Shown here piece by piece: positions 1 to 64,000 of a stretch of 64,000 nt of DNA (position 1 is its first letter; every line of letters begins with the position of its first letter). A program made the position numbers and the translations under genes. The notes under the pieces were generated by a model. It searched no databases, was not told the origin of the DNA, and worked only from the letters and a program-made list of their open reading frames with translations. Location: NCBI GenBank assembly GCA_921293015.1, contig OV121096.1, positions 9,551,000 to 9,614,999 on the forward strand, given 5' to 3'. Source of the stretch: Phorcus lineatus (lineage: Eukaryota; Mollusca; Gastropoda; Trochida; Trochidae).

Positions 1-900
1 TCGGTTACGGAGGTTCGAGTTAAAAGAGTTCCACATAATGATCACTATACAGAGAGGCTGTCGGGACCATTAAAGTTATTTTGGCAAGATTATAGATGTA
101 CTGGAATAATGTTCATCATTTCAATGGTTGCCCCTTCCCAACGACTGCATTTATTAAACGGATTAAAACTTTAGCTTTCCTTATTTGAAATAAGGAACAT
201 TAGGAAAAATGATTTCGCATATTTGAAAATTTAGACTCAAAGTCATGAAATTTTTATGAACAAGCAACAATACGTGATGATGGTCACGTAAGCTGCGCTA
301 TTATCTAAGATTTTAAATTATTCTAATTTTTCATTAGATTGTTTGTCAAAAATAGTTTTCTAAAAGTTTTGAAGATGCTTCTTTGTCCATTATTGCTAAT
401 TATTATTGTTTACTCTTGCAAAAAGGAAGGCCATCTAAAACATAATCCGTTTTAATGAAGTAATCATTTACACCGATTAGCATTATGAGCGATAATGATC
501 GTTAATAAAAATCACCTCTCCGATAATATTTCCACGTGTTCATATTAGTTTTTATCTACACCTGCTTGCAAATGATTTTTGTGGAAGTTTCCCAAAGGAC
601 AAATAATACAATGTGATAAAAATTCACTTAAAAAAAGGTTGAATGTTTTTCCAAACGCATTGATCAGTTCTCTTTGATGTGTTTCAATATTTGTAATCTG
701 CTGTTTGCAACAGTCATAAGGTTGACATCTTCAAATTTAAAATAACATAATCCTTTCACTGTTGGTATTCCAGTTAAGTGAGTATGTATAAATCTCCACA
801 ATATATATAAAAAACATTCGTAGTAATCGTTTTAATTGAAATTCTTCAACATAATCTTACAATATGCATATACTCGTTATCACTGACAAGCGTGATCAAA
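1..900. other. AT-rich non-coding stretch
   Basis: I see no gene, RNA or obvious repeat here. It lies downstream of the 3' end of the leucine-rich-repeat gene that follows on the minus strand. Confidence 0.5.
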
Positions 901-916
901 AGAATGATAAGTACAT

Positions 917-922
917 TTTATT
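917..922 (-). terminator. Poly(A) signal AATAAA for the LRR gene
   Basis: TTTATT on the plus strand reads AATAAA on the minus strand, 18 bases past the TGA stop (943-941). No other AATAAA is nearer, so the 3' UTR would be very short. Confidence 0.5.
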
Positions 923-940
923 TACGTATATATGTTTTTC

Positions 941-2356
941 TCAGATGAAGAAGTTGATAGCCACAAAACCTTGTTCATCCTCCATATTTTTGAGGACGGT
1001 CTCCACGTGGTTTGTCTGTTCCTCCGACATCTGTAGACCGGATGAGAGAATTCCACTGACGATGTCAGACGAGACCAGTTTGTGTTCTTTCTTCTTGTCG
1101 AGAGCCGTGAAGATATTGGCGATGTTGATATTCTCCTTGTCACAGCAGCGTTCTAGATGTTGAAACAGGTTGTCCACCTTGACGTCTTGCATTGGCACTC
1201 CGAATAGAAATGCGTTCACCTTCTTCTGGCGTGGTTTAATCACGTAGTCTCCCAGGACGTAGCCGTGGAGAATGGTGACATTCTTGGTGACAAGAATTTC
1301 CTTCTTGCTTGCAATGAATGGCTTGTCAACTTCCACCCCAGATAGGTCAAGAAGTGTTACAGCACAGTTCTCAGACATAATGCTGTTCAGAACGGCCCGT
1401 GTCCCTTCAACACCGAGAGAGTTATGGTCAAGTTTCAATGTCTTAAGCGTTCCGTTTCCTACCAAACCTTTAGCAATGAAGAGCGCTCCTGCAGTCGAGA
1501 TTCTGTTGTGACTGAGCCGTAAGTCTTGAAGTTGTTGGTTAACTTTCAAGACTTCTGCAATCTTAGCTGCCCCAACATTCCCGACTCCATTGAAAGACAA
1601 GTCCAAGACTCTGATCCGTGCGTTGGTTTTGAGTCCATCAGAAAGGTGTTTGATTCCTCCTGGGCGGAAGTTGTTCCAGCTAAGGTCAAGCTCCTCTATT
1701 GTGTCGTTCTCATGGATAGCAGGTGACAAGATGGCCGCACCTTTCTCGCTGAACTTGTTATGGCTGATGTTCAGGATACAGACACTGTTGTTTTCGGTCA
1801 AAGCATCGCGAAAGAAACGTGCCTCGGCATCTGTGAATTCGTTACCGGAGATGTTGAGAACCTGAAGGGTTGTGTTGGTCATTAACATGTCACAGACCGC
1901 TCTGGCTCCCCGTCGGCCGAGTTTATTCCATGAAATATTCACTTCGGTTATGTAACAGTTTTCTTTTAGCATTTTAGATATGTACCCGCCGCCCTCTCCC
2001 TCAATCCAGTTGCCCTCAAGATTCAAACTCAGTACCGATGTATTGTTCATCAAAGTAAGAGACATAACCTTGACCCCGAGAGCGCTAAGGCCGTGATGCG
2101 GCATATTGAGTTCTGCGTCCAGCATGTGGCGCACGAAGTAGCTGGCGGGAACTATCCCATGCTGCTTGCAAATGTTTATATAAAAACTACGGCCTGTAAT
2201 GTCAAAGGTTGTCTTCTCTTCCTCAAATTCAAGATCCGTGTCATAATCTTCATCGTTTGACTGTGGTGATGGGGATCTTTTACATGGGGGGTCGTGCCAG
2301 TCGGTCGATTCCGAGATGGTGTCCATAAAAGAGCGGGGTTGGAGTTTACCGTTCAT
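941..2356 (-). CDS. Leucine-rich-repeat protein, LRRC74-like (ribonuclease-inhibitor-type LRRs)
   Basis: A complete 471-residue intronless ORF. Residues 1-50 are low-complexity and very acidic around 34-48 (DEDYDTDLEFEEE). Residues about 80-346 form roughly eight 28-residue LRRs of the ribonuclease-inhibitor type, with repeated cores such as LNLEGNWIEGEG, LDLSWNNFRPGG and LRLSHNRISTAG. The tail, about 347-471, contains a helix-loop-helix segment near residue 400 (IANIFTALDKKKEHKLVSSD) resembling an EF-hand without a canonical calcium loop. This layout matches LRRC74A/B and related NLR-derived LRR proteins. These are probably cytoplasmic protein-binding scaffolds; their biochemical role is poorly defined. 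I see no NACHT or death-fold domain, so it is not a full NLR. The start is the first ATG after upstream stops; a second in-frame ATG at residue 11 is possible. Lack of introns is notable and may mean retroposition. Confidence 0.85.
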   Translation of the reverse strand: MNGKLQPRSFMDTISESTDWHDPPCKRSPSPQSNDEDYDTDLEFEEEKTTFDITGRSFYINICKQHGIVPASYFVRHMLDAELNMPHHGLSALGVKVMSLTLMNNTSVLSLNLEGNWIEGEGGGYISKMLKENCYITEVNISWNKLGRRGARAVCDMLMTNTTLQVLNISGNEFTDAEARFFRDALTENNSVCILNISHNKFSEKGAAILSPAIHENDTIEELDLSWNNFRPGGIKHLSDGLKTNARIRVLDLSFNGVGNVGAAKIAEVLKVNQQLQDLRLSHNRISTAGALFIAKGLVGNGTLKTLKLDHNSLGVEGTRAVLNSIMSENCAVTLLDLSGVEVDKPFIASKKEILVTKNVTILHGYVLGDYVIKPRQKKVNAFLFGVPMQDVKVDNLFQHLERCCDKENINIANIFTALDKKKEHKLVSSDIVSGILSSGLQMSEEQTNHVETVLKNMEDEQGFVAINFFI

Positions 2357-2401
2357 TTCGTTGTTTCTTCAAGTAACGAATCCATGATTGTTAAGAAACA
2401 A

Positions 2402-2429
2402 TGACGTCACAGAAGCAACTCTGACGTCA
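2402..2429 (-). promoter_or_regulatory. Paired CRE palindromes upstream of the LRR gene
   Basis: TGACGTCA occurs twice (2402-2409 and 2422-2429), 20 bp apart centre to centre and 45-73 bp from the ATG. This is the canonical CREB/CREM/ATF site. The position suggests cAMP-responsive or germline (CREM-type) control, which is inference. The same octamer also occurs in dispersed repeats at 3634, 3921, 10108 and 10131. Confidence 0.45.
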
Positions 2430-2439
2430 CAATGCACAT

Positions 2440-3490
2440 CACGTTAAAAGAGAACACTATAGATTTAGCTTCTTCGAAACTGGGTTCACGCGTTGTTGTC
2501 TATAACAATACATATTGTTTTACTTTAAAACATTTAATCCAACAATTGATATGCTTTTTAAAAAAAGGGTGTAAACCCACTTGGTCACTTGGCTCAGTTG
2601 TTTAACCGCATGTTACTTGCTATCTGAATAAAAGGAATTTCGATTTCATCATGACTCTGAAATCGACAAAATATAACCTTTTCAGGCTTTAACCACACCC
2701 ACTAATCCTCCTCTTTGATTAGAACATTTAAAACTCTCTACTAGTTTTAAAAAAAAAATGATATAGGGGATTGACTGACAATGATTTTAAGTTAATGACA
2801 ATCCAACGGATTTACCGTTTACCTTCCTTTATTCCTGTGTTTCATTGACTTATAAGCGCTCTAACATGTTATTTTCTTATCACATGTAGGGATTATATAA
2901 ATAATTTACTGCGATCGATCATTGCGAGATTCGAACCAACACCCATAATGCACCAATCGGCAGCGCAATATCTTCACAATTTCACAATTGCTGGGGCGGC
3001 TTTCACCAAAAGAAATCAAAATAATTTGTAGATAGTGTGAGACTGCAAATGGTGTTAAGCCATATCCTACGATTTTATATTTTTTCACAATGTAATGGTG
3101 ACTTTTCCCCATGACACCCTATAACTTTTATGGACAAAATAAATAAATGAAGGAAAACCGATTTCCTTGAATACAGCCTCGGACCGCGAAAACCAGTCTA
3201 AGCTTTGATCATAAAAATCATTCCGCAGAAAATGGTGTACACTGTGGTGTAATAATACCATTTAATGGAAAATTATTATATTCCAGCACATGAGCTTTTC
3301 TCAAAATAACAGTTAACTTTTGGAATGAGACAACTTATGTTGTGTTTCTTTCATCCAGGTGGAGTCCTTGGTGCTTGGTGCACAACGACCGTTTTTTATG
3401 GTTGCGTCACCCGTTGCGTTTTTAACAAAACACTAGGCGCGAACAGCTACGAAATAGCCAGTACGTTTCGAATCTTCAGATGTCAATAAA
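2440..3490. other. Non-coding stretch with a possible degenerate tRNA-like/SINE segment
   Basis: No gene seen. On the minus strand around 2925-3010 there is a B-box-like GGTTCGAAT preceded by weak tRNA-like sequence. A convincing A box and cloverleaf are missing, so at most this is a decayed SINE. Confidence 0.25.
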
Positions 3491-3507
3491 AGTTGCACTC
3501 ATCCTTC

Positions 3508-4030
3508 TGACAGAGGGGTGGGGTAGGAAATCATACTTCCCAATATAATAATTTCTTTATTACCGATTCTATTCAATCCAAAACGCAAGGAAATTGTCTG
3601 AAACGGTCTGTAACTTGTGACGGCCCGCAACAGTGACGTCAAACAATGGTTTCGTAACGTCACAACGACGAGAGACAGTAACTCGCGCTGAAACAATCGA
3701 TACTACGCAAAAGTGATATGTGCACGTGTGCTCATATTGAAAATATGTCACCAATTATGAATTTTTGTTATTACCCGAGCGAAAGCGAGGGTTATAAACA
3801 AATTCGCACGAGTTTCGTAACTTCCGAGGATAACAATTTCTTTATTACCGATTCTATTCCATTTCAAACGCCGAAATATTGAGAAAACGGCCTCCCTCCC
3901 TACAGTGAACATTTGTTTTATGACGTCACAGACGACGAAATACGGTTGCTAGGCAAAAGTGGTATGTGCACATGTGCTCATATTGAAAATATTTTAGCTG
4001 ATAAAGAACAACATGGGTGATAAAAGTTTT
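3508..4030. repeat. Two tandem copies of a CRE-bearing dispersed repeat
   Basis: Copies at about 3508-3760 and 3768-4030 share the segment reading 'tttattaccgattctat', a TGACGTCA octamer (3634, 3921) and the 3' segment 'tgtgctcatattgaaaat'. They match the longer copy at 9893-10257. Confidence 0.7.
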
Positions 4031-4659
4031 AAATATTCTCACTGAAGGATTACTGTATTTCCGTTTTGAACTGAAACTGAAATCCGGGTAGGAATGTTAG
4101 TAATGAGCTTATGTATAGTTTATCTACTTGACGTTGATTTACTTATGTACTTAGTTTAAATTCATTGAAGTAAATAATTGTATACTTTCATGAATAAGTT
4201 CACCACATGATAAAGTTCACTTATTAATGTTGTTAATTAGCGGCAAATATTCAACTTGTTTCCCTTGACAAAAAAACAACAAATATTTTACATAAATAAA
4301 TTGTTTATTTTGGTGACAACTCGTGATAAGTTTTGTCAACGGATGTAGCAATTTTCAACAAAATGTTTACTTGATATGGTCCTAAAGAGAAAATTTCTCA
4401 GAATAGACGTAATGGCACACATGACAAAGAACCTTACTTAATTACTAATTAATGTTCAATAAAATATCTTAAATTAGCAATATAACTTTTAGTTTGATAT
4501 CTTTTTAATGTCTTTTACAGGTAAATGTAAATACACATGACACACTCAAAATGTTTTATGGACGCTTTGAAAAAAAACAATGAAATTGTTTTGACATTGT
4601 TTTGATGTTAAACAAGTGCAAAATCTAAATACATGTATTTTTGTGAAATTTCAAAGTTT

Positions 4660-4770
4660 GTAAGTGACAAAAATTCAAATTTTGATTATAGATACAGAAC
4701 GAGAATGCAAAACTTCGAATGTTGATCATAGATACATAACTAGAATGCTTGATATCTTGAGATATCATAA
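4660..4770. repeat. Short tandem duplication (about 45 bp)
   Basis: The stretch beginning ttgattatagatacagaac is followed at once by a similar copy beginning ttgatcatagatacataac. The surrounding 4040-4940 is AT-rich and shows no gene. Confidence 0.45.
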
Positions 4771-4949
4771 AAACGAACCATTTCTTTCTTTAAGTAGTCA
4801 ATCTTTGGATCAAAGTATGCATTCGATTGATGTAGAGAAACAGATGTGTCCAAAGGTCTGATAGGATAGGAGGGGGTTATTCAATCTTTGGACTGAAGTT
4901 ATTTATGCTACACCTATAGAATATACTGCTTGACTAATAACATGACATG

Positions 4950-5445
4950 CATTAACAGGTTTATTCCAGAATAATTATTTTGTTTGTATATTCTAATTTT
5001 AACTGCACTGAATTCAACCATGATTCTATATCTTTCTATAGTCTAAAGATCACATTCCCATAATACATGATTTTTGTTTCTATATTTTTTTGGCAAAACT
5101 GACATATTGGTGAAGGTACATACCCAATTTTAAACAGAAGTTGTCGGTTTGGTAGGAAATGGTGAATAATTCTGTATTGCAACCATTTCAATACGCTGCT
5201 TTGGGAACATTTATTTGTAATGATGTTATAAATTTTACTATCATTTTCATCCAAATCACATTTTTTCCATTTGGAAAGCTTGGCAGGCGAATGTGTTTTG
5301 AATCCAATAGGGGTAGTGTATACATTTTTGCTTGCAATAGTATTTTCAATTTTCGATGTATTGTATGGATAAAAAGGATCTTGCAGTTTCATTTTGAATA
5401 GTTTTACATTTAATGTTCGAGCGTATGTCACTATGGCCCATTTTA
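4950..5445 (-). mobile_element. Decayed 3' fragment of a LINE (RT C-terminal / zf-RVT region)
   Basis: The 131-residue minus-strand ORF (5431-5036) ends in WLQYRIIHHFLPNRQLLFKI followed by a CQFC pair. That is the C-terminal region of LINE ORF2 proteins, just past the reverse transcriptase (zf-RVT). After the cysteine pair the frame breaks and the usual 'H-LWEC' segment continues in another frame towards 4950. It is a truncated dead copy. It shows the same protein region as the LINE in intron 8 of the CNB gene but in the opposite orientation and with diverged sequence. Confidence 0.75.
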
Positions 5446-5513
5446 CTGATTCATGTTAAAAAACATTTTTTGATACAAAATGTTTTGAAAAATTCAGCGT
5501 ACGTTAGTAATCT

Positions 5514-5627
5514 GGGCCTAGATTTTCGAAGCTCTCTTAGTTCTAAGATAGTCGTAATTTAAGCCAATGCTATTGAATGGTACTTACGACTATCTTAGTG
5601 CTATGCGAGCTTCGAAAATCTAGGCCC
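5514..5627. mobile_element. Short foldback MITE (114 bp, about 44-bp arms)
   Basis: The segment begins gggcctagattttcgaagct and ends with its reverse complement. Arms of about 44 bp differ at a few positions and enclose about 26 bp. It can form one hairpin and has no coding capacity. Confidence 0.85.
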
Positions 5628-5639
5628 TGGCCTCTCAGT

Positions 5640-7200
5640 GTACTAGGTCATTCACAAAAGTACACCTTTTCTATACCAGTGTACATAAAAGGAAGAACAT
5701 CATTTTTATCATCGTTGTTATTCAAATTTGCCTGACATTGTATATCTTCTTTACAAGTTCCTTTTTTATCAACTGATAAATAATCAACCCATTCCGACAA
5801 TACGTCTTTGGATTGGTTAAGTTTTTAATCATAAATTTTTTTATGAATAAACTATCAGCTAATAAGAACGGAGCTGCTTATTTCTCATCTTGTGACGAGG
5901 TAAACCCTATACGTTCTCTCAAATATTAACTTCCCCCGTCCCTTGAAACCCAAAAATATCTACTGTATCTCTATTCAACTGACAATTTTTTGACGTCACA
6001 AAGTTGATACCGTATTAAGACTATGATGTCATAATGAGATCATTGCTCAGGAATCATGCAGTTTTAAGTTGATTCTATTTGTGGCAAGTATTGTAAAATA
6101 ATTTTGATAACTAATACAATGTCACTCTCGTGTCTTCTTCTATAAACAAAAACTGTCAACATTCTTTGATTAAAGTGAAAATATTCCCTGCAGGCGTAGG
6201 GTATATGGAACTTTAATTAACTCGCGTTGATATATTTCACATCAGAAGACACTTGGTTGAGCTTCTTTATACCTTATATAAATTCATGGACAACATCTTA
6301 GTCCAAACAAACTACATGACTGATACATTTGTCTATATTTCGTTGAGGGCTCTTGAATCAACAGACAAGACAAACACCTATCTCCTTACGAGCAAGATCA
6401 GAAGCAAAGCGCTTTCCTTTGTTGACGATTGTAGTGATTGGTACCTGTTGCCAAGGCCTCGTCTGCACGCAGTGAAGAACGCTTTCTCTTGGCGTATTCG
6501 CTATATAGCGGGTGCGAGTCACAGCGTAACCCTATACCATGGGGTCAACCGTGGCTCATTTTTCACGCTGCAGTCTTCGTTCTGGTGGTCACGCTTCGGT
6601 GAAAATCTTCACAAAAATAAAAGCAAATAGTTTCTTCATTTCATAGAACGGTAAACCTTGATATTAGCTTTTGTAAGTGATCAATACCCGAACGATTTGA
6701 TTGTGATAGGTTTCGGTCATAAATATCTCGATTGTAAAGAAGTTAAGTCGATTTGGCGGTGCTACTATAGAATAAATTGTACTTAAGGTTATGTAGGTAT
6801 GAATATGGATGTAACAGGTGCCCGTTGCATCTACACTTACCTACAGTATATATTTATACCTGTGCATAGTGACGTAACAAGGCAAGGGATATTTCATCTA
6901 AACTAGAGTTTGTCTTCAGGTATGTTCAGTTTTTTCTGATTTCTTGCTTTAAATGGTTAGGTATATCAATTATTGTTTCAATTATTGGATTGAAATTTAA
7001 GTTTTTGTCATATATTAAGCTTCAAATTTCGCTCTCACGTCGCTTATTTTAACTATGTCGTTGCGAGTAGATATAATTCTGAAGCGATTTTCTCTTATAC
7101 ACATTTAAATACAAAGGTATAAACAGATGTTTTAAATAAATCTGTGATAATTTCGAGAGTCAAAAACACTATGAAAGTTTGCTATCCTTGTTTTAAAGTA
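5640..7200. other. Non-coding stretch
   Basis: No supportable gene. An ORF of 125 codons across 6253-6630 lies in a locally GC-richer patch but starts without ATG and matches no family I know. Confidence 0.4.
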
Positions 7201-7208
7201 GTATTTTA

Positions 7209-7410
7209 TTCTATCAGAAATGGTTTTGTAACATTAAATTCTATAAAGATTGGACGATGTTTCATGGTTTTGAAGCATTAATTTCTATCAAAAATGGTTT
7301 TGTAGCATTAAATTCTATAAAAATTGGACCATGTACCATGGTTTTGTAGCATTTAATTCTATCAGAAATGGTTTTGTAGCATTTAATTCTATAAAAATTG
7401 GACGATGTTT
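7209..7410. repeat. Minisatellite, about 73 bp x 3
   Basis: The phrase ttctatca...atggttttgtagcatt recurs at 7209, 7282 and 7356, separated by 'ttctataaaaattggacgat'. Confidence 0.75.
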
Positions 7411-7419
7411 TCCAGTAAC

Positions 7420-9020
7420 GATTACAACTCTGTATATGATTTGTTTAATCTCCAATCTATGAAAACATTTTTGCAACTATGACCATGAATCACTGCAATG
7501 TGTTTCTGTCACAATGTCCATCGTTTAATTATGTGTGTGGGAGGAATTTCATTGTTTTCTTCATGTATTTGTTAAAAGAAATCCCCGAAATCTCTTTACC
7601 TTAGATTCTAATGGCTATCGTGCTACTGTGGGCAAGACCTTAAATTTTTAATAGAGATTTCTGTAAAATATGTTATAATAAACGTTACAAACATCTGGTA
7701 GAGGTAATGAAAACGTTCCAGCCATTTGCGATGAGGTTGCCAGTAGGCTCACTATCACAACCAGGTAAACTAAAATATCGAAGTGGTATCGTGAAAAGCT
7801 AAATTAGGTATTTGACTGCTCTGTCAATGTTATCATCATGAAAAATTGATAATAACTTAATGACTGTCTTTACCCGTTGAGTTACGAGTACAACGATATT
7901 GACAAAAAAGGCATTATCTGTTCACGTGTAGGTGTCGATTCTCGCAAGTATGGATTACTTTCTGATTTTTTATTTTTGTTTTAGGACAAAAAGATATTAA
8001 CCGTGATGTTATTAGATGTAAATTGTTATAGACGAAGGTGCCAATTCTCTTAAGTATAAACTTTTTTACTTAAAACAAAGGGTTCTCTTGGTATGATTGT
8101 TTTATTCCAAATGATTTAGGAATCTGCTTACATTTAATTAGATATTTTGAACAAGCTTTAAAGTTCTCTCTCTCGAAGAAGAAGAATAATTTAATTCAAT
8201 GTTATATGTTTCTCAAACGTACTTTTCTTTTTCAATTTCATTTTTATCGCTAAAGTATTATTTCGTATTTTCACGTTTTCTGTAATTTGTATTTGTTTGC
8301 TTATCGTTTATGTTGTACAAGTTTAACAAATCTACATCTGATTTTTTTTTCTGACAAATAATCGATGGTTATGATCACTATTGGGTTCTATAATAAAAGT
8401 ACAAACTGTCACCGTAAACGTTTCAAAATTCAAATTTAAAGTTTTCTGCTGGTTCATTTCAAAGCCTATGATTATGTATTTCTCTATATCTGTATCTCTA
8501 TAATTTCCCTTTTAAGTTTAGATACTAAACGTTTCCGTTAAATGAAAAGTTTGAATTGCACCTATTCATTTCTTCAATGAAGGGACGTTTACAGACCACA
8601 CGCTACATGTATGTAAATGTGTGCTGCTTGTCAAAGCACATAACTCTGCACTAAACCAGTGTGTACCCAGCATGTTAGATCTGTCAACTGAACGCTGAAG
8701 TTAATCTTCTCAACACTTATAACTATCACTCTAGCGTTTATAGATATTAATAACAAATACGAGGGATCGTTGGGAGTAATACATGGTAATCTCGGGAAAT
8801 GAGAAAAGCCGTTATCTATGTAAACATGTATGATGTTGTTAATTATGCGTGTTATAGCCGTGAGATCAAATATAAGCGCGAATACCGCGGTATCTGAGAC
8901 ATCGCCTTGTCGAACACCCTGTGCCATCGGACACCTAGCACGATATAGCAGGCCTCATATTTCAAGGAGCTTCCAATACATGTAATTAGAAACCTTTTTA
9001 AGAATTTTCAGTTTCTTTTT
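7420..9020. other. Non-coding stretch with a weak reverse-transcriptase-like remnant
   Basis: No gene. A minus-strand 98-codon ORF (8927-8631) begins with GVRQGD, recalling the RT motif 'GxRQGDPLSP', but the rest does not match, so I assign nothing. Confidence 0.3.
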
Positions 9021-9023
9021 AAC

Positions 9024-9350
9024 AGGCCTTTTTATACCCCCACTACAAAGTAAACTGGGGTATATATAGCGATCATTCCGTCCGTCCGTCCGTCCGTCCT
9101 ATCGATTTTCTTAGAAACCGTTAGGTTTTTAATCAACCAACCTTTGGACTCTTGTTAACTCTTGTTAACTATGACATTCTCTGAAGTTTAAGCCCATTTA
9201 CAATTTTCTAGGATTAAGATTTTTTTTACGTTTTCATGGAAACGGCACTTTTCTTTAACTTACGTCATTGGCATGCAATGGGGACAAGTTTTCTCAGAAA
9301 CTAATACATCTAGGTGAACGAAATTTTGGTTAGATCGAAAGCCGATTCTT
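9024..9350. mobile_element. Dispersed element end with a small palindrome and a (CCGT)n run
   Basis: A short palindrome (tacccccact / ctggggta, 9036-9062) is followed by tatatagcgatcattccg and five to six CCGT units (9077-9099). This looks like the terminus of a dispersed mobile element. No coding sequence is attached. Confidence 0.45.
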
Positions 9351-9892
9351 AAGAGTTGTAACATACATACAAAAATATAAACATTTTAAAATGAGTTATT
9401 ATTGTTATTATAGTAAATATTACGGTTAAAGAATAAAGTACCTATTACCATACAAAAAAGTATCGTAATTAAAAGGCGGTTGATTATCGAGCTGCCTATA
9501 GTTTGCCTACACATCGCTGTGAGTGAAACAACTTCGTAATTAGAATTTCCAATCAATCTTACTTCCACCTTTCCTTGATTCCTCAGATTTTAAAATACGA
9601 AGCATGTGTCTGTGTTCGCGTGTCTTGTTTAATGATACACAAGTTTAACTTTTGTTCAACCCTAATATTCTCGACACAATAATTGGTTTTTTTTACGATA
9701 CTGAAATATTATCAGGACACCCATTCAAGGGAACATTGGTTACAGTATCTGTACCTTTGACACATTATCTATCACTTGTATTTCTTCATTGTGAATTGTA
9801 TTCCTATCAGAATTTGTAAAAAATGTTTTTTCGTATCAATAACCAAAAATCAATAAGCCATTTCGCCCTCCATTTATAGAGATTATTACCCG

Positions 9893-10257
9893 AGGAAGTG
9901 TGTCATATGGCTTTTACGAAACTAGTGTGAATATTTGTATTACCCGAGCGAGAGCGAGGGTTATACACAAATTCGCACACGAGTTTCGTAAACGTCATAT
10001 GAGACACTTCCGAGGGTAATAATTTCTTTATTACCGATTCTATTTCATTTCAAACGCATGGAAATATTCAGAAAACGGACTCCATCCCGTGCGACGGCCC
10101 GCTACACTGACGTCATGAATAATGGTTTTATGACGTCACAGACGACTAAATACGGTCATTCGCGATGAAACAATCGTTGCTAGGCAAAAGTGATATGTGC
10201 ACATGTGCTCATATTGAAATTATGTCACCGCTTATGATTAACCATATGGGTAATAAG
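9893..10257. mobile_element. Hairpin-containing repeat with TTATTACCC ends and two CREs
   Basis: The element opens with ttattacccgaggaagtg and closes with gggtaataa, so the ends are inverted. Its first about 130 bp fold back: the arm 9893-9950 is complementary to 9960-10022 around the phrase cgagcgagagcgaggg. Two TGACGTCA octamers sit at 10108 and 10131. Partial copies lie at 3508-4030. Confidence 0.75.
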
Positions 10258-10259
10258 AT

Positions 10260-11125
10260 TAAATCTGACCAAAATTAAATTCGGCATACGCCTTTGTATC
10301 CATATTACAATAGTTTTACACTTATAAGTCCTTCATCCCGTAAAATATCGGCTTAAATTTGATCGTGCATACCAAAACATGAGGGAGGTTGTCACAGAAG
10401 AACCGGAGGCCTGAAATATCGGCCTAGCCCAGCTGGGTATTGACATTCACTCAATCATCTCTCCCTTATACTCAACCCGTTAAATCGTACTTAACTATGT
10501 ACTTTCTTATTATTATTTGCCCACCATGTTAGTTCAATATATATAACCACTGGCTCTTTAATGATGCGTTACAAGGACCATTGATAAACGTAGGTGATGA
10601 CGAGTATGAAGTGTTATGAAGTGTTATGAAACACGTGCTTGTAATTTTGTGCAAGTGCTACATTTCATCAAGCCCTGTCCATGGAAATTACACCTATAGG
10701 ACGTGTGATCAAAGGCTGTGATCGGCGCGATCAATCGTATGCTGAGGAAAATAGCTGATTGAAATAATGGATGCCGATATTCCGCACCTGTATGAGTTAT
10801 GTAAGTAAAGTGTTATGGTTTGTGAGGATCTACGTCATAAGCAGATGGGTAATAATATGTCGACTCTCCATTCTAGTCAAATTAATTTGGATTTACTTTA
10901 GAAAAAGTTTTACCATTAAAATGCTACATTAATGCGATTAGAAATAATATGATAATTGGCTTAAGACCTTTCGGTTATTTTCATTCGTTGTTATAATATT
11001 GATTTCCATTATGTTTTTTGATACTTTATGTCTTAATTTATCCTTATTCGTTTGTAAGGTGTTCTATTATGTTATTGCTACTCTATATATGACGTATTCT
11101 TAATTCGTTGGTATGTTGTCGGTCT
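10260..11125. other. AT-rich non-coding stretch
   Basis: Nothing supportable apart from a short direct repeat (tgaagtgttatgaagtgttatgaa is split as two units near 10608-10630). Confidence 0.4.
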
Positions 11126-11131
11126 ATCATC

Positions 11132-11486
11132 AGGTATATATGTCTTTCTAAGGCTATTCCTAGTAGTAGGGTAGGGTCTATAGGTATATATGTCTTTCTA
11201 AGGCTATTCCTAGTAGTAGGGTAGGGTCCACAGGTATATATGTCTTTCTAAGGCTATTCCTAGTAGTAGGGTAGGGTCTATAGGTATATATGTCTTTCTA
11301 AGGCTATTCCTAGTAGTAGGGTAGGGTCCACAGGTATATATGTCTTTCTAAGGCTATTCCTAGTAGTAGGGTAGGGTCCACAGGTATATATGTCTTTCTA
11401 AGGCTATTCCTAGTAGTAGGGTAGGGTCCACAGGTATATATATGTCTTTCTAAGGCTATTTCTAGTAGTAGGGTAGGGTCCATAGG
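11132..11486. repeat. 50-bp minisatellite, 7 copies
   Basis: aggtatatatgtctttctaa recurs at 11132, 11182, 11232, 11282, 11332, 11382 and 11432. Units are nearly identical, with two variants of the last bases (tata or caca), indicating very recent expansion. Confidence 0.95.
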
Positions 11487-11496
11487 TGTGCTGTGC

Positions 11497-11690
11497 TGTG
11501 ATCCTTATATCAAAAATTATCTTCATTTTTCGCATATTGTTGATATATCATGTTCTGTGATCCTTATATCTAAAAGTATCTTCATTTGTTGGTAAATCGT
11601 TGACTTATCATCTAATGTGATACCTATCTCTAAAAGTATCTTCATTTTTGGCATATCGTTGATTTAACATCTAATGTGATACGTTTTATC
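11497..11690. repeat. 59-60 bp tandem repeat, about 3 copies
   Basis: tgtgatcc/tgtgatac followed by 'ctaaaagtatcttcattt' recurs at 11497, 11556, 11616 and 11675. It is more diverged than the adjoining 50-bp array. Confidence 0.75.
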
Positions 11691-11709
11691 TCAGGTTATC
11701 GTCCTTTAC

Positions 11710-14430
11710 CTGACTAAGGGCAAGACGTATCCCTGTAACGCTGTGAGAACGTAAAACACGAACATGTCATCTATAGATTTGTCTTGCAATAACTTCATAA
11801 CCATAGTTTTTATCTATAATATTTGTGATGTTTGATCTCTTAAATCATCACCATCCCTAGGTACTGTGTTGGCCTTTCGTGCTATGTGATATTCATATCT
11901 AAGATTATCTCATGCTTTGTGATATTTCATATCTAAGATTATCTCATGGTATGTGATACAATGTATATGATCTCTAAATTATACAATAAATTTGTATTAT
12001 TTATTTATAATTTTGATATATTCTACAATCGTTTCTATCTTCATACGTTGGTTTGTTGTTGGTCTATTATGTTATGTGATAGTTTACTTAATTACCTAAA
12101 ATCACCTTAATTGACGAGATTGAGGTTTGGATTGCGGGTGAGAAGTATTATCATTACCGAATAATCGAGAATAAAAAAACGGTCAGGAAGATAGTTTCAA
12201 GAGTGGCAAATTTAAAGTATATTTGGAGTGTTAGCAATTACATCCGAACAATGAAAATAAAACAAAAAAATAGAAATAATACCCAAACTGAATATAATGA
12301 TTAATTGGGTGCCTGGCATGTTTTTCTCTACGCGTGTTGTTTGCTAAATCCACAATAATATGATATATGAATATTGAATATGATTCAAGTACGAAATGAC
12401 ATTATTTCTTAAGGGCTTGTCATTGTATATGAATGTATGAACTCAATTTATAATTCTAGAGATACCCGTTACCATTAAATAAACAGAAACAAAAAGAATG
12501 GTTTAACTGATTCACAGGTGAATGTCCCTCGCACAGCGAAATTCAGATATAGAGATAAGTAATTTAACCTGGGGGATCATGAGCGAAAAAAAACCCCAGA
12601 CACTAAATTTATCAACGCTTGTCATTGCATTATAATCACTCAGCATGAAATTTGATATCTTTTATGGTTATTGGATTTTGCTTATCCCCAATAACAACAT
12701 AGCAACTTGGCTCTGATCAGGTGACTAGACTTAGTTACCGCGGAGCTATTTCCGGTTGTGTCAAATGTAATATCAATTTCCGGTCATGCCCAGCAATATT
12801 TGTATTGTCTGTTCGTAATCTGAAGTTATATCTGTTGAATGAGTGACGAGTATGGATTAAGGACACGTCAAAGCGAATCAGCTTCCTCTCAGGCAACGAT
12901 TAACTGAAATTTTATCATTGTTGAGGCTGAATGTGGCCATTATCGATATGGATTTTCTTCAAACTAAATCTGGTGCCTTCGTTTAGAGATATAAGCGTTA
13001 GATTTTCATACATTTGTGGAGAGGGTTGTTATGATTATTGGTATGATGATATCTGGCATCTTACAATGTTTCACTTTTTTGGTCAATCTGATTTAGTGAG
13101 ATTGTCGAAGATTAGTATACGTGTTGATATTGGGGTAAACATATATTAATTTTGCTATGTTGCAATGGTATATATGTATGCAAGAAAGCATGTATCAGGC
13201 ATACGTTTTTTTGTTCCACTAACATTTGATATAATTTGACATGCAAAAAAACCCGGGGTGGTTAACTCTTGCTGACGTCACCAGAAAGATCAAGCAGATA
13301 CTATTAGTCGGTAGCCTCAATGCGAAATACATATATCCCAAGTATTGCCAAATTCTCAATTAAGCTTTAATACTTTTTTTTATATAAACAGTCGTTTGCT
13401 TTGTTCTATATCAAAAATAAGCTTTTGACATGATAGTTATCAGGGTATTGTGGAAACTATGCGGATTCAGATCCGCTAATGTAACAGAACTTGGAATCTT
13501 CCAAGGATTTTAGAATATTTTGAATATTCAAGGTTGAAGGTTTATCAATAATGATCATGCATGGTAGTAAATCCTTTGCCATTTCCCAACATTCTTTAAT
13601 TCATGAAAATAAAAAAAATAGTAAATTCTTCATATTAATATCAGTGACCATGTATAGAACCGTTTTTCAATTTGTTGATGTTAACTTGAGTATATTATGG
13701 AATGTTTATATTTTCATTCAGATTGAATAAATATATTTCATTTACTTGAAAAAATCACAACGAAACTCAAATCCCGACAACGTAAGTTTTTCAATCAATA
13801 AAAATTTTATATGAAATAATTATGCAAATTATCTAGGTAGCGTTTCTCTATTTAACCTTTACCTTGACCGTGAGCTGTTGTTGTTTTCATAGAAAAAATT
13901 ATGTCCTTTTTTTTATGGCTATTGCTTGTTATGACAGAACTTATTTTCTATGTATTTAATATAACTTGTATGATTACTTTTTCGTGTTTAACATTTGATA
14001 ATAAAACATATTTTTCAGAAGAAATATACAGTAATTGGTTTAAAATAGCATTAGTTTGAACAATTCGGTGTGAATCAGTTTCATGTTCTTTGAAAGGAAT
14101 ATGAAGAACATTCTGATGCATAATTTTGTTCTTCAATATGTCTCTATATTTAGTGCATTAGAAATACATTGAATTTTAAAAATAACAGTAAACCTTCCAT
14201 GAGAACCCTAACATCAGTACAAAACAAGGACATGGGAACTTGCCTGCTAATACGATCAAGAACAGAAAGCATTCCTGGAATGCAAAAAAGGCTTTGGACA
14301 ATACAACATCAGAACGTTGAAGTAAAAGCATATACAAAAGTGATCGCACGAAAACGAAATCGCTTGATACAATTATTCAATTTAGTATTATCGGCTAAGC
14401 TATGCGGATCCACAAAAATTGTCGTCAGTG
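11710..14430. other. AT-rich non-coding stretch
   Basis: No gene, RNA or clear element recognised. Small local direct repeats (for example 'atctaagattatctcatg' near 11900-11950) continue the style of the preceding array. Confidence 0.4.
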
Positions 14431-14439
14431 GTTTCAATT

Positions 14440-14592
14440 TGATTTTTCCTCCACGATTATAGATGATCGGTTTGAGTAATGAGATGTTTTGACCCTCTAG
14501 ATAAAGAATTTGGCTTACTCATTACGACTAATGCTTATTGGGGGAAATTTAATCAAATAAATGTTTCAAAAACGTGCTACGGCCCTTTTAAG
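14440..14592. mobile_element. Partial MITE, family 2 (3' end)
   Basis: The stretch 'gagatgttttgaccctct' through 'aacgtgctacggccctttta' matches the 3' ends of the elements at 36531-36903 and 43735-43922. The 5' terminal repeat is not visible. Confidence 0.55.
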
Positions 14593-15139
14593 GTCCACAT
14601 TTACTATATACTACGGAATTTTGATAGGGCGATGTAGTTTATTTTGAGATTTGTCATACTTTATTGTGAAATCAGTGGTAATAAACAAAAGGCGCATCTT
14701 GATGATAATATTTTGCATTTATAATTCATAATTTATGTACATTGTAATTTTCAGTTGACTTTGGGATAACAGGAATAACTCCCTTTACTCTAGATTTTAA
14801 GTTAGTGATATCGACAATTTTAGGATTTTGAAATCATTGATATCACATAGATTACAAAAGTTGCTAACATCAATAACCATTTTGTTGAGTATACGTTCAT
14901 TGTACATTAAGCATACATGTATTTTCTGAAACCGAGGTAGTAGTCTACAATTTGAACCTTTGCTGATTACCAGAGGAAAATTCAGCGATGCTGAAATGAA
15001 ATTTGAATTAATTTTTTCGGGGAACGCGGAGATCTTCGCAAATGTCTCACATTCCTTAAAGATTCACGCCCGGGAAAGTACGTGTCCGACTTTTTCGATT
15101 TATAACTTACTCTAAAGGAAAAAGTCTAAGAATTAATAT

Positions 15140-15575
15140 GGTGTGTTTGTTTAAAGAAATAATAACGATTACATTTTGAAAATAATTTTCAAAGAGACAG
15201 GGGGTGTTTAGTCCGTTACATCTCTTTACTTTGTATAGTATTATGTGCTTGATCGTCGATTCCAACTGTTTTAGAGACTTTTATTTTCGACCCTGTGCAC
15301 AAACCTAGCGTCAGATAATAAAAATGGGAAACGGATGCGATTTTGTTTATTTCTAAGGTACAGAATTGGCCTCGCAATACGCTAATTTGGAAACTCGTAA
15401 TTTATTTGAAAGAAAAAAATATGACGATTACAACTCGAAAATAATTTTCAAAGAGACTAGGGGTATTGACCTTGTTTCTTCCCTTCTTATTTTTGTAGTA
15501 ATAGGTGCGTGGTCGTAGACTCAAACTGTTTTCCAGACATGTTCTTTTCGACAATACAGGATCTTGCACTCATGG
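15140..15575. repeat. Diverged direct duplication, offset about 257 bp
   Basis: 'gaaaataattttcaaagaga' occurs at about 15177 and 15434, with similar flanks on both sides over about 170 bp (later 'gtcg..gactc/ttccaactgtttt'). Confidence 0.65.
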
Positions 15576-16759
15576 CCATAGGCGTTACTAATAACAGGCT
15601 AGCAACCTCATGGGATTGATTTCTGCGAACTACAGCCTTAAAAAGCAAATAACTGGTTTTAAAAAATTGACCTTTATAGATATAAGGAATAATTTTAGTG
15701 ACACTGGTGTAAATTTAAGGGTCACAGAAGTCCTATTTCATCTATTAACTATAGTTAATACTGATTTAGTCATAAAGTCCTTTCAGTCCTTATTGTTAAA
15801 AACAACGATTATATATATATAATATATTGTATTGTATTTCAAATGAGTACTTAACCGAAATGTTATCGATCAATTAAAATCGATAAATGAGATTCCAAAA
15901 AAAGAGTCGACCTTTATTCTTTGTGAGAATCTATATCAAAGCATGAATTACTTGAAAAGACGTATCTTGCTCTTTAATTGAAGTATATATGAAACTCGTT
16001 TAATCAATTAACCTAAAAGTGAAAGAAAATAATACAACAATCTTTATGCTTCCAATTCATTCATTTGTGTATTATTCTAATACAAGTTGATACCTTTGTC
16101 CGGAAATGGTTTCAATCACCTTTTTGGATTTATGATATACATGACACAGACCATATAAATATGATTGATATGAGTATGATTATAAACTCGCCATAGACAA
16201 ACGTGTTTTTGCCGCCCATATGATAAGATTATTTTAGGAAGTTTATATTGTTACTAGGTTACCAGGGTTGCTTCTATTTTCTTTCGAACATATTCGCTGA
16301 TTGGTTTTACAAATAATTAGCTAAATGTTTTCTTTAACTCAAGTTAAGACCAGACTGTTATAGATATACTAAATTATTTTGATATACCTGAAGAAAGCAA
16401 ATTATTTGATCCACCAGACAGCTCACATCACAGTCCAAAAATAGCTCTTTGAGAACTGATATCGAAAGGCATTTATTTATCTTGACAATTGCTGCAAAGC
16501 ATGACTAACCTGCTGTGGTAGAACATGAAATTGTAGAAGATTACTTTTGGATAACAAATAATGATAACAAATGTATACTTGTACGATATGTTTGACTAAA
16601 ACAACCTTTTGCAAACTTATACATTTGTCTGAGACAGAACAAATAAAAGTTATGCCAGAAAGTTACGTTTATAAAAAAAGAGTAACGACAATAAGCAATC
16701 TTCAAAATTCTCCATAATGATTAGAATTATTGATGATGACGATGTCAATAACAAAAAAC

Positions 16760-16812
16760 AAAACAACAACAACAACAACAACAATAACAATAATAATAAT
16801 AATAATAATAAT
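16760..16812. repeat. (AAC)n(AAT)n microsatellite
   Basis: Uninterrupted AAC triplets pass into AAT triplets, a compound microsatellite. The flanking 15.6-17.0 kb is otherwise plain non-coding DNA. Confidence 0.9.
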
Positions 16813-17039
16813 CCGTATTTAGGAACAACATCATAGAAGAAGCGTGACGTCATAACATCGTCATTGACATCAAGTCACTATGGCGAAACCATACTTTACC
16901 CTAGAGCATCAGATGAAAAATATTTACTCTGGTATGTTTGCACTCCTTAATTAATTTGTTTCAGTTACAGAAATTTTATTTTATTATGAATATTGATACT
17001 TAATATGCACATAAGTAATAGACATATAGGTCAAACGGT

Positions 17040-17375
17040 CCGTTCATATCAATTATCTTGGGTTACACGTTGATTATTGACTTTTCAGGAACCAGTTGGT
17101 CTTCATATGAGCCGTTTTAATATAACACTGAACAGGAGTTATGTCAGAAGTAATCCATGTGACTTCACTTAATCATTTTTGAAGATTAAATTTGGAATCA
17201 TTTGTGTAAGACCATGTTTAGAGACAAGGGGGGTTATATTTGCCGATCGTTGGTTATTGACTGTGTTCTTGGAGCTTCTTTTTATTGAGATGAGTCGGCT
17301 TGATATTTGATTAAACATGAATTATGTCAGAAATAATCCACACTGTAGGTTTGAAGATTAAACTTCTGAGGTACG
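17040..17375. repeat. Diverged tandem duplication, about 190 bp
   Basis: 'ggttattgact', 'gagttatgtcagaagtaatcc' (split) and 'tttgaagattaaa' appear in the same order in 17065-17200 and 17250-17370. Confidence 0.55.
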
Positions 17376-17479
17376 GAAATAAGAAGTTAACATAGCACAA
17401 CTATTGTTGAAAACCGGAGGGCGTTTAATTCGCTGATCTTATATTACTTTGATGCCAGTCGATCAATCATATGATACAC

Positions 17480-18540
17480 ATCTTAGAAATAGATCTTGAA
17501 TCTATGAAAGGCAGAGCGTGTAATCTCATTCAATGCCGTGAGCTGAAGCCATGTCTGCCCACTGTCCTTAGGATCCGACCGACAGGCAATGGCAACCCAA
17601 GTCTCCCTCCAGCCACGGCGTATCAATACAAAATATCGACAATTGGTTATAGGTATTGATCCCTCGATCAAGCCTTTTGATAGTAAACAACGACTTAGCT
17701 TTTACTTGTAGCACCAGGTTTTGCATGCTAACTCACTCTGAAAGGCTAACAAGTTTACCGTTACTAGCTGTGGTGAATAGAAGGCAGGGTGTTTTCAACG
17801 TTACTTTGTTGGACATTGACATCGGGTCTGCCTCGGGTGGATGAATAGGCAGAGGTTAGAGCTCGTGGCCGGGTAAGTGGATAGACGAGGTGGATTTGGG
17901 GTAGATCAAGGAGGATTTAACACTGGCTTATCATTGGATTACCATAATGATGGATGAAGTCAAAATGGTGATCAACATCTGTTTAAGAATTTGGTACTGA
18001 GTGGAAAACGCGTTTTATAAAGATGCATCTGAATAACCGATATGGACGATGAATTAAAGAAGAAAACCTGAATGAACCTGAAAAAGTGATCAGATAGCCA
18101 TGAAATGAAAGGAGTTTGTTCGAAGCTATTAGAACCTGATTCAGGGAACAATTACGTAATCGGACAGAGTGAAAGATTACAAATAACATTTGAGTGAAGC
18201 CATGGCACATCGCCAACCCACTGACGGATCACTGGGATCAATACATGATAATGCTTAATGTGACTGAACTACTAAAAAAACAAACACAAACAATCTTCGA
18301 ATCTGCTTTCAAAATTCTGAACTGACTACAAGCACCTCAACTGGTAAAATAACGAATAAGCAATCCAAAACTCAATACAAGAAAGTGAAATTATGAAAAG
18401 ATAAATTTATGAATGCATCGAGGCCAAAACGTAAAAGAAAAGACATCGGAAGAGTCACAGAGACAGCAGTCATTTATTGATGTACTAATGAATCAAGGTA
18501 TCCCTGTTTAAATGGCATACTTGTAACAGAGAGATTGTAG
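17480..18540. other. Unassigned region upstream of the CNB gene
   Basis: Locally less AT-rich than its surroundings, with short ORFs on both strands but no recognised domain. It is where a promoter and 5' UTR of the CNB gene would be expected. I see no clear TATA box. Confidence 0.3.
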
Positions 18541-18561
18541 GAAGACATCCTTAACTGCAGA

Positions 18562-18694
18562 ATGACGGACTCTCAGGATGATTTGTCCAGCTCGAGGGAC
18601 TCTGATGCAGAGTTCAGTGAGATCTACCCTCTCTTTCGGGAAACACTCTTTCCTACTACGGCATCAGCTACAGGAACTCCTCGGGAAACTACCA
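18562..18694 (+). CDS. CNB gene, coding exon 1 (start)
   Basis: Encodes an acidic, serine-rich N-terminus beginning MTDSQDDLSSSRDSDAEF. An in-frame TAG at 18538 makes ATG 18562 the first possible start. The donor GTGAGT follows directly, and the exon ends in phase 1, as exon 2 requires. Because it is 4.9 kb from exon 2 and has no conserved domain, it is the least certain exon. Confidence 0.6.
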
Positions 18695-21600
18695 GTGAGT
18701 ACTTCAATAGGGGTTAGATATGATGTATTACATAGTAAAGATACATCATTGGAACCCAGAACCTACCACTGAGTACTTTAATAGGAGTTAGATATTATAT
18801 AGGGACACTATGTAATCTAACTTTATAGGGACAAGGTGATATCTCACCCATGGTCACCAGATCCTGCCAGTTATTACATAGCTAGTGGTAATGTTAATGT
18901 AATCTAACTGTATAGGGACATGGTAATATCTCACCCATGGTCACCGGAACCTTCCAGTGATAACATAGCTAGTGGTAATATTCATGTAATCTAACTTTAT
19001 AGGGACATGGTAATATCTCACCCATGGTCACCAGAACCTTCCAGTGATAACATAGCTAGTGGTAATATTCATGTAATCTAACTTTATAGGGACATGTTGA
19101 TATCTCACCCATGGTCACCGGAACCTTCCAGTGATAACATAGCTAGTGGTAATATTCATGTAATCTAACTTTATAGGGACATGTTGATATCTCACCCATT
19201 GTCACCAGATCCTGCAATTGATAAAATAGCTAGTGGCAATATTCATTTAATCTAACTTTATAGGGACATGGTGATATCTCACCCATGGTCACCAGAACCT
19301 GCCAGTTATTACATAGCTAGGGGTATTGCACCCTTGAATATAAAGTCAAGAATGTCGTAATCATTGTATGACGAAATTTGGGATAGGGATGTTGTGCACT
19401 TATGCATTGTTTCAAATATCGTATCGTATATTATATACAGGCCTTGTCAGTGTTTATTTACAACGATCATTACACTGGTAGTCCACGTGCATAATTTGTT
19501 AGCCATCGCCAAATACTTGATAATATTTATCTTGCGCTGCCACACCACAAGGGTGTGCTCAAAGCACCAAACACATTATTACCCTGGTCAAACATCACTC
19601 CCTTTGCATTCACAACATGCAAACCAATCAACGGATTATGCACTTGATGGTTATCTGAAACATTGCCATGTTTTCCAAACCAGGTAACCAGTTTCCCCGC
19701 TGGGTGAACAGAGGCACATTTCGAACAATGTCTCTTGCCTAGGCTGACACAACAAGTTTCTCAACTGTAGTCTAAGGGCGGGACAAGGGTAACATCACTC
19801 AAACTCTCAGTTTATCCAGCAATGAATCGGGCAACCCTTCGATCCGGAGAGCAACGTCTGATGTTGCTTAACTTCTCTGAAGGCTGTCCGTTGTACAATG
19901 CACTGGACCACGCACCACCAAATATTCTAGACTTCATTGTTGAAATATAGTTGTTACATCCCTTCTATAAGAAAGCGACATGCAATAAAGAAGGACGAAA
20001 GCCGTCTCTTAAACATGAACAGCTGACAGGATCAATTATTAAGTTTCCAATACTTCTACCATAATGTATGATTTAATTATTTCTTTACGTTATTGAGTCT
20101 GCAAGGCACTGTAACAACTTCAACATGACCAAACTGTCTCCCCCAACTTTCGTATCAATCCTGCATCAACTACATAAATCCTTGTAGACCTTTCTACAGA
20201 TGCTTTTCTTCAACAAATTTATAGGTTTGAAAACTGTGCTACTTATAGATTTTAAACGCTTCAAGCTTTGTCATGTTGATAGAAATATTTCATCATGTTA
20301 AACAATACAAAGCTTAATTGGAAGAACAGCAGTTTCCTACTGTCGACGGATTTCCGCTTGTATGTGTTTTACGGCCGATTGATAGCCGATTTCACTTGGA
20401 GTAATGTTAGTCTAAATTTGTCTAATAACAAGTTAAATCTTTAATACACTTCTCAATTAAATAAAAAGAATAAAAATTGATTGCAGGCAATGGATTACCA
20501 TTTACTCCGGAAATGCATGTTTAGGGTACCACGGGGAAGCAATGGAACTGGTATAGGCAGCGGCCATGTTATAAAATAAAAGCCATGATCGAAGTTCAAT
20601 AAAGTACAATCATAATATGATGTTTTTCAAATTCAATGCCGAATATCTCATCTATATTCATCATCCTTTTGGAAATATTGAATTCACAAGAACTTATTCA
20701 TTCGAGGTAAAAGGATTTTAGTTTGACCATTTTCATTCACATTAAAGGGCCACAGAGTATGTTGTTGGAGTCAAATATGTCATACTTCATAAATGGTGTT
20801 ATTTCATCAAGAAGTAGTGGTTGTTTTAGAAAATCAGAATCCTAGTCATTATAAGTTGAGTATAGTGACAATAAATTGGTTAATGTCGTGATTTGTGGTC
20901 GAAAACCGGACAGTGGCGCGCGCAAATGATTCAAACGTAATTTCGGAAACTTATTTACAACAGATACAAAGACAAACATTGGTAAATAGTGTTAAGTAGG
21001 TCGTTTAACTCATATGCACGTTAAGTGGACACATATTTTCGAATTCTTAACATTTATAGCGCTGTTTCCCGATTATCAGTCATAACAAGAAAATATTAAA
21101 ATTTCGCCATTTTAAAGATAGAGATGCACTTTTAGGGAGGCGATTTTAACTTAACTCAGGTCATAAGGTATTTTTGCTCTTACTAGCACCAATTAACATG
21201 AACTCTGTGATACTCTGTGTCACTTTAAGGCGGTGACTCCATTGTGTTAAATGTTTCTCCGTCAAGTTGACCAGTGTTAACCACTGAAAAATAAACATGG
21301 TAACTCGACAACAACCTGGTATCCATCGATTGATCGGCCAGAGATCGGAAATAAGTCGTGGCTAGCGACTAGAAATTGATCAATACCCGATGACATTTTG
21401 CAGTACAACCGAACAGTGTTGAATTATAGTCCATATTACCTATTGGTTTTTAGAGAAAGGTTTCTTGCTACACCATTAGAACATAATTGAAGCGGATTCA
21501 AAAGGCATCTTAACTGTAAAAGAGTATGTCATATAGGCTGTAATATAAGTAGAGAAATATTTCCTGGATAACAGCTTCTTTGTTGTAAAAATCACGATAT

Positions 21601-24600
21601 TTCGTTGCATACTGAACTCCAAAAGAAACGCCTATCATGAAAAATAGGAAACATGGTGTATTTTGTTATATCAACAACTTTCTGCCCTAACGTGCAGTTT
21701 CCATATAGTGAAGCAATGGTACATTGGTCTAACGTCAAGTCACACTATAGTAACGCAATTGATGAATACATTGGTTAGACGAGGAAAATAGGGCAAGAAA
21801 TATATAATTGTACATACGAAAATGGCGATAATGGACAAATAATGATATTTACAATGAAAATACAAAAATAAATTGAAAGATCATTTTATTGACATTCATA
21901 ATTTAAAATTATGAATGACAGGGCTTAATACATTATTTAGAGAGAGTGGGGAGATAGTAGGAACATCGTGACACATCTACACACATGAACATCGCCATAC
22001 CCGGCACAGAATGATATTAATAATCACAATGGAAACATAAATGGGAAGTATATTATTTATACTTTCAAGCTAAACAATTGTTGATGACATTTTGTAGATA
22101 TTTATTCATTTGAGCGTAGGGAGAAAGAAGGAACGTACAAATATATACATATAAATTTGGTGTTTTATTACAAAGAAGATATACGTGTTTTTTTTTATTG
22201 GCAGAGACATATAGTTATATTCCATTTTGATATGTGACAGAAGGGTTCCATACTTGAACCCCTTTGTGTTGATAAGGGTAGTGCCATATTGGTAAAAAAT
22301 AAAAGATTCACTTGCGTTGTATTTCCCTTAGGTATACTTATAACCTAGTATGGAGATAATATAGTGTATTAAGTGTTTAACTTTTTCTTGCATAAATTCG
22401 GTTATTTCTAAAAGACTCGCCCATTGAAAACAACAAGAAACTGAACTTAAACTTAAAGGATATGCTCTGGTAAACACTGTTTATTAAGATCACAACTTTA
22501 AACGCGCTCTTGTTTGTGGAAACAAATCTCAAATTACAAAACTACCGGGGACATAAACCGCTGAAACATATATGTTCAGGCCTTGATCATGCAAAACACA
22601 GTCGTTTGAATTCTCCAAAAATATCCCTTTTGCATTTGGAAACCTCAAAAGAGTACTCCTCGAAATCGAACCGAGCTTTCCAGCAATCTCATTGAAATAA
22701 GGTAAAACCTCAGAGCGTTTCTAATCTGAGCACTGCTCAAATATATGTACCAAGTGATCTCGCCTGTGACCTTTCACGTTCCATTAGTTCACTCAGAGTC
22801 TGAAAATAAATCGTGTAGATGGCTTTCAGGCCTCGTCGCTGATTGGGTAGGATACAACGGTCACTTCATGACCTCTATGAAGCAGTTCAGAGTTGTCTCT
22901 ATTGTGAGTATAGAGGTTGATAACTGTATTTGTGTATATTGGTGCTGTAAGACCGAGCTTTAGAATACAATACTCACAAATCATTACCTGTGTCAACAGG
23001 ATTTCACATTCAATCATATTCAATCACAAGTTAGCTATCAATTCTCAATTAATGGTTGGGGATTTGAAAAGCTGTAGAAATTTAAAGTGATATGATCTTA
23101 AAGAGGTTTGAATAAAAAATCTAAATCTGTGACAAGTTATTGAAAATGAGCATGGTGAATGATAAACATGTAAACTTCAAGATAGAAAAATGAAAAGTGA
23201 ATGTCACTGACCTTTCATCCTGCAAAATAAAGTCGTTAGTGGTTTTGTCTCAAAAAGGGGCAACTTTTTCTTCAGTCCCAAATAAATGTCAAAAGGGCTT
23301 AATAGTATTTAATCCATGAAAAGAAATTAATGATATTTAAACCATGAAAAGAAATGAATAATACTTTATCCATACAATAATTATTTCATTAAATAGGTTT
23401 GTCACTTATGAAAAATCTTTTATTACAAAACACCTTTTATAGGTATAATTGGAAAACACTTATATATGATTAACATTACTGAAAACATTAAAAGAAAAAA
23501 ATCAATATCTGACATGAGAAGGTGTTCAGGAACAAACGCTTAAATGATCACTATATGTATAATTGTTTTACAGCAGGTAGTCGAGGGGGAAGCTCGTGGG
23601 GGATCATGGCGCACGTGTATGAGCGCGTGCTTAACATCATCACCAAACCAGCCGAGGAGAGAGAGGACTCGGAGATCGAGACGATCCTGCCCTGGTTCAG
23701 GAAGAAGTCAGACGTCTTCAAGGAGCTCAAAACAGGTATCTAGGAGTTTCTTCATTTCATCTTTGTAATAGAAGTATCAGTTTATCAGAATTTTTTTTTA
23801 TATTTTACAACTTTGTGTATTCAAATTCAGCGTATTAGCCTTCATGTCCCGCAATCCCGTAGCATACGCTAATGAACTGATCAACAATTAGCCTCCCAAC
23901 TACGAGACAACAACCAACAACATATCATCACCTTGCAGCTCAACTGTGAGACTGCATATCAACAGTGAAGCCTCCATCAGAATACCCACCTCTTTTGGAC
24001 TGACCAAAACGCGAATCAAACCCCAACCCTAATTACCATAGTATACCTCACTGATGTAGGTGTTCAAATATGATTTTGTTATAACTGAGGAATCTGTGGC
24101 CCTTATAATTGCTGACCTTTTAAACCTTGGGATGGCTATGTATTAGTAGCTTTCATTATACTATCTCATTTCAGAAATATTGTCAGACATCGTCAAGAAT
24201 TGTGAGTTTGCAACATGTCAGCGAGATCACGTGATCATACGGCAAGGAGAGAAGGGAGACAAGTGAGTGAAATGTATCAACTTAATACCATAATTAGTAG
24301 ATAATGTGATATAACTGTGATATGATACGAATTAATATCATCCTGTAATCTATGATTACGTACTCCAAGTTTCTACACCATCCTAACAGGGGCGGTTAAT
24401 GTTCATATCAACACAAACTTGACATAAGACAACTTTGTGCCAAGTAGGCAACGAGAACTCGTATATCAAACTTTGTCTCCGTGTCCCAAGTACAATCATC
24501 ATCCTGATGGGGACGGCGTGCATACAACGAGACCCAAACTGAAGACCACTTTTTACCTGATTAAGATTATAAGTATGAAACTCGTATTTCAAATTGTATC

Positions 24601-27600
24601 TCCTTGTCATCAGTTTCTACATCATCCTGACTGGGACGGTCAGCGTCCATATCAACACAAACCTGACTGAAGACGACTTCGAGCAGATCAAACAGAAACA
24701 ATTGGAGGAAGAGAGGAATGTTCTGGAGATGGGCCGGGTAAAACCTCTCGACAGATCCAAATATGGAAACTACTTGGCTAAGATCAGTGAGTAACATCGT
24801 ATAAAACACTGGAGCTAACATATCAGAGTAAATATTCATCATATGGTGATTATGTGCAACTGACATGTTACGTTTTGTTTTTTACGACCTCGATAACCAA
24901 TGGTAATGAGATTTCATAAATTTACCTTCCAAATTGTACATATCCTGCTCCATAAAGGTTTACTTTCATCTGCGTTGCTTGTCGATCACCTAGTTGGCTT
25001 CAGCAGATCTGACTCGTTCCCGCCATTTAACGAAATCTAGGCAAATCATGTAACGCTCATCGTTGCTTTCTTCAGGGAACTGCAAATATTGCTAGATTAA
25101 AATCATTCAATGGCTTGTTAAATGAGGAATATTAAATACGAGGAGAATGTAGGTGAAAACAATCAGGGAAATATAGGGGATTAATATTCCCTGATGGAGA
25201 AGATAAAGTGCAAAACAAACCAACCCGGTAATAAAGTCCATTTTAACCACCATGTTTGAGATATGTAACACATGACTAATTCCATTTGATTTTTATCATT
25301 TTATTACGAGTTAGAGTACAATATCTTCTCCTCCAGCGGCGGGGAAGAGTTTCGGTGAGTTGGCGCTGATCCGTATTGACAGTGTAAGGAACGCGTCCAT
25401 TATCGCCGACGAGACGACAGATTTACTTGTGGTCAACAGAGAACTCTACAACCGCTCCCTTCACGCTTACCAGGTTGGTCAAACCTTTCACTACTGACCA
25501 CTCAGTTATTTTGGAAGTGTTGCGCTTCTCTAAGGCTGAAATCATTGAACGTGCTTAACTAATAATGTTAAATACGTCCTTGGTGAAAACTATCTCGGTA
25601 TAGAATAACAGATCAAAAGAAACAGAAGTATTCAAGTATTTGATTATTTTGGCTAATTGCATGTAATTGTTTAAATTTATTTTTAAGAGTGTAACAATAT
25701 AATCTGGTCTTCCTATGACCGTAGTTATGGTAGTAATGCAATAAAGTTCAAAGGTCTTCGAAATTGTTCAATTTAAGGAATCTAACTTAAAATCAATTTT
25801 CAACTGGGGCTGGTTGTATAGACATTTTGGAACGTTTAGCCCTGAGAATTTTAAGGAAGCATTTCACTCCTTTTTGCCCTGAGAATTAAATCATAACTAT
25901 CTAAACCTGCAAAAAATTGCAGGCTCACGAGTTTGATAAGAAGTATGGCTTCGTGGACGAGTTCCCTCTGTTCTCCGGCTGGAATCCCCGCTACAAGCGC
26001 ATGGTGGCTATGAGCCTCGTCAAGAAGACCCTCAAGTTCGAGGACACAGTCATACGTCAAGCCACGCCCGTCGATGGTCTTCACTTCATAATCAGGTGGA
26101 TAAATACTGTACAAACACCGTACACATAATGTACACATCCCCAACACAAAGATCGTTAACATACACCGCACACACACCTCACATATACCGTACTTAAACA
26201 GTACACGCAGTGTCACATTAAACGCACTAGTGCAAACCAATAGTTCGTAAACACAACGAATGCACTGATATTACATATCTCTCGATCTTATTCAAGATCC
26301 TCACTCAAGTAATCTACCTCGTAAGTTATTTAACAAATATTTACGTATTCAGGTTGTAAAGTTGATTTTTAAAGACCGGAAGTATTTAATGCAACGTAAC
26401 TTTAAATCCGCATGAAGTACGATATCGATACCAAAAAAAGCGGAAACGGCAGCCGCTTTGGTCAATCTAATAGCAATGCTAATGCTGTGTTATCAACTCG
26501 GTTTATTTACAACATTGCTTTCATAAAAGATAATTCATTCTTTGTTCTTAAGGTTAAAGTCCCCTTAAACCTTAAAATAGCTAATTTAAACCGTAAAAGC
26601 GTGCACTAGTGCTGTTAAGATCACAAACCTTTCGCACGACGTATCCACAGCGTAAATATACTATAGTCATACCATCTATAAAATATGCTTTTGCCGTACA
26701 TAGACGGTACACATAACAAACACTTACCCTTCTCAGACCATACACACACTGTACACGCATTGTACAGATAACGTATGCATACCGTACATTTGCCGTACAT
26801 AGACGGTACACATACATATACATGCCGACATGTTGTAAACACAACGCACACGTCTTTGTAAACAATAGTTAACGTACCTTACATATGCAGTAACTTTATT
26901 AGATAAATGGTAATGGTCACTTTTGACAATAACATCACGTAAAATATATCGATAATATATACGCCAAAACCTTCGAGAACAAATTGAGAACGGGATTGAT
27001 GTTATGAGGGTTCCTTATTCAATAATTCATAATCTTTAGATTATGCAAACATATTTTTTCATATATCGAAACATCGAAATTAATTCAGTTCTGAACTTGT
27101 CAGAGTTCCAGCTAAGTAAAAATGTTTGATGGTGCTCCAGTGGACAGGTAAAGATCGTGGTGGACCCAAGCCAGCATCAAACCCAGTACCCGAGCCTCTT
27201 CCCTAAAGGAGATATAGCAGCACTCGAGCGGGAGAAGGCTAGAGAACTGCTCAGAAGGTGGTTTTGTAGTTATGAACAGAGTTTCATTCTATGTTTTTCA
27301 TTAATTGAAATTATATTTCAACCCATTGCAATATGTTTAACTAAATAAGAAATTGGGAAGAAACGAAGTTAAAGTAAAAAAAATTTAAGTTAAAAATACA
27401 AAATGATCTTTTCTTTCACAATATGATTTAAGAAACTGCTAAAAATAAGAAGCGCGTCTCTAAACCTATCTTCAAAGGTAAAAGCATTTTTTCTGATAGT
27501 CCTGTATGCATCCACTTTGATTTTTTGGGTTATTTTTTACAAGTCACATATGACTTGGATTTTTTTTAACTACGATCAATTTACAATCATACCATTGCTA

Positions 27601-30600
27601 CTCATTGTCTTATCGTCAATGTGGAGGGTTCAACTCGCATCAAATTTTGTCAGCCTACATTGTCCAAAGTAACGCTAATAAAGTAATTTATGAATGAATC
27701 AATCAATCAATCTATAACAGAGAGATGAACCTTGAGAAAAGCAAAGCTGTGAAGAAGAAAATGGCCTTCCAGAAGCGAAAAGCTCCTCAACCAGAAAGCA
27801 AGAAACCAACATTACGCCATCTTGAACTTTGCCTTATGGGAGCAGTTGACGTCATAGGTACGTAGTGTATGTTTCCTGTGTAGCAGATTTTAAATTTCAG
27901 GATTTGTCACATGAACGGGAAAAATTCATCTTTTGGAACAAATAATCATAATCTAAACATGTCCTTTGAAAATAAAATATATTGTGAAAAAAATAAAAAA
28001 ATAAAGAAATACTTTATAATTTAATTCACTTGTTCTATCTGTCGTAATGATAGATGAGGTTAATGATAAATGTCATATATGTATTACAACGAAGGCATTT
28101 TTATCTAGAAGTACAGTCGAACAACGATGTATTTTATTTAGCATTTTAAATTAACATTAACAATATTTTTATCCCAATCCTTTCTTATTGAACGTGGTTG
28201 TCGACAAGGAGATCCTATATCCCCCTATCTGTTTTTATTTGTAGCTGAAATTCTTGGTAGTATGATAAGACAAAATAAGGAAATAAAGGGTGTCACTTTA
28301 AACGGACAAAAATACAACTTAGGCCAGTACGCTGGTGACACTCAACTTTTTCGGGATTGTTCAGAGTCAAGCCTTAAAGCAGCTATTGAAACTCTTAATA
28401 CTTGTTATGGCATGTCAGGCCTCAAAATGAATATAGATAAAACTCAAGCTATCTGGATAGGCTCTATGGCTGGTAAAAAACTAAAAATTTGTGAAAATTC
28501 TAAACTTGACTGGCACTCAGGAAATTTTGAAATTCTGGACATCACCTTGAACTCTGATTTACAGGACCTCTGGGTAATAAATGCAAGAAAAAAGATTGAA
28601 AATATAAGGAGAATTCTTGCTTCTTGGAAGCACAAACCATTAACTTTGATTGGGAAAATAACTGTTATAAAATCCCTAGCTTTATCAACATTGGTCCATA
28701 TATTTTCCGCCCTGCCTACCCCACCTGAAGATTTTGTTAAAGAATTGAACAAAATATTTTTTGATTTCTTATGGAATGGTAAAAGGAATAAGATAAAAAT
28801 AATCAATATGATTAGAAAATATGAGCAAGGTGGTCTTAGAATGATAGATCTTGACTCTTTTATTCAAGCCTTGAAGCTATCCCATTTGAGAAAATGTGCA
28901 CAAAACCTCAACTTTATGAAGCCTAGTCAGTTCCCTTTGGAAAAAGTTTTTACTTTTGGTGCTAATATCAATTTGTATAAGGACTGTAAGAATCCTTTTT
29001 GGAGAAGCGTTATGAATGCTTGGTCCAAAAGATTAGAGAAAAGTAACCCAGACAACATTTATTACATTTTATCACAACCTTTATGGTTTAACCACCACTT
29101 TAAAGACAAAATATTCTTTATTGGAAATTGGTACAGTTAAGGATTGTCCTGTGTCATGGATATTTGTAATACCTGTGGGTTAATGACTTTTGATGAACTG
29201 AAAAAGGTATATGACATTAAAGGAACATTTTTAGATTATCAAAAGTTGGTTCTTGGTATTCCTGCCTTATGGAAGCAATGTATTAATCAGCAAACCTGTA
29301 TAGTTAAATCCAATCTGATTATAAATGACATTTTTCTGGACTTGTTCAAACCAGAAAAAGGGTCACGATATTTTTACGACCGCATAATTACTTGTAATGA
29401 TAGACCAAAGGTCTGTGGAAAGTGGGCGGAAAATTTTGACATCACAATGCTAGACTAGAAAAATATTTTTATTCAGTACAGATGCTCAACAAAGGATGTC
29501 AAATTATTAGAATTTCAATTCAAATTTTTGCATCGCATAGTGTATACCAAGAAGGAATTAAAAGCAATGAAATTAGTAGATGATTACTGTTCATTTTGTA
29601 AATTTGAGAAAGAAAACTTGGTTCACGTTTTTATAAATTGCGCTCTTGTAAAAGAATTTTGGATGAAACTGGAACTATTTTTTAACACCCACACAAAATT
29701 GGGTATAATACTAGACACAAATGCTATTCTTTTTGGCTATCCTGCCAGATTTAATTGCTCAATCAGCTAATCTTGTTGAGCAAAAGGCATATCTTTTTGA
29801 GTAGTCTTAAAGGTTAAACCTTTTCGTTTGAGAAGGCTAGTCTAGTCTATGCCATTGAAAAGTTTATTTCTTGTAAAAATCACAATGTTTATTTGAAAAA
29901 AAAATGGTCTCCACTTTCACGTGCCTTGACAATGTAACAGAATACAAATTTGTTTTATGTATATTGCAGCCATTATACCATATCACATATATTTTGTTAT
30001 CTACCCATAATGACTAGGTATGAATATACATGTAACACTATACCTGACTGAATGCTGGAATAAACATCTTTTGAAAACCCCCCAATATTTTTCAACAGTT
30101 TGATAGTTTTGCCTTTGAGCCTTTGAATATGTTATTCCCCGTATAAAATATACTCTTTCTTCAATTTAAAGTCTTACTATTTATGGTACTTATTTGAGAG
30201 CCCTACGATATCTTTTTAATGAATTCGTATTGCATGTACGTGTGTAAACCCTCACCTTACCCATGCCTTTTTGTATGAAAACTGGAAAATATTTCCAACT
30301 GCAAATCAAAATTCAAAACTACTTCATTGTAAATGACTAGAAAGCCTTTGTTTCAGTGTTGTTTGCATTATCAGTACATCATACTAAGTTTGTTTTAAAA
30401 AATTCCCAAAACCGTCTAGGGTTACTGTCCTCTGTGATATGAAACAGACATCGGTTAAAATTAGTTTTTAGTTTATTAGTTTTACTACAACCGGGACCGG
30501 TCTGAAAAGAAGTGTTCTCAAGAAATTTCTAATCAAGAATTCTAGGCCCCCAAAACAAATGTTCATTTCGTATTCTGATCTTCATCCACTAACAGGAGAC

Positions 30601-33600
30601 CTGGAGATGGCCCTCGGTTTAACGACGTATGCGCAGAGTGTCATCTGCACTGAGGAAGCGGAAGTGTATCAGTTGGACCAGCGAAACTATGACCGGCTGA
30701 TCGAGAAGCGGAACCCACATGCCATCCGAATGATGAAGAGCATCGTGCACACTAAACTGTCTCTGCATTTCTCCCGGCTCAGCGAGGAAAAACTTCCGCT
30801 TTTCCGTTATTTCCTGTATATGTTGGACGAGAAGGAGCGGAAGGACAGACATGCAGAACAGGTGGCGGCTGCTTCCGGTCCAACTGCTGCAGCGGACAAA
30901 CCCGCTGAGGTTAGTTGGAAGTCCTACGGGCTGCATAAAGGACCGCTTGTAGATCTCTTTGGTCCCGGGAGTGTGTTTTACATGATCAGAATGAGGGAAA
31001 AGGAGAAAAAGAAAAGAACACAGAAACCTAAACAGTTCGGAGGTTCGAAATTTGGAATAAAATCTGCGTTTACCTTTGGTGCACGTGCTCTACCGGAAGT
31101 TACGGAAGGGAGAGCTGTGAGTGACAATGAAAGACTTCCACGGAGTAACACAGCGCCAGGACAAAACCCTTTTATAACAGAACCAACGAAAGCGCCGACA
31201 CCTACATTTCCGCCAAAAATTACATACCAGGGGCCCGATTCAGAGGATTATTTTGAAAACGACATGTTTCAAGGAAAAGAAAACAAAGGGAGGGAATCAA
31301 CCGGAAGTCGACAGACATTATCTCCCCTGTATACGGACGAGGACAGTGGGGACGAGACTCTGTGGGCTATTGGAGATTCAGCTTTGTCTCGTCTCGAGGA
31401 GAAGATACAAGCATGGCACAGTAGCCTCGATGACCCCGAGACTAGACCCACAAGCATGAAACGAGCTGTCCGGCTTCATCGTTACCATGCCGAGGTGAGG
31501 TATGAGAGATGAGAGGGGTATGAGGGGTGAGAGGGGTATGAGGGGTGAGAGGGCTGAGAGGGGTATGAGGGCTGAGAGGGGTATGGGGGCTGAGAGGGGC
31601 GAGAGTGGTATGAGGGGCGAGAGGGGTATGAGGGCTGAGAGGGGTATGAGGGCTGAGAGGGGTATGAGTGGTATAAGGGGCGAGAGGGGTATGAGGGCTG
31701 AGAGGGGTATGAGGGCTGAGAGGGGTATGAGGGCTGAGAGGGGTATGAGGGGCGAGAGGGGTATGAGGGGCGAAAGGGGTATGAGGGGTGAGAGGGGTAT
31801 GAGGGCTGAGAGGGGTACGAGTGGTATGAGGGGCGAGAGGGGTATGAGGGCCTAGAGGGGTATGAGGGGCGAGAGGGGCGAGAGGGGTATGAGGGCTGAG
31901 AGGGGTATGAGGGCTGAGAGGGGTATGAGGGGCGAGAGGGTATGAGGGGCGAGAGGGGTGAGAGGGGTATGAGGGGCGAGAGGGGTATGAGGGATGAGAG
32001 GGGTATGAGGGTTGAGAGAGGTACGAGTGGTATGAGGGGCGAGAGGGGTGCGAGGGGTATACCGGTATTCGAACGAGTTCATATCTCGGTAAAGAATTTT
32101 GGTCAGCGTTTTTTTCTCTCGGAAAACTTTATTATTATACATAAAGTCTTAAATTTTTCCTTTTAGGAATACCAATTACATTTACTCTATTCTTAGTGAA
32201 GAAAGATCGAGTATTTTCAATCCTGCCATAGGAACACCATTTCTCTAAAAGCTTTGTGAACGTTTGTCACGTCGATCCTTAAAGCAATGATTATTAAAAG
32301 TCACTGTAAAGCCCTTTTTATGTTTATTTATTCTCATTTCCCCCTTCTTTACTTCTTTATGAAAAATTCTTCAGAGGTTTTAATATCTCTTTGCTCAACC
32401 GATTATAGAAAGAATAAGAATAAGGTGTCACGTATTAAGCGTAATCTCATTTAAATCAGATAAATCTATCACTCACACCTCATTGCCATCATATATATGA
32501 CGTCGAATTTTCATCACCAAAAGCCTTAATTCATTTCTAATGTTTAAATCGTGAAGATGCGAATAATTGTTTCTGTAGGTGGTTATTACCTTTTCACAAG
32601 GTTCTTCTGTTTTGTTTGTTTAAAGATATTTCCCTTTTTTAAACATCTAAATTGTTATCAAACTTCTTGCGTAAGGGAATGCGTGTTGACAGACTCTTAA
32701 AGGTGATTAATGATTAATTCCTTTCGAATAGTAATAACAAAATCCCAATGCAGTGATTCTTTTAATCTCTTTCACATACAAATATAAATGAATAATTTTT
32801 TAATGTATAAAAGTCATCAGCGGGGAAAGATCACAATTTCTATATTCTACTTCTTATAGCTACATCGAGGAGAAAATTTGGATAGACTATATCCTATCTA
32901 TTTACCAAAGTCATGAATAGTTACAGTCTAAAATTGTGGTACTAATATTTAATCAACATTGAACAGAACAGAATTTTTTCAAAGATTACATCACTACCAT
33001 GTGATAAACCTATCTTTTGCTACAGGAAAGAAAACCTCGCCCTGGAAACAGGGTGCACATGCGGTTGCGGGACGCCACTAGAAGCGTTGCCATAGTAACA
33101 TCTCGTAGCGATGACGACGAAATGACGACTGAAATTGACAACAGACAAAGATCCAACTCCGTCACAACTCATTCTCCGTTGTCAAGGTAACCGGTCACAT
33201 AAATCAATGCAATACAATTCAATGGGAGTGAACTATTATTTTACTACTTTCATGTAACGAAGTTCCTCTCAACCCCAGTATAAATGAAAAACACCTCTTT
33301 GATCAGTTTCGAATGTTGAGCATGCATAATCGTCATCTTAAAATAAGACGATAGTCATTTAGCGTTTTAATTGTCAATAAGACGTCGGCCTAACGCGTTG
33401 AAGCCGGTCAATGGGGAATTTCCTTAGATAGTTCGACACTAGAAACCTAACATTGCATTTTTAAACCGCATACTGATCCACGTATATTCATTAACATATA
33501 CGTCAGCTGTGCATGGCGTATTTGTGTTTGGTTAATGCATGTCATATATATATTCAAATATATAAAATCAAATATTTAATTATCACTGATCGATATATAC

Positions 33601-36281
33601 TTAATCAGCACAAATTATATATATCTATATATTCTTTTTAAAGTTCTTTGTGGTATAGTTTCTTATTCTGTTTATTATTTTCACACAATAATACTTGTAA
33701 TATCAAGTGCACGTGTACTATCTTCTCGTCTCTGCTATGCATGCAAGCCTCGTTGTAATTTTTGTTAGCAGTTCTCGGATATGCTCTAGCCTGGCTGGTG
33801 ACGTAGAGGCGCTCAAAGGTTTGTCTTTCTCTGATTTTTTGTCTCTTTATCATTTTGTCTGTTTGTTTGTTTCTTTGACTGACTGCTTAAAGTGACACAG
33901 AGTATGTTTCAGGATTTTATCTTGGTGCTAGTAAGAGCCAAAATACCTTATGAGCTAAAATTGCATCTTTATCTTTAAAATGGCGAAATTTTAATATGTC
34001 CTTGTTTTAACTGACAATCGGAAAACAGCCCTTTAAATGTTAAGAATTTGAAATCATGTGTCCACTTAACGTGCATATTACTTATACGACCTACTTAACA
34101 TTATCAACCAATGTTTTTCTTTTTATCTGCTGTACCGGTAAATAAGTTTCATTGGCACTCGCCAGCTCGATTTTCGATCACAAGTCACGGCATTCACCAA
34201 TCTATTGTCACTATACTGAACTTATGATTATTAGGATTCTGATTTTCTAAAACAACCACTACTTCTTGATGAAATAACACCATTTATGAAGTATGACATA
34301 TTTGACTCCAACAACATACTCTGTGGCCCTTTCACACTCTGACTTTCTCGTAGCATGTTTATGGACGCAGATATCCTTCTTAAAGGCACTATAGCACGCA
34401 TTTTCAAATCATCTATAACAGGGCAAATGGGGACATATATGCACTAACTAACTTTCTATCTATGCAATTAGATGCTTCTTATACTTTACACTTAAAATGC
34501 AATTGATAATGAAAAGGTAAGATTGGAGAAGTTTTTATAAGGGAATGTGTTCAGCTTTTAATATATCTTAATCCATTAAGACGAAGGAAGAATAATTCTT
34601 TAATAGTTTTACCTGTAACCGATTTCATAAACACGATATTAGCTTAGTTGTTGGATAAACGAAAGTGGAAGCCGTTTTTCAGACTCTAAGCAACGTAGGA
34701 ATATTGCTGATGTCAGTATGTCCGGGTCTATTTTAATATTGCTTTTTTTCACTTCTGTATATGATTCCCAAATAACTGACGGTGTAGAATTTTATCTTCG
34801 ATAGATATTCATTATCTGTGCATCTCATTTATTTACGAAATATTGATGTGCGCTAGTGCCTTTTTTAGTTCTTCTTGTACATTTCTCAGTATGGCAACTT
34901 ACTGTATATAATTATGTATTCCTTTACAGCAGGATCCCGAAAGTTTTTAAAGCTACTTGTATGTATGTGAACAAATCGTTGATTGAATAAATCCTGTTGA
35001 GAATAATCTTTTTTCAACATGTTATAATAATATAATAACTTTTCCATAGATCCTTAGGTTAATTGTAAAAAATCATGTTACATTAATAAGGGGTCAGATT
35101 TTTAAAATTCTAATTTACTCAATCCAATGAGAAAATGTAATTTCATCTAATTTGTATAAATATAAAAGGAAGTTGAGGTCCCTCGTTTAACCTTATTAAT
35201 TACCTACTTGAGATTCAGTAAAACTTATCTAAGAGTTCTGAAATTTGGCAGCTCAAACTGTTATGGTTAACACGAGTATAAAACTTCTGCTGATTATAAT
35301 CCTTAAAGCAATATTCAAGTCAAAGTATTACTTACAATATGAAAAATTCCCATTCCTGTTACAATTTGTTGGTATAGCTGGTTTATTTAAAAACAACCTA
35401 TCTGTACACCTTTTATACCATGAATTACGGTCATTTAATGAATTAAATTTTCGTCTGATCCTTTTTTAATGTTATCGAATTATCTTCTTCGTAAAGGGGG
35501 AGGCGCTAAAGGGGATTTTTAAACCATGTCGCTGATTTGTCTACTCTATCCGAATGCACCAAAACTTTGTTATTGATCTACAAGAAAAAACTGGTCAATT
35601 GAAACAGCAGATAGGTGGGTAAATATGAAATGAATATCATCTGTGGGGAAAGGATAGTAATTTTTTTCACATAAAAAATCGTTGTCTTTTTTATGTTTCA
35701 GATTCCAGCAAAAAGCTTCGAAAATCAGACCCTTCTAAACGTGGTCGCAGTTCAAAGCGGAGTATTCTTGATCAGGTTAGAGAATGTGCTATGAATTGTT
35801 AATGGAAACTTGCGTGTAAACATCATAATACATTCTTTTGAAGTCTTAAACAAAAAACAGAAAGTCATGAAATGAAAGAGCCTAGTTTCCTTAGTCACGA
35901 CAAAAATGAATTAGTTCAATAACGCACTGAGTACTGTAAATTTTTTGTCATTATACGTGATTCTATCAGCTAAACATTCCCGTGATGATTGTAATTTAAT
36001 CTTAATGAGGAATGTAAGTGCTTCTGTTTGAAAGCTATGCAAATGATAATGATGATGATGATGATTGTTGTGATCATGACGATGGTGGTCACATGTGTTA
36101 TACATTTAAGAATTAATTTTGCAATCAATCAATTTATTTTGAAATAACAAGTTTTCAAATATTTCAGAGATCGAAACAATACACTGCTGAAGACTACAAG
36201 GCTCTTAAAGAGGAACTTCGAAGACGCCAACGCGCATACAAATCCTTCCTTCCGAATCGAACTTCATACACCGTCTTTTAG
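18562..36281 (+). CDS. Cyclic-nucleotide-binding-domain protein, CNBD2-like, 12 coding exons (join)
   Basis: Coding exons: 18562-18694, 23574-23735, 24175-24262, 24614-24786, 25337-25473, 25923-26095, 27141-27257, 27721-27857, 30596-31494, 33026-33186, 35709-35775, 36168-36281. All introns are GT-AG, every junction keeps frame, and the sum is 2361 nt (786 residues plus TAG). Residues about 99-231 form a first CNB domain: GEKGDNFYIILTG, then a phosphate-binding-cassette-like FGELALI with VRNAS, so the cassette Glu and Arg appear present. Residues about 232-430 form a second CNB domain (DGLHFIISGQVKIVVD) whose cassette is degenerate (GDLEMALGL, no Arg-Ala). Its two halves are separated by an inserted basic linker. 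Residues about 430-786 are charged and largely disordered. The family is related to CNBD2, known from sperm function in mammals (human CNBD2 is shorter, 576 residues). CNBD2 versus another CNB paralogue is not certain. Confidence 0.85.
18691..19325. repeat. 87-bp minisatellite in intron 1, starting at the exon-1 splice donor
   Basis: tatagggaca recurs every 87 bp at 18824, 18911, 18998, 19085, 19172 and 19259. The phrase at the exon-1 donor (accagtgagtactt, 18691-18704) recurs diverged at 18766 and, more loosely, as 'ccttccagtgataac' in each unit. The array therefore seems related to the splice-site region. Confidence 0.85.
19330..20740. other. Intron 1 sequence, unassigned
   Basis: Intronic. 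A GC-richer patch at 19690-19930 looks like a dispersed repeat but has no ORF or recognisable motif. Confidence 0.35.
20742..21228 (-). mobile_element. MITE family 1, full copy (487 bp) in intron 1
   Basis: Ends ttaaagggccacagagtatg and, inverted at the far end, the related ttaaagtgacacagagtat. It matches the copy at 33887-34334 in the opposite orientation over nearly its whole length, including 'aaaatttcgccattttaaag'. TTAA is present at both ends. No coding capacity. Confidence 0.9.
21230..23570. other. Rest of intron 1, unassigned
   Basis: AT-rich, with no exon I can fit in phase. A short palindrome (attcataatttaaaattatgaat, 23 bp, at about 21895-21917) and small direct repeats near 23285-23365 are the only structure seen. 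Confidence 0.4.
23574..23735 (+). CDS. CNB gene, coding exon 2
   Basis: Encodes the helical leader VYERVLNIITKPAEERED and ILPWFRKKSDVFKEL, the helix pair that typically precedes a CNB domain. The acceptor is a tandem CAGCAG (NAGNAG, 23571-23576), so exon 2 could also start at 23577, dropping or changing one residue without a frameshift. Confidence 0.85.
24175..24262 (+). CDS. CNB gene, coding exon 3
   Basis: Encodes ILSDIVKNCEFATCQRDH and VIIRQGEKGD, the start of the first CNB beta-barrel. Donor GTGAGT. Confidence 0.9.
24370..24436 (+). pseudogene. Degenerate extra copy 1 of the exon-4 start
   Basis: Reads FYTILTGAVNVHINTNLT followed by a TAA stop. Exon 4 reads FYIILTGTVSVHINTNLTED, so the stop replaces the first Glu. 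It is preceded by AAG instead of the CAG acceptor. It lies 121 bp upstream of copy 2 and 244 bp upstream of exon 4. Confidence 0.8.
24491..24557 (+). pseudogene. Degenerate extra copy 2 of the exon-4 start
   Basis: 'atcatcctgatggggacgg' through 'gacccaaactgaagacca' aligns with exon 4, with indels that destroy the frame. The preceding intron (gagaactcgtatatcaaact) also aligns with that before exon 4, so the duplicated unit of about 122 bp includes the acceptor region. Acceptor CAG has become AAG. Confidence 0.8.
24614..24786 (+). CDS. CNB gene, coding exon 4
   Basis: With the last bases of exon 3 it gives GDNFYIILTGTVSV, the canonical CNB strand pair, then a charged insertion (EQIKQKQLEEERNVLEMG) that lengthens the loop before the cassette. 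Donor GTGAGT. The 5' part is present in two further broken copies just upstream. Confidence 0.9.
25337..25473 (+). CDS. CNB gene, coding exon 5 (first phosphate-binding cassette)
   Basis: Encodes GKSFGELALIRIDSVRNAS, the cassette of the first CNB domain. The Glu of FGELAL and the Arg of VRNAS correspond to the ribose- and phosphate-contacting residues, but the Pro usually before that Arg is missing. Ends in phase 0 with the C-helix start LHAYQ. Confidence 0.9.
25923..26095 (+). CDS. CNB gene, coding exon 6
   Basis: Encodes FDKKYGFVDEFPLFSGWN and the beginning of the second CNB domain (FEDTVIRQATPVDGLHFII). Acceptor TTGCAG, donor CAG/GTGGAT. Confidence 0.9.
26098..26850. repeat. GTACAC-rich simple-sequence stretches in intron 6
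   Basis: Imperfect (cgtacaca)n-like runs occur at 26105-26205 and 26690-26850. Within the second, 'ttgccgtacatagacggtac' is present twice (about 26692 and 26789). Confidence 0.65.
27141..27257 (+). CDS. CNB gene, coding exon 7
   Basis: Completes FIISGQVKIVVD of the second CNB domain, then a linker with KGDIAALEREKARELLRR. An alternative acceptor at 27146 (acag) would break the frame relative to exon 6. Confidence 0.85.
27721..27857 (+). CDS. CNB gene, coding exon 8
   Basis: Encodes a strongly basic linker (KSKAVKKKMAFQKRK) and then LRHLELCLMGAVDVIG, leading into the second cassette. The linker is an insertion relative to ordinary CNB domains. Just upstream the intron ends in a (tgaa)n(tcaa)n tail resembling the 3' end of a retroelement. 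Confidence 0.85.
28150..29810 (+). mobile_element. Decayed LINE (L1/Tx1-like) reverse-transcriptase fragment in intron 8
   Basis: From about 28165 the frame reads ERGCRQGDPISPYLF, an RT motif, then QYAGDTQLF, where the catalytic YADD has become YAGD. It continues for 292 codons to a stop at 29138, including KIENIRRILASWKHKPLTLI and DFLWNGKRNKIK, typical of LINE ORF2 after the RT palm. Later frames (29144-29458 and 29528-29770) carry the rest, ending in a cysteine motif (CSFCKFEKENLVHVFINC; zf-RVT). Endonuclease and 5' RT parts are missing. It is 5'-truncated, lies in the same sense as the host gene and is not active. Confidence 0.9.
29815..30590. other. Rest of intron 8, unassigned
   Basis: AT-rich, ending in the acceptor aacag before exon 9. 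Nothing else recognised. Confidence 0.4.
30596..31494 (+). CDS. CNB gene, coding exon 9 (large, second cassette and linker)
   Basis: An 899-nt exon. It starts with GDLEMALGLTTYAQSVICTE, the degenerate second cassette, then the C-helix (YDRLIEKRNPHAIRMMKSIV). The remainder is charged, low in hydrophobic residues and probably disordered, including a basic stretch (MREKEKKKRTQKPKQF) and acidic, Ser/Thr-rich parts. Donor GAG/GTGAGG. Confidence 0.9.
31490..32060. repeat. 18-bp purine/G-rich minisatellite starting at the exon-9 donor
   Basis: About 30 units of the type gctgagaggggtatgagg run from the first bases of intron 9 to 32060. The plus strand is almost wholly purine with GGGG runs. The donor itself (gaggtgaggtatgagag) looks like a first, slightly different unit. 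The 117-codon ORF inside (Met-Arg-Gly-Glu-Arg repeats) is a by-product of an 18-bp unit being a multiple of three; I do not regard it as a gene. Confidence 0.95.
32170..33020. other. Rest of intron 9, unassigned
   Basis: No repeat or exon recognised. Confidence 0.4.
33026..33186 (+). CDS. CNB gene, coding exon 10
   Basis: Encodes a basic then acidic, Ser/Thr-rich tail segment (ERKPRPGNRVHMRLRDAT; SDDDEMTTEID). Phase 0 in, phase 2 out; acceptor CTACAG. Confidence 0.8.
33887..34334 (+). mobile_element. MITE family 1, copy in intron 10
   Basis: Same family as 20742-21228, inverted relative to it. Starts ttaaagtgacacagagtatg and ends with the inverted partner 'catactctgtggcccttt'. TTAA is present at the 5' side only. 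Confidence 0.85.
34380..34866. mobile_element. MITE family 2, copy in intron 10
   Basis: Begins ttaaaggcactatagcacgc and ends with the inverted partner 'tgtgcgctagtgccttttt'. It lies only about 45 bp from the preceding MITE. Confidence 0.7.
34870..35700. other. Rest of intron 10, unassigned
   Basis: AT-rich; no exon assigned (see rejected micro-exon). Confidence 0.4.
35709..35775 (+). CDS. CNB gene, coding exon 11
   Basis: Encodes a very basic segment, KKLRKSDPSKRGRSSKRS. I chose the acceptor TTCCAG at 35703-35708; the stronger-looking TTTCAG seven bases upstream would put a stop in frame after 12 codons. Confidence 0.75.
36168..36281 (+). CDS. CNB gene, coding exon 12 (stop)
   Basis: Encodes RSKQYTAEDYKALKEELRRR and the C-terminus FLPNRTSYTVF, then TAG. 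Acceptor ATTTCAG, phase 0. Confidence 0.8.
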   Translation, partial: RSKQYTAEDYKALKEELRRRQRAYKSFLPNRTSYTVF

Positions 36282-36530
36282 GTACATGAATCATTCGAGG
36301 GACACTGCCCGGAGTTTAGGATATATGTTTGTTTTGAATATATCGCGGTCCTTTCGAAGTTCCAACTTCCAAATTTTATATCTGAGAACTTATCAACTGA
36401 GTTGAATGATGCAAAGGCCAATTCACACCGTACAACATGTATTGGTCATATGTAGCAACTACATTTAGAACAATTAGCTGTTTCAACTCGGGAGTTCTTA
36501 TTTCACTAAGTAAATTATCCTTAAAGGGGC

Positions 36531-36903
36531 AGTAGCACGGTGTTTAGCTCATAAACTGGTCTTATGAACACGAAAATAAATGTGACCAAATGCAAGGCAA
36601 TCTATTCTAATCAAAAGACAAGTTTTAAAACGAACGTACCGTGATAGTTGAAGTTTTACAAATCAATTTCAATACCTCAAATGATTAAAAGGTGTTCACA
36701 CAAGAAATTGCCGACAGTGGTTTATGCTTGTTAATTGATTAATTCCTTAACGACCACAAATGATTGGGTTGAGAAATCAGATGTTTTGATTCACTTCCGA
36801 AAATACATTTGCATAAACCTATGTTTATTTGTTACTTACGTTAATAGGTTAAAATTTTAAACCTTTCAAAAAAACGTGCTTCTATCCCTTTAAGTCGTTA
36901 CTG
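36531..36903. mobile_element. MITE family 2, full copy (373 bp) downstream of the CNB gene
   Basis: Terminal inverted repeats of about 19 bp: ttaaaggggcagtagcacg at the left, and cgtgcttctatccctttaa at the right. It contains AATAAA at 36575-36580, the first such signal after the CNB stop codon. Confidence 0.85.
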
Positions 36904-36909
36904 CAATTT

Positions 36910-37340
36910 GTAAAATGATGAACGGGCATGAAATTGTAACCAAAATTGTTGACGTGAACGGACAATAATGCTCAACTCTCTGCCCAGCATTGTAGCACTA
37001 ATATCGGGCTGATGACCTAATCTTATTCACCCTGAACATTGTACAAAAGTTTTTATAAACTCCTTACCGCGACGATATTACAAACTCTGATCAGTGCGAT
37101 CAGGAAAGAAACATATTGTTTGATAGATATAATGTATTTTATTCATGAAGTTCATCCTTCTGCTGAACATTCATACATACCGATACTAATCATGCATTTG
37201 AAAAAATTTAAAAATAAATCGTGATCTTTCGAAGAAAGACTTTGTCCTTTTCCCTCATGAATCCTGTTGATAACCCTCAATTATTGAAAAGAAATCAGTC
37301 GTAAAGAAACACAACACAAAAACGATGCACAAGTATCAAA
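36910..37340. other. Non-coding stretch
   Basis: No gene or repeat recognised. Confidence 0.4.
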
Positions 37341-37343
37341 CAA

Positions 37344-37645
37344 GGGTTCATCCTGCTACATGAGCGTACTTAAATCCGCTAATCCAGCTCCTTCCATATA
37401 CCCTGATCCCCTTCGAGCTGTGCTCACCTGTTATAGTTTAAGCCAATGACATGTCGTTATCCAAGGAGCTGGAAGCTACCCTTTTGAATTTTTCACCCGG
37501 GTTGTGCCGCTGTTGCTGGATGCGAGTCGCCTCATTGGCTGGTTAGATAGCTAGCGATACGAGGCTTTTGGCCTAAAGGATATCAGGGTATATGGAGGGA
37601 GCTGGATCGCGGATTCAATTACGCTGATGCAGCAGGATGACAAAG
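37344..37645. mobile_element. Foldback element (302 bp, about 65-bp arms)
   Basis: The left arm (37344-37408, including ccatataccctgat) is complementary to the right arm (37580-37645, including atcagggtatatgg), with outer parts sharing 'catcctgct'. The centre is locally GC-rich and non-coding. Confidence 0.9.
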
Positions 37646-37649
37646 GTTA

Positions 37650-38260
37650 AACCTTTGCATTTTACCTGATCACTGGCAATTAATTTTCCTAAGCTGTTGC
37701 TATAAGGTCTCTTCGATGGAGAAACAGAATACGAGTTTTCCCGATGAAAAATCCCAGGAGTGACATCGTGTAGAAAGCTCGAGCTTAAACGCTTCAGCGG
37801 ACCAAGCTGAAGAGATATATCATATTCTTTTCAAGATTTGTTTTCATCATTAATTATTCAGAAGTCTACTTTTAAGTAAACCTCATCATCATAAGTGACA
37901 GACAATTCTTGACATTGTGTAATATGAACTGTTGGCTTCAAACATTCTCACTAAATCTGACAGCAGCTCGCTTAACCAAACGGAACAGACATACTACTAG
38001 GATCGCTCTTCTAGCATGTCATTGTCAACATGTTATTATAACATGAATCACATGAATTTTAATATCGTACATGAAAGATATAGAATGCGTGACATTTGAA
38101 CTATGAGTAATTGGTATTTGAAACTGTCTCTAAGAGTGGACATTATAAGTTATAACATTCCGTCAAGGGTGACATAGGGATATATTATTCCCGCGAATGA
38201 ACAAGACCTAAGACCTGATCACGTGACTTTTATTGATTGACGTGGAAGCACGCTTTACAC
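37650..38260. other. Non-coding stretch
   Basis: Nothing recognised. Confidence 0.4.
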
Positions 38261-38268
38261 ATGTAGCG

Positions 38269-38850
38269 ATTTGGTCTCTGAATGCCGGCAGACTGGATTT
38301 TGGTAGGCAAAGCAATGAAGCGTGCTAATTGGTAGACAATAGGGGATTACGGGGGGCATCTCCTAATCTTTGGTGAGCGAAATTCAGAAAATGAAGAATG
38401 TTTATTGCCTTGAGTGAACGAAAGTTCAATTTATTTGAGTGAACGAAAGTTTACTTACATTTGAGTGAACGGAATTTTTAATGGTAATTTGAAGAAGAAG
38501 AACAAGAAGAAGTATAGAGCACTTGACAGTGCTCTTGGGTTTGCGAAAACTCAGATTATGAATGGACAAATGTCAAGGGAGCAGTACCACGACACTGTTG
38601 CACATTATGTTGGCCTGTAATGTACTATGTATTAATTTGTACTATGTAGTAATATAATGTATATAATTGTGTATTATCAAAAATAAAAACTGAGAAATTC
38701 CTTTCTGAGTTTATCATTGTTGCTCTGAATATTTGCATGTTTCATTGGGGGACATATTGGGGCAATATAAAGGTTTTTGATACGACCCCCATGCTTGTAA
38801 CAATAAGGATTAGTTCACCAACCATGACCTGCCGGCATTCAGAGACATCC
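38269..38850. repeat. Separated inverted repeat (about 20 bp arms) with an internal short tandem repeat
   Basis: tctctgaatgccggcag near 38275 is complementary to ctgccggcattcagaga near 38829. Between them 'gagtgaacgaaagtt' occurs three times (38412-38475). This may be a degraded foldback element. Confidence 0.55.
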
Positions 38851-38859
38851 CCCATGTAG

Positions 38860-40470
38860 CGGGGTTTAAGGGATTTATCAACCCTCGGTGACGGTGTATA
38901 TATATATTTGTTAAGGGTAACGTGGACCAATCAGAGATCGGCATTCTTACATGAGGTAGGATAAAACATAATTCAAGACAGTGGTTATACTGATGTCCAT
39001 GACGACCTTAAAATGCAAATAATTAACCGAGACTTCAAAACCGACCAATTCGGTCAGTATGCTGAGGGGTACAGAAGTGGTCGGAATTGATAATACGTCT
39101 TTAAATGGGTGCTATTGTGCATTTTTTTGATAAGCAAGGCGCAGAGCAAGCAATTATCAATGACGTCCCTCGTATTCTTTTTTGATAGTTTAAGATCATA
39201 TATTAATCTTAAAGGCATTGAGATTAATCATACACAAGCTTGATAATACTTTTTGAAACAAAAAGGTTGTAAATCAGTGAGAAAGGTCATTTTATGAAGT
39301 AGAAACGCTGAATTTGTAAATGAAAGGAAAATTGTGGTTTATCGTCTTGCAACACATATCGAAAACGAAACCGATTAATCTGTGATCTCGGTTTATGACA
39401 AACACTCATTTCAATCTGCATGCATAACCGTACGCGCAATTGCCTTTTTAAAATTTTGAAAGTAATTTTTAAATAATACCATTTTCTTTCCAACACCAAA
39501 AAAGACGATTTCTTAACTGTTACTTATTTATCGTTACTGTGGTTTCAGTTTTCTCACTTCAGTTTTCAAAGGCGTTGAACGACTAAAAAACGCCCAGGCG
39601 TGATCGTTTTCCTCCAGTGGTGCTCTCGCGAATGTTATGATTGGTCGGTTCACGATGTACGATGACCGACAACTTCATCAATAATATCTGGAAAATTTGT
39701 AAGGAGCTTTTGTTTTGAATTGCCGTTCAAGATATCTGATGACCTTTTATACTTTGAAAAAAAATATGTTTGCTTTATTCTGATGAGTTTCTATAGTTAG
39801 ATACTTTTTATAGATAGTTTCTATGTATTGTGCAATAAATGACAAAAATGGCAAATAAGATATTTTATTCAGTACACATTAAACTAAAGCCTTTCTCCAT
39901 GATTTTTTTATCATTATAAGTGATATAATCATAGCTAATTAGATCATCAACATATTTATAGAAAATCCAAAGTCTTTATGGCATCAGTCTTTAAAAAATA
40001 ACATGTTATTGACAGAGCATGTACATGGAATCTTACAGAATACTGATCATGAAAAATACACCTTAACAATATACTATATACTATTTGTTTGAAAACAAAA
40101 TATTTTTGCAAATTCATAATGAGAAAAAATCTTTTATTTGTTGTATAGATAGTTCCTTTTTGAAGGCTTGATTTGTATATCTGTCGTGCCCTATTCCCGG
40201 AATTGTTCATTCCCTAACTGAGCGATGATCTCCCCCTCCCCCCTCCGGCCAATTGCCGATTGCCTCTTCATTTCAAGGGATTTTTCATTTTTATTAATAA
40301 TGTTCCGATGATTATTTAGGATTTTTACATATGTTGTAAATTTAATGAATTTTAATTTAATTTTTAATCTATGATATATTGCATGTTTCATAACTTTAAT
40401 GATATGTTTAGCAATGTATTAAGATTTCCGGGGTTTTTTCAAAATTTAATATTAATCGTGTCCTTTGAAT
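38860..40470. other. AT-rich non-coding stretch
   Basis: No gene or clear element recognised. Confidence 0.4.
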
Positions 40471-40476
40471 ATTCTC

Positions 40477-40964
40477 TTAAATTGACACCGAGTATGTTTC
40501 ATAAATTTTGTATGTGTCTTAAATAAGAGCCAATATACCATTTGCCTTGAGTTAAAATGGAATTAAAAATCGTTTTAACGTTCCATCTTGTATTTACTTA
40601 AATGCCAAAAATATGATATTTGTTTTCAATTGTTCGAAAAACGGCATAATTCGTGTTTAAAGAAATCGACATTCTTGGTCCCATTTACATGTACGTTAGT
40701 AAAATGACCTAATAAGCACTACCAACCTATACTAGTCTTTGTCTGCCGTAAATATATATTTCAAAATTACGTTTGAGTCATTGGCGAGGTCTATTGTCTG
40801 GTTTTCGATCATAAATCTCCAATTTAAGCATTCTAATGTTTCTATACTGAACTCATTAGCAACACGATGCTTGTTTTCAGAAAAATCTCACCATTTCTTA
40901 ATCAATTAACATCATTTATGAAGTTTGACATTTTTGACCCAAACAATATACGCTGTGTCCCTAT
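40477..40964 (+). mobile_element. MITE family 1, diverged copy
   Basis: Starts ttaaattgacaccgagtatg and ends 'tatacgctgtgtcccta'. Internal landmarks match the other copies (aagagccaatatacca; catcatttatgaagtttgac) but with much more divergence. Confidence 0.75.
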
Positions 40965-41481
40965 AAAACTTCCTATGCCCTTTTATTGGGAAAATTAAAA
41001 TTTGATTTTCCTTATTCCCGTCAGTTGGGCAGAGCGGTTGCCATGGGGAATTTTGGGAATTGGGCACTATGTATACACCTGGAAAAAAGTATTGCAACGC
41101 CTGCATTTTTAATTACTCTCAGAATAAATATCAATATTCGATTCGGACTTGTTCGTAGTAAACCATTTGTTTTAAGTTAAACCATGTCTTATAATACAAA
41201 AACCAACAAACTCTTCACAAATTACCAAGTTTATCATTTGAAAAACAGACATCGAAGGAACCTTTACTAAACAGCAAAATTTCATAGTCGAAAATGATTC
41301 GCTGGGCGATTAGTAGAGATGGAAAACAACATTGAATGACTTAGATTGATGACAAAAGACACACAAAAAAGAAAGAAAGTACAAATGGTTGGTATTACGT
41401 ACCCTCTTTTCGTGAACAAGGCGCTGAACTGTCTATGAGGCCATTGGTTAATTTTTTGTGTGGTAATGTATATGCAAGATT

Positions 41482-41920
41482 ATTCTCCCCATAGAGGTAG
41501 CTCCGTCATAAATTCCTATACAACCCCTGTCTTAATATGAAGGTGTTTTTTTTATCTAGAAATGTAGAAATCTGACTGGTTGCAAACAAAGTCAGTTGTG
41601 CAATCAGCGAAGCCGTTTCAAAAGTTGTCATTCAAATCGCCTTAAAAGTTATTTTCCCTAAGCTTTCCAAAAGCTAAACATTATTCGAATATGCACCTTG
41701 CACTTTGAGTCTTCTTTACAGAACACATACGTCTCATTTTTCAACTGCGTCATTGCATAGGCCAGAGTGACAACAAATGTTATTCATGCATTCGGTGTTT
41801 TCCTTGGCTGAAATATTGCCAGGTAGTTTAAGGTAGTTTATGCCGGAAGCCCGAGAAACCTTCGTATTAAGACAAGGTTGTATTGGAATTTATGACGGAG
41901 CTACCCCTGTTGGGAGAGAA
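41482..41920. mobile_element. MITE with about 62-bp terminal inverted repeats (439 bp)
   Basis: The left arm (41482-41543) contains gtagctccgtcataaattcc. The right arm (41859-41920) contains its complement, ggaatttatgacggagctac. The arms differ at several positions. No coding capacity. Confidence 0.9.
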
Positions 41921-41924
41921 TGTT

Positions 41925-42665
41925 GTAATGAGATCTTAATATAACTGGGAAATCCGGTCATCAAATAAAACTTGGTGTTGCAATCTTTTTTTCCATTTGT
42001 ATATGAAAACTCACAATATATTAACAGGGCTCACTGACCGAGGTTCGGACACCACCCGTGTTCCCTCGAAATTCGGACATTTTGACTAAAAGCAACCGCA
42101 ATAATAAGTACATATCTGCAATCTGTTTGTTTAAAATGTTCCTTTTCATTATGTCATTTTCTAATATTTGAATGTTTTCTTTGGATAAACAATTAAGTGT
42201 CAGTTACATTTCTAATAGAACTTTTTGGCGAAATATTTGATTCATTGTAAATGTTGACTCTAAATCAGAACACGTAGAAGAGCCAAAATATCATTCTGAA
42301 TATTTGTACATTTAAAATAAATATATAAAGAGGATGCTAAACGACCTTCCATTTAACACAATTTTTATCAAAAGAGTTAATGATTTAGTATTGAACGAGC
42401 GAAAAGTGAGTTTTATACCAACTCATTCACGAAAAATGGTATTGAATGGAAGGAAGTTTGGTTATCTGTTAATTACTTTCCTACATGAAAAAAATGCCGA
42501 CGATGTGCTGAAACTACAATGTCCGCGACTAATCTGCCATTGTGACAGCGGGGCTAACATTGTAACGTTATAACTAAAAAATTGTGTATAATTGTAGTGG
42601 TATCATAACAGCTCCTCGCCAAGCATAACATGACTCGCTGTGGGGTATGGTTCGGTTTTATTCAA
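41925..42665. other. Non-coding stretch
   Basis: A 79-codon ORF at 42334-42573 has no recognisable domain; I assign nothing. Confidence 0.35.
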
Positions 42666-42669
42666 GTTC

Positions 42670-43136
42670 TTAAAGAGCCACTCTGTAATTTTCATAACAT
42701 ATTATTTACCTTTGATGCGAACCAAAATGTCATATGTGGTGATATAAAATCAAAACATCTTAACTTTTCATGTCGAAAAGACACATACTGGTTTTCCATG
42801 AAAATCTAATAACAGCCTTATAAATGCACAGAGGTGTATTTATCACGTCCAATATACATGGATACTAGTTATATAACCTGACAAACACTATCAACACCTA
42901 ACTGCCCTCCTGGCTGTTTAAGATAAGTCTCCAAAATTACGTTTGACTATTTGTAGCGCCTCACTGTCCGGTTTTCGATCATAATTGCAACGTTCTATCT
43001 TCATATTGTCACTGTAAAAATAACAATAATATCTAAAATGTGTCTATTTGGTAATAGTCGATACTTCGCGATCAAATGACACCTTTGATTGAGTTTGGCA
43101 TATATGACTCCACCAACTAACGGAGTGGCTCTTTAA
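42670..43136 (-). mobile_element. MITE family 1, copy abutting the left terminal repeat
   Basis: Ends ttaaagagccactctgt and, inverted, ttaaagagccactccgt, so about 17-bp terminal repeats. TTAA flanks both sides. It stops about 5 bp before the conserved sequence that begins the large palindromic structure. Confidence 0.85.
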
Positions 43137-43140
43137 GTTA

Positions 43141-43192
43141 CACGTGCGTGTGTAGCGACCCAAACCGGGACACGACCCAAACCGGGGAAATC
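43141..43192 (+). repeat. Left terminal inverted repeat of the 16-kb palindromic structure
   Basis: 43156-43192 holds two direct copies of CGACCCAAACCGGG separated by ACA, then GGAAATC. It is nearly identical to the reverse complement of 59264-59299. Outside it both ends begin CAC(G/T)TGCG. Confidence 0.8.
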
Positions 43193-43199
43193 GATCCAA

Positions 43200-44270
43200 G
43201 TTTTAGACTCAACTCATTTCCATAATTTGCTGCGGAGAGTTTTAGATCACGTGAAGGAAGTCATTGAAAACTTGTAATGTAGTTTAAATGGAAAACGATT
43301 ACGGCAAATTGAAAATCATTGTTTATAGAAATCCATAATATTTGGAAAGTTTGTTTTGGTATAAATCACTTATTTTTCCATATGTGTTTCATGCAATATA
43401 TGAATGATAGTGTCAGAGAGGCCCATTTAAACCTAATTTGGAACAACAATGTTCATTTGCGGTAAATCACTTTTAAAAAGATATTGACATATTTTTCATG
43501 CTTATGTAATCTAAAAAATGAATGTTCATTCATTAACATTAATGTCCAATTTTTTTTTATTGTTTACACATTTGAATGTCACAGAGTTAGTGATATATAA
43601 TTATGTATACTTAATCTCCAGTCTTATGTCACTATATTGATTATGAGTGGTTTGGTACATTGAGAAAGAAAGCTGAATGAAATAATTAGTGGATTTATCA
43701 AACCACGTATTTTTAACAGGTGAATAAACCTCTGTATGGCGTGCGGCATAGTCTAGTTCGATAACAGTTTTCGCTTCGTTTTTCTTCTTCGATTACTAAT
43801 AATCAGATTGAGTCATGAAGTGTTTGACCCTCTGAAGATAATGCATTTGGGATAAATATTAACTTCATTTGGGAAAATTTTAAGAAATAAACTTTCCCAA
43901 AACGTGCTACTGCTCCTTTGAAATTCTATTTCTTAAGTTTTCAGTCTACTGTCATCGGACTAGGAGAAGAATATATGCTATGTACCAGCTACATATGAAT
44001 ACATTCATAAGTCTAATTTTTCTGAGATTAAAATATAACCATTTACCATTGAACTTTCAAAAACAAAAAAGATTTTGATAGATTTCCTTCTAGAACCTTT
44101 CCGCACATTACAAAAAAAACCCCATACATACAAGACGGTATGTCAAGGTTTCATAAATGTATGGGCATAAATGTATATAAGCAAAGCCTTGATGTAATCA
44201 GGTTATCAAGTTTGGATTGAGGTTATGACACGAGTATAAATATATTTGTTTCAAAACTTAAATGCGTACC
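43200..44270. other. Left sub-terminal region with a MITE family 2 fragment
   Basis: Non-coding. 43735-43922 matches the 3' half of MITE family 2 (gtttgaccctctgaagataa ... aacgtgctactgctccttt). Confidence 0.5.
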
Positions 44271-47200
44271 CTCAGCAGAAGAATAGATTTCGTTATGTTT
44301 TCCGTCCGCATTTGGTCGAAATTGTATTCAATTACACTTATGTAAAATTTTAAATTTTTTCACAAAAAAGAGTGTATCTGGTAGCTGAACATGTTGAAAC
44401 AAAACTGCGCACTGTTTGGTGTGCAGTATAAAATTTAAAGACGTTTTACCGTTTAGGTCCAGGGTCCAATGAACTATTTCAAAATATGCCAAATAACTAA
44501 GAGTGATGAAAAGTAGCCAACCTTATAAAATTCATCGCGAATCATGAATCTATATATATCAAAAGTATAGATTTTAAAGGCGTTTTCCCGTAAAAATTAA
44601 CTTATTCAAACCAAAGCCAAAAATCTAATTCTTTACCAATGGTAGCTAAACTTGCCAGATGATCTTGTATCATTATTATATATATGTTAAAACAAATTTG
44701 CGCACCACTATAGATTTAAATTTGCGCACCATTTGGAAGAAAATTTTAAAGACGTTTTCCCGTTTTGGGTCGAGGTCCTGTCATTATTGAAATATTCAAA
44801 CCTATGTAAAATATCTATTAGTTGACCAATGGTAGCCAAACTTGCCAGATCATCTTGCATCATGACTCTACACATGTTAAAACAAAATTGCTCACCATTG
44901 GGTCAAAAGTATAGATTTTAAAGGCGTTTTCCCGTTTTGGGTCGAGGTCCTGTAAACATTGAAATATTCAAACCTATGTAAAATATCTTATACTTGACGC
45001 AAGGTAGCCAAACTTGCCAGACCATCTTGTATCATGATTATATACACGTTAAAACAAATTTGCGCACCATTGGGACGAAAATATAGATTTGAAAGACGTT
45101 TTCCCTTTTTGGGTCGAGGTCCTGTCAAAATTGAAATATTCAAACCTATGTAAAATATCTATTAATTGACCAATGGTAGCCAAACTTGCCAGATCATCTT
45201 GTATCATGATCATATACATGTTAAAACAAAATTGCGCACCATTGGGTCGAAATTATAGATTTTAAAGACGTTTTCCCGTTTTGGGTCGAGGTCCTGTCAA
45301 AATTGATATATTCAAACCTATGTAAAATATCTATTAGTTGACCAATGGTAGCCAAACTTGCCAGATCATCGTGCATCATGACTCTACACCCGTAAAAACT
45401 AAATTGCGCACCATTTGGACGAAAATATAGATTTTAAAGACGTTTTCCCGTTTTGGGTCGAGGTCCTGTCAAAATTGAGATATTCAAACCTATGTAAAAT
45501 AGCTATTAGTTGACCAGTGGTAGCCAAACTTGCCAGATCATCTTGTACCATGATTATATACATGTTAAAACAAATTTGCGCACCATTGGGGCGAATCTAA
45601 AGATTTTAAAGACGTTTTCCCGTTTTGGGTCGAGGTCCTGTCAACATTGATATATTCAAATCTATGTAAAATATCTATTAGTTGACCAAAGGTAGCCAAA
45701 CTTGCCAGACCATCTTGTATCATGATTATATACATGTTAAAACAAAATTGCGCACCATTGGGTCGAAATTATAGATTTTAAAGACGTTTTCCCGTTTTGG
45801 GTCGAGGTCCTGTCAAAATTGATATATTCAAACCTATGTAAAATATCTATTAGTTGACCAATGGTAGCCAAACTTGTCAGATCATCGTGCATCATGACTC
45901 TACACACGTAAAAACTAAATTGCGCACCATTGGGGTGAATATATAGATTTTAAAGGCGTTTTCCCGTTTTGGGTCGAGGTCCTGTCAAAATTGAAATATT
46001 CAAACCTATGTAAAATATTTATTAGTTGACCAATTGTAGCCAAAATTGCCAGATCATCTTGTATCATAATCATATACATGTTAAAACAAATTTTCGCACC
46101 ATTGGGTCGAAAATATAGATTTTAAAGACCTTTTCCCGTTTTGGGTCGAGGTCCGGTCAAAATTGATATATTCAAACCTATGAAAAATATCTACTAGTTG
46201 ACCAATGGTAGCCAAACTTGTCAGATCATCGTGCATCATTACTCTACACACGTTCAAACAAAATTGCGCACCATTGGGACGAAAATATAGATTTTAAAGA
46301 CGTTTTCCCGTTTTGGGTCGAGGTCCTGTCAAAATCGAAATATTCAAACCTATGTAAAATATCTATTAGTTAACCAGTGGTAGCCAAACTTGCCAGATAA
46401 TCTTGTATCATGATCATATACATGTTAAAACAAATTTGCGCACCATTGGGTCGAAATTATAGATTTTAAAGACGTTTTCCCGTTTTGGGTCGAGGTCCTG
46501 TCAAAATTGATATATTCAAACCCATGTAAAATATCTATTAGTTGACCAATGGTAGCCAAACTTGCCAGATCATCGTGCATCATGACTCTACACACGTAAA
46601 AACTAAATTGCGCACCATTGGGGTGAAAATATAGATTTTAAAGACGGTTTCCCGTTTTGGGTCGAGGTCCTGTCAAAATTGAGATATTCAAACCTATGTA
46701 AAATAGCTATTAGTTGACCAGTGGTAGCCAAACTTGCCAGATCATCTTGTACCATGATTATATACATGTTAAAACAAATTTGCGCACCATTGGGGCGAAT
46801 CTAAGGATTTTAAAGACGTTTTCCCGTTTTGGGTCGAGGTCCTGTCAACATTGATATATTCAAATCTATGTAAAATATCTATTAGTTGACCAAAGGTAGC
46901 CAAATTTGCCAGATCATTTTGTATCATGATTATATACATGTTAAAACAAAATTGCGCACCATTGGGTCGAAATTATAGATTTTAAAGACGTTTTCCCGTT
47001 TTGGGTCGAGGTCCTGTCAAAATTGATATATTCAAATCTATGTAAAATATCTATTAGTTGACCAAAGGTAGCCAAACTTGCCAGATCATCTTGTATCATG
47101 ATTATATACATGTTAAAACAAAATTGCGCACCATTGGGTCGAAATTATAGATTTTAAAGACGTTTTCCCGTTTTGGGTCGAGGTCCTGTCAAAATTGATA

Positions 47201-49200
47201 TATTCAAACCTATGTAAAATATCTATTAGTTGACCAATGGTAGCCAAACTTGTCAGATCATCGTGCATCATGACTCTACACACGTAAAAACTAAATTGCG
47301 CACCATTGGGGTGAATATATAGATTTTAAAGGCGTTTTCCCGTTTTGGGTCGAGGTCCTGTCAAAATTGAAATATTCAAACCTATGTAAAATATTTATTA
47401 GTTGACCAATTGTAGCCAAAATTGCCAGATCATCTTGTATCATAATCATATACATGTTAAAACAAATTTTCGCACCATTGGGTCGAAAATATAGATTTTA
47501 AAGACCTTTTCCCGTTTTGGGTCGAGGTCCGGTCAAAATTGATATATTCAAACCTATGAAAAATATCTACTAGTTGACCAATGGTAGCCAAACTTGCCAG
47601 ATCATCGTGCATCATTACTCTACACACGTTCAAACAAAATTGCGCACCATTGGGACGAAAATATAGATTTTAAAGACGTTTTCCCGTTTTGGGTCGAGGT
47701 CCTGTCAAAATTGAAATATTCAAACCTATGTAAAATATCTATTAGTTAACCAGTGGTAGCCAAACTTGCCAGATAATCTTGTATCATGATCATATACATG
47801 TTAAAACAAATTTGCGCACCATTGGGTCGAAATTATAGATTTTAAAGACGTTTTCCCCGTTTTGGGTCGAGGTCCTGTCAAAATTGATATATTCAAACCC
47901 ATGTAAAATATCTATTAGTTGACCAATGGTAGCCAAACTTGCCAGATCATCGTGCATCATGACTCTACACACGTAAAAACTAAATTGCGCACCATTGGGG
48001 TGAAAATATAGATTTTAAAGACGGTTTCCCGTTTTGGGTCGAGGTCCTGTCAAAATTGAGATATTCAAACCTATGTAAAATAGCTATTAGTTGACCAGTG
48101 GTAGCCAAACTTGCCAGATCATCTTGTACCATGATTATATACATGTTAAAACAAATTTGCGCACCATTGGGGCGAATCTAAGGATTTTAAAGACGTTTTC
48201 CCGTTTTGGGTCGAGGTCCTGTCAACATTGATATATTCAAATCTATGTAAAATATCTATTAGTTGACCAAAGGTAGCCAAATTTGCCAGATCATTTTGTA
48301 TCATGATTATATACATGTTAAAACAAAATTGCGCACCATTGGGTCGAAATTATAGATTTTAAAGACGTTTTCCCGTTTTGGGTCGAGGTCCTGTCAAAAT
48401 TGATATATTCAAATCTATGTAAAATATCTATTAGTTGACCAGTGGTAGCCAAACTTGTCAGATCATCGTGCATAATGACTCTACACACGTTAAAACTAAA
48501 TTGCGCACCATTGGGGTGAATATATAGATTTTAAAGGCGTTTTCCCGTTTTGGGTCGAGGTCCTGTCAAAATTGAAATATTCAAACCTATGTAAAATATC
48601 TATTAGTTGACCAGTGGTAGCCAAACTTGCCAGATCATCGTGCATAATGACTCTACACACGTTAAAACTAAATTGCGCACCATTGGGGTGAAAATATAGA
48701 TTTTAAAGGCGTTTTCCCGTTTTGGGTCGAGGTCCTGTCAAAATTGAAATATTCAAGCCTATGTAAAATATCTAATACTTGACACAAGGTTGCCAAACTT
48801 GCAAGATCATCTTGTATCATGATCATATACATGTTAAAACAAATTTGCGCACCATTGGGTCGAAATTATAGATTTTAAAGACGTTTTCCCGTTTTGGGTC
48901 GAGGTAAAATATCCAATAGTTGACCAAAGAAAACCAAACTTGCCAGATCCTCGTGTATCGTATATCTACATATGTTAAACATAATAATGCACTATTGAGT
49001 AACATATAGGTTTTAAAGACGTTTTCCCGTTTTGGGTTGTTTTATTTTCGAAATAAACAAATTCAGACATTTGCCAAATATCTATTAGTTGATCAATCGT
49101 AGCTAAACTTGCCAGATAACCGTGTTTAATGAAGTTTGGCAAACCAACCTAATTTTTTTTTTAATAGGGCTCAATAGGTTAGTTGTTAGAAACGTTTTCT
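44270..49200 (+). repeat. 172-bp satellite array, left, about 28 monomers with higher-order repeats
   Basis: The anchor cgttttcccgttttgggtcg recurs exactly every 172 bp from 44753 to 48882 (one 173 step at 47849-48022). Diverged or shortened copies at about 44297, 44442, 44581, 49020 and 49190 mark degenerate edges. Monomers 45441-46473 (seven) recur with the same private variants as 46645-47849 (eight, one extra at 46989), and the next round starts at 48022. This is a 1204/1376-bp higher-order repeat. No coding capacity. Confidence 0.97.
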
Positions 49201-51410
49201 CTGTTTACATTAATGCCTAATGGTATATAAACCAACATACTAATCCATTGTTCTTGACGATTTCGTAGATTACTTAAAAACATTTGTCATTGTTTTGGAG
49301 CACAGTTCACTTTTAATCAAGAGGTTTCATTAAGCCGCCTCCAACTTGAATATATTGCATCACTGTTTATCATATTCTCATGATGTCACTAGCATAAAAT
49401 TGTTTTTTAATGCTTTTCTTATTTGCTAATCAGATTTTATAAACACCAACAGTTTTTATCTATTGATTTTGGCCAGGCATATAACTGTATATACATTGAA
49501 ATAATTTCTGAATCTCAAAGTTCAAAGTAAATGGCCTTACATTTAGTTTGATAATGTAAAGGTTGCATTTTTGATATCTATAGAAGTTATCACATTTATC
49601 AATCGGTTGTTATTACCTTCTGAGGAGAGTGGTGGAAGTGCCATATGATATTTAAATATTATCGTATTTTGGTTGTTTTAGTTTTGTGGAGGAATTTTCT
49701 GGTAAGTGACTATAGGCTACTTTCAAACTCAATTACAAAATATAGTTATACTCCTTAAACTGAAATACCGTGGATTGATTAATATGGATGTTGTCAGTTG
49801 GTAACGACAAAGTTGAGTCCTGAACCATTCTTAACTTCAGGCTTAAGTAACTAGACTTGGAAGCATTTTACAGACTTCCAATAATTTTCGCAATAGGGTC
49901 TTTACTTGACATCAACCGCAGACTAATTTGATAAATATTACAATTAATTTCAAGTGAATATCATTTCCCCCATAGTTAATCGTATTAATTTGATGGATAG
50001 TCATGTCAAAAACTTTGATCAATTATTCAAATGTTTATCTTCCTTAGCTATAGCATTTTGAAAATGTTGAAATATGAAAATACTCATATTTATTGCTTTC
50101 CGACAATTGCATAGGCACACTATTCTTAAAGTTTACCGTCCAAGGCTCAGAGAGACATACCGAGAGTATATATTTGCTATAAATATTTTGGATTTCGAAA
50201 ATTTAAGATATGATGTAAGGAGTTAGTAGATACCAAAAATAAGAGAGCCATGGTCTATGTAGTTCAACAGACTAGGTAGTGTTGATTTTCAAGACGAAGA
50301 TGTATATCCGTTAGATCTCCAAATGAAATACCAAAATTGTTCAGTGTCAGTGCACTAGATAAGATGTCTTAACACAAATTTGGAAGAAAGTTGATGAAAC
50401 CATGTAATATTCCTTAAATCATAATCCTGAAAAGACAACAGATTTTTTTTTAAAATAGTGACTATTTTTCATTCATTTACACACTCTTACACATTTGCTC
50501 TTTTATGTCTTAACGCATTTAAAACAACTAAAACAGGCTTTAAATGAGCAAAAAATCTATTTCCAACAAAATCCCACTTCTATCTTCTGACCCCACCACT
50601 TTTGTTATCAACCTTTCCCAAATTAACGTTCACCAAACCCCTGCCAATACGCAACAGAAATTGCAAGGGTGTCAGATTTCGACTTGCTTGTCCCTTGTTA
50701 CTGTGTGCCCAGTCCACTGTTTGCAAGGGCTGTCTGAACAAGCTCAGTCATGCGCTTCAAAAATTTATTAATTGTTTTTTAGTTTACTTTTTAATTGAGC
50801 TTCAGACATGAACTTGGGCTCGATTGAATCCTCCTAACCACATCAATATGATTCAACTTAACTGATCATCTGACAAAGCTTTTGGAAATTATAGGCCTTT
50901 TAAGTTTGCAACCCGGTCACGCCATATGAACCCCTGCCACACTCTTGTTTTTGGGGTTAGGACAGTGAAATTTACACATCTTTGTCTCAATCCTACAAAG
51001 ATGGTATTCTCAAAACATAAGATCCCAAGCATGACTGATGTCTGGTCTGAAATAAAGGCGATAGAATGTTTCAGGTTGGGTATTCAGTAACGCCATTATT
51101 TGAACGGCGGCCAAGATCAAATCTAATCTAATCTAATCTGCAAGGTGTTTCCCCCTCCCCTAAGTTTCAATTTTAGGAGTCGTCTGTTTTGTTGGAGAAG
51201 TCGAAAATGTCAAAAGTTTACGGACCACGCCCGACGGACATCGGATTAAGGGCCATGTTATACCTTTCAGGTCTGATCGGCTTATAAAATGAGTTAAAGA
51301 TTAAAGAGACCCTACATGAGTTGTTCGAATTACATATGCTAAACTTGTGGTGTCATTGCCAAAAGGTAACAACTGTATTCTAATCAGTTCATTTGGGCGA
51401 CAATTGAAGG
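49200..51410. other. Left half of the spacer between the satellite arrays
   Basis: AT-rich, no recognised gene. 50880-51140 ends in a run of AATCT units (51118-51138), like the tail of a retroposed repeat. Confidence 0.4.
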
Positions 51411-51416
51411 GGAAAA

Positions 51417-52697
51417 GTTGCGATATTGATTGAAAATAGGATGCGCATCAATTAGTCATACATAAATTTCAAACTAATGCAGGTAGCAGATTGCATTTGA
51501 GTTGGTATCCGAGAGGTGACTATTGATATACACCCCTCATCGTTGATGTCATTATTTAGACATCTGATGACTGTTTACAGACAACCCTTCACGATCATTT
51601 ACTTGAGATTTACAGCCTGTTGAATAAAGCTACTCTCCTGTAATCATGGAAAGTTCTAAAACTGAGCATCGTACGGTTATGAAGTTTCTCACAAAAGAAG
51701 GGGTGAATGCGACCGTAATACATAAACATATGACCAATGTGTATGTGAAACAGCCCCTCAATAATCTACTGTTGCAAAATGGTCAGCTGAGTTGAAGCGG
51801 GTTAGCAGCTCTTTGGATGATGACCCACGGTCAGGAAGGCCTGTTGAAGACATTACAGATGATATGGTTGCACTGATCGAGGGCTTAATCATGTCTGATC
51901 GTAGAATAAAGGTGAACGAGATATCTTCAGAGTGTGGCATTTCTCACGGAAGTGTTTGCACCATAATTCATGAGCACTTGACCAATGTGTTTGCAAGATG
52001 GATACCACAAAACTGATCAACACCAAAGAGTTGAATCCAGTCGTGAGCTCTTTGACATCGACAATGCTGATCGCGATAACTTTCATGCCCGTCTGCTTAC
52101 AGAGGAAGAAACATGGATTCATCACTGGGATCCTGACACCAAGCAAGAATACATGCAATGAAAGCACAAGCACTCTCCTCATCCAAAAAGTTCAGAACTA
52201 AGCCTTCTGCTGGCGGGATCATGGCGACCATTTTTTGGGAATCAAAGGGCGTGATACCTATAGACTGTAAACCGTCTAAAACTACAGTAACAGAAGCCTA
52301 CTATGCTGACTTGTTGAAGTGATTGAGAGCGGCGATCAAGAGGAAGAGGCGCGGCATGTTGACTGCTGGAGTTATGCTTCTTCATGACAACGCTCCAGTG
52401 CACAAGCGTAGTATCGCACAGGCTGCGTTTCAACAATTTGGCTTTTAACATCTTAACCCTAGCCCCTTACAGTCTAGATCTGTCCAAAAGCGACTTCTAT
52501 CTGTTTCGCATTTTGAAATTAAACCTGCGTGGTACGAGCTTTTGCATGATGATGAACTCATGGCAGCTACTTAGGCATGGATGAGGGGCCAGTCAGAAGA
52601 TTTCTACCGCAACGGCATAGACAGTCTCAAAGACAAAAGGACTAGGTGCATCGAGGTCCAGGGAAAATATATTGAAAAATGAAATCAATATCGCAAC
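51417..52697 (+). mobile_element. Inactive mariner element (D34D)
   Basis: Perfect 15-bp inverted repeats, gttgcgatattgatt (51417-51431 and 52683-52697), enclose 1281 bp, the usual mariner size. The transposase starts at ATG 51646 (MESSKTEHRTVMKFLTKEG) and is spread over several frames. Recognisable parts include STVAKWSAELKR, DDDPRSGRPVEDITDD, ETWIHHWDPDTKQE, HDNAPVH and SKSDFYLF. The second and third catalytic Asp codons are 106 nt apart, which is D34D plus a 1-bp insertion. The first catalytic Asp (normally DETW) is Glu. It has at least four frameshifts or stops, so it is dead. It sits in the spacer between the two satellite arrays. Confidence 0.92.
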
Positions 52698-52699
52698 CA

Positions 52700-55220
52700 T
52701 TGGCTTCTGTTTTTATATCCATTCCTCGTAGTTACTATTATTCATAATAACCGACAATGTGATTTCGCGTTGTTTGGTTTTCATTCAAAACATTTGTTTA
52801 AAGTAAATAAGTGTCTTTTATCTACCTAATCCCTGTCGAAATGTATTTAAATTTGTTTACATGATCAGTGAATGTCTTCATATTATGTTTTAAGAAAACT
52901 TCCGTTTATTATTTTTCTGTGCATAAGCGGGAGAATCTAAATAATGATAATACATATTTTTGACAATTGAGGAAATTAGGTATTGATTGATGAGATATAC
53001 ATTATCAGTGTTTATCATTACAACAGATGCAATCTTTCATGTTTTTTTTTATTTCAACCGATAGATTTACGATAGGTGGATAATAACTAAATTGAAATAA
53101 CGTTGTAAATGCAAACATTTGAATATAAGATATTTCCTTTGCTGATTGTTTTTTTGTTTTTTAAGGTAGTTATAGTTTGCAAATTGATCAAATTATTAAA
53201 GTTTTATTGAATATGTTTTAAAAGTTAGGGTCAAATGTAACTCCGAATTGTTTTTTAACCTTAATTTGTTCATTGATTATGCATAAGTGCAAAAATCAAC
53301 ATAACATTTTTAACGGAATATCCTAGCTTCGTGCCGTAAAAGTTTCATGAATGGGAAAACAATTTACTTTTCACGTTTCACATCAATTCAAATATTGCTA
53401 ACTTACATGACGAAACTCAAAAACGAAAAATTTAAATCATTACATTTTATTCTGCGACTGTTACCTCATTGTTATATTGTTATACTAACAAACTTACCCC
53501 CCCCCCTTCCCCCCCCCCCCCCCAGGCCAACCACCTTACACTGAAGCAAAAGTCAAAAGGCAATCTTGCAATATACATGCACAATTTACCGTGTCCATGA
53601 AGGTATTGATTGATTTTTTAAAAGATTTTACAAATACGAAATATTTTCTCTCAGAAGTCTGAAAATATCAAAAGGCACCGCCTCAGTAGTTTTATCAGTA
53701 ATATTTATGCAAAGTTCCAGTAAGATTTAAGTTTTTAGTTCTGTTACAGTAATTATAATTATATGAACGGACGGATATACCCCACGTGATATGTATCGTA
53801 GCGATAAAAAAATGAAAAAACCATAATTTCAATTAACACCCATAATGAGAACTCACATACAGTACACTCGAATGATGTTCTCAAATACCAAGGCAAACAA
53901 CACTACATTAATATTTAAAGAATGAATTAGTTTTGAGTAAAATAAATATCAGCTATCAGAATGCTGCGCCAAAGCTGAGAACCACCATATTTTCATGGAA
54001 ATCTGACGATCTGGGTCAAGATCTATACATGGTTATTGACAAAATTCGACATGACTTATAGATTTCAGCAAAGGGAAAGTAGTTCAAAGGTGGTGCTCTA
54101 ACGAAAGCTATAAAATCTTCAAGAAGACTGCTAGAGCGCGAGTATACTGAAAATCAGACTTTGAGATAATTTTTAAAAATAACGAACTTCTGTTTCTGAT
54201 TACAATTTCTTGGTCTGCTTGTGTCTTCGTATAGTTTAAATTAGCGTAAATAGGACTTAGACTGTTTAAAGTGCTCTTATTTGATACACATTCTTGGAAC
54301 TGGACAAGAATGTGACAAAAGACATGGTTTGCCTAGAATAAGACATTTCAATGCCCCCTTGCTTAGTTGAATATAACCCCAACTGTCATTCTTGCGTTCA
54401 TTTCCAGTGTAGAAAATTAACTTATCTTAATCATATTTATTGTTATTTAAAGAAGACTTACACAGAAGAATGTTTTGAGTTGTCGTTCAACGCTTTAAAA
54501 GCACGACCCTAAAGTGAAGTGAGTCAAGTGAATCTCAATCTAGTTAAAGCTAGCTGTATTGATAAAGTTTCAAGGGATAATTCTCATATGTAAGACTGCC
54601 TAGACTCTGCAAAAACATCCTACTGAAACAGGATTCGTGAATCCATGGTGATAGTCGTTGATTTATGTATATAATGGTGGAGACTTAGATAGTAAATCAT
54701 AGATACTATTCTAAATCATTACTAGATTGCAATTATATCAGGGCTACGGTGTTTGAGTCTATGAATCTTCAAGCCAGACATAATCTTAAATCTTAAACTA
54801 CATAGCCTTATCCGTTATTCTTCAAAGAATTATTTCATTTCCTTATCTTCGTCTACGTATCTTCAGGGAAGACTATTGCCTGATTGACATAAAAAAAATA
54901 TCATGTAGTCTTCTTGCACAGCTCTTACATAAGATTCAAGTCATCATATTGAAATATGGCACTTATCAACCATTTGTTATGTTTATGTTAAGTTGATAAT
55001 AAAAATTATCTGCTTTGTTACAGTTATTCCTGTTGTTCTATAGCCCATAAGGCTCGTCATACAATGTAAACAGTTACAGAAAATAGACATTTCTACAATA
55101 GATTGTTTGCGTAAATAAATTCTGTTGATTTAATAGGACTTCAACTCAAAGTAGAAAAACGGAATTCATATCAATACTGTTGACTCAACAGAGCGATTTT
55201 AAGGTTTTTAAACATATTGA
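52700..55220. other. Right half of the spacer, with a poly(C) tract
   Basis: A C-run of about 27 bases broken by TT lies at 53497-53523. The rest is AT-rich and non-coding. Confidence 0.45.
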
Positions 55221-55224
55221 GTTA

Positions 55225-58200
55225 TTCTACACACAATGATCTGAAAAGTTTGGCTACCATTGGTCAAGTATTAGATATTTTACATAGGTTTGAATATTCT
55301 AATTTTGACAGGACCTCGACCCAAAACGGGAAAATGTCTTTAAAATCTATATTTTCGACCCAATGGTGCGCAATTTTGTTTTAACATGTATATAATCATG
55401 ATACACGATGATCTGGCAAGTTTGGCTACCTTTTGTCAACTAATAGATATTTTACATAGGTTTGAATTTGTTAATTTTGACAGGACCTCGACCCAAAACG
55501 GGAAAACGTCTTTAAAATCTATATTTTCTTCCAAATGGTGCGCAAATTTGTTTTAACGTGTATATAATCATGATACAAGATGGTCTGGCAAGTTTGGCTA
55601 CCTTGCGTCAAGTATAAGATATTTTACATAGGTTTGAATATTTCAATTTTGACAGGACCTCGACCCAAAACGGGAAAACGTCTTTAAAATCTATATTTTC
55701 TTCCCAATGGTGCGCAAATTTGTTTTAACGTGTATATAATCATGATACACGATGATCTGGCAAGTGTGGATACCATTGGTCAACTAATAGATATTTTACA
55801 TAGTTTTGAATAGATCAATTTTGACCAAACCTCGACCCAAAACGGGAAAACGTCTTTAAAATCTATATTTTCGTCCAAATGGTGCGCAATTTAATTTAAA
55901 CATGTGTAGATTCATGATACACGATGATCTGGCAAGTGTGGATACCATTGGTCAACTAATAGATATTTTACATAGGTTTGAATATATCAATTTTGACCGG
56001 ACCTCGACCCAAAACGGGAAAACGTCTTTAAAATCTATATTTTCGTCCCAATGGTGCGCAATTTTGTTTTAACATGTATATAATCATGATACAAGATGAT
56101 CTTGCAAGTTTGGCTACCTTTTGTCAAGTATTAGATATTTTACATAGGTTTGAATTTGTTAATTTTGACCGGACCTCGACCCAAAACGGGAAAACGTCTT
56201 TAAAATCTATATTTTCGTCCCAATGGTGCGCAATTTTGTTTTAACATGTATATGATCATGATACAAGATGATCTGGCAAGTTTGGCTACCTTTTGTCAAC
56301 TAATAGATATTTTACATAGGTTTGAATTTGTTAATATTGACAGGACCTCGACCCAAAACGGGAAAACGTCTTTAAAATCTATATTTTCGTCCCAATGGTG
56401 CGCAATTTTGTTTTAACATGTATATAATCATGATACAAGATGATCTGGCAAGTTTGGCTACCTTTTGTCAAGTATTAGATATTTTACATAGGTTTGAATT
56501 TGTTAATTTTGACAGGACCTCGACCCAAAACGGGAAAACGTCTTTAAAATCTATATTTTCGTCCCAATGGTGCGCAATTTTGTTTTAACATGTATATAAT
56601 CATGATACAAGATGATCTGGCAAGTTTGGCTACCTTTTGTCAACTAATAGATATTTTACATAGGTTTGAATTTGTTAATATTGACAGGACCTCGACCCAA
56701 AACGGGAAAACGTCTTTAAAATCTATATTTTCTTCCAAATGGTGCGCAATTTTGTTTTAACATGTATATAATCATGATACAAGATGATCTGGCAAGTTTG
56801 GCTACCTTTTGTCAAGTATTAGATATTTTACATAGGTTTGAATTTGTTAATTTTGACAGGACCTCGACCCAAAACGGGAAAATGTCTTTAAAATCTATAT
56901 TTTCGACCCAATGGTGCGCAATTTTGTTTTAACATGTATATAATCATGATACACGATGATCTGGCAAGTTTGGCTACCTTTTGTCAAGTATTAGATATTT
57001 TACATAGGTTTGAATTTGTTAATATTGACAGGACCTCGACCCAAAACGGGAAAACGTCTTTAAAATCTATATTTTCGTCCCAATGGTGCGCAATTTTGTT
57101 TTAACATGTATATAATCATGATACACGATGATCTGGCAAGTTTGGCTACCTTTTGTCAACTAATAGATATTTTACATAGGTTTGAATTTGTTAATTTTCA
57201 CAGGACCTCGACCCAAAACGGGAAAACGTCTTTAAAATCGATATTTTCGTCCCAATAGTACGCAATTTTGTTTTAACATGTAAATAATCATGATACACGA
57301 TGATCTGGCAAGTTTGGCTACCTTTTGTCAACTAATAGATATTTTACATAGGTTTGAATTTGTTAATTTTCACAGGACCTCGACCCAAAACGGGAAAACG
57401 TCTTTAAAATCGATATTTTCGTCCCAATAGTACGCAATTTTGTTTTAACATGTATATAATCATGATACACGATGATCTGGCAAGTTTGGCTACCTTTTGT
57501 CAAGTATTAGATATTTTACATAGGTTTGAATTTGTTAATATTGACAGGACCTCGACCCAAAACGGGAAAACGTCTTTAAAATCTATATTTTCGTCCCAAT
57601 GGTGCGCAATTTTGTTTTAACATGTATATAATCATGATACACGATGATCTGGCAAGTTTGGCTACCTTTTGTCAACTAATAGATATTTTACATAGGTTTG
57701 AATTTGTTAATTTTCACAGGACCTCGACCCAAAACGGGAAAACGTCTTTAAAATCGATATTTTCGTCCCAATAGTACGCAATTTTGTTTTAACATGTAAA
57801 TAATCATGATACACGATGATCTGGCAAGTTTGGCTACCATTGGTCAACTAATAGATATTTTACATAAGTTTGGATATGTTAATTTTGACAGGACCTCGAC
57901 CCAAAACGGGAAAACGCCTTTAAAATATATACCTTTGATCAAATGGTGCGCAATTTAGTTTTAACATGTGTAGATTCATGATTCATGATGATCTGGCAAG
58001 TTTGGCTACCTTTGATCATGTATTAAACTTTTGGCATAGTTTTGAATATGTTAATTTGGACAGGACCTTGACCCAAAACCCTTTAAAATGAAGACTTTTC
58101 ATCATGCGCATTTTTGTTTTAACTTGTATAGATTCATTTTACGGGATGATCTGGCATGTTTGGCTTAATTTGGTCCACTATTAGATATTTTGCATAGTTT

Positions 58201-58325
58201 TAAAAATTTTAATTTGGACAGGAACTCGACCCAAAACTGGAAAACGCTTTTAAAATTTATACTTTTCATCCAATGGGGTGCATTTTTGTTTTATCTTGTA
58301 AAGATTCATGTTACGGGATGATCGG
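55225..58325 (-). repeat. 172-bp satellite array, right, inverted, about 18 monomers
   Basis: The same monomer as 44270-49200, on the opposite strand. cgggaaaa(c/t)g recurs every 172 bp from 55327 to 57907 (16 regular units), with decayed units at about 58078 and 58240. Sub-types alternate (ttttgtcaactaatag versus ttttgtcaagtattag), giving partial 2- and 3-monomer periodicity unlike the 7/8-mer of the left array. Confidence 0.97.
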
Positions 58326-58329
58326 GAAA

Positions 58330-59260
58330 CGCTTTCCATATTTTCTATATTTTCATATTAGTAATCCTAAATATCATTTCAATATATCTTAAACCTAATT
58401 TAATCATTTCTAGCACGTATTCGATACATTATTAAAACATTATAGAATAAATTGTAGCCAAAGATATTATTTTTTCAAATAACTATAAAATGTATAATAT
58501 ACATATTACATATGGCGAGATAATTGAATATCTATATATGAGATGCATAACCTATCTACGTCCAATGCGACAGTTTGAACACAGAGGTCAAATTAAATCT
58601 TCGGCATTTTCCCTTGATATATTGTTTCCTATCATATTTTTTCTAATTTGAATTGAACTCTAATTTCGATCAATGCATTTTACTTCCCAATAACTCAATA
58701 GTAAAGTCGATAAAAAATGTATTTGATCTACTTTAACTCAAAGTCTCAACATTTTCATATTCACATTCAACATTATACTTCAACCAAAGACCTCATGATA
58801 TAAGGCTTCGTTGTTCTAGGCTCCTTTCAAATTTATTTCATATGAGATAGTCAAAGATGAATATAGTTAAAATGTAATTTTTGTAGAAATAACTGATAAG
58901 TTTGTTTTATTTTGAATACAACATACGTTTAATTTTTTTTAACCTCAATTTATTTTTTATAATGAAAATATTAAGAAAATATTTATCAGACAGCAAATTA
59001 AAAAATAAAGAAAGAGAATCGAAGCTATTTTAATCAACAGCAAACAGCGTGAGCAGAAAGAAGGTACAGTGGTTATGGTTCGTTTCCACAACGCAATCCT
59101 TCTTTTGCAGCTACGGGGCAAATCGCGCTCGACTTTCCAAGCGGACGAAGTCGAAAATAGGCTAATAAAGTCAAAAGCTGTTTTTCTTGGCACAAAAAGG
59201 CTTTTTTTCACTTAACCATACCATTTAATGATTTTCAATGAGGCAATTGGATTTATTTAT
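58330..59260. other. Right sub-terminal region
   Basis: Non-coding as far as I can see. An 84-codon minus-strand ORF at 58957-59211 lies in a locally GC-richer patch; I recognise no domain. Confidence 0.4.
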
Positions 59261-59263
59261 ATA

Positions 59264-59318
59264 GATTTCCCTGTTTGGGTCGTTTCCCGGTTTGGGTCGT
59301 AACATGCGTGCGCAAGTG
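59264..59318 (-). repeat. Right terminal inverted repeat of the 16-kb palindromic structure
   Basis: Reverse complement of the left terminal sequence (43156-43192) with a 1-bp indel and about two substitutions, including both copies of the CGACCCAAAC core. Confidence 0.8.
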
Positions 59319-59319
59319 C

Positions 59320-62265
59320 ACGCGCTCCAATCACTAAAACCCTGTAACACACATTATATTCATAAATATCTTATATAACATTACATACATCTTTGTCATC
59401 ACATCAGTCATCACACAAATAGCATGATCCATTACAATATACAAAATAGAAATAGGTATTCATTCAAACAATTTATATATTAACTGCACGAAAATATAGA
59501 AACATAAAATAACGCAATAGCAAGGAAGGCCATTATATAATAGAATGATATATTACACAACAATGACATGTACGACCAGGTTTATTGGTTACAACACCAC
59601 GTTGTCTTCATTGGAATACCTAAAGACAATTAATTCACACATTTCACACGTACATCACAAATGCACAATCATTTAACGCCAGACTCACTCTCATTATTAT
59701 TTTTTAAAACACCCACTCTTAGTTGTACTAAGAAAGATAGAATTTTTTAATGAAAAGTTATTTCATGTAGTATAGCATTATTTTGGCTATCGTTTTAACC
59801 TAATTACGTTGATTAGAAAATAACTTAGCATTAATTTAAAATTTTGACTATATTTCTCAAAATTATGAAACCACCCTTTCACTATAAGGACACCCGAAGC
59901 TATGAGAGCAGACCACGAAGCAATCCTGCACGGGCGCACGAAAAGCACGGGCGCACGAAAAGCACGTGCTGTGACGCTTTGCTAAAGATAGCATAGGAAA
60001 ACACCAACAACAGAATTCCCTCCACCAGACCTGCACAACATTGCCGTGCAACTAACGTAGAAAATATACGATTTTTATTGGAAGAGTTTTACTGTTTTTC
60101 TTAAAAATGATTTACATACATATCAAAATAACACCCTGTTACAGTATTACACTTTTTTAATATTGCCAGGCGGGTAATAAAATAAAATATTGAGATCTTG
60201 ATATGTCAAATGACCTTGATTCGGACACTTCTTATTTTTTCTTTATAAGGACTTTTAATGTTTTAATTTAACCGACAAAAGTTCAGGAAACCAGAATTAA
60301 CCTACGATTAACACATATGACAAAATAATTAATTTATTAAACATACGCTTTAGCGCTAAAGTCGTTTTTTGCCTACTTTTGTCATCTTGACGTCATTAAT
60401 GCGTCACGACGTGTGAGTGAGTGTTGGAGAATTTCAGATCGGAAAGCAAAATGTAAGTATATTTCCGAAACACTACAATTTAATAATACATTGACTACTC
60501 ACTGGATTGTCAGACATCCTGTTGATAATACATGCGAGAAGATTAGTTGCAACTGCCCGAAGCAAAATGAGAAACAAAATAAACCTCTGTGTAGGTTATC
60601 ATAGAAACAGTTTAGCAAATTGAGATATAAATCAAATCAAATATTTAACTTTTGAACGTTTGGTTTGCTAATGATTACTTACTTCAGATAGTTAAGAATT
60701 ATAAATCTTTCTTTTAAATCGATACACTCTCCGAACTTCGGTCAGTTTGCCGTTTAGACAGCTTGTTAAAGATTTTGAATTTTATTCATGGTTCGTGGTC
60801 AATAGAAAAATAACAATTTAAATGTGCGATAGGATGTTACAAAACTAAATATAGAACCAAAGGCTCTGTAGCTTATCAACATTTTTATTATTTTACTTTG
60901 AGGATTATGAAAAAGCCTGTCGAAATAATGTTTTTGAAAAAGCGGGAACCGGCGAAAACTGTTAAAATTATGATTATCATGGTGCGTGGGACATAAAAAT
61001 TTGCTTCTAACTTCTAACAATATATTTTTGTTACGTGTGAATTCATAACCTAAATTTGTCCCCAGTTAAACCAGCAAAATATGACAAACAATTGAATGTA
61101 TCAATGTTAACAATTTAATTAATTTATAATAAACAAAGAGTTTAAAGTTACAATATACACTAACTCAAATAAGTTATACAGTGTCAAATGGGTCAAAAGG
61201 CTAGCTAAAAATAATATTTACCAAGTCCTTGATCAAATAGCGGTGATAGTTCGAGTCCTATTCTTGATGACAATTCCTTGATGAATCCGGTTGTAAAAAT
61301 TTTCCAAAAGTCTTTAACAAAGATGTGATTCTGAAATTTGAGCTTTCTAGGCAAATTTGAGAAGCATCCCTTTAAAGGTTTTCGGAAAAAAGTCTGCCAC
61401 TTCTATTTAAGGTTTGTTATGGAACAAGTGTCCTTTAATATATATTTATCGCTTACGTTTTGATACAGTAAATACGTCTTAAAAAAGGTCAAGACTACGA
61501 TATCGATTGGTAGTGTTTAACAGGTCTTATACGTGTAAATGGATCGCGCAATCGCCTTCTTCATACGTATCCTGGATTCGGTCGATTATTATTGCATACA
61601 AGATTAAGTCCATTGTTATTTTTGCATGAATTTGCAAGTCGGGTTAGACGATTTGAACTTATATCATGACATGAAGTACTTTGGGACGTATCAAAACCTA
61701 TTACGATTCTGTTTACAATACTCAATGTCACTTTAAAAATGTTAAAATAAAACATATTATTCTCGAGAAAATATCTTGTTGTGTATGAAATATATGTTGC
61801 CTAAGTGACTAAATGGAATAAATGTCCGGGATTCAGCGTTAGTAAAGTCTTAATAGCTAATACATCCAAGCTTCGTGATATAAACATAATGCGATACGAT
61901 GAAATGTCATTTCCCTATTCGCAATTACTCGCTTACTGAAGGCTATAAACAACAAATGCATTCCAAAAATTCGAAATCCAATACATTTTCAAATAAGATA
62001 AAAAAAATGTGAAGAGGTCTCAAACTTCACGATTCATATTACGGATTATATTCTTGACAAAGTTATTGACTGATTGATTTCCTTTATTGGTTCTGCCTGA
62101 CACCGGTAAGTGTTAACTAATGGTGATGTGGGCTCATCAATTTCCTCTTCTACTCGGATTTTCGACTTCCTCTCCTACACAGCAAACCATTGGCGCCTGT
62201 CAGGGGAGGGGCGAGATGGTCAACCCTGAAGCGTTGGGGGCGTGACTAAAAGATTGGAAATCATA
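59320..62265. other. AT-rich intergenic stretch
   Basis: No supportable gene. A GC-richer patch at 59880-60050 has a duplicated 'cacgggcgcacgaaaag' (59938-59970) but no recognised product. Confidence 0.4.
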
Positions 62266-62270
62266 GCTCT

Positions 62271-62278
62271 CATAAATA
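62271..62278 (+). promoter_or_regulatory. Possible TATA-like box (CATAAATA)
   Basis: About 165 bp before the start codon of the IGFBP-domain exon and just after a GC-richer stretch (62200-62250). Placement is plausible for a promoter, but nothing else confirms it. Confidence 0.3.
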
Positions 62279-62439
62279 GAACCGACTCAATGTCCAGATC
62301 GCATGTAGCTCACTTGACGCCGCTTCAACAAATGGCAGAATTTCTGTTTCTGTGACCGTGTTAATACAACAGCTGCCTCTTTGTTGTATGACCGATCAAG
62401 TCCGTGGCTACCGAGGTAAAGGAAGCGCTACTTCTTGCG

Positions 62440-62794
62440 ATGCCGTCAGCATTGCCTAGGTCACTGGCCGCAGTCTTGCTTCTCACGTCGCTTGTGTCCA
62501 CAACTTCTGAAGTCCTCTACCGGGAAGATGCTCAGAAACTGTTTAACTGTCCACCATGTTTTAAAGATGCATGTGTTCTGCCGTCCGAGCCTTGTGAACT
62601 TGTTTTAGAACCAGGCATTTGTGGCTGTTGTCCAGTGTGCGCTCGCAAAGCAGGGAGCACATGTGGAGTGGCAATTGGACGCTGCGGCATGGGACTTAAG
62701 TGCATGCCCGACCCCAAAGACAAAGAACCCTTGACTGCCCTTCTCCTGGGGAGAGCTATATGCATTGGAAACGATCCCTACGAGGGACTCTTTG
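62440..62794 (+). CDS. Secreted IGFBP-domain protein, first coding exon (partial gene)
   Basis: ATG 62440 begins a signal peptide (MPSALPRSLAAVLLLTSL, then VSTTS). The mature part has 12 cysteines, the full number of an IGFBP N-terminal domain, with the signature GICGCCPVCARKAGSTCG followed by GRCGMGLKC and AICIGN. Such single-domain proteins in molluscs include perlustrin and SIBD-type proteins, proposed to bind insulin-like peptides or act in shell matrix or immunity; which applies here is unknown. A GTGAGT donor follows at 62795, and read-through would hit TAA two codons later, so I infer that the gene continues in an exon beyond the window. The frame is open upstream of this ATG to 62404 but without another ATG. 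Confidence 0.85.
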
Positions 62795-63550
62795 GTGAGT
62801 AATTCAGGACCTTTCAATCGCTCATAACACAAATGCAGTAAGTAAAGCGAGTAGATTAGTTAAACCTTCCGGTACACCGAATCAATGATCTTCGCAATTC
62901 TTGATTTTCCAGGTGTAAATAGGCTATACTTGGAATTGGGTTTTGATAATGATTGAAACTATGTATCCATCGAAGATGTATATAGAGCCGTCTAAATGTA
63001 CGATCAAGTGTAGGATAAAACATGACAGAGGTAATGGTTTTAATTATAAGGTCAGAAGAGATTGAGCTGAAAGTAAGACCGATTGCAACGTTGGATCTTA
63101 TCTTGAGTTCTTTCTACGAGGGTTTAACAATACCAAACATAAGGTAGATAGGTGGAGTGTTTTATCGAGCTTAGATACCGTAAATAAGATCAAAATAAAA
63201 GTATTGTAGAATTGTGTTATATATATACAATTAATCAAAAGGCTTACTGGTTCGCATGTACGATAAAGTAAGTCACGTAATTTGGAATCAACAGAAAAGA
63301 GGGTGGAAAACATACATACAACTATTAATAGAGAAGTATCAAAGTTTAATTTAACATGAGTGGGAAATTCGATGCCTCTTAATTCTCAAGAATATGTAAA
63401 ACTAGTTCACTTCATCCTTTTTCAATCATGATTAGAAAAGTTATATGGAAAAACTGGTAACATTAGGGAAATACATTTCATAACATAACATAACATTTCA
63501 TAACATAACGTATAATATATATATATATATAAACTCGTAAAATACGAACA
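62795..63550. other. Intron of the IGFBP-domain gene (inferred)
   Basis: No second exon found before the window ends. Confidence 0.4.
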
Positions 63551-63554
63551 TGTA

Positions 63555-63660
<106 letters not shown>

Positions 63661-63846
63661 GACATACCTGCTTTTGTTCATGATGATAATGGCAGTGTGT
63701 ATGAAAATCAACAAAAACAGTTAAAAGTGGCAATAAACAAAAGAGCAAATACTGACTGGGCCAAGATAAACAGGGCATAATAATGGGAATACAGTTTGTA
63801 GTCAGAGGCGTGCACAGTAGAAGAAAAATATCGTAAATATCGTACT

Positions 63847-63870
63847 ATCTGTCTGTCTGTCTGTCTGTCT
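63847..63870. repeat. (TCTG)n microsatellite, about 5 units
   Basis: A short tetranucleotide run. Confidence 0.9.
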
Positions 63871-64000
63871 ATTAGGTATAAGCGAGACTTTGACAAAGGG
63901 AGGGACAACAGTTGATTAGTATTTAGGATAAGCCGATCATAAGCAGAGGGGGTGTAATGACAAAGATCCCTATTCAAAGAGGGCTTGTGCAGTTTAATCC

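Follow-up and report, generated by a model that had tools for sequence, protein, structure and literature searches.

The 16-kb stretch described here belongs, as a single copy, to a non-autonomous DNA transposon family that carries a 172-bp satellite. It lies in a 64,000-nucleotide stretch of the Phorcus lineatus genome (hereafter the window, to which positions refer). The best explanation overall, which we hold to be very probable, is that this is a complete member of a family of giant, non-autonomous cut-and-paste elements dispersed in the genome, whose arrays and scars arose as proposed below. An earlier note on this DNA had suggested a single giant non-autonomous element, and this stands, with target-site duplications (TSDs) and many relatives of the same architecture in its support. 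The full element spans positions 43151 to 59304 (16,154 bp), slightly beyond the inverted repeats first quoted (43156-43192 and 59264-59299). Those repeats are real: the inverted ends are imperfect, about 45 bp long, and each holds two units of a 17-bp motif, at 43156-43172 and 43173-43189 on the left and at 59266-59282 and 59283-59299 on the right (motif scan; chance expectation 0.00 in 100 shuffles), and the two terminal inverted repeats (TIRs) are 90% identical over 40 bp. The left end (LE; 43151-43195, plus strand; sequence, motif scan and alignment) comprises TGTAG and its two motif units; element positions 21-26 (43171-43176) form a target-like hexamer, CACGAC. The right end (RE; 59264-59304, minus strand) has the terminus GGGTCGTAACA. 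The flanks, which the note had proposed to compare, hold an exact 6-bp duplication, TGCGTG, at 43145-43150 and 59305-59310.

Inside the left end, a non-coding outer segment (43196-44419, plus strand), kept in other copies and not inverted at the right, leads to degenerate satellite monomers at the array edge (44420-44742, plus strand; about 70% to the right edge) and then to the left 172-bp array (44743-48905), with about 24 monomers and the end motif on the minus strand. A spacer common to other copies (49144-55220, plus strand) separates it from the right array (55231-58079), with about 17 monomers and the motif on the plus strand. Degenerate monomers (58080-58335, plus strand; sequence and comparison with the left edge) and a second non-coding outer segment kept in other copies (58336-59263, plus strand) complete the element. 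The two arrays are mutually inverted, as had been claimed. The description of the whole as a palindrome holds for the ends and arrays and fails for the rest: in the window copy the spacer and outer segments have no inverted-repeat relation, and the left and right outer segments, of about 1 kb, are not inverted copies of each other except at the ends and in the degenerate monomers. The window copy has no intact transposase, only mariner pieces, and just two open reading frames of at least 80 amino acids (97 and 84), which agrees with the earlier remark that no transposase of its own is visible inside. As in class II elements, the TIRs recur at the ends of other copies and the TSD has a fixed length of 6 bp. 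Polinton-type elements also make 6-bp TSDs, and one could imagine that a virus-like or Polinton-type element has decayed here and lost its genes, the more so as most pairs measure 10-22 kb. We consider this very unlikely; the scarcity of reading frames and the short TIRs speak against it, if weakly.

The end sequence is multicopy. A genome search with it, as had been proposed, gave 77 matches at up to two mismatches, 38 of them exact, and none for the reversed control. The 958-Mb genome has at least 29 end-to-end pairs: 30 LE-RE pairings lie at most 30 kb apart, using 29 REs. Family ends read TGTAGCGACCC... and ...GGGTCGTAACA (or ...GTTACA). Exact 6-bp TSDs were found in 16 of the 27 pair rows checked (the window's read directly from the sequence, the other 15 from the comparison of pair rows), and one more has a single mismatch. 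Mispaired flanks, among which the window row figures in incorrect form, agreed exactly in 6 of 702 controls and with at most one mismatch in 63 of 702. A clear TSD is missing in 10 of the 27 rows, one of which shares its RE with another row and one of which has a masked flank. Over 49 ends, some of them the two ends of one copy, the target has A (34) or G (9) at position 2, followed by C (43) and G (42), and T (32) or C (14) at position 5. The resulting NRCGYN pattern is followed by 29 of 39 hand-copied left flanks, versus 0.7% of window positions. Joining the flanks of the window copy revealed no empty site among the 40 candidates scored of 2973; what this search returned was the two flanks and, within the left one, a MITE.

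These observations bear on two other explanations. Arrays are hard to assemble, and an assembly artefact or a chance arrangement of two ordinary satellite arrays might be suspected, but unrelated sites repeat this order with TSDs and array sizes of their own, making this extremely improbable. Alternatively, the satellite could be carried by a Helitron or Helentron: satellite-bearing Helentrons are reported from an oyster (PMC7492417), and the carriage of a dispersed satellite by a non-autonomous mobile element is indeed alike. To our knowledge, however, Helitrons and Helentrons are of the rolling-circle type and make no TSD, whereas our element has two inverted ends and mirror arrays, and 16 of the 27 pair rows show 6-bp TSDs. 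Rolling-circle carriage is thus highly improbable, and we retain a cut-and-paste family.

The satellite is closely bound to the element. Among the 150 listed matches of 712, 138 fall inside 28 pair spans, all 138 in mirror orientation, and 9 more lie beside an unpaired end; the origin and spread of this satellite family, tied to one mobile element, can therefore be read directly. An ordinary satellite is ruled out, and with it the worry that the end motif occurs only inside ordinary arrays, since the ends lie outside the arrays and are multicopy. In the window the 17-bp motif has 43 sites within the arrays or at their edges, and per array the hits range from 3 to at least 34 across copies. The motif is followed by CACGAC in the LE and by AACGAC in the RE; in the monomer consensus it is followed by AACGTC, one base further on than in the ends. 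As the window's monomers contain the terminal motif again, the arrays probably represent putative transposase-binding sites in multiplied form. A transposase encoded elsewhere would bind the motif at the ends, and the arrays, as amplified mirror-oriented copies of it, may help to recruit the enzyme. With mirror arrays in some thirty copies, a possible benefit of tandem binding sites for transposition becomes testable.

The arrays may also have reshaped the element. They vary in length, and recombination between them could, in some copies, have intermingled monomers of the two sides. In three copies (L021+, L023- and L027-) the left arrays resemble the right arrays sampled more closely than they resemble those on the left in the window, L013 and L024, which contradicts cleanly separate left and right lineages. 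Three of 12 readable copies have a flipped spacer: at C5:4951215 and C7:47142220 the flip is against both outer segments, at C11:50719597 against the left one. Recombination between the arrays would have flipped it at least once, an effect of mirror arrays on the DNA between them. Within the spacer, a broken mariner transposase (51628-52710, plus strand; Transposase_1, 1.9e-8; SETMAR, 2.1e-4) is an old passenger. The note was right to call this insertion dead, but it is not private to the window copy: it is present in all six of the fetched pieces that span the place. Of the other five of the 11 fetched, four stop short of it, and L024 has an interruption at that point.

The note knew of no described element with such an architecture, but the foldback-type elements Tetris and Galileo have short conserved ends and inverted tandem arrays sharing the end motif. 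Since arrays as a multiplied motif are known from them, the element is a large variant of this foldback kind. It has inverted arms with tandem repeats, and its 17-bp motif is shared by ends and monomers; it lacks a long TIR running unbroken from the tip across the repeats, as the outer 1 kb or so is not inverted. Tetris (PMC4079207) is a non-autonomous foldback transposon of Drosophila virilis whose partner was not found; its inverted arms hold tandem repeats of about 220 bp that vary in number between copies and have 37 bp in common with the terminal domain. All these traits have counterparts here. For Tetris, however, there are only three structurally complete copies with TSDs and most repeats lie in contigs without a terminal domain, whereas in P. 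lineatus the pairs are mostly 10-22 kb, about 1 kb of non-inverted DNA lies outside the arrays, the listed satellite matches are concentrated inside pairs, and motif hits per array are as numerous as given above. Galileo (PMC3688188, PMC3573991) is a foldback-like member of the P superfamily with a 7-bp TSD, long ends (TIRs reaching about 1.26 kb and containing 2-3 repeats) whose internal tandem repeats hold extra transposase binding sites, and known transposase-coding copies. It resembles our element in its tandem repeats, in repeat numbers that differ between the two ends, in chimeric copies that lack matching TSDs and in a link to inversions, and differs in its TSD length, TIR and coding copies, of which we found none. 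IS3EU (PMC12730594) has a 6-bp TSD and TIRs over 30 bp, as here, but ends TAYGG..CCRTA in TET-bearing fungal families, unlike TGTAGCGACC / TGTWACGACC. Dada (PMC3706591) has a similar TSD (6-7 bp, often with CG) but no TIR, and targets small RNA genes; our element has TIRs and dispersed NRCGYN sites, and the window has no Rfam match.

The search for a transposase partner covered several superfamilies. P elements make TSDs of 7-8 bp, and MULEs of 8-11 bp, versus 6 bp here. P transposase (PF21787) gave 11 matches, none within 25 kb of any end and none with the same ends; one P family in the genome has other ends. For MULE transposases, of which the best 150 of 521 candidates were scored, none of 123 listed rows checked by script lies within 25 kb of an end (nearest, 45 kb), the others being checked by eye. 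No hAT transposase lies inside a copy among the best 150 of 287 candidates, one of which is 2.8 kb outside a copy; titles cited in PMC12730594 indicate that some hAT groups have 5- or 6-bp TSDs. A search of diverged relatives and of ends without a mate gave family interior or other DNA and no partner transposase, the longest open stretch being 177 amino acids, stop to stop.

What looks new is the absence of a found transposase partner together with 20-bp scars at 14 loci. Each is an exact remnant of the LE that ends at the 5' edge of the internal CACGAC. Flanking hexamers agree in at least five of six positions at offset 20 in 12 of the 14 loci (1 at any other offset from 6 to 44), compared with 44 of 182 mispaired controls, and exactly in 7 of 14, compared with 6 of 182. 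Some insertions may have been lost later, leaving the first 20 bp of the LE between both target duplications. Past losses can be counted from such scars, which also make a sharp prediction on cutting by the partner enzyme. Because the break falls at the edge of CACGAC, we favor a self-directed event in which the right end would attack this hexamer or, alongside it, repair guided by the likeness of CACGAC to the flanking duplication. The scar hexamers lean toward CACGAC, with A at position 5 in 7 of 14 versus 0 of 39 (p 2e-5), although this bias could reflect scars from a different insertion population; one scar (L055) is nested inside the LE hexamer itself. Deletion by microhomology predicts C first in the right hexamer and is contradicted as a full account by L049, L060, L064 and L079, which keep the TSD's own base.

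These loci with TSDs not starting in C, and the exactness of 20 bp beside a full right TSD, would also suit P-like excision footprints, in which cleavage of the non-transferred strand would fall 20 nt into the LE and the overhang would be kept. P-type transposases exist in the genome, and P elements cut 17 nt inside. We regard such footprints as possible but lean against them, given the 14 left-end scars versus one possible 20-bp right-end scar (L102), the unpredicted bias to CACGAC, the TSD length, and the distance of all 11 listed P genes from the ends. Returning to self-attack, a more speculative and rather unlikely extension is an undescribed transposase type of its own (6-bp NRCGYN target, TGTA..TWACA ends) whose attack beside the motif both amplified the arrays and makes the scar. 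If true, this would be a self-limiting, self-targeting transposon, with dozens of units of motif plus target-like hexamer per element.

Some remnants end at a point other than position 20: L101 (RE, 33 bp, exact TSD), L010 (LE, 109 bp, TSD GACGTT) and L037 (LE, 34 bp, 5/6). We rejected the idea that the inner motif unit serves as another end, since it lies at a distance from the cut that differs by 3 bp. Sites for which no outer unit is listed, such as C19:1263814, C11:4387650 and C1:4603911, point toward known right ends 9-12 kb away and resemble left ends whose outer unit is worn.

The element in the window starts with TGTAGCGACCC at 43151 and ends in GGGTCGTAACA at 59304. The flank comparison proposed in an earlier note found the hexamer TGCGTG on both sides, as a target-site duplication (TSD). 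That note had described a palindrome with inverted ends around mirror arrays. The description holds for the ends, each with two 17-bp tandem units (43156-43189 and 59266-59299), and for the 172-bp arrays (44743-48905 and 55231-58079), which are inverted relative to each other, as are degenerate monomers adjoining the arrays. It fails for the rest, since in this copy neither the outer kilobase of each side nor the spacer is inverted between the sides. The 17-bp motif of the ends recurs in the 172-bp monomers: it has 47 matches in the window, four in the ends and the other 43 within the arrays or at their edges, where none is expected by chance.

The end sequences are multicopy. Across the genome (958 Mb, 74 contigs), where the window is C37:9551000-9614999, the left-end 20-mer has 77 matches at up to two mismatches, with none for the reversed control, and the right-end 34-mer has 73, among them left ends at three mismatches. 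Opposite ends at most 30 kb apart form 30 pairs, using 29 right ends and spaced from 222 bp to 22 kb. As the earlier note had anticipated, other pairs bracket mirror 172-bp arrays, and in 20 fetched pieces of 8-10 kb each we found that many copies have their parts in a common order; the number of motif matches per array ranges from 3 to at least 34. A difference of about 12-15% divides the copies into two or more groups. Separately, three right ends on one strand of contig 15 (C15:12094836, 12111412 and 12127976) are evenly spaced at about 16.57 kb, probably a tandem triplication taking in part of an element. At another locus (L017 1588-10000, C5:23919857 onwards), an 89-bp left-end remnant is followed by the same 91-aa ORF, three times at a spacing of 2812 bp; the DNA beyond the remnant is a long-period tandem repeat.

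A search with the monomer, in which 40 of 131 candidate regions were scored, yielded 712 matches. Of the 150 matches listed, 138 fall within one of the 28 pair spans considered, and every one of these has the predicted mirror orientation; in the window copy the end motif is on the minus strand in the left array and on the plus strand in the right. Nine of the 12 outside adjoin unpaired ends, and the last three belong to one mirror array pair without recorded ends (C5:24223412 and C5:24232389-24233591). Among the matches listed, the 172-bp satellite thus travels with the element.

Exact 6-bp TSDs are present in 16 of 27 pairs, window copy included, and a further pair has one mismatch; agreement is absent in 10. 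Among these 27, which leave out the 222-bp pair and two pairs unreadable by the pattern, one has its right end in common with a neighboring nested copy and one has a masked left flank, so that neither of these two tests the duplication fairly. Among mispaired flanks, exact agreement occurs in 6/702 combinations, and 63/702 have no more than one mismatch. An additional pair, C15:27515763 and C15:27502679, has no matching duplication in its flanks. The duplicated hexamer is strongly NRCGYN.

The first 20 bases of the left end occur at 63 sites with at most one mismatch (42 exact), and we inspected the flanks of all of them. At 14 loci, counting once a locus present in two copies (L049 and L050), exactly 20 bp remain between hexamers that agree at 6/6 positions in seven loci, at 5/6 in five and poorly in two (L016 and L059). 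This agreement is seen at offset 20 and at hardly any other. Mispaired scars reach at least 5/6 in 44/182 combinations and 6/6 in 6/182, this often because scar hexamers resemble one another. Longer left-end remnants measure 109 bp, with an exact duplication (L010), and 34 bp, with 5/6 (L037). The right-end search (47 sites, 34 exact) gave one possible 20-bp scar (L102, hexamers 4/6), a 33-bp remnant flanked by an exact duplication (L101) and a site with neither (L103). The 20-bp left-end scars could possibly arise from cleavage at a constant distance of 20 nt from the tip, in the manner of P elements, which cut 17 nt inside their ends. The target-like hexamer CACGAC occupies exactly positions 21-26 of the left end. 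Compared with the hexamers of full copies, those at scars resemble it more closely (Mann-Whitney p 4e-4), with A at position 5 in 7/14 scars vs 0/39 full copies. One short element that has both its ends, with the TSD GGCGTC (L055), carries a 20-bp scar inside its own CACGAC hexamer. We therefore favor a scar-making event directed at the element's own hexamer: the right end could attack the internal CACGAC, or repair could be guided by its likeness to the flanking duplication. The former would be a self-integration, as is reported for Sleeping Beauty and piggyBac (PMC3952818).

The arrays appear to exchange sequence. In the window copy, left and right arrays have a mean identity of 0.902, and the left array is nearer the left arrays of two other copies, L013 and L024 (0.916-0.917). 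The left arrays of L021+, L023- and L027- are nearer the three sampled right arrays; that of L023- has 0.919 identity to the window right array vs 0.895 to the left. The spacer is oriented as in the window in eight other copies. In C5:4951215 and C7:47142220 it is flipped with respect to both outer segments, and in C11:50719597 with respect to the left one. Since the three flipped copies are all from the diverged group, a single inversion event is enough to account for them. Both the array mixing and the flipped spacer are most simply explained by recombination of the inverted arrays with each other.

The spacer of the window copy contains a broken mariner (51628-52710), whose pieces match Transposase_1 and SETMAR. 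It was previously taken for a separate dead insertion, and broken it is, but it is common to other copies: we found it in 6 of 11 fetched pieces, at 86-92% identity. These six are the ones spanning its place, L024 being interrupted there and the others stopping short, and the mariner is therefore an old passenger.

We found no partner transposase among the P, hAT and MULE matches examined near element ends. None of the 11 genome matches to P-type genes lies within 25 kb of an end, and one P family, with five 872-aa frames, has ends unlike those of the element in the two frames inspected. Among the 150 hAT matches listed of 287 candidates, none is inside a copy and the nearest, a single one, is 2.8 kb outside. 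Among the 150 MULE matches listed of 521 candidates, the 123 on end-bearing contigs were compared computationally, the nearest being 45 kb from an end, and the rest by eye. A P-type family with two copies, at C2:65240950 (L105 394-6499) and C37:24968504 (L106 398-6501), that share 99.8% identity across 6.1 kb or more looks recently active. It encodes an 802-aa transposase and, on the opposite strand, a 377-aa ORF with no Pfam family match at 1e-3.

The architecture had been thought to lack a described counterpart. This cannot be maintained, since work on Tetris and Galileo already describes foldback-type elements with tandem repeats that have sequence in common with the ends, and proposes that such repeats serve as extra transposase sites. 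The Phorcus family differs from them in its size, non-inverted outer segments, 6-bp NRCGYN duplication and 20-bp scars, and we found no element with these features in the open-licence literature, at the level of titles and abstract openings.

Other repeats and ORFs are present in the window. A MITE-like repeat (42669-43137) with 23-bp inverted ends (CTTAAAGAGCCACTCTG...) stops 7 bp before the element TSD; it has many genome copies, with at least 38 further matches at 90-92%, and a 499-bp query gave 2973 first-look candidates. A 317-aa ORF (30559-31512) directly precedes a minisatellite (31499-32060) of about 32 copies of the 18-bp unit GGTATGAGGGGTGAGAGG. On the minus strand, 941-2356 is an uninterrupted 471-aa ORF that, judged by eye, looks like a leucine-rich-repeat protein. 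Two further tandem arrays have units of 50 bp (7.1 copies, 11131-11487) and 87 bp (5.9 copies, 18810-19325).
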